Shown piece after piece: positions 1-53,604 of a DNA stretch of 53,604 bases. Both the position numbers and the translations under genes were made by a program. The DNA is taken from contig JAGVYR010000002.1 of the NCBI GenBank assembly GCA_018303185.1, forward strand, positions 1 through 53,604, given 5' to 3'. This stretch comes from Candidatus Woesearchaeota archaeon (GTDB taxonomy: Archaea > Nanobdellota > Nanobdellia > Woesearchaeales > GW2011-AR4). The notes beneath the pieces are model-generated. The model was given only the letters and a program-made list of their open reading frames with translations. It was not told where the DNA came from and made no database searches. Numbering within the stretch: position 1 is the stretch's first letter; each line of letters starts with the position of its first letter.

Positions 1-1
1 T

Positions 2-391
2 GACCAGTTCTCAATAGTTTCAAACTGCAGCATAATAATAAACAACACCATAAATAAAACATCCACTTCAATAACGAAGAACACAAGGCTGAACTTCACA
101 ATATACAACTTCAGCGATGGGCACCATTCATGGAGAATTAACTGCACTGATTTCCTTGGAAATGTCAACACAACTCCTTTTAGGATAGCTAAGACAGACA
201 AGACAGCCCCAACAGTGTCATTGAACAAGCCGATAAATTTCCAGAACATCTCCTCATCTACCTTTAAAGTGAATGCTACGGCAACAGATGCAGGCTCAGG
301 AGTAAACAAGACGGTGTTCCAGTACAGGGCACAAGACTCAGGGGCATGGACGCAAATCTGCAACAATCCTATAGGCTTGCAGCCTTTCTGA
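2..391 (+). CDS. Upstream fragment of giant Ig-repeat surface protein (5' truncated, frameshifted)
   Basis: This open frame enters from outside the window and stops at a TGA at 389-391. Its translation carries the same Ig-like signatures as the following ORF: SNCSIIIN, WRINCTDFLGN, then TAPTVSLNKPINF and SGVNKTVFQYR. The next ORF lies in another frame and can be read upstream of its first GTG as SEGTKYQVKAYANDTLNHT. That matches an internal repeat of the same protein (SNKYQVKAYANDSLGN). The two ORFs are therefore one gene interrupted by a frameshift at about 372-390. Whether this is a real mutation, a recoding site or an assembly error cannot be told from the sequence. Confidence 0.8.
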   Translation, partial: DQFSIVSNCSIIINNTINKTSTSITKNTRLNFTIYNFSDGHHSWRINCTDFLGNVNTTPFRIAKTDKTAPTVSLNKPINFQNISSSTFKVNATATDAGSGVNKTVFQYRAQDSGAWTQICNNPIGLQPF

Positions 392-452
392 GGGCACAAA
401 ATATCAGGTAAAGGCATATGCGAATGACACTCTGAACCATACAAGTCTTATT

Positions 453-3400
453 GTGAATGTTACCAATATAACGGTAGACAGAAGCCCGCCAAAAGTTTAT
501 GCTGTAAGCCCTGCCAACAACACACAGGATACTGACGGGAACGTGACGTTCTTCTACAATGTTACGGATGCGCTGCTTGAGGTGAGGAACTGCAGCCTTG
601 TAATTAACGGAACTATCAATGCTACAAATTCGAGAGTCGGGGAAAACAGGAGAAATAATTTCACAACCAGCCTTTTCATTGATGGAGTATACAACTGGAG
701 CGTGGAATGCTATGATTATGCAAACAACCGCAACCAGACAGAAGCATTTAACCTTACTGTCGCCCCTGACAACACGCCTCCGATTATCGCATTGGTAAGC
801 CCTGCAAACAACAGCATATACACTTCCAACAGCGTCCAGTTCAGGTTTAACGCCTCAGACCTGCTTTCGGGCATACACAACTGCTCTGTCATAATTAACA
901 ACAGGACAAACACTACAAACACTTCATTATTATCGGAAATTTCCACAAACACAATCACTGTCAATGATGTCAAAGACGGCAATTATACATGGAGCGTGAA
1001 CTGCACTGACAATTCCCCCCAGAGCAATGTGGGTGCAAGCAGCCCATTTAACCTGACAGTAAGGGAAACAACCAGTATTGCAATAAATGTTTCCGCAAAC
1101 AAAAACACTTATGAGAAAGGAGAAAATGCAGCAATAATGACTACAACTGAAGATATCTTCGGCACTAACATCAACGCTTCTGTCACGACCGACATAGTGA
1201 AAGGCAACACTTCAGTGCCATGGTGGAATTCCAGCTGGAAGAAAAGGGCGCCAATTCTGATTAATAATACAAAGGATGCGAACAGGACTGATGAGCCTAT
1301 AAGAGCGAATATTACGGGGCTGGACAACAATATAGACAGCTGCACTGAATTAAGGATAACTTACTTTGACAATGAGTCCCTGAAGCAATCCCAAATACCG
1401 CATGTGCTGCTGGCAGGAAATGACGCGACATGGTGCTATGTCAAGTTCCTTGTCAGCCTTAATCCAAATGAGACAAGCAGGGATAGATATTATGCCTATT
1501 ACAATAACTCGGGTGCGGGAGCTTCGAGCCTGCCTTACATTGGCACTTACTTCTATGCGCAGTCAAATGCGGAATCCAGCACAGCGCTCACGAGCATGCA
1601 GGACAAGGCAACGCTTAACTTTACCCCTTCCCCGGGATATTACCTCATTCTGGCAACTGCAGAGATAGCATCCTCTGCTGCCGCAAACAGGGCAGAGGCA
1701 CAGCTTACGATTGACGGATCAGTAGAAGCTACTCTGGATGCCACTGCTGATGAGGCTGACGAAGGCGCTATAGACACAACAGAGCACCATTTCGCAACAC
1801 ACAAAGTGGCTTATCTTGACGGCTCAAACCATTCGCTCATTATGCAATATAGGGCAGTCACAGGCACGACAATAATAAAGAATGCCCGCATTGCCGCAAT
1901 CAAAATTCCGCATAACGAGACCAATGAGTCAGCGGCCCAGCAGCCATTATCAACCTCTTATGCCAATATTGTCGAATACGGCCTTAATGTTCCGAGCAGG
2001 GCAACTTATCTTGTGATAGGCTCTGCCGAGTACCAGGCTTCTGTTGCCGGAAGCTCTGTATTCGGAAAGCTGACAGTGGACGGAAAATCTTACGGGGAAT
2101 CCCTTATGGAGGGAGAGGCGACGACAGATTACGAAAGCTTCATGACATTCAGGCTGTTCAATTTCTCTGCAGGCACGCACACTCTCGCAGTCCAGGGGAG
2201 GTCTGAATCCGGTGCAATGAACATGAGGAGGGCAAGAATCTCCGCAATAAGGATAGAAGACCATTTCCAGATTGCGAATGTGAGTGCCGAGGAGAATACC
2301 GTCGCGCCGGCACTCGCTACAGCAGACAAAGTAAGCACAGAATTTAACGTGCAGGAAAGCGATGATTACCTTTTCCTTGGGACAGCGATGTCATTGTCGG
2401 CTGCAGGAAATGGAGATGCAAACCACGGAACGCTGAAATTCCTTGTAGACAATACACAGCATGGGTATATGCACGGCGGAAGAAGCGACGCGAGTGACAG
2501 GCTGACTTTTTTTACAATAAGGAACCTCACTCTTGATCCGGGCCTGCACAGGTTTAATATAACCCACAAGAGCAACGCCACAGCAGCCTTGAATACGAAT
2601 AATTCGAGGATACTTGCCCTAAAGGTGACGCCGGTAGGGATATCTTCCCAAGCTGATAAGACACAAAATTTTGTATTGCAGGCTGCAAACGACACAGGAA
2701 TAGACGGGGCATGGCAGCTTAAATGGAAGACGAACACCACTCTTGGGAATTATTCTGCGGTATCATTCGCCCAGAGCAGGGGGTACAACAATGCAACGGC
2801 CTCAGACACGTTCCTCATAGTTCCGGATACGACTCCTCCTTCAATAAAGCTGCTGACGGCAAACAACACATGGAAGAGGCAGGACATAACACTTGCCTAC
2901 ATTCCAAATGATGCAGCATCCCAGATACTGAACTGCAGCCTCATCCTCAATAATGAGGTGTTTGCTGCAAACAGCACTATAACCAAGGGAGCGAGAAATA
3001 ACTTCACTCTCAGGAGCCTTTCTGAAGGCACATACACATGGACGGTAAACTGCACGGATGATGCGCTGAATAACGGCACTAATTCAAGCCATTACACTTT
3101 CTACATTGACAATACTACGCCCGCAGTCAATCTTAATCTTCCAATAAATCTTGAAAATCTATCTGCCAGCTGGGTTAAGTTCAATTTCACGGCTATTGAT
3201 AATATGGATTTAGGGATGGTATGCAACATAACAATAAACAATAAAATCAACAGGACAAACATCAAGGCACTGAACGGCACTTATGCAAACATAACGGTGA
3301 CAGGATTCAATGACGGCAGCTATCTGTGGAACGTGAGCTGCAAGGACAATTCCACTAACACGAATGTGAGCCTTACGAGGAGGTTTACCATTGATACTAC

Positions 3401-6400
3401 CTTCCCGACGATAGAGCTTAATTATCCTTCCAATGATACGTGGTTCAATGCAGGCACTTTAGAATTCAACTATACGCCGACGGACTCCAATCTTAAGGCA
3501 TGCGAATTGTTCATCAATGTATCAGGAACATGGCAAAAGCAGGCTGAAAAATACAGGCCATTAACAGGCGCAGTAAATAATTTCAGCGGGATGCAGCTGG
3601 GCGACGGGACTTACGCATGGAACATCAACTGCTCCGACTATGCAGGGAACATGAATTTCTCGACGCACAACTACACAGTTAATATAGACACAGTATTCCC
3701 GAGAATGAATTACAGCACAGGAACAGCAAGGAACAACTCCTACTTCAACAGGGACTGGATATTCGTTAATGTGAGCTATGCAGAGGAGAATTTTGCAAAC
3801 ATCACCTTCCACCTCTACAACAGCAGCCTTGGCTTAATTAATGAGACAAACTTCACTTTGAGGACATACAAGATAAACTTCACGAATATTTTCAATACGA
3901 ACCAGGCCTATTACTATAACGTGACACTGAGAGACAAGGCTGGAAACAAAAATACAACCAAGACAAGGAAGATAACCCTTGACTCCGCAAACCCAAGAAT
4001 TGACTATGCAGGCGGAACAGCCGCAAACAATACTTACTTCAACAGGAATTCCATCTTTGTCAATGTATCGGTCAATGAGGCTAACTTCGCGAACATAACA
4101 TTCTACCTCTACAACAGCAGCTTTGCCCTTATCAATGAAACAAATTTTACAACCTCCACTTTTGAAGTAAACTTTACTAACCTTGAGCACCTTAATGCCA
4201 CATACTATTATAATGCCACAGCGAGAGACAGGGCAGGCAACATAAACTCGACAAAAACAAGAAAAATAACACTTGACAATGTAAGGCCCAGGATTGAATA
4301 TTCAGGGGGGACATCGGACAATAATACTTATTTCAACAGGGAATGGATTTTTGTCAATGTAACTCCTTATGACCAGAACCCGATAGCAAACCTTACCTTT
4401 TACCTGTACAACTCAGCCCTGAGCCTTGTCAACCAGACAAGCTATGCCGCCATGAACTCAACAAACAGCAGCATTAATTTCACAAATCTGGCAGATACTG
4501 ATGAAATGTACTATTACAACGCCACTGTGTTTGATGCTGCAGGCAACAGAAATTCAACAAAGACAAGAAGAATAACTCTCGATGCATTCACACCCGCAGT
4601 AACGCTCAACTCGCCGGCAAACAGCTCATGGGATAATGACGGAAGCATATCATTCAGTTACATGGCATCCGACAGCAACATAGGGAGCTGCATATTGTAC
4701 CATAATGAGAGCGGAATTTTTTCAGCGAATGAGACCAACTCAAGCATAAATTCTGGAGTTGCTGACATTGTGCGCATATCACTAAGAAATGGCGGCTTCA
4801 CATGGAATGTGCTGTGCAATGACACTGCGGGAAATTCCGCATGGGCGCAAAATAATTTCACAATCAAAGTTGATACAGTGCCTCCAAGGCTGCAGCTTGT
4901 ATTCCCGACGCCCGCAAATAACTCCAACCAGAGCTCCACTTCCCTTTTGGTGAATGTGACCCATAAGGAGAACAATACAGGATTTATACAGGTATTCCTC
5001 AACGGCACGCTCAGGGAGACAAGGGCATACAACCAGGCGCTTAATTATACAAACTTTACAATAACCGGAATAACTGACGGCAAATACAGGTTTAATGCGA
5101 GAATAAATGACAGCGCAGGAAATGCCAATGTGACTGAGAACAGGACGATAAGGATAGACACGACGCCGCCTTCAGTCTCTCTTGTGAGCCCGGCAAATAG
5201 GACATGGCTCAACAACAGGACAAAAACAAGCGCTTTGATATACACTCCTTCAGACCTGCTGCTGAAAGTGCAGAACTGCAGCCTCATACTGAATAACGGC
5301 GTAACGAGGACAAACAGGACAATCTTCCAGTCCTCAATAAACAATTTCACAGAGACTTTCAGCGAAGGCTTCTACAACTGGAGCATAAACTGCAGCGATG
5401 CTGTAAGCAACGAAGGAAGCAGCAGCACAAGGCTTCTCAAGGCAGACTTGGGATTCCCCAGAATAAGCAACATGAGCATAAACATGAGCACGGTTAATGT
5501 GAGCAATTACGTCTGCATCAATATGACTGCGCAGGACAGCCTTTCAGGAGTCAACAAGACATTTGCAAGGCTCCGCGAGCCCGACGGCACAATAAGGGAT
5601 GTCAGGCTGTTTGATAATGCTACAACAACATGCGATTCTGTAAACGGAAACAATGTTTATTCGGTTGAGTTCCGCATACTTAAAGTCGGCGTGTATAACT
5701 GGACCATTGCAATCGCAAATGACACAGCAGGAAACTTCAACACAACTGCCGCAGGAATACTGCTAAATACGACGAGCGTGGCCACACTGAATGTGACTTT
5801 GTTCTCGCCACAGCAGAATTTTGAGGTGAACGAATCAGAATCTGAGCTAAACTATTCATTTGAGCAAGAATGCAAGGCAGTGTGCAACGGCAATGACGGC
5901 AGGCAGAACTGCACTGACGTGTACATGTATGCTACATACAACCTGACTGCCCTGGGGGCTGACATAACAACTTCTTCCCAGTTCCTTGTGAACAGGAATG
6001 ACAGCTTCTACTGCGGCAACCTTACCGAAGGCGACGGAAATGATGCCTGCGCCTTTAACTTTACAATAAGAACTGCAAGAAATGCAGGCGGAACCGCATG
6101 GGGCATAGCCTGCAGGGCAGAAGGCGAGTTCATTGGCATATACTCCTCACCGCAGCAAACCAACCTGACGGTGAATGACCATCCTAATGCCAGCACTACA
6201 TACCCCAAGGAAGGAGAGTACCTGCACGGAATTGAGGTGCTGAATGCGTCAGCAAGCAGGGATGACAAAAATATAACATGGTACTCATTTGAGCTTGATG
6301 ATTCCATTGCGTTCTCAACTCCCAGCCTGCTGTGCAGCAGCAACCTGTCTAACTGCACATTCAACACACAGGTGCAGGCGCAGTGCGTGCAGGAGACCCT

Positions 6401-9400
6401 TGGCTGCTACATGCGGCTTAATGTGACGGACTCTGACAGCCTTACGAACAGCACTTTGCGGCAGATAGGGATTGACAATACAGCTCCAAGAGTAAACCTA
6501 AACAGCCCTGTGAATGATTCATGGAGCGCGAGCCTTGCAGTGTCCTTCTATTACACGCCTACAGACGTGAATATAGGCAGCTGCACTCTCTACCATAACG
6601 CGAGCGGGGCATGGGCTGCAAACATAACGAATTCAAGCCTGCTGTCGGGAGTGCAGGTGAGGTTCAGGACAGTGCTTGATGCTGACGGAATATTCGCATG
6701 GAACGTGCGGTGCAATGACACTGAAGGGAATTTTGCGTTCAATGCCACGAATTACACCCTTAACACGGACACGCACAGGCCCAGGATAGACTTTGATACA
6801 GGAACAAAAAGGAATAACTCGTATGCAAGGGCAGACTGGATATTTGTGAATGTTTCCGTGCAGGAGCCGAATTTTGCCAATATAACCTATTACCTGTATA
6901 ATTCCAACCTAGTTTTGGTTAATGAGACAAACTATACAAGCACTGTGCTTAAGATTAACTTTACAAAGATGCAGGACAAGAATGAAACCTATTATTACAA
7001 TGCCACTGTACGGGACAAGGCAGGCAACATCAATTCCACGAAGACAAGAGTGATTACACTGGACAATATAGGGCCTGTCACCACAATTACTGCCCCTGTC
7101 AATTTCACGAACATAACTTCCAGCAGCTATCTTGTGAGCGCTTCAGTGTCGGATTTCGGGATTGGGCCAAACGCGACAGTCTTTGAATACAGGGAGAACC
7201 ACACTGAAACGTGGAAGCAGGCGTGCATTGACTACATCCCTGCAGGCGGCTTTTCGTGCACATGGAGCCTTGCATCGCTTCCTGACAGCAACAAATACCA
7301 GGTAAAGGCGTACGCAAACGACAGCCTGGGCAATATCGGCCAGAATGACACACGCTTCAATGTGACTGTTGACAGGGCTCCTCCTCGCATATATATCGTG
7401 TCCCCTTTAAACAATACAAGAGTGCTCTTTGGAAATGTCACGTTTATCTACAATACAACTGACGAGACATCATCTGTTGCGAACTGCAGCATATACTTTG
7501 AAGGCATACTGAATCAGACCAATCACACTATTACTGAAAGTGCCGCAAACAATTTTACTGTCACTAATATCCCTGAAGGAGACTACAACTGGAGAATAGG
7601 ATGCTATGATTCCGTCGGAAACCAAAATAGCTCGCTGACTTACAATATAAGCGTCCATCCTGATACCGATGCGCCCGTAATAGCGCTGATATCTCCTGCG
7701 AATAACTCGATATCTACATCAGAAAATGTGCTGTTTACCTATAATGTTACAGAGCCGCTGTCTCCGATACAGAACTGCAGCATCATGATAAACGGCACGA
7801 TAAATCAGACGGATGCCTCTGTGCTGAGCAACTACACACAATCATTCAGCGTTACAAATATGAATGACGGAAGATATGTATGGCAGGTAAACTGCACTGA
7901 CAACAGCACTGCCCACAATAAAGGAGCGAGCCACGTGTTCAACCTGACAGTCTTCAAGGTCACAAATTTTATTGTAAGCGTTGCCTCTAATGAAAGGTAC
8001 GAGACTGATCCTGACAGGAACAGGGGAGAAAATGCGACCATAAGCGTTGAGCTTACAGACGTGTTCGGGAACAGCATACTTGCAAACCTGACAAATGACC
8101 TCATCTATGCCAATATCACCAATGTTACTTATCCATGGTGGAACATCAGCTATAAGTTCAGGAAGCCCGTAAATGTGACAAACGGCAATGACTACAGCAG
8201 CGGATGGTTTGGCGAGCTTCCGGCCAATTATACTGTGAACTTCACGTTCAATTCCGCGCAGCTCGTGTCCCTGGGAAAGATGCAGGCGGATGGCGATGAC
8301 CTCAGAATAGCATTCTGGAACAACCTTACAGGCAACTGGACAGAGCTTGACAGGCTTGTTACGGGGATGAACAGCGCAGCGACAAGCGTGCTCTTCAAGA
8401 CGAGGCAGAAAATAGGCCTTAACGGCTCAGATATGAGGTACTATCTCTACTATGGAAACGCTGGTGTTGTTGGGCCGCCCATCAACAAGTCCGGAGTGTA
8501 TTATTACTATGACGACTTTTCCATAAACACAACTTCCCTTTACACGCTCGGTGCGGATTACGAGGACCTTACAGAGGATGTAGACGGCATGGTGACATAC
8601 AGCCCTGCAGCAGCGACGCTTAACCACAGCTCTGCTTCATCTGTCGGAAAGAGCGTAAGAAAGAGCCTTCCTGCGGACGGCATGATAGTTGAAGTCTCGC
8701 ACTATTATTCCAGCAGGAACGGCATTTCCAACAGGCTGGAGATAGCAGGCCTCATAGACCCAAGCGCCGAAACATATTATTATTTCTACACATCAAGCAA
8801 CATAGAAGGGACTGCACTGAAGCGAAGGCTCAATGGAGGGGCTCCAGCTACTTTGGCCTCGTCCGGTACTACCTTCCCTTCCACTAATGCATGGTACAAC
8901 CTGAGGCTTGAGGCATACAGCAACAGCTCCACTACAATCCTGAAGGGATTTGTCAACGGAAACCTGCTGCTGGCATACAATGATTCCAGCGCAAGCAGGA
9001 TATCAGGCGCAGGAGGCTTCGGAGTTGGAGAATTCCAGACAAGAGGAAGATGGGACAATCTCACTGTCAGGAAGAAAGTTCCGGTTGAGCCGACACTGGC
9101 TGAAATGGCTGAAGAAGAATGGATAGAGAGGGATTCAAATGTATCCAGCAGCGGCGGCCTTTATTCCTATAACATAAGCACGCAAGGCAAGCAGTTCGGG
9201 AATTATTCGGCAGTAGTATGGGCGAAGGCAAGCAACTATTACCAGAGCTACGGCAGCACAAGATTCGAGATAGGCAGGGATATAACTCCGCCGAACATTA
9301 CTCTGCACAGCCCAATCAACGGACTTAACAGCACAACGCTGCGAATGCATTTCAACTGGACTACGCATGACAGCATTGACAGCAATGTAAGCTGCAACCT

Positions 9401-10496
9401 CACTATAAACGGGCAGGCTGCACTGGAAGCGATACCGAGCCTCGATAGGGCATATACCAATGTGACTGCAATCAATCTTGCCGAAGGGGCAAATGTGTGG
9501 AACCTTACATGCATTGATGACAATAACAATACAGGCTCCAGCGAAACAAGGAACTTTACCGTTGTCAGGGGCGCATCGTCATTCAACGCGACGATTGCAG
9601 ATGACAACGAGAGCATAGTGCTTGACTGGGCAGACATAGGGTATGCAGACTACTACAGCATTTTCATTGCCGATAATTTCACGTCTGAATTCAGCGCTGT
9701 TGCAAACGTGACAAATATACTTGACTCAAACTATACTGACAGCTCTGCAGGCTCAAAATCAGAGAGATTCTATAAAATTGCAGCGGTAAGGGGCGGCGTG
9801 AATACAACCTCTGTATTAATGGCAGGAAAATATGAATTCCGGCTGCTCAATAATTCAGGCTCTTTGTCTGACTGGCAGCTGATAAGCATCCCGCTTAATC
9901 TCACAAATTACAGGCTTGACAACGACAGCAATAGCGGCTTTGACTTCACTGTGAAGCCGAGAGGATGCATAAAGGCGCTGTGGTTCTATAATGCATCAAT
10001 AGGGGAATATTCCAGGACAGTATATAACGGAACTGGATGGAATGCGGCCGCGGGAAGCGAGAATTTCACAGCACTGTCGCCCGGACAGGGATACTGGGCT
10101 GAGATAAACAGGACATGCAACCTCACGTTTGCTGGAGTCGTGCCTGCAAGCAATCTGACCATGGACTTGTCTGTAAAAGGTGACAGGAACTGGAGCATAG
10201 TGCCATGGTTTTCGCCGAATGCCTCGAACCTGCCCATAACTTCCGCTCCATTGTGGCTGCAGCCCGAGCCGCCTTACTGGCCAATCGGTGTGAGCCCTGC
10301 AGGCTCCGTGCAAGCCATTGACCGCTACAATCCTGTTACAGATGAGTTTGAAGTGATTGTGCATTTTGACGGAGACTGGGGATGGTGGCCATCCTTTAAT
10401 AATCCTGACTTCACAAGGCTTGAGCCCGGGCAGGGATATTACTTTGACACTGGCGCAGGGACAACATGGGTGCACGAGCCAAATACAGACAAATGA
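453..10496 (+). CDS. Giant secreted multi-Ig-domain surface protein with two DUF2341-like domains
   Basis: At least 3347 residues, continuing upstream through a frameshift; GTG 453 is only the first start codon in this frame and is probably not a real start. Most of the chain is tandem Ig-like domains of about 90-100 residues with the pattern TPPxIxLxSPxNN, then NCSLIxN, then WxVNCTD, so each has two cysteines placed for a disulfide. Asn-X-Ser/Thr sequons are very dense, which points to N-glycosylation outside the cell. DUF2341-like segments begin at PWWNSSWKKR (about residue 255) and PWWNISYKFR (about 2560); a LamG-like beta domain follows the second. Residues about 365-745 hold three copies of another beta repeat. 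The C terminus has a fibronectin-like part and two GQGYW/GQGYY motifs and no membrane anchor. Likely an S-layer-like or adhesion protein, by analogy. Confidence 0.85.
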   Translation: MNVTNITVDRSPPKVYAVSPANNTQDTDGNVTFFYNVTDALLEVRNCSLVINGTINATNSRVGENRRNNFTTSLFIDGVYNWSVECYDYANNRNQTEAFNLTVAPDNTPPIIALVSPANNSIYTSNSVQFRFNASDLLSGIHNCSVIINNRTNTTNTSLLSEISTNTITVNDVKDGNYTWSVNCTDNSPQSNVGASSPFNLTVRETTSIAINVSANKNTYEKGENAAIMTTTEDIFGTNINASVTTDIVKGNTSVPWWNSSWKKRAPILINNTKDANRTDEPIRANITGLDNNIDSCTELRITYFDNESLKQSQIPHVLLAGNDATWCYVKFLVSLNPNETSRDRYYAYYNNSGAGASSLPYIGTYFYAQSNAESSTALTSMQDKATLNFTPSPGYYLILATAEIASSAAANRAEAQLTIDGSVEATLDATADEADEGAIDTTEHHFATHKVAYLDGSNHSLIMQYRAVTGTTIIKNARIAAIKIPHNETNESAAQQPLSTSYANIVEYGLNVPSRATYLVIGSAEYQASVAGSSVFGKLTVDGKSYGESLMEGEATTDYESFMTFRLFNFSAGTHTLAVQGRSESGAMNMRRARISAIRIEDHFQIANVSAEENTVAPALATADKVSTEFNVQESDDYLFLGTAMSLSAAGNGDANHGTLKFLVDNTQHGYMHGGRSDASDRLTFFTIRNLTLDPGLHRFNITHKSNATAALNTNNSRILALKVTPVGISSQADKTQNFVLQAANDTGIDGAWQLKWKTNTTLGNYSAVSFAQSRGYNNATASDTFLIVPDTTPPSIKLLTANNTWKRQDITLAYIPNDAASQILNCSLILNNEVFAANSTITKGARNNFTLRSLSEGTYTWTVNCTDDALNNGTNSSHYTFYIDNTTPAVNLNLPINLENLSASWVKFNFTAIDNMDLGMVCNITINNKINRTNIKALNGTYANITVTGFNDGSYLWNVSCKDNSTNTNVSLTRRFTIDTTFPTIELNYPSNDTWFNAGTLEFNYTPTDSNLKACELFINVSGTWQKQAEKYRPLTGAVNNFSGMQLGDGTYAWNINCSDYAGNMNFSTHNYTVNIDTVFPRMNYSTGTARNNSYFNRDWIFVNVSYAEENFANITFHLYNSSLGLINETNFTLRTYKINFTNIFNTNQAYYYNVTLRDKAGNKNTTKTRKITLDSANPRIDYAGGTAANNTYFNRNSIFVNVSVNEANFANITFYLYNSSFALINETNFTTSTFEVNFTNLEHLNATYYYNATARDRAGNINSTKTRKITLDNVRPRIEYSGGTSDNNTYFNREWIFVNVTPYDQNPIANLTFYLYNSALSLVNQTSYAAMNSTNSSINFTNLADTDEMYYYNATVFDAAGNRNSTKTRRITLDAFTPAVTLNSPANSSWDNDGSISFSYMASDSNIGSCILYHNESGIFSANETNSSINSGVADIVRISLRNGGFTWNVLCNDTAGNSAWAQNNFTIKVDTVPPRLQLVFPTPANNSNQSSTSLLVNVTHKENNTGFIQVFLNGTLRETRAYNQALNYTNFTITGITDGKYRFNARINDSAGNANVTENRTIRIDTTPPSVSLVSPANRTWLNNRTKTSALIYTPSDLLLKVQNCSLILNNGVTRTNRTIFQSSINNFTETFSEGFYNWSINCSDAVSNEGSSSTRLLKADLGFPRISNMSINMSTVNVSNYVCINMTAQDSLSGVNKTFARLREPDGTIRDVRLFDNATTTCDSVNGNNVYSVEFRILKVGVYNWTIAIANDTAGNFNTTAAGILLNTTSVATLNVTLFSPQQNFEVNESESELNYSFEQECKAVCNGNDGRQNCTDVYMYATYNLTALGADITTSSQFLVNRNDSFYCGNLTEGDGNDACAFNFTIRTARNAGGTAWGIACRAEGEFIGIYSSPQQTNLTVNDHPNASTTYPKEGEYLHGIEVLNASASRDDKNITWYSFELDDSIAFSTPSLLCSSNLSNCTFNTQVQAQCVQETLGCYMRLNVTDSDSLTNSTLRQIGIDNTAPRVNLNSPVNDSWSASLAVSFYYTPTDVNIGSCTLYHNASGAWAANITNSSLLSGVQVRFRTVLDADGIFAWNVRCNDTEGNFAFNATNYTLNTDTHRPRIDFDTGTKRNNSYARADWIFVNVSVQEPNFANITYYLYNSNLVLVNETNYTSTVLKINFTKMQDKNETYYYNATVRDKAGNINSTKTRVITLDNIGPVTTITAPVNFTNITSSSYLVSASVSDFGIGPNATVFEYRENHTETWKQACIDYIPAGGFSCTWSLASLPDSNKYQVKAYANDSLGNIGQNDTRFNVTVDRAPPRIYIVSPLNNTRVLFGNVTFIYNTTDETSSVANCSIYFEGILNQTNHTITESAANNFTVTNIPEGDYNWRIGCYDSVGNQNSSLTYNISVHPDTDAPVIALISPANNSISTSENVLFTYNVTEPLSPIQNCSIMINGTINQTDASVLSNYTQSFSVTNMNDGRYVWQVNCTDNSTAHNKGASHVFNLTVFKVTNFIVSVASNERYETDPDRNRGENATISVELTDVFGNSILANLTNDLIYANITNVTYPWWNISYKFRKPVNVTNGNDYSSGWFGELPANYTVNFTFNSAQLVSLGKMQADGDDLRIAFWNNLTGNWTELDRLVTGMNSAATSVLFKTRQKIGLNGSDMRYYLYYGNAGVVGPPINKSGVYYYYDDFSINTTSLYTLGADYEDLTEDVDGMVTYSPAAATLNHSSASSVGKSVRKSLPADGMIVEVSHYYSSRNGISNRLEIAGLIDPSAETYYYFYTSSNIEGTALKRRLNGGAPATLASSGTTFPSTNAWYNLRLEAYSNSSTTILKGFVNGNLLLAYNDSSASRISGAGGFGVGEFQTRGRWDNLTVRKKVPVEPTLAEMAEEEWIERDSNVSSSGGLYSYNISTQGKQFGNYSAVVWAKASNYYQSYGSTRFEIGRDITPPNITLHSPINGLNSTTLRMHFNWTTHDSIDSNVSCNLTINGQAALEAIPSLDRAYTNVTAINLAEGANVWNLTCIDDNNNTGSSETRNFTVVRGASSFNATIADDNESIVLDWADIGYADYYSIFIADNFTSEFSAVANVTNILDSNYTDSSAGSKSERFYKIAAVRGGVNTTSVLMAGKYEFRLLNNSGSLSDWQLISIPLNLTNYRLDNDSNSGFDFTVKPRGCIKALWFYNASIGEYSRTVYNGTGWNAAAGSENFTALSPGQGYWAEINRTCNLTFAGVVPASNLTMDLSVKGDRNWSIVPWFSPNASNLPITSAPLWLQPEPPYWPIGVSPAGSVQAIDRYNPVTDEFEVIVHFDGDWGWWPSFNNPDFTRLEPGQGYYFDTGAGTTWVHEPNTDK

Positions 10497-10547
10497 TGCC
10501 CTGAAAAATTACGCCCCGAAATTTTCCCAATTTCCCGGCTTATTTCT

Positions 10548-10592
10548 GGATAAAAAAAACAAAAAGCGGATAAAAACAGCGTTTATTTATCC
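10548..10592 (+). promoter_or_regulatory. GGATAAA repeat with inverted TTTATCC box
   Basis: GGATAAA occurs at 10548 and 10568, 20 bp apart, and an inverted TTTATCC lies at 10586-10592 with an 11-base spacer containing CAGCG. The set sits about 80 bp upstream of the PAS-protein start, just ahead of a TATA-like TTATTTAAA near 10616. The same arrangement recurs at five other control regions in this window, so it is read as a transcription-factor operator. Confidence 0.55.
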
Positions 10593-10672
10593 CAATATTA
10601 GCCGTCGACAAAAAGTTATTTAAACACCGGCAGGCAGAAATGAACTGATGCACATAAAAAAAGAGGCATACC

Positions 10673-11932
10673 ATGGATAGTGGCACTTCTCATGTTTTTG
10701 GCATTATAAAGGAGATTGGAGATGCCTCCAGAGACGGGTATGCGCTGATTGACAGCAGCTATAGAGTAATGTGGGTGAACAAGGCACTTGAGCTGAAGGG
10801 CTTCAGGCTTGACAATGTCCACGGAGAGCCTTATTTCAGGGCATTTAACGGAAAGGATGAAGCGGATGAGAACTGCTCCACTGCAAAGGCATTCAGGACA
10901 GGAAAGACAGAAACGAAGCTTGAGAAAGGAAGCGACGGGACTGAATATGAAGTTACGTCAATCCCGCTGAAGGTTGACGGGGCTGTGAAATACGTGCTGG
11001 AAATAAGCAGGGCAGCACATGGCGAAGAAAAGCAGAAGGAAGATCTTTTAGGGGATTACGATTTCTTCGAAGATGCCATAAGCAGGCTGCCGGAAGGATT
11101 TGCAGCTGTTGATTCTTCAGGAAAGCAGAGCATAGTGAATGACAAGTTCTGCAGCATGGTCGGCTTCAGCAGGGAAGAGCTTCTGGGGCAAACGGCGCCG
11201 TTCAAATACTGGGCTGAGGAAAATTATGGAGAGATAGAGCACGCCCTGCGGCAAACGCTTGAAGGGATTTCGAGGGGATGGGAGCTTATATTCAAGAAAA
11301 AAAGCGGAGACAGGTTCTGCGCGCTCATTTTTCCGGTTAAGATATCAAAGCCCAACGGAGAGGATGTATTCATTACAACTGTAAAGGACGTGACTGAGGA
11401 AAAAATGGCAGAAGACGAGCTGCTGAAATTCAAGCTGGGCATTGACAGGTCGCATGAGGTTGTTTTCATCACAGACAGGGAAGGGCACATCACTTACGCC
11501 AACCCGCAGTTTGAGAAGTCATACGGCTACCCGAAAGAAGAATATCTGGACAAAACTCCCAGAATCATAAAATCTGGAATCCTGCAGAAGGATGTTTACG
11601 ACAATTTCTGGAAAACCCTGCTGTCTAAGCTGGCTGTATCAGGGGAAATAACCAATAAGGCAAAAGACGGCAGGCTGCTGGTAATGCAGAGTTCTGCCAA
11701 CCCTATACTGGGCAAGGATGGAGAGATAATAGGCTTTTTGGCTATACAGCGTGAGATCACAGAGCGCAAAGCCATGGAAGATAAACTGAAAGCTGAGGGC
11801 GAAACCCTGAGGCAGAAAATCCAGGAGATGGAGAGATTCCACAAGGTTGCAGTTGGAAGGGAGCTGAGAATGATTGAGCTGAAGAGGAAAATAAGGGAAC
11901 TTGAGGGCATGCTTGAAAGGGAAGGGAAATAA
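10673..11932 (+). CDS. Cytoplasmic triple-PAS sensor protein with VGRELRM coiled coil
   Basis: 419 residues without membrane segments. Three PAS domains can be followed: about 10-115 (DGYALIDSSYRVMWVNKA), about 130-245 (GFAAVDSSGKQSIVNDKF, ending FITTVKDVTEEK) and about 250-370 (VVFITDREGHITYANPQFEK, ending IQREITERK). The tail is a coiled coil holding FHKVAVGRELRMIELK, a linker found in many sensory proteins and in two other genes here. There is no kinase domain; the next gene overlaps by one base (TAATG) and is a histidine kinase, so the pair may act as one sensor complex. Start ATG 10673 follows a GAGG at suitable spacing. Ligand unknown. Confidence 0.85.
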   Translation: MDSGTSHVFGIIKEIGDASRDGYALIDSSYRVMWVNKALELKGFRLDNVHGEPYFRAFNGKDEADENCSTAKAFRTGKTETKLEKGSDGTEYEVTSIPLKVDGAVKYVLEISRAAHGEEKQKEDLLGDYDFFEDAISRLPEGFAAVDSSGKQSIVNDKFCSMVGFSREELLGQTAPFKYWAEENYGEIEHALRQTLEGISRGWELIFKKKSGDRFCALIFPVKISKPNGEDVFITTVKDVTEEKMAEDELLKFKLGIDRSHEVVFITDREGHITYANPQFEKSYGYPKEEYLDKTPRIIKSGILQKDVYDNFWKTLLSKLAVSGEITNKAKDGRLLVMQSSANPILGKDGEIIGFLAIQREITERKAMEDKLKAEGETLRQKIQEMERFHKVAVGRELRMIELKRKIRELEGMLEREGK

Positions 11933-14166
11933 TGAGAATAACATATAAGATGCTTCTTGTGTTCTCGCTGGTAGCAATGCTTCTGGCTTTTCTGGGCTAT
12001 ATCTCCTTCAAAACAAGCGAAAACGCGATGAAAGAGTCCATTGGCCAGAGCGTGGTATCGCTGGCGGAAATAATAATGGAGAATATAAATGCAAATATAG
12101 CTGCCAAGCTCCAGGAATTCCGCCTATACTCAAAAAGCCCAATGGTCATAGAGAGCCTGAAGGCGTCCAATGAGGAATTTGGGAAGCTTGAGGATGTACA
12201 GGGCTATATCGGGCAGAAGGACAGGGAGTGGATTTCTGCACGGAAGGATGAAATCACTCCGTTTATGCAGAGCCGCATGAACAACAGCGTGGCAGCTGAC
12301 ATGAAAAGAAGGACGGATTTCTTTGAAAAAGAATATGGCTACAGGGTTTATGGCGAAGTGTTCATTACAAACAAGTATGGCGCGAACATTGCCCAGACAG
12401 GCAGGACTTCCGACTACAGGCAGGATGATGAGGAATGGTGGCGGGCTGCCAGGAAAAGCGAGGTATACCTCAGCGAAGTGAATTATGATGAAAGCTTGGA
12501 TGCTTATTCCCTTGACATAGGGATGAGGATTGATGACAGCGACGGGAATTTTCTTGGTGTTATGAAGATTGTGCTTAACATAGAGGACATCATAAATGCC
12601 ATAGAGTCTTTCAGTCCGGCAGGAACCGGCAAAGAGAACGCAACGAGCTTTTTGCTGCTTACCAAAGACGGGAAGCTTATATATTCGTCGGAACATTATG
12701 AGTTCCTTGAGGACAAATCAGACTTTTTGTCCCATCATGTATCCGATGTATCCGGAAAAGAAAGCCGGAGGTATTTCGTATCCGAAGGCGACGAGCCCGG
12801 AGAGGGAGAGGAGCTCTTTGCGCATGCCCATTCCAAGGGAATAAAAAACATTGCCGATCCTGGGTGGATTTTGATAGTGGAGCGCCGGACAGAAGAGCTT
12901 TTTGCGCCTGTATTCAGGCTGCGGAAGTTCGAGATTATTGCCACTATCGCCCTTGTGGTGTCCGTGCTTGGCGTAGGCTTCATTTTCTCAAGGATGGTCG
13001 CAAAGCCTATCATGGAGCTGCAGAAGGGAACAGCGGTCATAGCGGGAGGGAACCTTGACTTTAAGACTGACATTGCAACCAAGGACGAAATCGGCGAGCT
13101 GGCAAAATCCTTCGACACCATGGTTTCTGAGCTGAAAAGGTCAAGGCTTGCGCTTGAGAGGCACCAGGAAGAGCTTGAAGGGCAGGTTGAAGACAGGACA
13201 AGGCAGCTTCACAGGAAGATTGAGGAAGCGGAGCTGAGCAAGAGGGCGACCATGAATATCCTTGAAGACATGGAGGAGGCTAACAGGAAGCTGATAGAGT
13301 CACAGGAAAAGCTGAAAGGGCACGTTGGAGAATTGAAGAAGCTGGACGCGCAGAAGGACCAGTTCATTTCCATAGCGGCGCATGAGCTGAAAACGCCCCT
13401 GACAAGCATAAAGGGCTTCTCCGACCTGCTTATGAAGAAGGAAATATCCGAAAATGCGGAGCTGAGGGGGAAATACCTTGGCGTCATATTCAAGGACACG
13501 AAAAGGCTGAGCGAACTCATAACGAACATACTTGAATTGTCAAGGATGGACATCGGGACGCTGAAAATAGCATGGCAAAGCATAAAGATAGACGAGCTGA
13601 TAAATGAAGTGAGGGAGCAGATGGATATCATAATACGGAACAAGGGAATAGATTCCGAATACAATGTTGAGGAAGGGCTTCTTGCAATTGCCCTTGACAG
13701 GGACAAGATAATACAGGTGCTTTCCAACATCATCAATAATGCGGTGCATTATACCGAGAAAGGAAAAATTTCCGTGGGTGTAAATAGGCAGGGAGAAGAC
13801 GTGCTGTTCAGCGTTGCCGATACCGGCATTGGAATTCCGGAGGAGCATATTGGCAAGATGTTCCAGAGGTTTTACCAGGTTGACAATCCTTTGACGAGGA
13901 AGATAGGGGGCAGCGGCCTTGGGCTGTCCTTGTGCAAGGGCTTTGTGGAAGCAATGGGGGGCAGAATATGGGTTGAAAGCAAAGTGGGAAAAGGGTCTGT
14001 GTTTTACTTTACAATACCCTTGAACAGAGGAGACGCCAAGAATGAAGAAATAAGTATCTTCAAGGAAGCAGAGGCAGCCAAATCGCCCTATATGCCGGAG
14101 CCCGGCGAAAAAATTGAGTCAGGCATGCCAATTCCAGACACTGCCGTGAAAAACAGCAGGCTGTGA
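11932..14166 (+). CDS. Transmembrane dCache-HAMP sensor histidine kinase
   Basis: 744 residues. One membrane segment lies at about 8-27 and a second at about 332-355, flanking an extracellular double-Cache-like sensor domain. A HAMP domain follows at about 355-410 (ending DEIGELAKSFDTMVSELK), then a coiled coil, then HisKA with the H box FISIAAHELKTPLTSIKGF (phospho-His near 484). The ATPase domain shows the N box IINNAVHYTEKG, the G1 box ADTGIGIPEEH and the G2 box GGSGLGLSLCKG. All catalytic boxes look intact. It should phosphorylate a receiver; the CheY-like protein at 14893-15255 is the obvious nearby partner. It overlaps the PAS gene by one base and the next small gene by four. Confidence 0.93.
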   Translation: MRITYKMLLVFSLVAMLLAFLGYISFKTSENAMKESIGQSVVSLAEIIMENINANIAAKLQEFRLYSKSPMVIESLKASNEEFGKLEDVQGYIGQKDREWISARKDEITPFMQSRMNNSVAADMKRRTDFFEKEYGYRVYGEVFITNKYGANIAQTGRTSDYRQDDEEWWRAARKSEVYLSEVNYDESLDAYSLDIGMRIDDSDGNFLGVMKIVLNIEDIINAIESFSPAGTGKENATSFLLLTKDGKLIYSSEHYEFLEDKSDFLSHHVSDVSGKESRRYFVSEGDEPGEGEELFAHAHSKGIKNIADPGWILIVERRTEELFAPVFRLRKFEIIATIALVVSVLGVGFIFSRMVAKPIMELQKGTAVIAGGNLDFKTDIATKDEIGELAKSFDTMVSELKRSRLALERHQEELEGQVEDRTRQLHRKIEEAELSKRATMNILEDMEEANRKLIESQEKLKGHVGELKKLDAQKDQFISIAAHELKTPLTSIKGFSDLLMKKEISENAELRGKYLGVIFKDTKRLSELITNILELSRMDIGTLKIAWQSIKIDELINEVREQMDIIIRNKGIDSEYNVEEGLLAIALDRDKIIQVLSNIINNAVHYTEKGKISVGVNRQGEDVLFSVADTGIGIPEEHIGKMFQRFYQVDNPLTRKIGGSGLGLSLCKGFVEAMGGRIWVESKVGKGSVFYFTIPLNRGDAKNEEISIFKEAEAAKSPYMPEPGEKIESGMPIPDTAVKNSRL

Positions 14167-14399
14167 AACCGATCAAAATGACTTTGGATATAAAAGCGGA
14201 AGTGATAAGGATAATGAAGCCTTTGTTCGGCGAGGAGATAGAGAAAACCATCTCCGGCCTATATGACAATGAGCATCCGCAGGAGATATTCAATGCGGCG
14301 CACAGCCTGCTTACGGATTTTATCGGAGAGGAGAGCGCAGACTCGCTGCTGCAGGAAATCCTGGAGAAATTTCCCAGGCTGAATGCCAGGCTGCATTAA
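14163..14399 (+). CDS. Small helical protein, paralogue of 29914-30159
   Basis: 78 residues, predicted mostly helical, with no family I recognise. GTG 14163 overlaps the kinase stop (GTGA); ATG 14178 is an alternative. The core aligns with the protein at 29914: PLFGEEIEKTISGLYDNEHPQEIFNAAH versus IFGKSIQDTIEAFYDEGHPQELYNMAH. In both places the next gene is a small membrane protein behind a GGAGGAGGAT ribosome site, with a KaiC-like protein convergent to it. This suggests a soluble adaptor working with the membrane protein. Function is unknown. Confidence 0.7.
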   Translation: MKPIKMTLDIKAEVIRIMKPLFGEEIEKTISGLYDNEHPQEIFNAAHSLLTDFIGEESADSLLQEILEKFPRLNARLH

Positions 14400-14415
14400 A
14401 GGAGGAGGATGAAAA

Positions 14416-14826
14416 ATGGGAAAAAAAGCAATTTTATCAGCAGGCATGGCTCTGGCCGTACTGACAGGCTTAAGCGGCACTGCTTCTGCGCAAGGAATCA
14501 AAGCGGATTTAACAGATGCGATACCCGAGCTTGCCATAGCTATGGTGTCGCTTGCGGGCATGGCAGTTCTTATCCCCAAGACCCGCGAAATCGGCGGGGC
14601 CCTGGGAAAGGCATTTAACTTCATAAAGCTCGGGCTGCTGCTTCTTTGCCTGTCTTTTTTGTGGGTGGCAATGGCGGAATTAAAAGGCATAGAGGAAACA
14701 AGGACGGCAGAGCTGGTCTTCGAGGGCTTGTCAATATTGAGCGTGATGTTCGTGGCGATGGGGCCATACTATTTTGCAGAGTTCCTGAAGTCAAGCAAAA
14801 TGGCTGCAAGGGATAAAAAAGGATAA
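14416..14826 (+). CDS. Small polytopic membrane protein
   Basis: 136 residues starting at ATG 14416, just after a strong GGAGGAGGATG ribosome site. It begins with a signal-anchor-like helix (ILSAGMALAVLTGLSGTASA) and has further hydrophobic helices at about 36-55, 69-90 and 103-126, so about four membrane passes with a short basic cytoplasmic tail. It follows the helical-protein gene by 16 bp. The equivalent second gene of the other cassette (30137-30484) has a similar size and topology but little obvious residue identity. It could be a small membrane sensor or scaffold. No family recognised. Confidence 0.75.
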   Translation: MGKKAILSAGMALAVLTGLSGTASAQGIKADLTDAIPELAIAMVSLAGMAVLIPKTREIGGALGKAFNFIKLGLLLLCLSFLWVAMAELKGIEETRTAELVFEGLSILSVMFVAMGPYYFAEFLKSSKMAARDKKG

Positions 14827-14846
14827 AAAACGCTGAAAATTTATCC
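14811..14846 (+). promoter_or_regulatory. GGATAAA direct repeat and inverted TTTATCC between convergent genes
   Basis: GGATAAA occurs at 14811 and 14821, 10 bp apart, with TTTATCC at 14840-14846 across a 12-base spacer containing CGCTGAA. The reverse complement of that spacer resembles the spacers of the other sites (CAGCG). It overlaps the stop codon of the membrane-protein gene and lies between two convergent genes. It is therefore either a member of the operator family in an unusual place or a hairpin used in termination. Confidence 0.4.
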
Positions 14847-14892
14847 TGTATTGGGCGAAGGAAGCAAATAAAAAAGGGGATGAGAAGAGGAG

Positions 14893-15255
14893 CTAAAGAA
14901 GCCTTTTTACCCTTCTTACAAGCTCGTCATTGTCGAAGGGCTTTGTTATGTAGTCAAGCACATCAAGCTTTTCAAGCGCATCCTTTCCTGTCTCTGAAAA
15001 GCGGGCAACAGTGAGGAAGGCTATCTTTAAATTCTTTCCTGCAGGGCTCTGCCTGATCTTTTCTGTTGTTTCCCTGCCTGACATCCCGGGCATCATCATA
15101 TCCATAAGTATGATGTCCGGCTTTTCCCTTTCCAGCATATCAAGGCATTCCTGCCCTGACGAGGCTGCGGTTACATGGTCGCCGCTGCTGCTGAAAATCG
15201 CCGCTACAAGCTCCCTGAGGCTCTCCTCGTCGTCAACAACCATTATATTTGCCAT
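14893..15255 (-). CDS. CheY-like single-domain response regulator
   Basis: 120 residues forming one receiver domain and nothing else. The acidic pair is visible in MVVDDEES, the phosphoacceptor Asp in ILMDMMMPGMSG, the switch Thr in IAFLTVARF and the conserved Lys in YITKPFDNDEL. With no output domain it must act by protein contact. The histidine kinase on the opposite strand (11932-14166) is the nearest possible donor. Start ATG 15255 follows a purine-rich GGAAGG on the minus strand. Confidence 0.93.
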   Translation of the reverse strand: MANIMVVDDEESLRELVAAIFSSSGDHVTAASSGQECLDMLEREKPDIILMDMMMPGMSGRETTEKIRQSPAGKNLKIAFLTVARFSETGKDALEKLDVLDYITKPFDNDELVRRVKRLL

Positions 15256-15301
15256 TTTTCCTTCCTCTTTTTCCTTTGTTTATTAACTTTTCCCTGCAGC
15301 A

Positions 15302-15344
15302 GCTGCCGCCCCGCCTATGTTTTGACGAGAGGGGGCGGGGCAGC
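15302..15344. other. GC-rich imperfect hairpin between the receiver and winged-helix genes
   Basis: GCTGCC at 15302 pairs with GGCAGC at 15339-15344, and GC-rich inner parts can pair with bulges. It lies in the 118-bp gap downstream of the minus-strand winged-helix gene and upstream of the receiver gene. It could be a termination or processing structure, but no T-tract follows on the minus strand, so the role is open. Confidence 0.3.
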
Positions 15345-15373
15345 CATGCCGCGTCTCTGGGAACAGCCAAGCA

Positions 15374-15607
15374 TCATTGCACTGCGTAAAAGCTTCCCTT
15401 CCTTTTCATCCTTATGCTCCATAATTTCCTTCTTTCGTGCCTGTTCGGAGAGTAGACTTTTTTCTTCGATTCCAGTATCCTTATGTACTTGCTTATCGTG
15501 ACTCTGTTTTCCGTCCGTAAATGGAAGCATATCGCCTTCATTGTCGCAGGCTTTCTGCGCTTCCTGAGGAATGCAAGTATCTTTTTCTCGAAATCAGTTC
15601 TTGCCAT
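15374..15607 (-). CDS. Small winged-helix DNA-binding protein
   Basis: 77 residues from ATG 15607 (MARTDFEKK); the ORF track starts two codons earlier at a TTG. The middle reads as a winged helix: KKILAFLRKRR, a helix pair with MKAICFHL, a recognition helix TISKYIRILESKKKV, and a basic wing. It overlaps the end of the upstream KaiC-like gene by 14 bp and so is probably translationally coupled to it. The chain is strongly basic. It is a candidate transcription factor for the shared GGATAAA sites, but nothing in the sequence ties it to them directly. Confidence 0.65.
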   Translation of the reverse strand: MARTDFEKKILAFLRKRRKPATMKAICFHLRTENRVTISKYIRILESKKKVYSPNRHERRKLWSIRMKRKGSFYAVQ

Positions 15608-16148
15608 TTTCAAGGTTTATTGTCCTGTCAGCGAACATTTCAACGTCTTTGATGAGGGAATCGCTGTCGTTCAGGATCATGTCTTCCTTCAGTATTATGA
15701 AAACTTTATTTGTGTTCTGCATGCTTTCCTCCACTGTAAGCTCGTGCGTGAATTTGAGTATGTCGTGGCTCTGCTCGTACATCAATAATGAGGACATTGT
15801 GTCGAAGATTACCGCGCTGCAGCTGTGCTTTGTTATTGACTCGTGAATTGCAGCCCTTATGTCATTGAGCTTTCTCGGCTCTTTGAGGAAGATGCAGTTT
15901 TCAGCCCTTTCCGGGCTCCTGTAATGGGATGTGAGCACGTCAATGAAGAAGAATTTTGAGAAGTTGATGTTCACTTCATCAAGGTATCTTATAACGTCGG
16001 CATACGGGCGGCTGAGGCAGACGTAGCATATCATGGCGCTTTTCTTCTCAACGCTTTTCACAAGCTCCGTAAGCTTTTCCTCGTATTCCTTTTCGCTCAG
16101 CATTACGAGGACGAAGCGGTTTTCAGATATTTCCTTTAAAAGATCCAT
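15594..16148 (-). CDS. KaiC-like RecA-fold protein lacking Walker A
   Basis: 184 residues. It aligns along its length with the product of 30524-31057: shared blocks are ICYVC, KFFFID, ENCIF/DCIF and the Walker-B-like FDxxSxLLxYE. The N-terminal position where KaiC proteins carry GxxGxGK(S/T) here has FVLVMLSEKEYEEKL, with no P-loop. It therefore probably does not hydrolyse ATP and may serve as a regulatory partner, resembling the P-loop-less KaiC-like proteins (DUF835/DUF7504 type) of other archaea. It is followed by, and overlaps, a winged-helix gene. Confidence 0.7.
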   Translation of the reverse strand: MDLLKEISENRFVLVMLSEKEYEEKLTELVKSVEKKSAMICYVCLSRPYADVIRYLDEVNINFSKFFFIDVLTSHYRSPERAENCIFLKEPRKLNDIRAAIHESITKHSCSAVIFDTMSSLLMYEQSHDILKFTHELTVEESMQNTNKVFIILKEDMILNDSDSLIKDVEMFADRTINLENGKN

Positions 16149-16281
16149 GGTCCACCACTATAGTTGTTATCCGCTGGCTTTCCGCCTGCGTTCTGTTTTC
16201 AGGGCCTTCAAGCGGGATTAATGCACATGATGCAGTGAGCATGAGCAGCAACAGCAGCACAATCAGGCCTTTTTTATCCAT
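16123..16281 (-). CDS. Tiny lipoprotein-like ORF (52 aa), too short for the ORF track
   Basis: On the minus strand ATG 16281 opens MDKKGLIVLLLLLMLTASCA, a classic lysine-then-hydrophobic signal sequence ending in a lipobox-like TASC, followed by a polar tail ending GSFKGNI. The stop lies inside the start region of the KaiC-like gene, overlapping it by 26 bp in another frame. It could be a small anchored protein or a leader that couples translation of the next gene. Only the signal-peptide pattern and the tight overlap support it. Confidence 0.5.
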   Translation of the reverse strand: MDKKGLIVLLLLLMLTASCALIPLEGPENRTQAESQRITTIVVDHGSFKGNI

Positions 16282-16327
16282 GCAGGATTAATTTCACCAT
16301 TACTTATTAAAGAACACGCTTATTTTG

Positions 16328-16355
16328 GGATAAATTACCTGTTTTTTGGGATAAA
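16328..16355 (-). promoter_or_regulatory. GGATAAA direct repeat, 21-bp spacing
   Basis: GGATAAA begins at 16328 and 16349. The DNA between them, CCTGTTTTTTGG (16338-16349), is the reverse complement of the core of the repeats at 16528. The pair lies 47 bp upstream of the minus-strand lipoprotein-like ORF and KaiC-like gene. The 20-21 bp period matches the sites at 10548, 19993, 21575 and 37756. No clear TTTATCC partner is present here. Confidence 0.5.
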
Positions 16356-16527
16356 TTGCAGGTTTTTGCTGTTTCATCTGCTTATGTTTGTGTAAAGTAA
16401 AGTTCTTAATGTCCAAGCGCCGGCTATGGCGGTGCGATGGTTTTCCGCTTCGCTCCAAACTTGCTGCCCCTGTCCTGAAATGCAGCCATCCTGACATGGC
16501 CTTGCCGCCTTTCAAACGCCCCAATCT

Positions 16528-16565
16528 TACCAAAAAACAGGCAGTTCAATACCAAAAAACAGGCA
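16528..16565. repeat. Two 16-bp direct repeats, 22-bp period
   Basis: TACCAAAAAACAGGCA occurs at 16528-16543 and again at 16550-16565, separated by GTTCAA. The core CAAAAAACAGG also precedes GGATAAA at 21587-21602 and is present in reverse orientation at 16338. These look like iterons related to the GGATAAA operators. Confidence 0.65.
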
Positions 16566-16582
16566 ATAAGAAGCCAGCATAA

Positions 16583-16984
16583 CTATCCTCTCTCCCTTAT
16601 CCACTCCACAAACTTCCAGTCTGCTGTCCTTGTGTGGGAGGAGAGCCATTCTGAGCCGAACCTTGCGACTTCCATGGCAAAGTCCTCCTCATACTCGCCC
16701 ATGTCAAGCCTCTTCTTTATGGCTGCAATCTTCTCAAGGAAGGAAAGGTGCTCGACGCAGTGCCCGTCAAGCCCCGGGTAATTGTTGTCCGCAAAATGAG
16801 CCTCTTCAGCGGCAAAATGCTCCCTGGCATGGTTTTCCATGAAAATGACAAATTCCTCTATCCTTGCTTCCCCCACGCCAATAACGCAGCTGTCGTAGAA
16901 CTCATTGACCTTGCTGAAGAATTCCTTGTGCTGCCTGTCAAGAAGCGGATTGCCCATTGAAAATCTGTCTTCCCAGGTTATCAT
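16583..16984 (-). CDS. Bacteriohemerythrin-like diiron oxygen-binding protein
   Basis: 133 residues, the usual single-domain length. Iron-ligand motifs are in place: ITWEDRFSMGNPLLDRQHKEF, ENHAREHFAAEEAHF, GHCVEHLSF and LSSHTRTADWKF, giving the His and acidic residues of the four-helix diiron site. It may bind oxygen for sensing, storage or delivery. It stands alone between the Cache/FIST operon and the KaiC-like operon, which fits a redox or oxygen-sensing theme but does not prove a link. Confidence 0.93.
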   Translation of the reverse strand: MITWEDRFSMGNPLLDRQHKEFFSKVNEFYDSCVIGVGEARIEEFVIFMENHAREHFAAEEAHFADNNYPGLDGHCVEHLSFLEKIAAIKKRLDMGEYEEDFAMEVARFGSEWLSSHTRTADWKFVEWIRERG

Positions 16985-17284
16985 TTTGGACAGTGTTTTT
17001 TATTGGGGTTTTGCATATTGAATTTGCGCTGTTCTTTTCTGCATCATTATTGAAAATTCCGCAAGAAATTTGGATTGGGTTTCTTTGCATTTATTTTTTT
17101 CTTTCATCTTTAATGTTTAATTTTTATTGTGTTTTTTCTCGTTGTTTTGCTTTTTATTTTATTCTCTGCCTTCCTTTGTTTTTCGTTTGATTTTTTGCCG
17201 CGTTATCGGCCCGCACTTGATGTTTCCAGCTTTGTTTTATCCTTAACCCGCTCCGCAGTTCCAGCTGCGGCTTTATCGGGTCCG
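16985..17284. other. 300-bp T-rich intergenic region, no gene seen
   Basis: The plus strand is strongly T-rich (A-rich on the minus strand), with many T runs between 17040 and 17200. A TTTATCC box occurs at 17236. A hairpin CCGCAG/CTGCGG (17253-17270) lies just downstream of the minus-strand coiled-coil gene and may mark its 3' end. No supported coding sequence; listed ORFs here are low-complexity shadows. Confidence 0.6.
17253..17270 (-). terminator. Short GC hairpin after the FIST operon
   Basis: CCGCAG and CTGCGG pair across a six-base loop, 14 bp beyond the stop codon of the last gene of the minus-strand operon. There is no strict U-tract directly after it, so a 3'-end or processing role is only suggested. 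Confidence 0.35.
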
Positions 17285-17602
17285 CTATGCTTTGCCAAGC
17301 TCCTTCTCCAGCTCCCTTATCCTGTTCTTCAGCTCAACCATCCTCAATTCACGCCCGACAGTCACCTTTTGAAACCTTTCAAGCTCTTCAGTCCTGGCCT
17401 TCACAATCTGTATCTCATTCTGCAGGCTCCTGTTCGCTTCTCCCATCTCTTTTGAGTTCAGCTCAAGGGAGCGCTCCATCAGGGTCCTGTCCTCGTCAAA
17501 ATGGATGTAGGTATCGCTGACTGCATCAAGGAAATCCTTCAATCCCGAAGGCACACCGCTGCCGAAATACTTCCTCAGCTGCCTCTCAAGTATCTTATGC
17601 AT
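17285..17602 (-). CDS. Small coiled-coil signalling protein with VGRELRM motif
   Basis: 105 residues. The N-terminal part (LERQLRKYFGSGVPSGLKDFLDAVSDTY, then RTLMERSLELNSKEM) resembles the helical segment that precedes GGDEF or kinase domains in many bacterial sensors. The C-terminal half is a coiled coil containing FQKVTVGRELRMVELKNRI. No enzymatic domain is attached, so it looks like a free-standing linker. It overlaps the FIST gene by 8 bp and is last in a three-gene operon whose first product ends with the same motif. Confidence 0.8.
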   Translation of the reverse strand: MHKILERQLRKYFGSGVPSGLKDFLDAVSDTYIHFDEDRTLMERSLELNSKEMGEANRSLQNEIQIVKARTEELERFQKVTVGRELRMVELKNRIRELEKELGKA

Positions 17603-18719
17603 CCTCGCTAAGCACCGTTATTGTCATGGTCTGGTTGTGCAGCTGGCACTGCTTCTCCGAAGGCGCAGTAGGGCATATCTCGCCGTAGGAGTAAAAGCCG
17701 GTTATCGCAGCCTTCTCGCCCAGCACATTCCTTACAGCCTCTATCTCCTCTTCAACCCTTTCCTTAAGCACAAGCTTCCTTCCTATGCAGCTTATCAAAA
17801 CAGCAAGCTGGGCTTTTCCGGACTTGATGCTCATGGAAGCTGCGCCGCCTGCACCGTCTATGAGCCTGTCAAAATTTGCCTTCATAAGGGTTGCAATTGT
17901 GCCTTCAGGCATGTCCCCTGCAAAAGTCAGGCTTTGCCCCTTCTCGTCCACTCCCAAAATGGTCCTGACAACCTCGGCCTCCCCATTCTTTGCCTTCAGC
18001 TTCAAAGACAGCGGAAAGAGAAGCCCCGTGCCGGGAAGCCCTGCGGCCTGCTTCCCGAGGTAATCTTTGTAGAGCTTCAGCGCAGGCTTTCCGTCCAGCT
18101 CATACAGAACATTGCCCTTTGATTTCGTGATCTTCCTTTCAACACCGAACGTGTCCCAGCCCCCTAATGAGCCGTAACCAACTTTCAAACTGCCATAAAA
18201 GCCTATGAACACGGCATTGCCCTCCTCGGGTGCCCTGTCCAGCCCAACAAATGTATGCTTAAAGTCAGCACCATCACCGACAAGGCCGCCTGTCACAGAG
18301 ACATCCGGCAGCACTTCAAGGATGCCATTAACAAGGGATGTACCATTAACTTTCAGTCCGTCAGAGAACACCATTGCATGCACCAGCCCCTCTTTCTTAA
18401 TGGAAGAGGCCAGTTTTCTGCCGACATCAAAGCTTTCCTCTGCATTCCCTATGCGGGCAGAAGCAAACTTCATCCCTGCCTTCTCAAACCGGACAGCGGT
18501 GACAGAGATTGTCCCGTCAGAAACCTCTGTCCCGAGAATCTCGCCTGCGGTGGAGCACATCACTATATGTGCAGACGGGTAAAATGCCTTTATCTCATCA
18601 AAATATTTTTTATCGCGAAGCAAAGATGCCGCGCCGAAAGCAAGCACGAGCTGCGCATCAACACCATTGGAAGAAATGTCCTTCCATCCCCTGTCCCATT
18701 TTTTCTGCTCAATCTTCAT
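17595..18719 (-). CDS. FIST-domain sensory protein
   Basis: 374 residues covering both FIST parts: the N-terminal domain with LVLAFGAASLL, IVMCSTAGEILG and VTGGLVGDGADF, and the C-terminal domain ending in ITGFYSYGEICP. FIST domains are thought to bind small ligands, possibly amino acids, and feed signalling proteins. The start codon follows the stop of the Cache-HAMP gene with no gap, and its end overlaps the coiled-coil gene, so the three are one operon. No membrane segment or output domain is present. Confidence 0.93.
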   Translation of the reverse strand: MKIEQKKWDRGWKDISSNGVDAQLVLAFGAASLLRDKKYFDEIKAFYPSAHIVMCSTAGEILGTEVSDGTISVTAVRFEKAGMKFASARIGNAEESFDVGRKLASSIKKEGLVHAMVFSDGLKVNGTSLVNGILEVLPDVSVTGGLVGDGADFKHTFVGLDRAPEEGNAVFIGFYGSLKVGYGSLGGWDTFGVERKITKSKGNVLYELDGKPALKLYKDYLGKQAAGLPGTGLLFPLSLKLKAKNGEAEVVRTILGVDEKGQSLTFAGDMPEGTIATLMKANFDRLIDGAGGAASMSIKSGKAQLAVLISCIGRKLVLKERVEEEIEAVRNVLGEKAAITGFYSYGEICPTAPSEKQCQLHNQTMTITVLSEDA

Positions 18720-19946
18720 CTATGCACCTCCCTTTTCCTCCAGATCCTTCACCCTTTTCTTCAGCTCAACCATCCTCAATTCACGCCCGACAGCAACCTT
18801 GTTGAACTTCTCCAGCTCCTCGTTCTTGAGCTGCAGCTCCCTTGTCCTTTTCGCAACCTTTTCCTCAAGATCCTTTGTCGATTTCTCAAGGCTCAAAGCC
18901 ATTGAATTGAAGGCGTCAGTCAGTTCCCCGACTTCATCTTCAGTAACAGCTTCAATCTTCTTATAATCTCCCTTGCCAAGCTCCTTTGCAGCATCCTTGA
19001 GCCTCACAATAGGCTTTGACAGCTCCCTTGCAAGGAAAAAGCCGAAAAGCAGGCTGCCCAGCACGGATGCCGAAACTATCGCAACAAGGACAAGCTTCAT
19101 CTGCTTTAAGGGCATGAAAGCCTCCTCGCGGCTCATCTCAGCCAGCAGGCAAACGCTATGCCCGGGAATCCACTTATGGTAGCTTATAACCTCATCACCT
19201 GCATAATTGCTATGCAGCCCGAAATTGCTCAGCCCGGAAACGCACTCCCTTACCGCGCTGGAATCAATTCTTTTAGAATAAAATTCGGAATTGCGCCTTG
19301 ATTCGCTTACCAGCACGCTTTCCTTGCTTACAAGATATGTTTCTCCTGTCTCCCCAAGGCCTGCCCTTTCGGACATGAGGGCCCTTACCTTGCTGAGGCC
19401 TGTTATGCCCACTGCAACTCCCGTCAGATTACCATTTTCGTCCTTTACAGGAAATGAGGCCGATACTGCAATTCCGCCAATCGTCGAATCCATGTAGAAA
19501 TTCTGCACAAAAATCCCCTTTTTTCCATTGATGAAATACTCTTCAGCGCTTTTGTCATCGCCGAAAAAAGACGGGTCTGCGGAGGCTATCACTTTTCCTT
19601 CGGAAGACAGCAGCAATATGGGCCTGAAAGGGCTGCCTTTCTGTATTGCAAAAACCCTGTTGTTTATTACCTCCTGCTCTTCTTCTGAGATTTCAACAGA
19701 AGATGCTGACTTTGAAGCATGCTCAGCTATGACGTCAATTGTTGCAACATGCTCCACTTCACCGGCAAGGCCTGTAAAAAAATCATCCAGCTCACTTTCC
19801 TTGAGGGCAGAAATGCCCCGCATCTGCGCCTGTATCCTCTCGTTAAGAGCATTTTCAAGCACGAAATAGAAGGCAATACCAGATATGGCAGTGCTTATCA
19901 GCGCGACTGCGAGAACGGCAAGGGTAATTTTGTGCCTTATCTTCAT
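18720..19946 (-). CDS. Membrane dCache-HAMP sensor without output domain
   Basis: 408 residues: membrane helix at about 8-28, a double-Cache-like extracellular domain to about 280, a second helix at about 283-305 (VLVAIVSASVLGSLLFGFFLA), HAMP at about 305-357 (DEVGELTDAFNSMALSLEK), then a coiled coil with FNKVAVGRELRMVELKKRV. The chain ends there: no methyl-accepting helices, kinase or cyclase. The signal must pass to another protein, for example the coiled-coil or FIST protein of the same operon. The start lies about 47 bp from the GGATAAA site at 19993. Confidence 0.88.
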   Translation of the reverse strand: MKIRHKITLAVLAVALISTAISGIAFYFVLENALNERIQAQMRGISALKESELDDFFTGLAGEVEHVATIDVIAEHASKSASSVEISEEEQEVINNRVFAIQKGSPFRPILLLSSEGKVIASADPSFFGDDKSAEEYFINGKKGIFVQNFYMDSTIGGIAVSASFPVKDENGNLTGVAVGITGLSKVRALMSERAGLGETGETYLVSKESVLVSESRRNSEFYSKRIDSSAVRECVSGLSNFGLHSNYAGDEVISYHKWIPGHSVCLLAEMSREEAFMPLKQMKLVLVAIVSASVLGSLLFGFFLARELSKPIVRLKDAAKELGKGDYKKIEAVTEDEVGELTDAFNSMALSLEKSTKDLEEKVAKRTRELQLKNEELEKFNKVAVGRELRMVELKKRVKDLEEKGGA

Positions 19947-19992
19947 GCAGCTTCAATCCAAAAAGGGACATAAATACCTTACTTGCATTTCA

Positions 19993-20037
19993 GGATAAAA
20001 AAATGCAGAAAGGGATATTTTCAGCGAAAGTTTATCC
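19993..20037 (-). promoter_or_regulatory. GGATAAA/GGATATT repeat with inverted TTTATCC
   Basis: GGATAAA at 19993 and GGATATT at 20013 are 20 bp apart; TTTATCC lies at 20031-20037 after an 11-base spacer containing TCAGCGAAA. The site is upstream of the Cache-HAMP/FIST operon and touches the stop codon of the polyprenyl synthase gene. Confidence 0.5.
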
Positions 20038-21081
20038 TTAAATTTTCCTCTCAACCACAAAATCAGCGAATAATTTCAGCTTCTTTTTCGCTTCAGAATC
20101 CGGAATGACGAAGTCAAGCCTGCTCCATGCCTTCAGAACAAGCTTCCTTGCCTTCATGCGGGCATAATCCAAAGCATTATTCCTCTCAATGATGGAAACG
20201 GCTTCCTTGATCAGCTTCAGGTCGCGGGTCTTCAGGCTTAAAATCTCGAGCAGCCTCCTTCTGTCAGGCTCAGAACCATCTTCAAGGACTTTTATTACCA
20301 TCAGCGACCTTTTTCCCTCGGAGATGTCATCGCCGAATTCCTTGCCAATTTCCGCAGTCAGATTGAGAATATCATCCTGTATCTGGAAAGCCACGCCGAT
20401 AGCCTCTGCAAAGTCGGCAACAGCCCTGCTTTTCCTTGTGCCCGCATCGCCAAGTATGGCGCCTATCTTTGCGCCCAGCCTCACCAAAGTCCCGGTCTTG
20501 TAGGCGCACATCTGCATGTAAAGATCTTCCGTGGCAAAGCCGCTGTTGTTGTGCCAGTAAATGTCAAGGCTTTGGCCAAGGTGCAGCTTTATCATCTCTT
20601 CTGCAATGACTTCATGCAAAAGCAATTTCCTCTTGGCGTCAAGATCGGACTTCTTTATCAGCAAATACGGAAGGTAGTACATCATATTTCCTGCATTGAT
20701 AGCGACATCAACGCCAAAAAGCCTGTGGATGCATTCCTTCCCGCGCCTCTTTTCTGAATTGTCCATTACATCATCCACCATCAAAGTCCCATTGTGGATG
20801 AACTCTATCAGGGGCACAAGGTCCATCACTTTGGAGCCCCCCCCGAGCACATCGCAGCAGAGAAGCATGAATACGGGCCGCCATCTTTTGCCTCCGCGGT
20901 CAAGCAGATCCCAGATAGGCTCTGCAATCATGTTAAACGACTTTTTGTCATAGCCGTAATTCAGGGAGCCAAGATTTTTCTCAATCCAATCATGGCTCAG
21001 TTCCTTAGGGAAGAAGCGAAGCATGCTTTTGTCCACAAACGGCTTCATTGAATCTATGTATTCCATGAACATCTCAGTCAC
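20038..21081 (-). CDS. Polyprenyl (geranylgeranyl-type) diphosphate synthase
   Basis: 347 residues of the trans-prenyltransferase family, which condense isopentenyl diphosphate onto allylic diphosphates. The substrate motif GGKRWRP, the first aspartate-rich motif DDVMDNSEKRRGK and the second QIQDDILNL are visible. The last Asp of the second motif is Asn, as in some GGPP synthases, so activity is likely kept. The product would feed archaeal lipids or a prenylated cofactor. It overlaps the upstream YjbQ gene by 8 bp. Chain length of the product cannot be deduced safely. Confidence 0.92.
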   Translation of the reverse strand: MTEMFMEYIDSMKPFVDKSMLRFFPKELSHDWIEKNLGSLNYGYDKKSFNMIAEPIWDLLDRGGKRWRPVFMLLCCDVLGGGSKVMDLVPLIEFIHNGTLMVDDVMDNSEKRRGKECIHRLFGVDVAINAGNMMYYLPYLLIKKSDLDAKRKLLLHEVIAEEMIKLHLGQSLDIYWHNNSGFATEDLYMQMCAYKTGTLVRLGAKIGAILGDAGTRKSRAVADFAEAIGVAFQIQDDILNLTAEIGKEFGDDISEGKRSLMVIKVLEDGSEPDRRRLLEILSLKTRDLKLIKEAVSIIERNNALDYARMKARKLVLKAWSRLDFVIPDSEAKKKLKLFADFVVERKI

Positions 21082-21514
21082 CCATCACTTTTACCATCAC
21101 TTTCCGCTGCCTGTTTACCCCGTCCAAATCCACGTGGAAGATGGACTGCCATTTTCCCAGCAGCATCTCTCCGTTGACAACAGGGACTGTTTCAGAAGCG
21201 CCTAAAAGCAAAGACTTGAGGTGCGAATGCCCGTTGAGAGGCTCATCCTTCGGGCAGTCCCTTTTCTCTATGTCGTCATGGAGGTATCTTGCCGAGGCAG
21301 GCGCAAGCCTTTCAAGAAAAGACTTAAAATCGTACAAGAGCCTTTCTTCATTCTCATTGATGCGGATGCAGGAAGTGGTATGCATCGAGAATATGCACGC
21401 AATCCCTTCGGTAATGCCGGATTTCGAGACAGCTTCCCTGACTTGCGAAGTGATGTCCTCAAAATGCATCCTTTCCCTTGAAAGGATAGAGATAAACTGC
21501 CCGTAATGCTTCAT
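21074..21514 (-). CDS. yjbQ: YjbQ/UPF0047 family protein
   Basis: 146 residues, full length for the family. Signature blocks are HTTSCIRINENE, DEPLNGHSHLKSLLLGASETVPV and LGKWQSIFHVDLDG. The family has weak thiamine-phosphate synthase activity in bacteria, and its true role is unsettled. A strong AAAAAGGGGTG ribosome site precedes ATG 21514. It is the first gene of a minus-strand operon with the polyprenyl synthase and divergent from the UbiA gene, with a GGATAAA site between them. Confidence 0.92.
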   Translation of the reverse strand: MKHYGQFISILSRERMHFEDITSQVREAVSKSGITEGIACIFSMHTTSCIRINENEERLLYDFKSFLERLAPASARYLHDDIEKRDCPKDEPLNGHSHLKSLLLGASETVPVVNGEMLLGKWQSIFHVDLDGVNRQRKVMVKVMGD

Positions 21515-21574
21515 GACACACCCCTTTTTGCAGTATAATCAATCAACCAAGATATAAAAATTATTCAAGTTTTG

Positions 21575-21621
21575 GGATTAATATATCAAAAAACAGGATA
21601 AATTTTTACTGAAGTTTATCC
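21575..21621. promoter_or_regulatory. GGATTAA/GGATAAA repeat with inverted TTTATCC in divergent promoter
   Basis: GGATTAA at 21575 and GGATAAA at 21596 are 21 bp apart, and TTTATCC at 21615-21621 forms an inverted pair across 12 bases containing ACTGAAG. CAAAAAACAGG precedes the second box, linking it to the repeats at 16528. It lies between the divergent YjbQ and UbiA operons and could control both. Confidence 0.55.
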
Positions 21622-21683
21622 CTAAATCTTGATAATTTATTAATACTACTGTAAAGCTTATCTAGCCAAAAAGGGGTGATTTT

Positions 21684-22550
21684 TTGGAAATAGGAGTACT
21701 TCTCAAAGCTACGAGGGCATACAGGACATTAACCCCTTTGATGGTGATGCTCGTTTCAGTGGCTTTTGCGGGAAAGCTGAATATGGGCATAGCAGCCCTT
21801 ATGCTTGCCAACATACTCATCTATTCCGGCGCAAGCATACATAATGCCGTAAGAGACAATGATTTCAGGATGCCGCATTATTCGGGGAAAGTTTCAACGG
21901 CGCTGTTCATAGCGGCGATAGCAATCTCCTTTTCAGATAAAATAATGCTTGCAGCCGCACTGCTGTGGATAGCGCTGGGCTTTTTTTACAACACGCTCTC
22001 AAGAAAAATCCTTTTCGGGGATTCAGCGGTAATATCAGTGACTCATTTCGCAATCCCATCAATGAGCGCTTCGCTTATGGCAGGCGCTTCAATAAAAAGC
22101 TCAGTCCCGCTGGCAGCTTTCTTCATGCTCATAGGCTTTCTGATAACGCAGACAAAGAACCTCAAGGACAGGGAAAGCGACAAAAAAAGGGATTATGCAA
22201 CGCTTGCCACAAGATTCAGCAGCGGAACAAAGATGACAAAAGCCCTCCTTACAGCTTCCTTCGTTGCCATGATGTCCTCTTACTTCATCTTCGGCCTTTC
22301 AGCGAATTATATATTTTACTCGGCAGCGCTGGCTGTAATCCTTTTCTTTTCCCTGTCAAAAATTTCGAAGAATGAGGAGGGTATTGCGCTGATGCTGACA
22401 AGGATGGCGTTGCTCGTATTCATGCTCTCTCTCATCCTTGAAAAAACATCCGACTTCATGGTAATATCGGCGGCGCTGGCGATGTGCTACATCTACATAG
22501 TTGTCATATCCGCCGGAAGGATGAGGGACATGGCGGCGGGTGCAAAATGA
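21684..22550 (+). CDS. UbiA-family membrane prenyltransferase
   Basis: 288 residues with about eight membrane helices. The first metal-binding motif is divergent (NAVRDND); the second is clear in NLKDRESDKKRDYATLATRF. The family moves prenyl groups onto lipid or aromatic acceptors. In archaea one member makes digeranylgeranylglyceryl phosphate, but the acceptor here is uncertain. The TTG start at 21684 is set by the ribosome site AAGGGGTGAT six to seven bases upstream. It overlaps the aminotransferase gene (ATGA). Confidence 0.88.
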   Translation: MEIGVLLKATRAYRTLTPLMVMLVSVAFAGKLNMGIAALMLANILIYSGASIHNAVRDNDFRMPHYSGKVSTALFIAAIAISFSDKIMLAAALLWIALGFFYNTLSRKILFGDSAVISVTHFAIPSMSASLMAGASIKSSVPLAAFFMLIGFLITQTKNLKDRESDKKRDYATLATRFSSGTKMTKALLTASFVAMMSSYFIFGLSANYIFYSAALAVILFFSLSKISKNEEGIALMLTRMALLVFMLSLILEKTSDFMVISAALAMCYIYIVVISAGRMRDMAAGAK

Positions 22551-23740
22551 CGGCAGCAAGGGCAAGGGCGCAGCTTGCGGCTGATGTAAGCAGGTTTTTC
22601 GGGCCTTTCAGGAGAAATGAAGAAGCGAAGTACAACCTCGGGCTTGGGGAGATAGAGTGCAGAAATGCCCTGATGGAAGAGGCAATGGGCCAGAAAGAAA
22701 AAATCGCGGGAAAGCTGCTCAGCTCCCTTTCAAAATATCCCGGCTGCCAGGGATACATGCCCCTCAACGAGAAAATTGCAGAGCTGATAAAGGCCGAAAC
22801 GGGAATGGACTTCAATCCCGGGCAGATTGTGCTGACGGCAGGAGCTGCCGATGCAATTTCCCATGCGGTTTTTGTCTATTCGCATGCAGGTGAAAAAGTC
22901 ATGTTCCCGGTGCCGAGCTTCCCGTACTGGTGCAGCGTGGCAAGGAATGAATCATTGATAGAGCCAATAATGTGCATGCCTCAGGATTTCTCAGATAAAC
23001 TTTCAGGAAGGATTGAGGCGAGGGCAAAAAATGTATCAATGCTAATACTCAATGTGCCCCACAACCCCTACGGGTGCTCAATAGAACGGGGAGAGGCAGA
23101 GAAAATCAATGAGACTGCTTCAAGGCATAAGATAAAGGTTGTAATTGACGATGTCTATAGGGCTTTCACGAAAAAGGAATGGATAGGGAACAGCTTTGAC
23201 ATGGAAAATTCAGTAATAGTCGACAGCCTCTCGAAAAGATTCGGCGTTCCGGGATTAAGGCTGGGATTTGCAGCCCTGCCAAAAGTGGAAGTGAAGCACT
23301 TCAGGGCTGCTGTGGCTAACCAGTATGTGGGAGTCAGCATGCCTTCAGCCATAATAGCAGACGCGCTGCTTGAAGCCTACCTGAGCAATAAAAAACTGAA
23401 CACAATACCGAAGGAAATAGAAAAAAGGCAGGAAATCCTTGACAGCTACCTGAAAAAGCTTGAGCCATACGGCATTTTTTCCCAAAAGCCCGAGGGAGGG
23501 ATGTTCAGGGCTGTTTTCTGCAGGGATGCAAACCTGCTTGCTGCGGAGCTTGCCGGAAAAAATGTGATTGTGAAGGGCGGAAGGTCGAATTTTCCATTTT
23601 CATATGCCGGCATGCCTGAATTCATAAGGATTTCCGTCGGAGGAGAGGAAAGGATAAGGGAGGCAGCCGAAATAATAGCCGAAACGGTAAAGGAGATTGA
23701 GATGCCTTTGGAGGGCGAGAAAATTGCAGTCATTAGGTGA
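22547..23740 (+). CDS. Class I/II PLP-dependent aminotransferase
   Basis: 397 residues from ATG 22547, which overlaps the UbiA stop; the longer ORF in the track runs through UbiA and is not used. Fold-type I motifs: GYMPLNEKIAELI, NVPHNPYGCS, IDDVYRAF, and the PLP-lysine block SLSKRFGVPGLRLGF (Lys about 229). The C-terminal Arg motif is likely FIRISVGGEE. The substrate amino acid is unknown. Its place between UbiA and a citrate-synthase-like enzyme suggests it makes or consumes a keto-acid building block of the same pathway. Confidence 0.9.
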   Translation: MTAARARAQLAADVSRFFGPFRRNEEAKYNLGLGEIECRNALMEEAMGQKEKIAGKLLSSLSKYPGCQGYMPLNEKIAELIKAETGMDFNPGQIVLTAGAADAISHAVFVYSHAGEKVMFPVPSFPYWCSVARNESLIEPIMCMPQDFSDKLSGRIEARAKNVSMLILNVPHNPYGCSIERGEAEKINETASRHKIKVVIDDVYRAFTKKEWIGNSFDMENSVIVDSLSKRFGVPGLRLGFAALPKVEVKHFRAAVANQYVGVSMPSAIIADALLEAYLSNKKLNTIPKEIEKRQEILDSYLKKLEPYGIFSQKPEGGMFRAVFCRDANLLAAELAGKNVIVKGGRSNFPFSYAGMPEFIRISVGGEERIREAAEIIAETVKEIEMPLEGEKIAVIR

Positions 23741-24566
23741 AAAGAGGCAGCAGGAAAGAGAAAGGGGCAAGATAGACTTCCAGCTTGTGAACGGGAAAGA
23801 AGTGAGGCATTACATAAACATGGCAAGGTATGACAATGCCGCCTCAAGATGGGCCTCCATGGAAGACCTCTTTGCCACTGATTCGGATTTCATAGACCTG
23901 CTGATGCTCAAGCTGACCGGAAAATATCCCGGCTACAGGCAAAAGAAGCTGCTTCTGAGGGCGCTGATGACTGTAAGCATGGGGACTGGATACCACGCGC
24001 CCTCTGTTTTGGCGCCGAGGCTTGCGGCTTCCACCACCAAGAACGGCAATTTTGCAGTGATCAACGGCCTTATTGCGGGGCTTTCAACTGTTGGCACAGA
24101 CCATCTGGGAGCGGTGGCAGGTGTCATGGAGCTTTTTGTTAAGATAAAGGAAGAAGCAGGGCACGGCATAAAGGAATATGCGGAGAATTTCGTTTCGGGA
24201 GAGATTGCAGCAGGCAGGAAAATACCGGGCTTCGGGCATCCTGTTTACGAGAAAGATGAGCGGGCTGAACTGCTGCTGAAGGAAATTGAAAAAGGGTTTG
24301 ATAATGAATACATTGAGGCGTACAGCGCAGTTGCAGGAAAGCTCAGGGATGAAAAGGGGATATTTCCGAACATAGACGCTGCGCTTGCCCTTGCCTACCT
24401 CAGCCTTGGATTTGAGCCTGAGCACGGGATTTACCTTTCGTTTTTGGGAAGGTCGCTGAACATGATGTGCCATATAATGGATGAGCTGCCGAGAAAGCCC
24501 TTTTCATTCCTGAACGAGGCCGTGCCTCTGGAGAAGAATGCGGAATTTGAAAATGGAAAGCTATGA
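23724..24566 (+). CDS. Short citrate synthase / citryl-CoA lyase-like enzyme
   Basis: About 280 residues from TTG 23724, chosen because GGAGGG lies eight bases upstream; the track starts at TTG 23697. It matches the catalytic half of the citrate synthase family: NGLIAGLSTVGTDHLGAV, PGFGHPVYEKDER and FPNIDAALALAYL supply the two His and the Asp of the active site. Its length fits citryl-CoA lyase or the lyase part of ATP-citrate lyase better than full citrate synthase. It would form or split a citryl-CoA-like thioester. It overlaps both neighbours, so it is tightly coupled to the prenyl operon, an unusual place for it. Confidence 0.82.
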   Translation: MQSLGEKRQQERERGKIDFQLVNGKEVRHYINMARYDNAASRWASMEDLFATDSDFIDLLMLKLTGKYPGYRQKKLLLRALMTVSMGTGYHAPSVLAPRLAASTTKNGNFAVINGLIAGLSTVGTDHLGAVAGVMELFVKIKEEAGHGIKEYAENFVSGEIAAGRKIPGFGHPVYEKDERAELLLKEIEKGFDNEYIEAYSAVAGKLRDEKGIFPNIDAALALAYLSLGFEPEHGIYLSFLGRSLNMMCHIMDELPRKPFSFLNEAVPLEKNAEFENGKL

Positions 24567-25641
24567 TGTTGTTATTGTCGGGGCGGGGATTGCCGGGACA
24601 GGATTGGCTTACAACCTGAAGCAGATTTGTCCTGAGATTAAAGTGTTGGTTATTGAACAATATGGAGTAGGGTCACATGCAGGCTATGGATATAGGAACA
24701 CCTATGGGAATGTAATTGAGGGATATAACTTGCCGTATGTAAAAAAATTTAAGGGCCTGATACTACAGGCAAAAAATCATTTGAAAGAAGAAAGCATCAA
24801 ATTAGAAATAAAACTCGATGTGCCTTTTTACTTAGTAAACTACAAGGAAATATGTAAAAGCCTATTTGAGAGATCTGGTGTCAAATATTCCAACGATACT
24901 TGCATAAAGACTTTGGGAAAAAATAAGGTATTAACAAAGAAAGGTATATACCTATTTAAGTTTTTGGTAGATTGCAGCGGCTCTAATTTTTTTATACGCA
25001 GGGAAAAAAGGCTGAAAATGCCCTACTGCTACTGGGTATGCAAAAAAATAGAAAAATTTCCCACAGTCGAGAGTGGCGATTACTTCACGTATATTGTAAC
25101 CAGCGATGGAGGACTTAAGGAACAATACCCTTTAGGAGAAGAAATGATTGTTGCGGAATGGAAATTTGAATCGTGTATAAATCCACATCATAAGAAAATA
25201 CCGGGATTGGTTATACCATGCAACCCTTCTACCCCTATGGTAATGGGTAACATAGCATTTCTTGGTGATTCCTTTGGAAATGCCACTACAAGTGCTGGAG
25301 AAGGTATAAGGCCCATACTGGAAACTTCCAAATTATTGGCGAAGTGTATTAAAGAAGAAAATCTTCAGAAATATCCAAAGTTGTGGAACAAAATTTTCCT
25401 GAAAACTTACCTAAAACACTTGGCAACAAGGCTAAATCAGAAAGATAAGATTAAGCAGCTTGAGATGCTGAAGGAAGACCCACGAAGTATTTTGAAGATA
25501 TTGAGGTGCGAACACGTGGATAAGGAAACCATAAAAAAATTCCCAAAAACAACCCTCTTAATAAATGGTTTGAATTATGCTGCGCTGCTGGCTAAGCATA
25601 AATTGTATGAGAAATCAGAGTTTCTTAAATTTCAGAATTAA
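24553..25641 (+). CDS. FAD-dependent geranylgeranyl-reductase-like oxidoreductase
   Basis: About 362 residues from ATG 24553 (MESYDVVIVGAGIAGTGLAY); the track starts five codons earlier. The N-terminal GxGxxG binds FAD, VDCSGSN is the middle motif, and IAFLGDSFGNATTSAGEGIRP is the C-terminal FAD motif of the geranylgeranyl reductase / GG-bacteriochlorophyll reductase group. It may saturate a prenyl chain made by the neighbouring enzymes. The gene is visibly richer in A+T and in AAA, TTA and ATT codons than those before it. Its tail overlaps the convergent gene by 27 bp. Confidence 0.8.
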   Translation: MESYDVVIVGAGIAGTGLAYNLKQICPEIKVLVIEQYGVGSHAGYGYRNTYGNVIEGYNLPYVKKFKGLILQAKNHLKEESIKLEIKLDVPFYLVNYKEICKSLFERSGVKYSNDTCIKTLGKNKVLTKKGIYLFKFLVDCSGSNFFIRREKRLKMPYCYWVCKKIEKFPTVESGDYFTYIVTSDGGLKEQYPLGEEMIVAEWKFESCINPHHKKIPGLVIPCNPSTPMVMGNIAFLGDSFGNATTSAGEGIRPILETSKLLAKCIKEENLQKYPKLWNKIFLKTYLKHLATRLNQKDKIKQLEMLKEDPRSILKILRCEHVDKETIKKFPKTTLLINGLNYAALLAKHKLYEKSEFLKFQN

Positions 25642-26727
25642 CTGGTTGGACAAGACATCATCGTTGAAGCTCATAGAGCGTATGCCGTTGTAGATATTTT
25701 GAAGGAATCCGGTTAATAAATACCGCAGGTATGGGCATTCATACCGCGTTCTCGGAGGATACCTGATTTTTGCAGTTATGATACCTTTTTGCTCTGTGAC
25801 ATTGAGGAGACCGCATCCGGTGGCAGAGAATATTGCTCTCGAATAATCCACTTTTTTGGATACTGAATTCAAATCTGAAAAAAGCCCATCAGCAATAGAC
25901 TCAGCCTTTGATGTGATTTGCTTTTTACATAAATCAGAAAGCCCCCTTTTACGCAAATGCATAGCCGCTATGCCAAAAATACCTATTTCACCGGGAATTA
26001 AGGTAAAATTCTTCAATACAAACTTCCCGCTATGGCTCACATCTATAGCTTTAAAATATATTAATTTTTTTGTGGATATGGTTTTGAGCTGAAAGTTATA
26101 CTCAATTCGTGGAAAATTAAGACTTGATAATTCTTTTGTGAGTTCAAGTTCAGAAAGTTCTGGCCTAAAGGGACGATTTGTATATATGCAGGTTTCCAAG
26201 ATACTCTTTCCTTTTTCAACTTTGTATTTTGTTTTTACCTTAAGCCTTAAAAGCATAGAAAAGATACCATCAAGGATGCCTGCAAACAGGGCTTCATTGC
26301 CTGTTTTTCTTGAAACTACAGAGTCATAGCCCCAAGTCCTAAGAATACTCTTTTTTTCGTCATATTGGTAATTATCGCATGCTGAAGCACCCGCAGACTG
26401 CAAGGATTTTATGATAAAATCTAATATGTAAGGGAATTTATTAAGGGAAATTCCTTTTTTATCCCCAAATAACGCATACCTTATGCCGCTGTCGAATCCC
26501 ACCTCGTACCATAGATCAAGAGCTTTTTTCTTGCCAAGAACTTCAATCGTAGCCAGTTCCAAATCAACAATTATATCCTCAAAATAATACAAAACCCTTT
26601 TCCTGCTCCCCTTCCCTCCGTACTTTGAGGATGTCCTGCTCACTATTATCCCCGGCCTGTCTATTGTGACGACTTTCGGGAAAAAAAGCCTGCTGAAAAG
26701 GAAATCCCGGACTTTGTGAGATGACAT
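25615..26727 (-). CDS. Unrecognised 370-aa protein, possibly two V4R-like halves
   Basis: No family is identified with confidence. The chain has no signal or membrane segment. The segment about 90-170 (GFDSGIRYALFG to GILDGIFSMLLRLKVKT, then ILETCIYTNRPF) has the layout of V4R-type ligand-binding domains, and the part after 280 (GCGLLNVTEQKGI, RTRYECPYLRYLLTGF) may be a second copy. The gene is AT-rich, like its convergent neighbour. It is 12 bp after the symporter gene and the last of a four-gene minus operon with a KaiC ATPase, so a sensory role is possible. Confidence 0.55.
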   Translation of the reverse strand: MSSHKVRDFLFSRLFFPKVVTIDRPGIIVSRTSSKYGGKGSRKRVLYYFEDIIVDLELATIEVLGKKKALDLWYEVGFDSGIRYALFGDKKGISLNKFPYILDFIIKSLQSAGASACDNYQYDEKKSILRTWGYDSVVSRKTGNEALFAGILDGIFSMLLRLKVKTKYKVEKGKSILETCIYTNRPFRPELSELELTKELSSLNFPRIEYNFQLKTISTKKLIYFKAIDVSHSGKFVLKNFTLIPGEIGIFGIAAMHLRKRGLSDLCKKQITSKAESIADGLFSDLNSVSKKVDYSRAIFSATGCGLLNVTEQKGIITAKIRYPPRTRYECPYLRYLLTGFLQNIYNGIRSMSFNDDVLSNQLILKFKKL

Positions 26728-26739
26728 GCCGCTTAATAA

Positions 26740-28074
26740 TCAAATCGGCTGTTTAAAAATCTTCTGCCCCAAAAACAGCGCAATGAGGGACACGAAAAAG
26801 GAGACAAGCGAAAGCTCTTCCTTCAGCCCCGTCATGAAGTATACAATAAGCACGGACAGCGGGGTTGCCAGCAGTGAAAAAAACACGGAATTGCTCTTCA
26901 GGGGGCGGAACTGCATCCAGATTATTATAGGGGCAAGTGCGAGCATACACGCAGTGAAGAGGAATGCAAAGGCAATGACACTCTTCACAAGAAGGGAAAT
27001 CAGCACGCCAAGGGAGCATACAATGAAGATTGCAGCCTTGGTGCTCCTGACAGCGTCAAAAGCCCTGCCGAGCCTCGGAAGCAGGTCATTGGAAACGGAC
27101 ATTGCCGCGACAAACACAAGCGTATCCAGGGTGGACATTATGGCTGAAAAAAGAAGCACGAGCGCAAGCCCGGCAAGGAACGGAGAAAGCAATCCGGAAA
27201 AACTTGCGACAAGCGCATTCTCAGGAGTTATTGACGGGTAGAGGCTCCTTGCCATAATTCCAAGAAGCGAGCCAAGAAAGCCGAGGGCAAGCATAAAAAC
27301 AGCCGCAAGCAGGAATCCTTTTCTCATCACCCTGACGGATTTAGCGGCATAGGCACGCTGCCACACATCAGCCGCTATTATGACGAAAAACGCGCCGAAA
27401 ATCATGAAAGACAGGGCCTTGACAGCGCCTATTGAGAATAATTCAGGGCCGGCAGGAAAAAGAGGGACATTTCCCGCAAGGGAGAAAACTATGGCTGCCA
27501 TAAGGACAGCAATTGAAATGAACTGAAATACATCAGTCTTCACAACCGCCTTAAACCCGCCGAGAAGCATGTAGGACATTATGGCTGCGCCGACCAAAAG
27601 GACAGAAATCCCGTAGCTCCAGCCTGAAATCCCGCTAAGAATCAGGCCGCTCGCAATGAACTGCACAGCAATAAAAGCAAGGAAAAACAGGAACACAAAG
27701 GCGCTCAGCAGAAGCCCTGTCTTCCTGTCGTACCTGTCATAAAAATAATCCGCAAGCGTATAAAACTTTTTTTCATCAGCCGCTTCCTTTATCTTCTTTC
27801 CGAACATGGCAAAAAATACCAGCCCCAAGGCCTGCCCTGCCGTGAGCCAGATTGCGGAAAGGCCGAATGTATACGCTATTCCGACGAATAAAACCAGAAA
27901 GCCCCCGCCTATGAAGCCCGCGCAGATTGTTGAAGCAAGCGAAAAATGCCCGAGGCTCCTGTCCCCGATAAGAAACCCTTCCCTGCTCTCGCGCCTTGAG
28001 GAGAGATAGCCGATGATAAAAACTATGATAAAGTATAATGCAACAATGTACACGCTTATAGCTGCCAGTACCAT
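26740..28074 (-). CDS. Sodium/solute symporter (SSS) family transporter
   Basis: 444 residues with about twelve hydrophobic helices. The N-terminal stretch SRRESREGFLIGDRSLGHFSLASTICAGFIGGG and later LLGGFKAVVKTDVFQ are typical of sodium/solute symporters. The substrate cannot be told; similar domains in bacteria are also used as sensors fused to kinases. It lies 9 bp after the KaiC ATPase gene and 12 bp before an unknown gene, so transport and KaiC signalling seem to be linked here. Confidence 0.88.
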   Translation of the reverse strand: MVLAAISVYIVALYFIIVFIIGYLSSRRESREGFLIGDRSLGHFSLASTICAGFIGGGFLVLFVGIAYTFGLSAIWLTAGQALGLVFFAMFGKKIKEAADEKKFYTLADYFYDRYDRKTGLLLSAFVFLFFLAFIAVQFIASGLILSGISGWSYGISVLLVGAAIMSYMLLGGFKAVVKTDVFQFISIAVLMAAIVFSLAGNVPLFPAGPELFSIGAVKALSFMIFGAFFVIIAADVWQRAYAAKSVRVMRKGFLLAAVFMLALGFLGSLLGIMARSLYPSITPENALVASFSGLLSPFLAGLALVLLFSAIMSTLDTLVFVAAMSVSNDLLPRLGRAFDAVRSTKAAIFIVCSLGVLISLLVKSVIAFAFLFTACMLALAPIIIWMQFRPLKSNSVFFSLLATPLSVLIVYFMTGLKEELSLVSFFVSLIALFLGQKIFKQPI

Positions 28075-28083
28075 TCCGCCATT

Positions 28084-28782
28084 TTACTCCTTCTCTTCAA
28101 AAACCTTTATGCCTTTTCCCGTAATCTCATAGGCTTTGCTTTCCTTGTGCTGGCTTGTCCACCTCATCTTCGGGATGAAGATGCGCCTTTCTATGGTGCC
28201 AAGCTCCAGAAAATCAAGGCTTATGGTGCCGTCAACAAGATAGGGTATATTGTAGTAAAAGCCGTGCCTGCTGTCACGGCTCATCTCAAGTATGAGGATG
28301 GATGTGAGCCCTTTTCTCCTCAGCATGGAGAATGCCTGGTTTATCATCCTCCTTATGTTCACTTCGGACGGTATGGACAAAGCCTCAGGATGCGAGACTG
28401 CAGTGAAGAAGACATTAAAGCTGTCCACCACAAGGCGGTGTATGCTGCTGTCCTCCCTTATCTTCTGCAGAAGGTCGGAATAAATCTTTTCATACTCGGG
28501 ATATGTGAAGCATTTTACCACAATCTTCTCCTGCTTCACGAATTTCATGAATTCATCGGCAAAGGAAAACTGCGAAATCATAGTGTCAATATTCTCGCGC
28601 GGCTCCTCAAGGTTTATGTAGACGCATTTCTGGCCCTTTCTCGCGCCTTCAAGCAGGAAATGAAGCGCAAAGATTGACTTGCCGACTCCGGGGGGCCCCG
28701 AAAGCCCGATTATGCTGCTCTTGGGCAGGCCGCCCTGAACCATGGAATCCACTCCCCTAATCCCCGTCTTTTCCCTTTCCAT
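28084..28782 (-). CDS. KaiC-like RecA-fold ATPase (single domain)
   Basis: 232 residues. TGIRGVDSMVQGGLPKSS is the KaiC start motif, SGPPGVGKS the Walker A loop, INLEEPREN the catalytic Glu region and RLVVDSFNVFF the Walker B strand. The C-terminal part ends in YEITGKGIKVF. It should bind and hydrolyse ATP and act as a switch. It lies between a small conserved protein (12 bp upstream) and a symporter (9 bp downstream). Targets are unknown. Confidence 0.92.
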   Translation of the reverse strand: MEREKTGIRGVDSMVQGGLPKSSIIGLSGPPGVGKSIFALHFLLEGARKGQKCVYINLEEPRENIDTMISQFSFADEFMKFVKQEKIVVKCFTYPEYEKIYSDLLQKIREDSSIHRLVVDSFNVFFTAVSHPEALSIPSEVNIRRMINQAFSMLRRKGLTSILILEMSRDSRHGFYYNIPYLVDGTISLDFLELGTIERRIFIPKMRWTSQHKESKAYEITGKGIKVFEEKE

Positions 28783-28794
28783 GCTGCATCCTTA

Positions 28795-29097
28795 TCATAT
28801 TCTGATCTTGTCAACCACATACACGAATATTATCTTCGTGTTTGTCTCAAGCTTCTGGCATTTCACCTTTTCGTTAAACTTAAGATTGTTGCGCAGCTGC
28901 TTCGGCACAAGGAAATATTTCGTGGCTTCATTTTTGCCCCTTTGGGAGAGGTTTGTCCTTATGTCTGCAGAATCTTCTGAGAATATGTGCACATTCTTTA
29001 TATGCCCTTTCAGCAGAAGCGACTCTTCATAGTCCATTTCAACTTCAACAATTATCTTGTTGTCTTTCACTGATCTTGTGCCGATTATGGTGCCCAT
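28795..29097 (-). CDS. Small conserved protein, paralogue of 29262-29579
   Basis: 100 residues, probably mostly beta. It aligns with the divergently transcribed neighbour: LKGHIKNVHIFSEDSADI versus LKNSFRNVHLFAAGLCRD, KYFLVPKQLRN versus VHFSVPRHLKA, and ETNTKIIFVYVVDK versus ETRSKIFYIYVVDK. Family unknown. It is the first gene of the KaiC/symporter operon, so it may be a partner of that ATPase. Confidence 0.75.
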   Translation of the reverse strand: MGTIIGTRSVKDNKIIVEVEMDYEESLLLKGHIKNVHIFSEDSADIRTNLSQRGKNEATKYFLVPKQLRNNLKFNEKVKCQKLETNTKIIFVYVVDKIRI

Positions 29098-29180
29098 GCA
29101 TTAGCCCTGCGCTTACACGTATTAAAATCTTTAATACCACTAGTAAGTTATCATGACAATTTATTAATCCGTATAAAAGC

Positions 29181-29221
29181 TTTATCCTGATTATGGGATA
29201 AATTTATTGAATAAGTTATCC
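29181..29221. promoter_or_regulatory. Inverted GGATAAA/GTTATCC boxes in divergent promoter
   Basis: GGATAAA at 29196-29202 and GTTATCC at 29215-29221 form an inverted pair across 12 bases, the same geometry as the other sites. A further TTTATCC lies at 29181 and a related half-site AAAGTTATC near 29242. All are in the 164-bp gap between the two head-to-head paralogues. Confidence 0.5.
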
Positions 29222-29261
29222 ATAAACTTCAATTTTTAGTAAAAGTTATCATCAGTACAAT

Positions 29262-29579
29262 ATGGCAACTGTGCTTAATTCCAGGCTGCTGGCCAACGGC
29301 AATATAGTGTATCGGCTGGAGGCAGGCAATGGGGAGATTGCAGTGCTCAAAAACTCGTTCAGGAACGTGCACCTTTTTGCCGCGGGCCTGTGCAGAGATG
29401 AGGCGGAAGTTATAAGGAGGGGCAATGAAGGAGTCACAGTGCATTTTTCGGTCCCGCGCCACCTAAAGGCAAAAAACCCAAAGTCATTTGACAGGATCTC
29501 ATACCAGAGCATGGAAACAAGGTCCAAAATATTCTATATATATGTAGTGGACAAGGAAAATGAACTGATTGCCCTGTAG
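29262..29579 (+). CDS. Small conserved protein, divergent paralogue of 28795-29097
   Basis: 105 residues. It shares the NVHLFA, VHFSVPRHLK and METRSKIFYIYVVDK blocks with its head-to-head neighbour but is more diverged at both ends and ends in NELIAL. ATG 29262 follows the GGATAAA control region with no strong ribosome site. It appears to be transcribed alone, before a structured intergenic element. Function unknown. Confidence 0.75.
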   Translation: MATVLNSRLLANGNIVYRLEAGNGEIAVLKNSFRNVHLFAAGLCRDEAEVIRRGNEGVTVHFSVPRHLKAKNPKSFDRISYQSMETRSKIFYIYVVDKENELIAL

Positions 29580-29913
29580 ACAGCCATATCCTAACCTAAA
29601 CAAAAACATCTGGCTTGCATTAATCCTGCTTGCCGACCGGACAAAAGGCTGCGTTCAAAATCTCGCTTCACCTGAACGCGAGCCTGCCCGAGCTTGCTGC
29701 AAAGGCGAGCGTTCTCGCAGGCAAATCTCGGGTTAGCGGCTTTCGCGCAGGTAATGTTTTATGGAAGGTATCGGTCATGCCCCGTATGGGGCAACCCCCT
29801 GACCTCTTTAGCTGGAATAATAGAATGCGCTCACCTTATGCCGCTAACCTACATTTTGAACGCAGCCGAAAATTATAAAAAATTATAAATAGAAGGGGCA
29901 AGTAATCTGATGA
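29580..29913. other. 334-bp intergenic region dominated by a structured element
   Basis: The region holds the structured element annotated at 29647-29867. The ORFs listed across it (29630-29878, 29694-29888) follow the palindromic arms and show no protein features. The last 45 bases are AT-rich with an AGAAGGGGC ribosome-site-like stretch before the next gene. Confidence 0.6.
29647..29867. ncRNA. Candidate structured RNA or MITE-like element with nested perfect stems
   Basis: The ends are a perfect 15-bp inverted repeat, GGCTGCGTTCAAAAT at 29647 and its complement at 29853-29867. Inside is a second perfect 10-bp stem, GGTTAGCGGC at 29731 with GCCGCTAACC at 29840. Smaller helices lie at CTCGC/GCGAG (29662/29678), CCTGC/GCAGG (29683/29717), GGTCA/TGACC (29773/29800) and TGCCCC/GGGGCA (29778/29788). 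The nested layout fits a folded RNA of about 220 nt or a palindromic mobile element. I could not match it to RNase P, SRP or a known riboswitch. Confidence 0.5.
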
Positions 29914-30159
29914 ATGAGCGCCAAAAGCGAGATTATTGAAATTCTTGCCCCTATTTTCGGAAAATCCATACAGGATACAATAGAGGCATTCTATGATGAA
30001 GGGCATCCGCAGGAGCTTTACAACATGGCGCACCACATGCTTTCTGAGATTATGGGCCCGAAAAACGCGGAAACAATACTATCTAGGCGGCCGAGCCTGA
30101 AAAAACCGGAATCGGGATATGAGGAGGATGGAAAAAATGTCAATACTCATTTATTATGA
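29914..30159 (+). CDS. Small helical protein, paralogue of 14163-14399
   Basis: 81 residues. Its first 55 residues align with the product of 14163 (IFGKSIQDTIEAFYDEGHPQELYNMAHHML); the tail after that is unrelated and polar. ATG 29914 directly follows a TGA in the same frame; an ATG at 29909 is in another frame. It overlaps the next membrane-protein gene. This is the first gene of the second copy of the helical / membrane / KaiC-like cassette. No known family. Confidence 0.7.
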   Translation: MSAKSEIIEILAPIFGKSIQDTIEAFYDEGHPQELYNMAHHMLSEIMGPKNAETILSRRPSLKKPESGYEEDGKNVNTHLL

Positions 30160-30484
30160 AGCGCCTTTATTCGCTTTTGTCCTGCTGGCGGCATACACAA
30201 TTTACCAGCTTATTTTAGCAAGAAAGCTCCTGAAGGGCGGCAGCCTCAGCGAGCCGTACAAATGGTTTATACTTGCTGCAATATCCATTATGCTCTGGTC
30301 AATAGACCATATCTATCACGACCTTAAGCCACTGTCCGAGAGTATGCAGCTCTTTTTCCATTACGGGATAAGCCACGGGCTGCTGCTGATCTCGATGCTA
30401 TGCCTCACGATAGCAGCCTTCAGGACAAAGAAAGTTTATGCATCTGTGCTGGCAGTGAATCCCAAGCCGGGGAAAAGAGGATAG
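30137..30484 (+). CDS. Small polytopic membrane protein of the second cassette
   Basis: About 115 residues from ATG 30137, which lies nine bases after GGAGG; the paralogous cassette at 14416 has the same GGAGGAGGAT leader. Earlier in-frame ATGs at 30119 and 30128 lie in or before the ribosome site. Hydrophobic helices at about 8-28, 43-60 and 78-98 give three or four passes, with HH/HD-rich loops (SIDHIYHDLKPLSE). Size and topology match the protein at 14416. Function unknown. Confidence 0.7.
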   Translation: MSILIYYEAPLFAFVLLAAYTIYQLILARKLLKGGSLSEPYKWFILAAISIMLWSIDHIYHDLKPLSESMQLFFHYGISHGLLLISMLCLTIAAFRTKKVYASVLAVNPKPGKRG

Positions 30485-30523
30485 GCTCAAGCCACGCCGA
30501 TACCTGCACAGCCTATCTACAGC

Positions 30524-31057
30524 CTATTTGCCGGCATCAATCGCCTTGTCAACGAACATATGCAGGTCTTTTATGAGCTCAGACTCAAGGTCGTCCCTAA
30601 GCGCGATGAATATAGCCCTTCCGTTCCTGATCTTTATCTTTGTTATCACGTTGTGCACGAACTGTATCAAAGTGTGGCCTTTCTCGTACACAAGGAGGGC
30701 AGAAAGCGCATCAAACAGAATGCCGCTGCAGTGCTGCTCGTTCAGCGCCTTTGAAAGCGCCATGCTTATCTCTGTCAGCGCATTTGGGGATGAGACAAAG
30801 ATGCAGTCCTTTGCCGGGGGAGGCTCCTGAACGTTCCTCGTGATGGTGTCTATAAAGAAAAACTTTCCCGCATCAATGCCGTTCTTCTTCATGTTTTCCA
30901 GCACGAAACTGTACGGCTCGTTGAAGCACACGTAGCATACCTTGTCCATGCTTGCAGCGGCCGCTTTCACCACTTCAATAAGCTCTGCATGGTATTTTTC
31001 CTTTGATGTAACAATCAGCACAAGATTGCTGCCCTTTATCTCTGCCTGCAAATCCAT
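30524..31057 (-). CDS. KaiC-like RecA-fold protein lacking Walker A
   Basis: 177 residues from ATG 31057 (MDLQAEIKG); the track adds 44 residues that read into the previous gene. It aligns throughout with the product of 15594 (VCYVCFNEPY, KFFFIDTITRN, DCIFVSSPNAL, FDALSALLVYEKGHT) and has no P-loop at the N terminus. It is probably a non-hydrolysing regulatory partner. It is the last gene of the receptor operon, four bases after a single-pass membrane protein, and convergent with the second cassette. Confidence 0.75.
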   Translation of the reverse strand: MDLQAEIKGSNLVLIVTSKEKYHAELIEVVKAAAASMDKVCYVCFNEPYSFVLENMKKNGIDAGKFFFIDTITRNVQEPPPAKDCIFVSSPNALTEISMALSKALNEQHCSGILFDALSALLVYEKGHTLIQFVHNVITKIKIRNGRAIFIALRDDLESELIKDLHMFVDKAIDAGK

Positions 31058-31061
31058 CTTT

Positions 31062-32495
31062 TCACACCTTCGTTTCTTCTGCGTTGTTTTTTCCTGAATC
31101 TTTCCCTGTTCTCTTCCCCAGCAATGACTCAAGCACAGGCAGCTCCTCCTTAATCCTGAGGAGGCGCTCCTGATACTGGTCCACAGCAAGGTTATAGGAC
31201 TCCCTGCTTATGCTCTTTCTTGCAAAGTAATCTGCCTGTGACTTCTTTATCATCTCAATCATTGCCTTCTCCTCTTTTCTCAGCGAGGATATCTTCATGC
31301 GCAGCAGCCTTGCGGACAGAATCCTGTAAATGAATATCCCGGAAACTCCGGCAGCAATGGCAGCCAGCGCAGCGGCCCACCAGTATTTTTTCAGGAATTC
31401 AAGCAGGCTGAATTTAATCCGGCTTTTGCTGACAACGCCGAAAAGAAGGGAGGACGCCTTCACTTCCTGGGCACCCATGGCAGCGCTGCGAGCAAGGCTT
31501 TCGGCCTGCCCGTAATCCTCCAGCAGGAATTTTTCATCAGCCTGAGCGAGCAGCTTTTCCGGCCCGGACGCATCCAGATTCGTGGCATGCAGCTCTCCTA
31601 TCAGTGCTTCTGCGTTTTTCCTTTCCTCCTGGAATGAACCCATAAAACCTCTAAGGTTTGCAGACTCATCAGCGGCCTTTTCCGCGTTCGCATATTGCCC
31701 AAGCTCTATCGAAAGAAACGCCTCATTGTAAAGGTCATTAAACCTCGCATGGGTTATGTTCATGCTTTCCGCATAGCGCACCGATTCCCTGATTGAAACA
31801 AGGCCGTGAACCGAGGAATTCAGGGCAAGGATCCTGCTTTTAAGCACGGAAGTTCCTGTGAAATCTCCGGCTGAGAGTTTTTTGCGGATTTCTTCAGAGG
31901 CAGAGTTGACAGCCGACAATTCAATGCCCTGCCCTGAAGCAAGATTCTGCAGGCTGTCTGCTGCCGGAATGAGAGATTCAAGCTGTTTCCCAAGAAGCGA
32001 GCTTATGCCGGCAAGGCTTTTTTCAATTGAAGGAGAAGAGGCTTCATAGTTCCCTATCTCAAAATCGGCAGTCCCTTGATTAAGAAGCTCTTCAATGCCG
32101 CTTACATTCAGGGAAAGCTTTTTTCCATCTTCAAGAAGCTCGCGAGAATTGCTGATTTTTTTTCTGAGAGACACTGCATCATCCCTCAGCGCCATTATGC
32201 TGCCGCCTGTCTCAATTACGCTGCCATAATCGCCGTTTTCCAGGAAAATATTGGCATCATTGAGCATGTCCCGGGCATAGTCTGTGTTGAGGCCCAGGCC
32301 CTGCATGTAGTTGACTGCGTTTTGCGAATTTTTAATGGACTCTTTCGCCTGAGCCAATGTGTATACAGACGACTGGTTCTGGGCAGATGCAGGGATTATG
32401 GCATAGCCTATCGCAAACAAAAGCACTGAAATCACTGCAGCTTTCTGCAGCAGTCCGGTTCCTTTCATTTTTGCCCTGCCCATCTTTCTTTTCAT
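31062..32495 (-). CDS. Single-pass receptor-like protein with extracellular helical repeats
   Basis: 477 residues. A signal peptide (about 15-39, ending PASAQ) is followed by an extracellular region of helical repeats with the pattern LxxGDYxxAxxxxxxAxxL (for example FLENGDYGSVIE, FLLEDYGQAESL), a membrane helix at about 368-388 and a cytoplasmic coiled coil. The cytoplasmic part contains SQADYFARKSISRESY, a motif found twice in the upstream 1642-residue protein. The layout is that of a transmembrane receptor or tether. It lies between that protein (19 bp) and a KaiC-like gene (4 bp). Confidence 0.75.
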   Translation of the reverse strand: MKRKMGRAKMKGTGLLQKAAVISVLLFAIGYAIIPASAQNQSSVYTLAQAKESIKNSQNAVNYMQGLGLNTDYARDMLNDANIFLENGDYGSVIETGGSIMALRDDAVSLRKKISNSRELLEDGKKLSLNVSGIEELLNQGTADFEIGNYEASSPSIEKSLAGISSLLGKQLESLIPAADSLQNLASGQGIELSAVNSASEEIRKKLSAGDFTGTSVLKSRILALNSSVHGLVSIRESVRYAESMNITHARFNDLYNEAFLSIELGQYANAEKAADESANLRGFMGSFQEERKNAEALIGELHATNLDASGPEKLLAQADEKFLLEDYGQAESLARSAAMGAQEVKASSLLFGVVSKSRIKFSLLEFLKKYWWAAALAAIAAGVSGIFIYRILSARLLRMKISSLRKEEKAMIEMIKKSQADYFARKSISRESYNLAVDQYQERLLRIKEELPVLESLLGKRTGKDSGKNNAEETKV

Positions 32496-32514
32496 CTTTC
32501 TTTTTTTGCCGCCA

Positions 32515-35500
32515 TTACCTTATTATCTTCCATTCTCTCAGCTTGTCAAGCTCGCGCTCCAGCGATTCAAGAGCCAAATCAATGCTGTCTTTTTTTGTTG
32601 CTTCATAGCTTTCAGCTGCCATGCTGCTCGCATCACTGCTGCTTTCCGCATCATGGGCTGAATCAGCGTCAGCGTACCTGCTTCCCCATGGCTTTTCATT
32701 TTCATGTTCCTCTGCCATAGGCACTTCCTGACTGCCATCTTGCATATCTTTTTCTGAATCTTCAGCTGCAATATCTTCTGTCTTTATCTCCGGAATTTCC
32801 GGATTTTCTGCTGTGATATCTGCATTGATAATAGGCTCTGACTGGGCTATTTGTTCCTGCTTCTCTTTTTGGTAGCCTGCCCCTTCAGCTTTTATCCCTT
32901 CCAGGCTTGTATCAAGTACGGGAATTTTGCCTTCTTCCGGTTCAGCCGCAACGGGCTTTTCTTCTCTGCTAATCTCATTACCAATAGAACCATCAGAAAC
33001 ATCAGGAATGCCGCCCTGAATATCCTCCCTTTTCTCATTGTCCTTTTGCCTGCGCGCCTTTGCACCCTTACCTTTGTCAGGGCGGAAATTCCCACTGCGT
33101 TTTTTCATTGGGAATTCCGCAGGAATTTTCACATGCGCCGTTGCATTTTCTGCTGCGGCTTCATCATTTCCTTCAGCAACGCCCATGATTTTTTGGACGC
33201 GATGCTTTGCATCCTTCCTTCCTGCACTTTTCTCCTCTGCGGCCTTAAGCGACTGCTCAAGCTCTGCCATCCTTTTCCTGTACTCTGCCATGCTCACCTC
33301 ATAGGCTTCCCTTGTAATCGTCTTGCTTACAAAGTACCTGTACTGCAGTTCCTTCATCAGCACTCCGATTTCGATCTTCTCTTTCGCGATTACCGAGACA
33401 TCGCTCATCTTCTTCAGCAGCCTTATTTTTCTTGAGTTCAGCCTGAGCATCTCCTTCTGCAGCTCTGCCATGTGCCTCACGTGCCCCTTCATTGTGCTGC
33501 CATAGACCCTTTCGCTCATGAGCTTCTCCACAAAATACTGGCTTTGCGCCTTTTTCATCAGCCCTATGATGGACTCTTCCTGCTTCCTGAGCATTTTTAT
33601 CATCTCGGACACTGCCCCGACCGAGCGCCTCTTCATTATCTCCTGCCCTGCCACTGCCGCAACAAAAAGTATTGCAAGAAGCGACAGCCAATTATCAGTG
33701 AAAAAGCGGAGCAGGCTCCTGAGCATGTTAGCCTCCTCTGTCTTCGAGCTGAGCCGCTCCGCAACCAAAGCCCTGTTCACATACTCCTCAGCCTGAAGGA
33801 AATTTCCCGCATTGAATTCCGCCATTGCAAGCCCAAGAAGCTGTTTTGCCTCCCCTACATCAACTCCTCTTGCCTCTGCGCCCTGAATCCTTGATGATGT
33901 CTCGCTTATGGTGCCCGAAACTTCCATTGCCTTTTCCTTTAGGTCAATGATGTTCCTGCTTACCCCTATGGCTTCCTTGTAGTCTTCCTCTTCCAATGAA
34001 GAAACTGCGCCTGCCAGAAGCTGTTCAAGCTTTGCGGTATTGATGCCTGCCTGTTTCAGGGATTCAATGCTCTCCCTCGCAGATGAAACGGATTCCATGG
34101 CAGAATCTTTTGTCGCTTCTATAATGAGCAGGCTCATCACAACTTTTTTCTCAAATGAGCGCCTGTACCTTGTATTGTTGTACCTGTCCAGCTCGGTCAC
34201 ATTTCCCGCAAATGCCAAAATTAGCGTGCGGTTCTGCCTGTTCATGTACTTCGGCACATCAATTGTAAAGTTCACAATAGCGCTTTCCTTGTGCCCTATC
34301 TTCTTTATGAATGCAGGGATTATCTCCATCTTTGTAAGCAGGAAGCCGTTGACAGACACCTTTATGTTTTCAAGGAATGCTCCGGAAACAGCGCCTGAAA
34401 CATTGTTCGTTATCTTAATCCGGAAGGTTTTCTTCTGCTCCGGGAACATCCTTATCTCGCCTGGGGCATCTACCAATATGCCTGTGTCGCTTGCTGCCGG
34501 CAGGCTTCCCCCGCCACCGCTGCTCCCGCTGCCTCCCCCGCCGCTGCCTGACGAGCCAGCAGCTGCGGCTGCAGGGGCTGCAGTTGCATTAGCGGACACT
34601 ACTACTGTCTTTGAAGCCGTATTGTTGGCGCCTTCAGCGCTCACTGCATAAACAGAAATTGCCTTTGTGCCGCCTGCGGCATCTGATGTGATATCCGCTG
34701 AAATGTTATGGTATTCGAACTTGTTCACGGCGATGCTGCCAAGCGTCTTGTTGTCTGCAGGTATGGATGTCCAGCCGCTCGGCAAGGTCCAGTTGGATTC
34801 CACATTCGTTGCGGTCTCATTTCCTATGTTGCTGATTTTAGCTATAAGATCTATGAAGTCGCCGGTTGAAACAGATGCATTATACTGCAGGATTTCTATG
34901 AAAAGATACGGTCCTGAGGAAATTGAAGCAAGGGTTACATTGGCCTGGAGGCTGGCAGGAGAGGCTGTGGCATTCTGGGCATCTATAGTTGCCGTTATGG
35001 TGTATTCAGCTTCTGCAAGAGGCGCGGTCGCATTCAGCCTTATCACTTCATGGCCTCCTGCGGCTATTGTGAATGGCGCTGTCTTGTTGATGCTGGCAAA
35101 GGACTGCGAAAGTGTTATGTCAAACCCAAGCGCGAAATCAGCGGTGTTGTTGATTGTTATATTGCCCAATACGACTTCATTGCCCTTGATCCCGGACATT
35201 GCCCCGAGGCTGGCAGGGGTGCGCGTCCAGCTGTAGTCCAGAGATATGTTCAGCGTCGAATTGGCGCTGAAATTAGCATTGCCAGAGGAATCATTTGCCC
35301 ACAGCCTGTAGGACCAATTTCCGGCGGAAGATGGAGTGAAATTTCCAAAGTAAAGGTTTGCAGAGTTCTGCATGGATGCATTTGTCCAATCCAAATCAGT
35401 GCTGAGCTTGTATTGTAGGGCTGCAGAGCTTACGTTGCCAAAGTCCGTTATTGTTGCTGTCACATTTACAGGGACATCCGGGTCAAGGCCATCTTCTGTG

Positions 35501-37443
35501 CTGGGAGAATTTGAAATGCCGGACATCATAGGAGGGCTTGAATCAGCCACTGTGAAATTGAAAGATGAAGAGATATTCAGGTTGCCCAGCGAGTCATTGA
35601 CGTAAAATGTGTAATTGTTTACTCCCATGACGGAAGCCTGGAAAGTAATGTTGTACCTTGTGCCAGTGTCCAGCACCATTGTGTAATTTGTTCCCCTATT
35701 CAGCTCAAAAATTGCTTTATTGACCGCAGTGGACGCATCGCTTGCATTGACACTTATTATAATATTATTCCCTATCTCAATAAGATCGGACGATTCATTT
35801 ATTCCTGTGAATACCGGAGGCACTGTATCCAAAGTGAAGGAGATTATAGATGAGCCGGCAACCTGGCTGTCAGAATTATTCGCATAGACTGTGAGGTTGT
35901 TTTCCCCTTCCGACACAGTTATTGCTGCCCTGTACCTGTAGAAGTCAAATATCCTGAACAGCAGGTCCCTTGAGGTGTTCTGGAGCGCATATCCGCCTGC
36001 TGATATATTATTGTCGCTCGCTTCCCATTCATAATAGTCTTCCTGGCTGCCATTCGGGCTGAGGAAAAGCCAGTACCTTGTGCCGCCCTGCAGGGTAACT
36101 GTATAATTCAGGGAGATGCCCACCCATGAGAATCCTGCGCTGCTTACAGAGCTGTTGTCTATGGAAAAGTTGGCAAGAACAGTATCGGATGGGCTGTCGC
36201 TTCCCGGCCTTACCTGCAGTGTTGCATTTGGGAGCCCTGTCCTCTTCACCCTTATTGATATGTTTCTTACCTCCATAAGCTGGTTAGGGACAAAGGACTG
36301 CGACAGGTTTGCATGGGATATCAGTGTCTCATTTAATATGCCGTCGGGGTCCGGCATGTCAGAGGATATGTTCAGCCTTTCTGTCAGAGTAATGTTGCTG
36401 TTTTGGTTCAGCTGATAATAAATCCATGTGATGTTCTTAGTGCTGTCTGTGGGAGTTACAGTCACGTTGAGGATTACAGAGCTGTTTTTTGTGAGCTGGC
36501 CTGCAGAAGGAGCATCAATTGTTATGTCTGTTGGAGTGTTTATTGTTATTGTGCGCGTTTCTGTCTGGTTGGAATTCCCGAAAGTGTCATTAAGCCAGAC
36601 ATAGAACGTGTAATCGCCCTGCCGCAGGTTGCTTTTTGTGATTGCAGCATGCGTCCCGGAATAGGATTGGGACTGGTTTGTGCCGTTCCAAAAAAGTATC
36701 AAAGTATCCGGATGCGTCTCATTATAGGTCGCGTTTATTACAACGGTAACAGCTGTCTGGGATGAGCTGTTTTCAGGAGTCGGATTTGCAAAGCCGACTT
36801 CTGGAGCGGGCTGGGCAAGTGCAGTGAATACCATGTCCTCAGTGTCAGAGTATGCAGGAAAATCAGCACCCTCGGAACGGCCGCATGTTATGTTTGAAGG
36901 CTGGTTGAATATGTCAATTACCCTTATGCTGTGCTGCCCTGCCCTCGGAATCGTAAAATTATACTTCATATGGTAATTGGGATCGGCTACACCGAATGCG
37001 GTGCCGAAGATGACAGACCAGTTCATGTTCGAGCTTTCTGACCCGTTGGCATGCGCAAATACAACCCTTTCGCTGTTTGAGCTTGAGGAAAACAATGTCG
37101 CATCTATCTCAATCACATCCCCTTCCCTGAATACTGAGCCGTTCTGGGAAGTTATCTGGACATCTTTCACATAGTTGAGATTGACTATGTTTCCGTCCCT
37201 GCAGCTGTCTATCGTGTTGAAGCATTCTACGGGATTGCTGTCGCAGTATGCCTGGGAATTGCCGAAAAGCTCATTGCCCCCTGAGCAATTGGCGCCGCAG
37301 CTGCACGGAGAGACAGTGCCGCATACCCTGCCGGCGTAAGCCTCTGAATTTTCAGCCATGAGGAGCAATAACGGCACAGATGATGCAATGTACATTAAAA
37401 TCGCCAATATCTGCAGCCTCTTTTTTTTCGCTTCCACTTTCAT
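32515..37443 (-). CDS. Giant single-pass surface protein with cytoplasmic signalling-like tail
   Basis: 1642 residues. Signal peptide about 10-37, a Cys-rich segment to about 85, then Ig-like and CARDB-like beta domains rich in N-glycosylation sequons to about 950, a Gly/Ser linker near 960-990, another beta domain, helical repeats at about 1108-1240 and a membrane helix at about 1245-1265. About 380 residues follow inside the cell. They include two copies of the QxxYFxxKxxxxxxY module (AQSQYFVEKLMSERVYG near 1300, LQYRYFVSKTITREAYE near 1365) and a long acidic, probably disordered tail. It looks like an adhesin joined to an inside effector site. It is second in an operon begun by a winged-helix gene. 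Confidence 0.8.
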   Translation of the reverse strand: MKVEAKKKRLQILAILMYIASSVPLLLLMAENSEAYAGRVCGTVSPCSCGANCSGGNELFGNSQAYCDSNPVECFNTIDSCRDGNIVNLNYVKDVQITSQNGSVFREGDVIEIDATLFSSSSNSERVVFAHANGSESSNMNWSVIFGTAFGVADPNYHMKYNFTIPRAGQHSIRVIDIFNQPSNITCGRSEGADFPAYSDTEDMVFTALAQPAPEVGFANPTPENSSSQTAVTVVINATYNETHPDTLILFWNGTNQSQSYSGTHAAITKSNLRQGDYTFYVWLNDTFGNSNQTETRTITINTPTDITIDAPSAGQLTKNSSVILNVTVTPTDSTKNITWIYYQLNQNSNITLTERLNISSDMPDPDGILNETLISHANLSQSFVPNQLMEVRNISIRVKRTGLPNATLQVRPGSDSPSDTVLANFSIDNSSVSSAGFSWVGISLNYTVTLQGGTRYWLFLSPNGSQEDYYEWEASDNNISAGGYALQNTSRDLLFRIFDFYRYRAAITVSEGENNLTVYANNSDSQVAGSSIISFTLDTVPPVFTGINESSDLIEIGNNIIISVNASDASTAVNKAIFELNRGTNYTMVLDTGTRYNITFQASVMGVNNYTFYVNDSLGNLNISSSFNFTVADSSPPMMSGISNSPSTEDGLDPDVPVNVTATITDFGNVSSAALQYKLSTDLDWTNASMQNSANLYFGNFTPSSAGNWSYRLWANDSSGNANFSANSTLNISLDYSWTRTPASLGAMSGIKGNEVVLGNITINNTADFALGFDITLSQSFASINKTAPFTIAAGGHEVIRLNATAPLAEAEYTITATIDAQNATASPASLQANVTLASISSGPYLFIEILQYNASVSTGDFIDLIAKISNIGNETATNVESNWTLPSGWTSIPADNKTLGSIAVNKFEYHNISADITSDAAGGTKAISVYAVSAEGANNTASKTVVVSANATAAPAAAAAGSSGSGGGGSGSSGGGGSLPAASDTGILVDAPGEIRMFPEQKKTFRIKITNNVSGAVSGAFLENIKVSVNGFLLTKMEIIPAFIKKIGHKESAIVNFTIDVPKYMNRQNRTLILAFAGNVTELDRYNNTRYRRSFEKKVVMSLLIIEATKDSAMESVSSARESIESLKQAGINTAKLEQLLAGAVSSLEEEDYKEAIGVSRNIIDLKEKAMEVSGTISETSSRIQGAEARGVDVGEAKQLLGLAMAEFNAGNFLQAEEYVNRALVAERLSSKTEEANMLRSLLRFFTDNWLSLLAILFVAAVAGQEIMKRRSVGAVSEMIKMLRKQEESIIGLMKKAQSQYFVEKLMSERVYGSTMKGHVRHMAELQKEMLRLNSRKIRLLKKMSDVSVIAKEKIEIGVLMKELQYRYFVSKTITREAYEVSMAEYRKRMAELEQSLKAAEEKSAGRKDAKHRVQKIMGVAEGNDEAAAENATAHVKIPAEFPMKKRSGNFRPDKGKGAKARRQKDNEKREDIQGGIPDVSDGSIGNEISREEKPVAAEPEEGKIPVLDTSLEGIKAEGAGYQKEKQEQIAQSEPIINADITAENPEIPEIKTEDIAAEDSEKDMQDGSQEVPMAEEHENEKPWGSRYADADSAHDAESSSDASSMAAESYEATKKDSIDLALESLERELDKLREWKIIR

Positions 37444-37465
37444 CTGTGCCCTGCAAGGGCAGCGC

Positions 37466-37708
37466 TTACACTTTCTTTTCCTGCACAGCTTTTGCTGTCC
37501 ATAAGTTCATGTTTCCGACCCTGAATCCGTTTATCTTCCCTTCAAGCTGGAGCTTCAGGCACTGCGTATTGACAGAGTGCCAAGCCCTCCTTATGCCGGA
37601 TGCCAGTTCCAATGTCGAAACAGGCTTATCAGAATTTTCCACAATCTCAATTATTTTGCTGCGAATGCTCGCACGAATACCGGAACGATTATTGGCATAG
37701 TTAGCCAT
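37466..37708 (-). CDS. Winged-helix transcription regulator
   Basis: 80 residues. The pattern SKIIEIVENSDKPVSTLELASGI, then HSVNTQCLKLQLEGKINGFRVGN, is a winged helix with a likely recognition helix and wing. It opens the receptor operon and is divergent from a KaiC ATPase gene, with GGATAAA repeats between them, so autoregulation through that site is an attractive guess. It is distinct from the winged-helix protein at 15374. Confidence 0.75.
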   Translation of the reverse strand: MANYANNRSGIRASIRSKIIEIVENSDKPVSTLELASGIRRAWHSVNTQCLKLQLEGKINGFRVGNMNLWTAKAVQEKKV

Positions 37709-37755
37709 ACCAAATCTAGTGTGAGACTATGTATTTATACCCCACGCAGGTTATG

Positions 37756-37782
37756 GGATAAAAAAATCAATATATGGATAAA
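37756..37782. promoter_or_regulatory. GGATAAA direct repeat in divergent promoter, 20-bp spacing
   Basis: GGATAAA at 37756 and 37776 lie exactly 20 bp apart in the gap between the winged-helix/receptor operon and the KaiC ATPase gene. The expected inverted partner downstream is degenerate. Confidence 0.55.
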
Positions 37783-37853
37783 TTTTCATTATATTGATGT
37801 CGGAGACAATAGAAACATTTATTTAGAAACGCCGCCAAGCAATAAAAAAAGAG

Positions 37854-38624
37854 GTGATAGCAATAAAGAAGGCTAAAGATGAATTCATGAAGACCGGCAT
37901 TCCCGGCTTTGACGATCTTATAGACACCGGCGGCGTTCCGAAAGGAACTACGGTGCTTGTTTCAGGAGGGCCCGGGAGCGGCAAGACAACATTTTGCCTG
38001 CAGACTTTAAACCACGGCGCTTCAAACGGCGAGAAATGCATCTATCTTTCTTTTGAAGAGAGCGATGAAAGGCTTAAGAGCCACATGAAGAACTATGGGT
38101 GGAACCCGGAAAAGCTTGAAGAGGAAGGCAGCCTCATAATAAAAAGGATGGACCCTTTTGAGATATCGAGGAGTGTAGAGGCGCTTCTTGCCAAGGCCCG
38201 CGGCGAGCTGCTCATAGAGATAGACGAGATAGGCGACCTCATTCCCAGGGGCTTCAAGCCGGACAGGATAGTATTTGATTCCCTCTCGGCTGTCGCAGCG
38301 GCTTTTGCCGGCAGGGAGGAAGGCTACAGGATATACATAGAGCAGCTTTTCAAGGAACTCGAAAAGATAGGCGCAACATCTTTCCTGATAACAGAAATAA
38401 ACCTTGACATGAATGTGTTCAGCAAGAGCGGCGTCGAAGAATTCCTTTCTGACGGAGTAATTGCGTTCTATAACATAAGGAAAGGAAACACGAGAGTGAG
38501 CGCAACGGAGATAATCAAGCTAAGAGGGGCCGCCCATAAGAAAAAGATAGTTCCTTTCAGCATCACTTCCGGCAAGGGCATTGAAGTGTTCCCTTCCGAG
38601 GAGATATTTGTAGGGGGAGAATAA
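37854..38624 (+). CDS. KaiC-like RecA-fold ATPase (single domain)
   Basis: 256 residues. TGIPGFDDLIDTGGVPKGT opens the domain; GGPGSGKTT is Walker A, YLSFEESDERL carries the catalytic Glu pair and RIVFDSLSAVA is Walker B. The C-terminal part has SATEIIKLRGAAHKKKIVPFSI and KGIEVFP, as in archaeal KaiC-like switches. The annotated GTG lies inside the ribosome site GAGGTGAT; ATG 37887 (MKTGIPGF) is a safer start unless an unusual codon is used. It is divergent from the receptor operon and probably part of the same system. Confidence 0.92.
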   Translation: MIAIKKAKDEFMKTGIPGFDDLIDTGGVPKGTTVLVSGGPGSGKTTFCLQTLNHGASNGEKCIYLSFEESDERLKSHMKNYGWNPEKLEEEGSLIIKRMDPFEISRSVEALLAKARGELLIEIDEIGDLIPRGFKPDRIVFDSLSAVAAAFAGREEGYRIYIEQLFKELEKIGATSFLITEINLDMNVFSKSGVEEFLSDGVIAFYNIRKGNTRVSATEIIKLRGAAHKKKIVPFSITSGKGIEVFPSEEIFVGGE

Positions 38625-38690
38625 TCCGCATAAATACATAATGCCTGCTGTGAACTGAAGCTGTTAAATTTCAGGAAGGATGCTTTGGAT

Positions 38691-39419
38691 TCAGGGCGCC
38701 TTCATTTTTTCCCGGCACTCTGAGAAGCGCCTGAAAACCTCTTTCCTGACATTCTCATCAATATCATTGCTGCTGATTTTCCTGTATTCGCCCATTGCAT
38801 GGTCGTACAGCTCCCTGGATTTTGCCATGTCACCGGCTTCTGTTGCTTTTTTTATCTTCTCTTCAATTTCCATCAGCATATCAAGCCCGAACTTCAGGAG
38901 GAATTCATTGTCATGCTGCTTTGCCATCAGGACCTGGGCACGCTCAAGGCCGTTGAGAATGACAGGCGAATATGATATTCCGCAAAAAAAGTAAAGGCTT
39001 ATTCCCTTTATTGCTGAAATGTCTGCAAGGCCTTTCATATAATCCATGACCTCGTTCACGGTGTGGTAAACCATCAGGGAAGACAATGAATCGACTATCA
39101 CGTGCATGAATTCCCCCCGCATTAATCTTTCCTGCACTCCTTTCAATCCGCTTATGACATCCTGTGGGCCCAGATATATGCAGCCCCTGCCGTCCCTGAA
39201 TTCGTCTTCTGGATTGAATGCCTTGCTTGCTACATCCACCACAAGCACAGCCTTTGGGCTGACGCCTGCTTTCTCAAGCAGCCCGCTGAGGTAAGTATAT
39301 GTCTTGTTGAGGCTGATATAGCATACTTTCTCTTCCCCGAATCTTTTCGAGATGCTTATGAGCAAATCCTCAATAGGCATGAAAAATCCGTCATACGGCA
39401 GTATTATGAGCGCTTTCAT
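38691..39419 (-). CDS. KaiC-like protein lacking Walker A, with C-terminal helical extension
   Basis: 242 residues from ATG 39419 (MKALIILPYDG). The longer start at 39464 is disfavoured because a TATA-like box at 39474-39483 would place transcription start downstream of it. The first 165 residues match the other P-loop-less KaiC-like proteins: VCYISLNKTYTYL, LVVDVAS, GCIYLGPQDVI, HVIVDSLSSLMVYH. An added helical part (about 175-242: MLMEIEEKIKKATEAGDMAKSRELY) sets it apart. It converges with the intact KaiC gene and may be its partner. Confidence 0.72.
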   Translation of the reverse strand: MKALIILPYDGFFMPIEDLLISISKRFGEEKVCYISLNKTYTYLSGLLEKAGVSPKAVLVVDVASKAFNPEDEFRDGRGCIYLGPQDVISGLKGVQERLMRGEFMHVIVDSLSSLMVYHTVNEVMDYMKGLADISAIKGISLYFFCGISYSPVILNGLERAQVLMAKQHDNEFLLKFGLDMLMEIEEKIKKATEAGDMAKSRELYDHAMGEYRKISSNDIDENVRKEVFRRFSECREKMKAP

Positions 39420-39473
39420 CCTGCAAAATCCAGCCTGCTTCTTTTGCAGTCCGTTAATTATCATGCTTATTTT

Positions 39474-39483
39474 ATTATATAAC
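39474..39483 (-). promoter_or_regulatory. TATA-like promoter box for the KaiC-like gene
   Basis: Read on the minus strand the sequence is AGTTATATAATA. Archaeal transcription starts about 25 bp downstream of such a box, near 39453, which fits the ATG at 39419 and not the one at 39464. Confidence 0.45.
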
Positions 39484-39528
39484 TTGGGATGAGTGGTGAT
39501 TTGTGGAATATATTTTTGTTATCTGACC

Positions 39529-39690
39529 GAGGTTGGTGCGAAATGAAGGTTGCCATCTGATTTGTGAGCACCAGTGAAAAACTCATTAAGTTGACGGAGG
39601 GACGGCTCCTGCGGAGGTGTCAACCAGTATAAAGCACATAAAGTGCGAACGATGGCAACCCGAATAAAATGAGAATTTTGCACTAACCTC
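39529..39690. ncRNA. Candidate structured RNA or inverted-repeat element
   Basis: GAGGTTGGTGC at 39529 pairs with GCACTAACCTC at 39680-39690 (one G-U type mismatch), and GTTGCCATC at 39549 pairs perfectly with GATGGCAAC at 39651. Inside are GTTGAC/GTCAAC, GGAG/CTCC and GCAC/GTGC hairpins. The element fills most of the gap between two divergently transcribed genes. It matches no RNA family I know; a MITE with imperfect terminal repeats is the alternative. Strand is undetermined. Confidence 0.5.
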
Positions 39691-39704
39691 TTTTGACCAA
39701 AACC

Positions 39705-39751
39705 TTTAAATACCAGAATAATACTTTATCTTACTTAATAATACAAAGTAA
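39705..39751 (+). promoter_or_regulatory. TATA box and inverted repeat upstream of the RHH gene
   Basis: TTTAAATA at 39705-39712 is a good archaeal TATA box for a start near 39735. An inverted repeat TTACTT/AAGTAA (39731-39751), inside further AATAATAC-type repeats, lies right at that start. Ribbon-helix-helix proteins usually repress their own gene from such sites. Confidence 0.5.
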
Positions 39752-39760
39752 TACTTTTGC

Positions 39761-39922
39761 ATGAAGGAAAGGATATCTGTCACGCTGGACAGGGAAATCA
39801 TCTCCATACTGAATTCTCTCATCAAGGACAGGAAATACAGGAACAGGTCGCATGCGGTTGAGATGGCAATAGCCGGCCTTGATTATGCTGAGAAGGCGAA
39901 AGCGGAGAAGAAGGGAAAGTGA
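39761..39922 (+). CDS. Ribbon-helix-helix (CopG/Arc-type) regulator, 53 aa
   Basis: Too short for the ORF track. ATG 39761 gives MKERISVTLDREIISILNSL, continuing KDRKYRNRSHAVEMAIAGL. This is the classic ribbon strand (ISVTLD), first helix, a turn with NRS and second helix of RHH DNA-binding dimers. The stop overlaps the GTG of the next gene (GTGA), so it heads a surface-protein operon. The inverted repeat just upstream is its likely operator. Confidence 0.85.
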   Translation: MKERISVTLDREIISILNSLIKDRKYRNRSHAVEMAIAGLDYAEKAKAEKKGK

Positions 39923-42309
39923 AAGCGGTTTTTTTAAATGCAAAGAATCGGAAAAGAATGTTTTTTTTAGCCATTGGCTTATTGTTTCTGTCAACCGCTG
40001 CAAATTTTTCCTATGCAATTCCCGTGCCAAAAGGAGTAAGCGGAGCAATATACGAGCTTGATGGGATAACGCAAGTAAGGAAAGGAATTGACTTTTATGT
40101 AACGAACCTTGATAACGGAAAAATAGTGCAGGGAAAGACAGGGATGGGAAGCTCGGGAGGGTATTCTGCAGCCATAACCGGAGATAATGGAGATACTATC
40201 CTGCTAAAGGCATGGAACAAATATCATGAGTCAAATGTCACTTTCGCATTAAGCGGGGTGATGTACGGCATGAATTTAATGCTCAATATGACTTACCCTC
40301 CTTTAGCGCCGAACATAACCTCGATGCCAATTGAGCAGGCAACGGAAGATGAAGGTTATGCCTACCAGGTTGCCGCTTTTGATGAAAACTACGAGGACAT
40401 TATTTCATATTCACTCTCAGAAAATCCGATGGGCATGTCTATAGGCAGTTCAGACGGAAAAATAAGCTGGATGCCTGGCAATGATGATGTCGGGGAGCGC
40501 GCAATCAAAGTTTCTGCCACTGACGAAAATTTTATTACCAATCAAAGCTATATTGTAAAGGTTGAAAATGTGAACGATGCCCCGATAATCATCTCAATCC
40601 CCGTGGGAGAAGCAAGGCAGGACACTGCATACTATTATGATGTGAATGCAGCCGATGACGACAATGATGCCCTTGAATACTCTCTTACGCAGGCCCCCAA
40701 TGGAATGCTGATAAGCAAGGACAGCGGAATCATAACATGGCTACCTTCCAATGCGGATGTAGGCAGCCATATTGTTTCCATAAAGGCAGATGACAGCCAA
40801 TCAGCAGCCCTCCAGAGCTTTACAGTCAATGTTGAAAATGTAAATGACCTTCCTGCTATAACCTCAATTCCAAGCCAGAATGCAAAGCAAGGTGCGGCAT
40901 ATTCATACAATGTTGCGGCAAATGACCCAGACAACGATGCAATGGCATTCTCACTGGTTAAAGGGCCGAATGGAATGAATGTGGACAAAAACAGCGGCAA
41001 AGTTGAGTGGACTCCCTCCAATGCAGATGTAGGCATTGTAAATGTAAGCATTAAAGTTTCTGATGATACTGGATTTGCCCTTCAATCATATTCCATATCT
41101 GTTGAAAATGCCAATGATGCTCCGATGTTCATATCAAGCCCCGCATTGTCCGTTTATTTAGGCTCAGCTTACCACTACAGCGCAAACGCATCAGACCCGG
41201 ACAATGACCCGTTGGAATACACTCCTATAAAAAATCCAGACGGAATGTCTATTGACAGGTACAGCGGAAAGCTTCAGTGGAAGCCTAAAGGAAACCAGAG
41301 AGGCATCCATAATATCAGCATAGCTGCATCGGATGGAATCATTTCTGCAAAGCAGGAGTTTTCCCTGTCGGTAATTGCAAGGGCTGAGCCGGAAATTCCC
41401 AAGGAATTGAGGCCCGCTCCCGTGCCTTCAGCCGGTGGAGGCGGGGGCGGAGGAGGTGGCGGAGGAGCCGGCAAAGGCACGCCACCCAATCAATTCGGGA
41501 ATGATTTTGGGAAAAGTAAAGTAATTGTTGGGCTGCCGCTTGACGATTTCAGGGTTACAGTGCAAGAAATGCCCAGAAGGCCTGATGAAGTTGAAAGCCC
41601 TGGGCGGCTGGTCTACAAATACCTAGTGATAGAAGCGGCCAATCTTGAAAAGCCTGAAAAGGCAATAATAAATTTCACAATTCCAACGGAATGGGTAAAA
41701 AAATTCAGGCTGAAGCCCGGAGATGTCGTGCTTTCAAGGTATCACGATGACGAATGGCATGATCTTCCGACATACGTCATCAGCGAGAAGGAAGATTACA
41801 TACACTACACCTCTGAAACTCCCGGGTTTTCATATTTTGCAATAAGCTCGAGAAAAGGAATTGATATGCAGGATTTCCTCAGCCCTGAAACAACAGGAGT
41901 TAAGGAAACATACAGGATATCAGGAACGGCATATTACTTCGGCGGCCTGAGGCAGCTCAAGGCAGGAACCAGGTTTATTATTGAAAATGCAGCGACCGGA
42001 GAAAAAACAGAAGGGGCCACAGGCGGCAGCAACAGAGAAAACGGAGGCATGATTTACATTCTTGCCAGCGGAAACAAAGGCGACAAGATTAAAATTTCAT
42101 TCCCTGACTACGGCGAAGAATTTGACCTGCTGCTTAAGGACCAGGATACCAAGCTTACGCTGAGCATTGGCTCAGGATTTTTCGGAATAACCGGCAACGC
42201 TGTATTTGGGTATCTGGCCGGAGACGGATATACCGGCGGCCTTGTCGTGCTCACACTGCTGCTGGCAGCGCTGCTTGTGGCAAGATTTAAGTACAGAAAG
42301 AGAGAATGA
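39919..42309 (+). CDS. Membrane-anchored surface protein with Ig-like repeats and PGF-pre-PGF domain
   Basis: 796 residues from GTG 39919, with ATG 39961 as an alternative nearer the signal peptide (about 15-34). Four cadherin/He_PIG-like domains at about 130-490 repeat the block NVNDxPxIxSxPxxxAxxxxxYxYxVxAxDxDND. A run of Gly at about 506-519 is followed by a PGF-pre-PGF domain at about 530-650 (SRYHDDEWHDLPTY, YIHYTSETPGFSYFAIS). The C terminus has a membrane helix (about 770-792) and KYRKRE, not the PGF sorting motif. It is probably a cell-surface protein, co-transcribed with the RHH gene and overlapping the next gene by 4 bp. Confidence 0.85.
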   Translation: MKAVFLNAKNRKRMFFLAIGLLFLSTAANFSYAIPVPKGVSGAIYELDGITQVRKGIDFYVTNLDNGKIVQGKTGMGSSGGYSAAITGDNGDTILLKAWNKYHESNVTFALSGVMYGMNLMLNMTYPPLAPNITSMPIEQATEDEGYAYQVAAFDENYEDIISYSLSENPMGMSIGSSDGKISWMPGNDDVGERAIKVSATDENFITNQSYIVKVENVNDAPIIISIPVGEARQDTAYYYDVNAADDDNDALEYSLTQAPNGMLISKDSGIITWLPSNADVGSHIVSIKADDSQSAALQSFTVNVENVNDLPAITSIPSQNAKQGAAYSYNVAANDPDNDAMAFSLVKGPNGMNVDKNSGKVEWTPSNADVGIVNVSIKVSDDTGFALQSYSISVENANDAPMFISSPALSVYLGSAYHYSANASDPDNDPLEYTPIKNPDGMSIDRYSGKLQWKPKGNQRGIHNISIAASDGIISAKQEFSLSVIARAEPEIPKELRPAPVPSAGGGGGGGGGGGAGKGTPPNQFGNDFGKSKVIVGLPLDDFRVTVQEMPRRPDEVESPGRLVYKYLVIEAANLEKPEKAIINFTIPTEWVKKFRLKPGDVVLSRYHDDEWHDLPTYVISEKEDYIHYTSETPGFSYFAISSRKGIDMQDFLSPETTGVKETYRISGTAYYFGGLRQLKAGTRFIIENAATGEKTEGATGGSNRENGGMIYILASGNKGDKIKISFPDYGEEFDLLLKDQDTKLTLSIGSGFFGITGNAVFGYLAGDGYTGGLVVLTLLLAALLVARFKYRKRE

Positions 42310-43817
42310 AGATGGGAAAAAAAAGAGGAAGAAGAAAAAGAGGAAGAAGAATAATGCTAAGCATGCTTATACTTTTGGCGGCTTTATTGATATTTTCCAG
42401 CACTGTTGCTGCACCTCCCTCACCGCACAACGTAAGGGGAAAAGTGCTCACTAACAGCTCAAACGGAGTCCAGAACGGAATCCCTGTAACAATAAACACG
42501 ACAGTTACAGGAGACTTTGTGCTCACGTTTGTAAGCGCCCCCCCCTCGCCATCACAAAGAGGGAGCTATTCCGCCACTGTGAGCGGAGAGGACAATGAAT
42601 TCATCATACTGAGGTCATGGAACATAACGCACTGGGGAACCTCCAACACAACTCTTGCGCACTCCACCACTACTATAAACATCAAGCTTAACAGGACAAG
42701 GCCAAGCGAGCCCAATGTCACAATTCTGGCCCCTTCTGACAACGAATTCAGGAACAAGAGCATTTCCTTCAATGTGACTGCCAATATAACAATCCTTGGC
42801 GCCGACGGAACAAAATGCAATGCAACAATTTCGTTTTCAAACGAGAATGTGCTTAACCTGTCATATGGAGGGAACTACACAAACCCTTTCGGCGCCATCC
42901 CTTTTGGAAGCTCCAGAATCACAAAATGGAAAGTGCAGGGCTACTCAGTGGGCAAGTCAAACATTACTGTTACGGCAAGGTGCAGTTCGGACGGAATGAG
43001 GTTTGATGCAGTCCCTTTTGACACTGCCCTTAACATCAATATACAGAACCTTGCGCCTAAAATAGCGAATGTCACAATGAGCCCCATTATAGATTTGCTG
43101 CCGGGAGAAAATCTCACGGTGCTCTGCAATGCCACTGTGAGGGACTTCAATACGGTTTCGGACATATCCCTTGTAAATGCGACTTTCTTCCAGCAGTCTG
43201 TCGGGCATAAAGCTGCTGACGACATGAACAGCCATTACACGAACACAAGCTGCACAAATTCAAGCTCAAGCAGGTTCGAGAGCAACTACAGCTGCGCATT
43301 CAGCGTGGCGTATTTCACAAACAACGGGACATGGCAGTGCAACGTTACTGCAACAGACGGAAGCAATGCCTCTGTTGCGAATGACAGCATGTCCTCCATA
43401 AGCCAGCTGCTCGCGGTAGATATCAGCCCATCTATCATAGATTACGGAGCAATCCTGCCTCTTGGAACATCTTTGCAGGATGTGGAGATAAACATAACAA
43501 ACCTTGGAAATGTCAACTTTAATATATCGGTATTTGGATATGGCAGGCAGGAAGGGGACAGGATAGCAATGAACTGCACAAAGGGAAATGTCAGCATAAC
43601 AAATGAGCGGCATTCGGCCATAAAGGGGCAATCTTTTGATGCCATGACAAATCTTACAGAATTAAGGCGAACAGCCAAAAACATCACTTTTCCCCAAAGA
43701 ACAAATGACCTTGCATACGAAATGGACAGAAACACGACTTACTGGAAGCTTTCATTGCCCGCATCAATCAGCGGAACATGCAACGGAACTGTAGTTTTTG
43801 GGACAGTGCTAGAATGA
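42306..43817 (+). CDS. Secreted sequon-rich surface protein
   Basis: 503 residues. A very basic start (KKRGRRKRGRRI) precedes a signal helix (LSMLILLAALLIFSSTVAA). The rest is beta-rich, with many N-X-S/T sites and repeated NCT/NCS motifs typical of disulfide-linked Ig domains, and no C-terminal anchor. The first part (VRGKVLTNSSNGVQNGIPV) resembles carboxypeptidase-like regulatory domains. It overlaps the previous gene (ATGA) and is four bases from the next, so it is exported with its operon partners. Confidence 0.75.
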   Translation: MKMGKKRGRRKRGRRIMLSMLILLAALLIFSSTVAAPPSPHNVRGKVLTNSSNGVQNGIPVTINTTVTGDFVLTFVSAPPSPSQRGSYSATVSGEDNEFIILRSWNITHWGTSNTTLAHSTTTINIKLNRTRPSEPNVTILAPSDNEFRNKSISFNVTANITILGADGTKCNATISFSNENVLNLSYGGNYTNPFGAIPFGSSRITKWKVQGYSVGKSNITVTARCSSDGMRFDAVPFDTALNINIQNLAPKIANVTMSPIIDLLPGENLTVLCNATVRDFNTVSDISLVNATFFQQSVGHKAADDMNSHYTNTSCTNSSSSRFESNYSCAFSVAYFTNNGTWQCNVTATDGSNASVANDSMSSISQLLAVDISPSIIDYGAILPLGTSLQDVEINITNLGNVNFNISVFGYGRQEGDRIAMNCTKGNVSITNERHSAIKGQSFDAMTNLTELRRTAKNITFPQRTNDLAYEMDRNTTYWKLSLPASISGTCNGTVVFGTVLE

Positions 43818-43821
43818 TAAA

Positions 43822-45054
43822 ATGAAACAGCCAACACAACTTAAAGCAAGGAAGACTGCAGCATTTATAGCATTTATAGCAGCCCTGATAATGCCCTCGC
43901 TTGCGGTAAGCGGTGCCGGAAGCGATTTTTTCGGCATTGAGCCGAAGTGCAGTCAGGAAACGTGCGTGATAGGCAAGCCGGTCACATGGACAGTAACTAT
44001 AACCAACGACGGATTCAGGTCGATAGACTACACCCACGTAAGCATCTATGATGCAATCAACAATTCCAAAATTGCAGAATGGGATTCCAACTTCAATCCG
44101 CTTAATTCAGAGAAAGGGGATTATGTAACCTCTTATCCCACCAAGCCTGCAGTGGTTGAACTTTATGGCAAAGCCCCCCCAGCAAATTACAGAAACCTGT
44201 TTGTCTATTATGCCTGCATAACGAATGCAGTGACTGACAGGTATATCAAGGCAAGATACGACAGCCAGGTCTTTGAGGTATGCTATGACGGCCTAAACTT
44301 CACAATGCCTGTAGTGAGGTGCCTTTCAAACAATAACTGCGCAAAGGACGAGGTATGCAGGTTCAATGAATGCCAGAGCGTAAAGTGCGGCCCGTGCCAA
44401 TACATACTTAATAATTCATGCCGTGACTACAAATGCTGCTCCTCAAGCCAATGCAGCCCTTACGAATACTGCAGCAGCCATCAGTGCAAGCCCCTCAGCT
44501 GCGGCCCTGGCGAATACATAACTAACAACAGCTGCAAGCCCATAATATGCGGGTTTGACGAGTATCTCGAAGATAAGCAATGTATCAAGCTGGACTGCAA
44601 AACAGACGAGTATTCATTCAACCACACTTGCAAGCCGCTCAACTGCCTTGCTGTAGAATATGTCCTTAACCGCACATGCAAGCCGCTCAACTGCAGGGAG
44701 AATGAATTTCCACTTAACCACACATGCGTGCAGTTTACCTGCCTCTTCAATGAAAGATACTACAACCACACATGCGCGCCCCTGGACTGCAGGTTCTACC
44801 AAAAAATCGGAATGAACGCGTGCATAAGCAATAATTGGGTGCTGGCAAAGCTCCTGCTTGAACTGGCTGCAATTGCAGTCATAGCCCTGCTTCTTGCGCT
44901 TGATGCCAGAAAGTTTAATAAAACCGGCAGGGGCGGACAGGATAAGAAAGGCATAAAGGGCCCAATGCCTGTCTTGGCAGAGGAGGCAACAAGCGATAAA
45001 GACGGCGAAGAAAATAGCGAAGAGAAAATAAATGAAGGGAAACAATCAAAATAG
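43822..45054 (+). CDS. Surface protein with tandem Cys-rich repeats and C-terminal anchor
   Basis: 410 residues: signal peptide (about 10-30), a CARDB-like beta domain, then about eight Cys-rich repeats at about 168-335 of the form CxxxEYxxNHTCKPLxC. A membrane helix lies at about 340-360 and a charged cytoplasmic tail follows. The repeats combine two Cys with an NHT or NRT sequon in each unit, so they would be both cross-linked and glycosylated. The repeat family is not recognised. It is part of the RHH-headed operon. Confidence 0.75.
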   Translation: MKQPTQLKARKTAAFIAFIAALIMPSLAVSGAGSDFFGIEPKCSQETCVIGKPVTWTVTITNDGFRSIDYTHVSIYDAINNSKIAEWDSNFNPLNSEKGDYVTSYPTKPAVVELYGKAPPANYRNLFVYYACITNAVTDRYIKARYDSQVFEVCYDGLNFTMPVVRCLSNNNCAKDEVCRFNECQSVKCGPCQYILNNSCRDYKCCSSSQCSPYEYCSSHQCKPLSCGPGEYITNNSCKPIICGFDEYLEDKQCIKLDCKTDEYSFNHTCKPLNCLAVEYVLNRTCKPLNCRENEFPLNHTCVQFTCLFNERYYNHTCAPLDCRFYQKIGMNACISNNWVLAKLLLELAAIAVIALLLALDARKFNKTGRGGQDKKGIKGPMPVLAEEATSDKDGEENSEEKINEGKQSK

Positions 45055-45064
45055 CAGGAATAAA

Positions 45065-46246
45065 ATGAAAAAAGCAATATGCATTGCACTCATTGTGTTT
45101 GTCCTGCTTGCAGGCTCCGCCAATGCAATCAGCATCGGAATAAGCCCGGGAAGGGTCCAGTACGCAAACCTTCTGCCGGGAGGATATGCCCAGAGGGAAA
45201 TAACCCTTTCCACAAATTCAGAGGATGCCATAAGCGGGCATTTTACCGTGGCAGGCGACATAAAAGAATGGGTCGAATTTGACCCTGATACAAATGAATT
45301 TGAGATTTCGAGAGGGAATCCGCACAGAATCAGGGTTATAGTGAGGCCTCCTTCTGACCTGAGGAATGGAAACTATGCCGGGAGCATAGAGTTCATAACC
45401 GATTCCATAGGGGGCATAGGCGGCAGGGCAGGAAACATAGTCAAGGCTGCTGTAATACTGCTTGTGGATGCACAGGTAGGCGGAGATGAGGTAATTAAGT
45501 GCAGGGCAGGGGGGTTTTTTATCAGGGATGCTGAGATAGGATTTCCGCTTGAATTCGGAGCTTCTGTGATCAATGACGGGAATGTAAGGCTGAATCCTAC
45601 TCTGTCACTCACTATATGGGACCAGCTTCAGGAGAAAATAGTCATGGAGCACACAGCAATCTCAAGGATGATACTGCCGACAACACAGGCGGACCTGACT
45701 GAGAGGGCGGAGAACAAGCTTGATGCAGGCCAGTACTGGGCAGACATGAGCGCTGATGAATGCGACACCAGGAGCACAAGGACTTTCAGTGTAGTGGAGA
45801 AAGGAGGCATAGCTGACAATGGAGACCTTATAGGCATTTTCAACAAGCCGTGGGCCACAGTCGGAGAGACAGTTGAGATAGTGGCAAGGTTCAGAAATAT
45901 GGGCACACGGTCAGTCAATGCAAAATTCAAAGGGAACATAAAGCTGGATGGCAAGATTGTAAAAGTGATTGATACGGATGAAATAATAGTGCTTCCGGGA
46001 GAGGTCGGGGAGTTTTCGGTATTTTTCACGCCGCCTGAATCCGGAAGGTATTCCCTTACGGGAAGGGCAGTTTACAACAACAAGCTGACATTTGAGAAAG
46101 GCGGCATACTCAATGTGGAAGTGCCTCCGGAGGAAGGCAGGAGCAGATTCCAGGCAGCAATACCCCTGGTGCTGTTCCTCGCAATAGCGCTGATAATACT
46201 TTACCTGCTGAGGAAGATCCTTAAGGAGAGGAGGAGAAGGTTTTAG
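45065..46246 (+). CDS. Surface protein with CARDB/NEW3-like beta domains and membrane anchor
   Basis: About 393 residues from ATG 45065, where the signal peptide begins (MKKAICIALIVFVLLAGSANA); the ATG at 45032 lies inside the previous gene. Two or three beta-sandwich domains follow (SPGRVQYANLLPGGYAQREI, SVINDGNVRLNPTLSL, ATVGETVEIVARFRNMGTRS). A C-terminal membrane helix (about 362-382) and a basic RRRRF tail end the chain. It is the last gene of the surface operon. Such proteins often help assemble or present envelope structures; no exact role can be assigned. Confidence 0.78.
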   Translation: MKKAICIALIVFVLLAGSANAISIGISPGRVQYANLLPGGYAQREITLSTNSEDAISGHFTVAGDIKEWVEFDPDTNEFEISRGNPHRIRVIVRPPSDLRNGNYAGSIEFITDSIGGIGGRAGNIVKAAVILLVDAQVGGDEVIKCRAGGFFIRDAEIGFPLEFGASVINDGNVRLNPTLSLTIWDQLQEKIVMEHTAISRMILPTTQADLTERAENKLDAGQYWADMSADECDTRSTRTFSVVEKGGIADNGDLIGIFNKPWATVGETVEIVARFRNMGTRSVNAKFKGNIKLDGKIVKVIDTDEIIVLPGEVGEFSVFFTPPESGRYSLTGRAVYNNKLTFEKGGILNVEVPPEEGRSRFQAAIPLVLFLAIALIILYLLRKILKERRRRF

Positions 46247-46562
46247 GCAGAGTTTTTTGTTTTTATTATATCTTTATATTCTGGATTTTAATTTTTTCCA
46301 ATGGTTTTTGTTTTATTATTTTTTAATATTTTTTCCGAGGTTTTTATTTATTTTTTAATTTATTCACATATTGTTTTTATCATTGTTATGCTTTTGAAAA
46401 TACAAAATACAAAAAAATCCAGAGGCAGAATCATCCATATCCAATTATCCTAATTTAACCAATAAACAAAATCAGCAATCATGGCAAAAATCATAACAAA
46501 ATAATCACATCAGTAAAACAGCATTAAAGAGAAAAGACATAAAAAAATAAACCCAAAAACTT
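46247..46562. other. 316-bp gap between convergent genes, no gene seen
   Basis: The first half is T-rich on the plus strand, with many T runs just after the plus-strand operon. The second half is A-rich, that is T-rich on the minus strand after the minus-strand gene. This symmetry suits T-tract transcription termination from both sides. Nothing else is recognisable. Confidence 0.6.
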
Positions 46563-46976
46563 CTAATCAGCGAACTTCACTTCAACTGCTTTCCTTACTA
46601 TCTCGGTCTTCCACATGCCGCTGATGTCGACAAGAGCCTTCTCGAATTTCTCGGAAATCTTGTATGTCTTGTTGTAAAGGTCGTATTCAATGAGGCCCAT
46701 CGCCCTCAACGGAGTCAGGATGCGGTCATAAAACTGCCTCTTGTTGTAGGAAAGCTTGATGCTCTTCCCCCTGAAAGGCTCCTCGTCAATCTGCGTGATA
46801 ACCTTTCCTTCATTCAGCTTTGTAGCGAACTGCCCGAGCTTTGACTTTGAGACAGAGCCGCCGTTCTTTTTCATGTAGTCTATCAAAACCCTTCCTACAA
46901 TAACCTGCTGTGTTGTTGAAAAAATAACTTCAAATATATTGCCCGGTAAATTATGCTGGTCAAATAAAATAACCAC
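46563..46976 (-). CDS. Probable winged-helix regulator of unknown target
   Basis: 137 residues. GTG 46976 is supported by GGGGGGTG seven bases upstream and a TTTATATA-like box further up. Helices KLGQFATKL and NKRQFYDRILTPLRAMGLIEYD followed by NKTYKISEKFEKAL look like a winged helix, but the match to any named family is weak. It may regulate the divergent carbohydrate genes. It could also be a non-DNA-binding small protein. Confidence 0.55.
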   Translation of the reverse strand: MVILFDQHNLPGNIFEVIFSTTQQVIVGRVLIDYMKKNGGSVSKSKLGQFATKLNEGKVITQIDEEPFRGKSIKLSYNKRQFYDRILTPLRAMGLIEYDLYNKTYKISEKFEKALVDISGMWKTEIVRKAVEVKFAD

Positions 46977-47204
46977 CGTTTACACCCCCCTACTGAATAA
47001 CGGATAAAACGAGACTAATATATAAAGATTCCGATTTCTTACACAGGGGTGCAATTGCATACACTGATTGCAGATTAGTTCAATCTGTTGTCTTTTTTTA
47101 GTGGAAAGAAAAGTATTTAATGATTATTAAAAAAATTCATAGTTAAGTTAGATATATTTACATATGCTTAGCAGCATAAAAATATTCGAAAAAAGGGGTG
47201 CAAA

Positions 47205-47243
47205 GTGAAAGGCCGAGTTTTAAGGGCTTTCATTCCATTTTAA
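47205..47243 (+). CDS. Possible 12-codon leader ORF before the glycosyltransferase
   Basis: GTG 47205 lies directly after the strong ribosome site AAAAAGGGGTG and encodes MKGRVLRAFIPF, stopping one base before ATG 47245 of the glycosyltransferase. The ATG itself has no ribosome-site sequence in the preceding 12 bases. Translation of the enzyme would then depend on ribosomes finishing the leader. The alternative is that the ribosome site serves the gene in some other way. Confidence 0.45.
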   Translation: MKGRVLRAFIPF

Positions 47244-47244
47244 G

Positions 47245-48420
47245 ATGAAAGTCCTGATGTTTGGGTGGGAATTTCCGCCGCACAGTTCCGGGGGATTGGG
47301 CACGGCATGCTATGGGCTTACAAAAGCCATGAGCAGGCAGGGCATTGAGATAACATTTGTACTTCCTTACGATGTTGACACTGAAGAGGAATTTCTCAGG
47401 CTGATTTCACCAAACCTTAAGATAAAGAGGATACATTCCGCATTAAGGCCTTATCTCACTTCAGAGAGCTATTCTTCGGCGGCGAGGAAAGGCAGGAAGA
47501 GCATGCCGGCCATATACGGCGCCTCACTTTTCGAAGAGGTTTACAGGTACGGCGAAGAGGCAAGGAAAATTGCCGAGATTGAAGACTTTGACATAATCCA
47601 CTGCCATGACTGGATGACTTTCAAGGCAGGGATAAATGCGAAGGCAGTGAAGGGAAAGCCGCTTGTTGTGCAGGTGCACTCGACGGAATTTGACAGGACG
47701 GGCGGCCATGGAGTCAACCAGTACGTATATGACCTTGAAAAAGAGGGCATGGAAAAGGCGGATGCAGTCATTGCAGTGAGCAATTATACAAAGAAGATGA
47801 TAGTGAAGCATTACGGCATCAATCCCGGAAAGATTTTTGTTGTGCACAACGCTGTCGAGAGGAGAAACGGCGCCTTCAGGATAAAGAGCGAAGATAAGAT
47901 TGTGCTGTTTTTGGGCAGGATTACGCTGCAGAAAGGGCCTGAATACTTCCTTTACGCCGCAAAAAAAGTCCTCGAAAAAGACCCGAATGTGAAGTTCATC
48001 GTTGCGGGCAAAGGAGACATGGAGCGCTTCATAATCTCCAAGGCGGCCGAGCTTGGGATAGGCATGAACGTGCTTTTTGCTGGCTTTCTGAAAGGAGATG
48101 ACATCTACAGGGCATACAGCATGGCTGACCTCTATGTGATGCCCTCTGTCTCGGAGCCTTTCGGGATAACCGCGCTTGAAGCGATAAATGCCGGAACTCC
48201 GGTCCTTATATCAAAGCAGAGCGGCGTCTCGGAAGTGATAAAGCACTGCCTTGTTGCAGACTTCTGGGACATAAATGACCTTGCCAACAAGATACTTGCA
48301 GTGCTGAAATATGGTGCACTGCACCGCACGCTGAAGGAGCACGGGTACATGGAGCTGAACAAGATAAGCTGGGACGATTCGGCAAGGAAGTGCATAGATA
48401 TTTACAGGAGATTTGCCTGA
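47245..48420 (+). CDS. Glycogen-synthase-like GT-B glycosyltransferase (GT4/GT5 type)
   Basis: 391 residues. MKVLMFGWEFPPHSSGGLGTACYGL is the N-terminal sugar-nucleotide region with the GGLG turn of starch/glycogen synthases, FLGRITLQKGPEYF opens the second Rossmann domain, and EPFGITALEAINAG is the catalytic E-x7-E motif. Length and motifs fit archaeal glycogen/alpha-glucan synthases or related GT4 enzymes. The nearby GH57 amylase suggests storage-polysaccharide metabolism. Donor and product are not proven. Confidence 0.87.
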   Translation: MKVLMFGWEFPPHSSGGLGTACYGLTKAMSRQGIEITFVLPYDVDTEEEFLRLISPNLKIKRIHSALRPYLTSESYSSAARKGRKSMPAIYGASLFEEVYRYGEEARKIAEIEDFDIIHCHDWMTFKAGINAKAVKGKPLVVQVHSTEFDRTGGHGVNQYVYDLEKEGMEKADAVIAVSNYTKKMIVKHYGINPGKIFVVHNAVERRNGAFRIKSEDKIVLFLGRITLQKGPEYFLYAAKKVLEKDPNVKFIVAGKGDMERFIISKAAELGIGMNVLFAGFLKGDDIYRAYSMADLYVMPSVSEPFGITALEAINAGTPVLISKQSGVSEVIKHCLVADFWDINDLANKILAVLKYGALHRTLKEHGYMELNKISWDDSARKCIDIYRRFA

Positions 48421-48676
48421 GGCCGACAATACCAAACACGGTTCACAATAAAAAACTGCGCGAAATGTGAAAAGAGGCACAAAAAGCATTCAAAAAAACA
48501 GCGAAGCAAAGCATCAGTAAAAACGGCAGCCAAAGCCCGGCAAAGCATTCAAAAAACAAATAAAAAATCAGAATAAAATCCAAAAATAAAAACCCAATAA
48601 AAAACAAATGAAAAAGCAAGGCTCAGAACAGCAAATAATCAAAAAACAAAACAACTCTTAAAAGAAGGTGATGGAT
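48421..48676. other. 256-bp A-rich, T-poor spacer
   Basis: No gene is seen. The plus strand is rich in A with few T, with stretches such as AAAAATAAAAACCC, and ends in AAAAGAAGGTGATGG, the ribosome site of the next gene. A similar spacer precedes the second DUF5752-like gene. Confidence 0.5.
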
Positions 48677-48985
48677 ATGGCTAAAATGAACAAGAACCAT
48701 GCGGCGGGAATCCTTGCAGATGTTCCGGGAGACAAGGTATTCTGGAGCAATGACGGGCTTATAATGAGGAATATGAATGACCTTGCTTCCGCACTGCAGA
48801 AGATGAAGGCAACCACGTTTAAGTACCATGCAAATGCGGAGAAGAACGACTTCAGCAACTGGATAAATGACGTAATGCATGACCAGAAGCTTGCAGCGGG
48901 CATAAAGGGCTGCAAAACAAAGGCAGAAGCGACAAAGCTTGCCAGAAAGAGGATTGCAGAACTGGGGAAGATTGCCGGCAAGTAG
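48677..48985 (+). CDS. DUF5752-like small protein (copy 1)
   Basis: 102 residues from ATG 48677, chosen because AAGGTGAT ends a few bases upstream; the track starts at GTG 48668. The core VFWSNDGLIMRNMNDLASALQKMKATTFKYHANAEKNDFSNWI matches the small DUF5752 family often found beside glycan enzymes. Two further copies lie at 49345 and 51003. Helical; no signal or membrane segment. Role unknown, possibly a regulator of the neighbouring glucan enzymes. Confidence 0.8.
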   Translation: MAKMNKNHAAGILADVPGDKVFWSNDGLIMRNMNDLASALQKMKATTFKYHANAEKNDFSNWINDVMHDQKLAAGIKGCKTKAEATKLARKRIAELGKIAGK

Positions 48986-49008
48986 AGTTCCAAATAGGAG
49001 CTGCTACC

Positions 49009-49089
49009 TAATCTCTTAGCGCAATAAAACCGCGAGGCGAGCGCAATCCATCAAAGCGAGCCTCGCGGCATGAATTGCGGAGCGGATTA
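49009..49089. other. Nested inverted-repeat element after the first DUF5752-like gene
   Basis: CCGCGAGGC (49030) pairs perfectly with GCCTCGCGG (49060-49068). Outer helices GCAAT/ATTGC (49021/49074) and TAATC/GATTA (49009/49085) enclose it. It sits 23 bp beyond the stop codon, so it may be a 3'-end structure or a small REP-like element. Confidence 0.5.
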
Positions 49090-49330
49090 AGGCACAAATG
49101 GCTTTCAAACAAGCCACAATACAGCAAAAGCAAAACAATATCTCAAGAAAACCAAAAATACAATAAGCAGAAACCAAAAATAAGCTTCAACAAACAAAAA
49201 ATAACAGGCGAAAAGCAATAAACCCAAAATCAGCAAGAGCAATGAAAACCGAGGACAACAATAAATCCCAATAAAAATAATGCAATAAATATCTGGAACA
49301 AAAAATAAACAAAAAATCAAAAAATAAGCG
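49090..49330. other. 241-bp A-rich, T-poor spacer
   Basis: No gene is seen. The composition resembles the spacer before copy 1: A-rich, low in T, with repeated CAAAAAT/ACAAAAA words. It ends at the GCGAGGAGGCGG ribosome site of the next gene. Confidence 0.5.
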
Positions 49331-49344
49331 AGGAGGCGGTGAAA

Positions 49345-49629
49345 ATGAAAATTGCAGTGCTGGACTGCGGCGATGAGTGCAGCTTTAAGCTTGCGAACGG
49401 AGGAGTAATGAAGAGTGCAGCGGATATGGCAAAGAATTTTGAGAGCATGGATGATTCCACATTTTACCATCATGCAAACGAGTCAAGGAATGATTTTGCG
49501 AACTGGGCCAAGGAGGCGCTGAAAGACGAGGAGCTTGCGGAAGAGCTTCAAAAGGCGAAAGACAGGAAATCAGCGCAGATAGCGGCCATGAAAAGAGTAA
49601 CATTTTTAATAAGCGAGCTTTCAAGGTAG
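49345..49629 (+). CDS. DUF5752-like small protein (copy 2)
   Basis: 94 residues from ATG 49345, eight bases after GGAGG. It aligns with the other copies: FKLANGGVMKSAADMAKNFESMDDSTFYHHANESRNDFANWAKEAL. It lies directly upstream of the GH57 amylase gene. Function unknown. Confidence 0.8.
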   Translation: MKIAVLDCGDECSFKLANGGVMKSAADMAKNFESMDDSTFYHHANESRNDFANWAKEALKDEELAEELQKAKDRKSAQIAAMKRVTFLISELSR

Positions 49630-49700
49630 CCTAAAGCGGCAAAAAAGCCCTAAGCGGCTGATGGCAGCCGGTTTGAGTGCAGCGACTAAAAGGGGATTTA

Positions 49701-50924
49701 ATGGTAAGCATATGCTTTTATTTTCAGGTTCACCAGCCTTGGAGGCTTAGGAGGTACAGTGTCTTTGACATAGGCAACAATTCTGATTATTTTGACCATA
49801 AGAAGAACAGCGAAGTCATGAAAAAGGTGGCGATGAAGTGCTATCTTCCTGCAAACAAGCTTATCCTCAAGCTTATTGAGAAAACCGGCGGAAAGTTCAA
49901 GGCGACCTACAGCATAACCGGCACGGCCCTGGAGCAGCTTGAGCAGTATGAGCCAAAGGTTTTGGAATCATTCAGGGCGCTTGCAGGCACAGGATGCGTC
50001 GAATTCCTGAATGAAACCTACCACCATTCGCTTTCTTTCCTTTACTCAAAGGATGAGTTCAGGGAGCAGGTTGCGCTGCACAGGAAGAAGATAAAGAGCC
50101 TGTTTAATTTTGAGCCGAAGGTTTTCAGGAACACAGAGCTTATCTACAACAACGAGCTGGGCAATTTCGTTGAAGGCATGGGCTACAGAGGAATACTGGC
50201 AGAGGGCGCGGACCATGTGCTTGGGTGGAGGAGCCCTAATTTTGTCTACAAGGTGCAGGGCAGCAAAAACATGAAGCTTCTGCTGAAGAATTACAAGCTG
50301 AGCGATGACATCGCATTCAGATTTTCCGAGAAAAGCTGGAAAGAATATCCTTTGACTGTTGAGAAGTATGCCCAATGGGTGAACGCAAACAACGGCAACG
50401 GCAATGTAATCAATCTTTTTATGGATTACGAGACTTTCGGAGAGCACCAGTGGTCGCAGTCCGGGATTTTTAGGTTTCTGGAAAGCCTTCCGCCCGAGCT
50501 GCTGAAGCATCCGGACAATGAGTTTGTCACAACAACAGAGTCTGTTGAGAAATACGACCCTGTTTCGGAACTGGATGTGCACCACCCTGTGAGCTGGGCC
50601 GATGTTGAGCGTGACCTGAGCGCATGGCTCGGAAACAGCATGCAGCACGATTCCCTCTACCAGCTGTACCAGATGGAGCGGAAGGTCAAGGAGTCGGGAG
50701 ATGAAGCCCTTCTGGCCGACTGGCGGAAGCTTACCACCTCAGACCATTTCTATTACATGTGCACCAAGTGGTTTGCAGATGGGGACGTGCACAAGTACTT
50801 CAATCCTTACGACAGCCCGTATGAGGGCTTTATAGCTTTCATGAATTCGCTCAATGACCTGTCCAAAAGGACGGAAGCGGCGAATAGAAAACTTTATAAT
50901 AGCCAGGTGCTGAGTGAAGCATAG
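49701..50924 (+). CDS. GH57-family alpha-amylase / glucanotransferase-like enzyme
   Basis: 407 residues from ATG 49701, preceded by AGGGGATTTA; the track start at 49677 is upstream of that site. GH57 signatures: FYFQVHQPWRLRR, GCVEFLNETYHHS, the nucleophile in FRNTELIYNN (Glu near 146), GWRSPN, and the second catalytic residue in FMDYETFGEHQW (Asp near 242). The family cleaves or rearranges alpha-1,4-glucans. No signal peptide, so it acts inside the cell, consistent with glycogen turnover next to the synthase-like gene. Confidence 0.93.
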   Translation: MVSICFYFQVHQPWRLRRYSVFDIGNNSDYFDHKKNSEVMKKVAMKCYLPANKLILKLIEKTGGKFKATYSITGTALEQLEQYEPKVLESFRALAGTGCVEFLNETYHHSLSFLYSKDEFREQVALHRKKIKSLFNFEPKVFRNTELIYNNELGNFVEGMGYRGILAEGADHVLGWRSPNFVYKVQGSKNMKLLLKNYKLSDDIAFRFSEKSWKEYPLTVEKYAQWVNANNGNGNVINLFMDYETFGEHQWSQSGIFRFLESLPPELLKHPDNEFVTTTESVEKYDPVSELDVHHPVSWADVERDLSAWLGNSMQHDSLYQLYQMERKVKESGDEALLADWRKLTTSDHFYYMCTKWFADGDVHKYFNPYDSPYEGFIAFMNSLNDLSKRTEAANRKLYNSQVLSEA

Positions 50925-51002
50925 CAATGCACAGGGAGAGACAATAATACTGCGAGAAGCATATCATAAAGCAGTCCTGAAAGTCAAAAAAGAGGTGGGT
51001 GG

Positions 51003-51335
51003 ATGGCAAGAAGAAAAAGAGAGAGCAATAACCAATCTAATAATGGCCCTGATAGCAGCGGCAATAGTGGCCCTGAGCCCAGGCAGCTGTCTCCGGAACT
51101 TTATTTTCATGCAATAGACGGCTCTGAGCTGAAAAGCATCCTTGAGCTGGCCGATGCCCTTGATATGATGTCAGATGACACCTTTTATTACCACGTCACG
51201 CATGACAGGAATGATTTTGCCAGCTGGATTGCAGGCGTTTTTGCCGAATCAGAGCTTGCGGATAGCATAAGGAAATGCAATGGCCGCATTGAGACGCAGA
51301 TATGCGTGCTAAAGCACCTGGTAAAAAGCAAATAA
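51003..51335 (+). CDS. DUF5752-like small protein (copy 3)
   Basis: 110 residues. A basic, Ser/Asn-rich N-terminal extension of about 30 residues precedes the shared core (YFHAIDGSELKSILELADALDMMSDDTFYYHVTHDRNDFASWI). A GAGGTGGGTGG ribosome site precedes ATG 51003. It follows the GH57 gene by 78 bp. As with its paralogues, its role is unknown. Confidence 0.78.
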   Translation: MARRKRESNNQSNNGPDSSGNSGPEPRQLSPELYFHAIDGSELKSILELADALDMMSDDTFYYHVTHDRNDFASWIAGVFAESELADSIRKCNGRIETQICVLKHLVKSK

Positions 51336-51369
51336 TAAAACAAAGGCAAAAGGCATATAACAATATACA

Positions 51370-51454
51370 ATAGGGGCTGTTAATTTTTAATATCAATCAG
51401 CCCCTATTATGTTCGAAAGATCTAACAAATGCTATTAAAAACTTAGGTCTTTCG
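51370..51454 (+). promoter_or_regulatory. Leader with two strong helices and a competing third strand
   Basis: ATAGGGGCTG (51370) pairs perfectly with CAGCCCCTAT (51398-51407); CGAAAGATCTAA (51414) pairs with TTAGGTCTTTCG (51443-51454) with one wobble. A second TAGGGGC at 51494-51500 could pair with the same GCCCCTA arm, giving an alternative fold just before the next start codon. It could also act as a terminator of the preceding gene. Confidence 0.45.
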
Positions 51455-51517
51455 TTATAATAATGCTCCCTATAACCTATCAGGCATAACAACTAGGGGC
51501 AGCTAAGGTAAACGGCA

Positions 51518-53425
51518 ATGCAAGCGAAAAGGAAAACCAACGGCTTATTATACTTATTATATATAGTGAACAGGGCATCATTTCTCCTGCTGCTTGTAAT
51601 TCTGGGCTCAATGCCTGCACTTGCACAAGTGGAGGATCCTACAAGGATACTGTCCAATTCTGAAGACTGGAAAGACGTATACAGCGTGATGCAGTATGGC
51701 GTGCTTGCGGGTAAGCAGTCCAATTTTCTTGTAAGCAACAGGCATTCCACCATAATACTGAACAGCATAGGCGCAAATGAGCGCCTTTGGGTAATAAGCT
51801 CGGAAAAAGTGCCTTTCGTCGTCGGATATGAAAGCCTTCTTCGAAGCAGGGGATACAACGCAGAGGAATTTACCTATGAAAACATTAACCTTGAGCTTGC
51901 GAAAAAGCTTGAAAACACTGCCAATTTTATCATACTTGACCCTTCTTACGGGTACAACGCTGTATCTGTGGCGCCATACGCGGCTATAACGAAAAGCTAT
52001 GTGCTGTTTGCCGATGCGGACAATATAGGGGATATAGATGATTTCCTGCAGGACAGGAATCCTGAAAGCCTGATTATCTTCGGCAATACTGACCGGGAAG
52101 TCACAAGCGCCCTCTCCAGATACAATCCGGAAATAATCAATAAGGAAGGCGACCGTTTCCTGAACAACATAGAAATTGTGAAAAAATACAAGGAAAAGAG
52201 CAATGCCCGGCAGGTTATCCTTACAAACGGCGAATTCATAGAGCAGGAACTGATGTCCGGAAGCGAGCCTGTAGTCTTTATAGGGACAAACAATGTTCCT
52301 GTGGCCGTCAGGGATTACATACGCAGCAGCAATATTGATGTAGGCGTTTTGATAGGCAATGAATTGGTCAGCACGGCTACATTCGTGAGAAGGGAATTGG
52401 GCATTTCTGTTTTTGTGAAATTTGCCCAGGGCGCAAGAAACCCGCAGGGAAGCATCGCGCAGGTAGAGGCACTGGATATGTTCTATCTCCCTGTATACAA
52501 CTTAAATCTTGAGATAGAGGGCATAAGGTACAACAGGGCGACAAACCAGCTTGAAGCCACACTAAGGAATACCGTCGACCAGGCGATATACTTCATAGGA
52601 ACTTACTCGCTTACAGGAGCTGACGGAAACAGGCAGACTGTCGGGGATATAGGGGCAAACTTTATTGACGGGAACCAGGTAAAGACGCTTGTATATGATG
52701 TCGATGCGCTCCCTGAAGGAAAGATATCCGCGGATGTGTTCGTGATATACGGCGAGTCTCCCGGCTCTCTGGAAAAAGAGATAAGGCTCAGCATGGATGC
52801 CGAGTCAGTAAGGGTTCTGGATGAGTGCCAAATAGCCATCAATGATGTTTCGTTCAACAAAAGGAGCAGGAATTTTGCAGTTGATGTTGAAAACACAGCG
52901 CAGGTTGACTGCTATGTAGACATTGAAATCGTGAACCTGATGGTTGCAGGGCAGAGGCGCGATGCCGCAATGGACGGGGTTGCCCTGATAAAAAAAGGCG
53001 ATACAAAGGGGCTTAAGGTAAAAGTTGAAGACATGGAGGAAGAAGACCTTGCTGACAATGAGCTTGTAAAAATAAGGGCTTTCTACGGAGAAAGGGAGAC
53101 GGGGCTGATAAAAGTCCTTGAAGGCACATTTGAGCTTTTGATAAAAGCGGGAGACTTCCTGTTCTACACGCTGCTTGTCGTCATATTGATATTCCTTACG
53201 CTGATAATCTGGAAGAGGAGGAAGAAAAAGGAGGATGACAGGGGCAAAGGAGGAGGGATAGTGCATCAGGGGCATGCGGGAACATTCAAGCCTGCACATC
53301 ATGTGCAGCATCCGGCACAGCAGCATAAGCCTGCTGTTGCCACTACCCATAAGCCTGCTCAGGCATCGCCTAAACCACCTGTTCAAAGCAATCTGCAGCC
53401 TTCCCAGCAGCAGAAAAGAGTTTAA
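51518..53425 (+). CDS. Single-pass surface protein with cell-wall-binding-repeat-like region
   Basis: 635 residues. Signal peptide about 15-37 (LLLLVILGSMPALA). The N-terminal half alternates strands and helices in blocks resembling cell-wall-binding repeat 2 proteins (ESLIIFGNTDREVTSALSRY, PVVFIGTNNVPVAVRDYI). Two beta domains follow to about 540, a membrane helix lies at about 543-563, and a His/Gln/Pro-rich tail of about 70 residues lies inside the cell. It stands alone behind a structured leader. Envelope attachment or assembly is a guess. Confidence 0.75.
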   Translation: MQAKRKTNGLLYLLYIVNRASFLLLLVILGSMPALAQVEDPTRILSNSEDWKDVYSVMQYGVLAGKQSNFLVSNRHSTIILNSIGANERLWVISSEKVPFVVGYESLLRSRGYNAEEFTYENINLELAKKLENTANFIILDPSYGYNAVSVAPYAAITKSYVLFADADNIGDIDDFLQDRNPESLIIFGNTDREVTSALSRYNPEIINKEGDRFLNNIEIVKKYKEKSNARQVILTNGEFIEQELMSGSEPVVFIGTNNVPVAVRDYIRSSNIDVGVLIGNELVSTATFVRRELGISVFVKFAQGARNPQGSIAQVEALDMFYLPVYNLNLEIEGIRYNRATNQLEATLRNTVDQAIYFIGTYSLTGADGNRQTVGDIGANFIDGNQVKTLVYDVDALPEGKISADVFVIYGESPGSLEKEIRLSMDAESVRVLDECQIAINDVSFNKRSRNFAVDVENTAQVDCYVDIEIVNLMVAGQRRDAAMDGVALIKKGDTKGLKVKVEDMEEEDLADNELVKIRAFYGERETGLIKVLEGTFELLIKAGDFLFYTLLVVILIFLTLIIWKRRKKKEDDRGKGGGIVHQGHAGTFKPAHHVQHPAQQHKPAVATTHKPAQASPKPPVQSNLQPSQQQKRV

Positions 53426-53604
53426 TTTTCCGTCGGGAATTTTTATCCTTATTTATCATTGTCCTAGGCAAGGATACTACACACGTTAGTGTGTAGAGGA
53501 ATTGTCTTGCTTAATCCTCCATAAGTTTTTTCTACCATCTTAAATAAAAAATGAGTGCGCAGCGGAATTTCGGCGCACTCATCAACAATCCGAGTTAGCG
53601 TTAG
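53426..53604. other. Terminal gap with two perfect hairpins
   Basis: A TTTATCC box lies at 53442. Hairpins CTACACAC/GTGTGTAG (53477-53496) and ATGAGTGCGC/GCGCACTCAT (53551-53582) follow. The first may end the preceding transcript; the second may belong to an element that runs past the window. No gene is seen. Confidence 0.5.

Follow-up and report, generated by a model that had tools for sequence, protein, structure and literature searches.

The window, a 53,604-nucleotide stretch of a contig from a Candidatus Woesearchaeota archaeon (genome G000, 91% complete), contains a polyprenyl diphosphate synthase gene and a yjbQ gene that diverge from genes for a UbiA-family prenyltransferase, an aminotransferase, a short citrate-synthase-type enzyme and an FAD-binding oxidoreductase (Table 1). 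All six genes are intact, and both this divergent layout and the overlap of the last four, as given in the preliminary description, are borne out. The overlaps of 4 to 29 nt follow from the likely start codons, namely TTG 21684 for UbiA (with GGGGTGA upstream), ATG 22547 for the aminotransferase (an ATGA overlap with the UbiA stop), GTG 23737 for the citrate-type enzyme (a GTGA overlap with the aminotransferase stop), and ATG 24538 or 24553 for the FAD gene, which overlaps the citrate-type gene by 29 or 14 nt. The limit formerly placed at 25641 falls short: here the 3' end of the FAD gene overlaps by 27 nt that of a tail-to-tail gene for a 370-residue V4R-like protein, beyond which lie genes for a symporter, a KaiC-like ATPase and a 100-residue protein (p100), and the functional unit runs to about 29100 or beyond. 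An Rfam scan of the window gave zero matches at the gathering threshold.

Table 1. Genes of the locus, with positions in the window and the basis of each assignment
Feature	Position	Strand	Basis
Polyprenyl (short-chain isoprenyl) diphosphate synthase	20038..21081	-	Pfam polyprenyl_synt 1e-66
YjbQ/UPF0047 protein	21074..21514	-	UPF0047/YjbQ 9e-38; TIGR00149 3e-35
UbiA-family prenyltransferase	21684..22550	+	Pfam UbiA 1e-12, 47.9 bits (cut-off 34.2)
Class I/II (HisC/CobD-like) aminotransferase	22547..23740	+	Pfam aminotransferase I/II 1e-37
Citryl-CoA-lyase-like short citrate-synthase enzyme	23737..24566	+	Citrate synthase C-terminal domain 1e-22; PRK06224 citryl-CoA lyase 5e-24
FAD oxidoreductase, geranylgeranyl-reductase/PHBH superfamily	24538..25641	+	GG-red-SF 7e-7, far below cut-off
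V4R-like protein, convergent, predicted small-molecule sensor	25615..26727	-	Two tandem V4R/Bet3/H-NOX-like halves
Sodium/solute-symporter-like transporter	26740..28074	-	ORF; family named from sequence alone
Single-domain KaiC-like ATPase	28084..28782	-	Pfam KaiC 1e-41, 142.9 bits (cut-off 26.6)
p100, conserved protein adjoining KaiC	28795..29097	-	Alignment
Second, divergent p100 paralogue	29262..29579	+	Match 1.1e-21 at 29262-29561

In this and related genomes, 23 UbiA-type loci (designated by L-numbers) were recovered across the Woesearchaeota, Pacearchaeota and Nanoarchaeota. Every one of them has its UbiA operon convergent with a V4R-like gene, with overlapping 3' ends in 20, and KaiC, the FAD enzyme and p100 are present in 21, 20 and 19 of the 23, respectively. 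This unanimity is partly selected, because most of the loci came from searches with V4R-like or KaiC proteins; the search for UbiA copies in relatives and the Pfam test of FeeM against V4R described below are free of this bias. As the arrangement recurs in 23 loci, that of the six genes is not due to chance. Variable middle genes and an aminotransferase unique to the window genome are what might be expected if prenyl-supply genes, an amino-acid/citrate operon and a sensory group had come together merely by chance or in a shared chromosomal region. Yet UbiA and the FAD gene face V4R, KaiC and p100 across three lineages, at 24-40% UbiA identity and with overlapping gene ends; this explanation is therefore very improbable overall, and for the core genes it is refuted.

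The aminotransferase and the lyase-like gene are accessory: the former is absent from the other 22 loci, and the latter occurs in five of the 23. It was these two genes that had prompted the idea of a non-lipid product. Eight other loci encode a homocitrate/isopropylmalate-synthase-like enzyme, which by its family would take the condensing role there, and the two types never co-occur (no overlap among the five and eight loci). That citrate is their common product stays a conjecture, since the hypergeometric estimate is only about 0.09 and substrates are unreadable from sequence. Other loci add a methyltransferase (UbiE-like in L082 and L088) or a radical SAM enzyme, or have nothing extra; such variation of the tailoring genes beside constant sensor genes is as expected of diversified signals. 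Chain elongation of the coenzyme B/2-oxosuberate kind, considered on account of the LeuD and HCS genes of L038, was rejected, as LeuD is found in no other locus. The window's lyase-like enzyme scores below every NCBIfam cut-off (85.2 bits against 212 for the PRK06224 models), and as a single-protein query it found no match in the genome contigs, where an alignment of KaiC did give matches. Its best solved relative is the Hydrogenobacter citryl-CoA lyase (6hxp, 4e-30), with which it shares the short citrate-synthase fold, a C-terminal KPF(S) segment, and the catalytic His/His/Asp (H136, H181 and D227, invariant in four orthologues and aligned with 6hxp); unlike that enzyme, it falls below the family cut-offs, and its link is with UbiA, not with carbon fixation.

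A prenyl synthase adjoining UbiA and a flavoenzyme could also be taken to make membrane lipids, with UbiA as digeranylgeranylglyceryl phosphate synthase and the FAD enzyme as a divergent geranylgeranyl reductase. With the archaeal ether-lipid enzymes the cluster shares the enzyme superfamilies and the supply of prenyl donor, and a 2021 study assigned a Woesearchaeota UbiA adjoining MEP genes to ether lipids (PMC8204110), although its clade may differ from that of the cluster UbiAs. The cluster UbiAs form a separate clade (support 95/99) in a tree with 22 others from the order, none of them a proven lipid UbiA. Nearly all 23 have a first Asp motif of the form NAxxDxD in place of the NDxxDxxxD of the lipid UbiA, with the second, D...D(K/R), retained; the closest PDB match is chlorophyll synthase, and lipid UbiA structures are absent from the matches below E = 1. 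Three relatives (G048, G049 and G074) each carry one other UbiA in addition to the cluster type, and in every locus the cluster UbiA is tied to sensor genes. As for the FAD enzyme, what the preliminary description called an FAD reductase is an FAD-binding oxidoreductase whose kinship to geranylgeranyl reductase is weak (29.2 bits against the TIGR02032 cut-off of 158.8), its profile matching archaeal geranylgeranyl reductases and monooxygenases alike, and weakly. Its identification as that reductase is ruled out by the family score, and another gene of the window genome passes the cut-off (G000:C22:30236-31063, 175.1 bits). The genome also encodes CDP-archaeol synthase (CarS) elsewhere, and with both enzymes present lipids are presumably made. 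A search for GGGP synthase (PF01884) gave a weak match or none in all four genomes; in G000, G048, G049 and G074 the polyprenyl diphosphate synthase is the sole copy found. The separate UbiA clade and the true reductase elsewhere make lipid synthesis quite unlikely. It retains some weight because, despite CarS and the reductase, no UbiA other than that of the cluster is detectable in the window genome; of the two enzymes whose uniqueness had been proposed to decide in favor of lipids, UbiA is thus the only copy found whereas the reductase is not. The earlier suggestion of a different prenylated product is accordingly supported, if mainly by other evidence than was offered for it, namely the UbiA clade, the separate reductase and CarS, and the pairing with V4R and KaiC.

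The V4R-like protein of the window has no Pfam match, and its assignment draws on the predicted fold and on orthologues, of which one in 16 reaches Pfam V4R at 6.5e-5; a match to XylR_N at 0.007 is also found among them. Foldseek matched an AlphaFold2 model of the protein (pLDDT 82, pTM 0.84) to TRAPPC6/Bet3, H-NOX, MJ1460 and the phenol sensors PoxR and MopR, with probabilities of 0.97-1.0 in most cases. The modeled fold, that of aromatic- and lipid-binding proteins, makes this protein a candidate receptor. The KaiC-like ATPase has the Walker A motif GPPGVGKS and is 44-74% identical across loci; the symporter separates it from the V4R-like gene in the window and in two other loci (L089/L117 and L110). 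The p100 protein is present in 55 of the 353 genomes of the order and has no convincing Pfam match and no PDB match; a resemblance to AbrB suspected by eye was dropped on these grounds and for its poor model (pLDDT 60). A second copy beside p100 is likewise found in L081, L038, L082 and others.

In other genomes the convergent partner of the p100-KaiC-V4R set is an N-acyl amino acid synthase of the FeeM family (LuxI fold), which as a rule comes with methyltransferase domains. When Pfam matches were set against Pfam matches, 10 of 17 FeeM matches had a V4R match within 5 kb, against 0.02 expected, and nine of these ten pairs are convergent. FeeM (PF21926) has no match in the window genome and is present only in relatives. 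As related genomes pair the same receptor set with these synthases, the UbiA operon appears to fill the slot of a signal synthase, and this facing of one receptor set by another signal synthase argues for chemical signaling rather than a membrane lipid.

These observations suggest a prenylated signal as the product of the UbiA operon, sensed by the V4R protein and relayed by KaiC, a reading to which we assign a probability of roughly 0.55; its ligand, reactions and output are those that we infer. Prenyl diphosphate would come from the adjoining synthase, which in other genomes has IDI, YjbQ or DXS beside it; YjbQ recurs near prenyl-supply genes in 10 of the 23 loci. In the window the aminotransferase could yield a 2-oxo acid that the lyase-like enzyme could condense with acetyl-CoA; in other genomes this step might fall to the homocitrate/isopropylmalate-synthase-like enzyme, a methyltransferase or radical SAM enzyme might take part, or no extra enzyme might be used. 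UbiA would then prenylate the acceptor and the FAD enzyme reduce or oxidize the product, as their families suggest. Once bound to the product, the tandem V4R-like protein might switch the KaiC-like ATPase and p100 to another state, and these two would in turn act on some output. Convergent neighbors are not in themselves proof of a ligand-receptor relation. The product might instead be quinone-like, a redox cofactor or a membrane compound bearing a prenyl group, its synthesis regulated by V4R and KaiC, with V4R as a carrier or as sensor of the aromatic or lipid precursor and no intercellular signal. The combination of UbiA, the UbiE-like methyltransferase of two loci and a GGR/PHBH-type flavoenzyme does resemble quinone tailoring, and the V4R family includes proteins tied to pigment synthesis; but the cluster lacks aromatic precursor and respiratory genes, FeeM synthases, which make no quinone, are partners of this sensor set too, and the distribution is patchy, as about 17 of the 353 genomes have the V4R-like protein. 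We therefore regard a quinone-like compound as unlikely.

Taken together, the locus looks like an unrecognized chemical-signaling system of tiny, uncultured archaea, the Woesearchaeota and their relatives. More tentatively, and at somewhat less than even odds, it may exemplify a modular means of communication among DPANN archaea, in which a V4R/KaiC/p100 receptor set is combined with interchangeable synthases, either UbiA and flavoenzyme (prenylated signals) or FeeM and methyltransferase (signals of the N-acyl amino acid type). DPANN archaea mostly live attached to other cells, and to our knowledge signaling among them is almost unknown; KaiC-like ATPases have been proposed as hubs of archaeal signaling, and few of their inputs are defined. 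If the signaling interpretation is correct, the KaiC hub gains a concrete input in the form of a cluster-encoded small molecule, and with it a receptor and a synthase, all in two chemical versions; an orphan UbiA otherwise open to annotation as a lipid enzyme is also explained. With its predicted ligand-binding fold the V4R protein offers a direct way to the compound.

The receptor candidate shares with the V4R/XylR_N phenol sensors PoxR and MopR, with TRAPP Bet3 and with H-NOX the fold of a domain that binds aromatic or lipid ligands, but it differs from PoxR and MopR in consisting of two tandem halves without a fused sigma-54 activator, and the window copy lacks the Cys cluster found in most orthologues. 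The adjoining of a single-domain KaiC ATPase and sensor genes is shared with the archaeal signal-transduction hubs of Makarova et al. (2017), as cited in PMC5847659; in the literature searched, KaiC is nowhere linked to V4R-like proteins together with p100 and a dedicated synthase of a small molecule. As in LuxI/LuxR quorum sensing, a gene for a small-molecule synthase is paired with one for a ligand-binding protein, here a predicted receptor. Unlike LuxR, this receptor has a predicted V4R fold, with no DNA-binding domain identified, and its proposed output is a KaiC-like ATPase; the diffusible signal is likewise proposed. The synthase of the relatives belongs to the LuxI-fold FeeM family, and in the window its slot is held by the UbiA operon instead.

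The preliminary description of the window listed six genes, all of which are present and intact, and the overlap that it noted among the four rightward genes (UbiA, aminotransferase, citrate-type enzyme and FAD enzyme) is borne out by their start codons, a layout suggestive of a translationally coupled operon. This operon runs convergently into a set of putative sensor genes, including those for a 370-aa V4R-like protein, a KaiC-like ATPase and a conserved 100-aa protein, p100 (see table). Further KaiC-like-looking proteins lie around the cluster, which would make the entire region a possible sensory island. Additionally, three sensor-type proteins have in common a C-terminal segment like VGRELRMVELKKRIRELE, possibly an interaction tail.

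Features of the UbiA cluster and its surroundings in the window
Feature	Position	Strand	Remark
UbiA	start TTG 21684	rightward	GGGGTGA upstream of start
Aminotransferase	start ATG 22547	rightward	start within UbiA stop (ATGA)
Citrate-type enzyme	start GTG 23737	rightward	start within aminotransferase stop (GTGA)
FAD gene	start ATG 24538 or 24553	rightward	start within citrate-type gene
V4R-like gene	25615-26727	leftward	end overlapped 27 nt by FAD gene
Sodium/solute symporter-like gene		leftward	between V4R-like gene and KaiC
KaiC-like ATPase	28084-28782	leftward	
p100	28795-29097	leftward	
Second p100 copy	from 29262		divergent from first p100
KaiC-like or degenerate-KaiC-like proteins (by eye)	15594-16148, 30524-31189, 37854-38624, 38691-39464		
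Sensor-type proteins	10673-11932, 17285-17602, 18720-19946		common C-terminal segment

Sequence profiles of the V4R-like protein recovered no PDB match. Its AlphaFold2 model is good (16 sequences; pLDDT 82, pTM 0.84) and shows two similar halves, and Foldseek relates it to TRAPPC6/Bet3, the phenol-sensing domains of PoxR and MopR, H-NOX and the archaeal V4R protein MJ1460, mostly at probabilities of 0.97-1.0 with modest TM-scores. Of the 16 orthologues, one gives a Pfam V4R match (6.5e-5) and three an XylR_N match (0.007). The ligands of Bet3 and of the phenol sensors are lipids or aromatic compounds, and the modeled fold predicts a ligand sensor. Most orthologues contain a KCxxCPxxC-like cluster, which is absent from the window copy and that of locus L084.

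Among 79 relatives searched for the UbiA family, the cluster type was detected in three genomes (G048, G049 and G074), all with the same flavoenzyme and convergent gene. Further loci, with public-record names of Woesearchaeota, Pacearchaeota and Nanoarchaeota, were gathered by profile searches with the V4R-like and KaiC proteins. All 23 distinct loci, a set partly selected by these very searches, have the UbiA operon and the V4R-like gene in convergent orientation; 21 have KaiC, 20 the FAD enzyme and 19 p100. Ten loci carry YjbQ, and prenyl synthase and IPP isomerase are each found at 9 or 10, several absences coinciding with contig ends; nearly all the genomes are draft metagenome bins, that of the window being 91% complete. 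The acceptor-side genes differ between loci: a homocitrate/isopropylmalate-synthase-like enzyme (8/23) and the citryl-CoA-lyase-like enzyme (5/23) never occur together, at two loci UbiA and the FAD gene are separated by a UbiE-like methyltransferase (the third methyltransferase match is at L089), a B12 radical SAM enzyme is found at two, and the aminotransferase in the window only. A contig labelled Flavobacteriales (L122, PFUQ01000062.1) carries p100 and KaiC of the DPANN system alongside a bacterial-looking gene with a run of N inside, and is probably mis-binned or chimeric.

The cluster UbiA and flavoenzyme most likely do not belong to the lipid route. The preliminary description had considered possible a prenylated product other than archaeal membrane lipid, unless UbiA and the reductase proved to be sole copies that group with lipid enzymes. 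Half of this proviso is borne out: no second UbiA was detected in the window genome, whereas a separate geranylgeranyl reductase is encoded on another contig (G000:C22), scoring above the family cut-off at 175 bits; the cluster flavoenzyme falls far below it. The three relatives each have another UbiA besides the cluster copy. In a maximum-likelihood tree the 23 cluster UbiAs fall into a single clade (95/99) that excludes 22 other UbiAs from the order, which indicates distinctness and not function, because the tree includes no lipid UbiA of proven function and some of its branches are very long. The first Asp motif of the cluster UbiA is NAxxDxD, as against NDxxDxxxD, the second is kept, and its best PDB relative, a weak match, is chlorophyll synthase. 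A 2021 study assigned a Woesearchaeota UbiA beside MEP-pathway genes to ether lipids (PMC8204110); it may or may not be of the cluster clade. In other genomes of the order, same family included, UbiAs with an NDxxDxxxxxxD...FSGGSR motif look MenA-like by eye (L008-L010, L012-L014). The window genome has both CDP-archaeol synthase (contig C37) and geranylgeranyl reductase. Neither GGGP synthase (PF01884) nor any UbiA besides the cluster copy was detected in the whole genome, and 50 of the 79 relatives gave no UbiA match; thus, the central steps of lipid synthesis seem to be absent or strongly diverged.

We propose that UbiA would transfer a prenyl diphosphate from the neighbouring synthase to an acceptor partly prepared by the aminotransferase and lyase-like enzyme, that the FAD enzyme would finish the product, and that the V4R protein would bind it, its state being relayed by KaiC and p100. 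The main rival is that the cluster makes a regulated quinone-like cofactor. Lineage-specific tailoring beside a constant sensor would fit a signalling role, with signals differing between species.

p100 is more widespread than the 370-aa V4R-like protein: of the order's 353 genomes examined, 55 encode it. Many of the p100 loci that lack UbiA have, after p100-KaiC, a V4R protein (Pfam V4R up to 1e-13) that faces a member of the FeeM family of N-acyl amino acid synthases (LuxI fold), often fused to, or adjoining, a methyltransferase. In a seed-free test, independent searches of the same 353 genomes with Pfam FeeM and with Pfam V4R placed a V4R match within 5 kb of 10 of the 17 FeeM matches (expected 0.02), nine of the ten pairs being convergent; a broader V4R profile gave 15 FeeM loci with V4R nearby. 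FeeM/LuxI-fold synthases convergent with V4R-KaiC-p100 were seen in DPANN at L180, L181, L183, L185, L189, L190, L192, L199, L229, L242-L245 and L095, often accompanied by methyltransferase or radical SAM genes. Next to p100-KaiC at L187:2930-5784, a V4R gene adjoins a methyltransferase and an AMP-binding/GH3-like ligase, which may represent a third kind of synthase. At L184:8539-9891, L193, L205-L211 and L218, loci that lack UbiA and FeeM and have no V4R gene alongside, p100 adjoins a ~300-aa protein, with an AbrB-like start (by eye) in L184. The literature searched, which covered few subscription papers, yielded no report of V4R or FeeM linked to KaiC in these archaea. The FeeM loci possibly produce signals of the N-acyl amino acid methyl ester type and, as p100-KaiC-V4R faces FeeM there, the UbiA operon occupies the place taken in another genome by a FeeM-type synthase.
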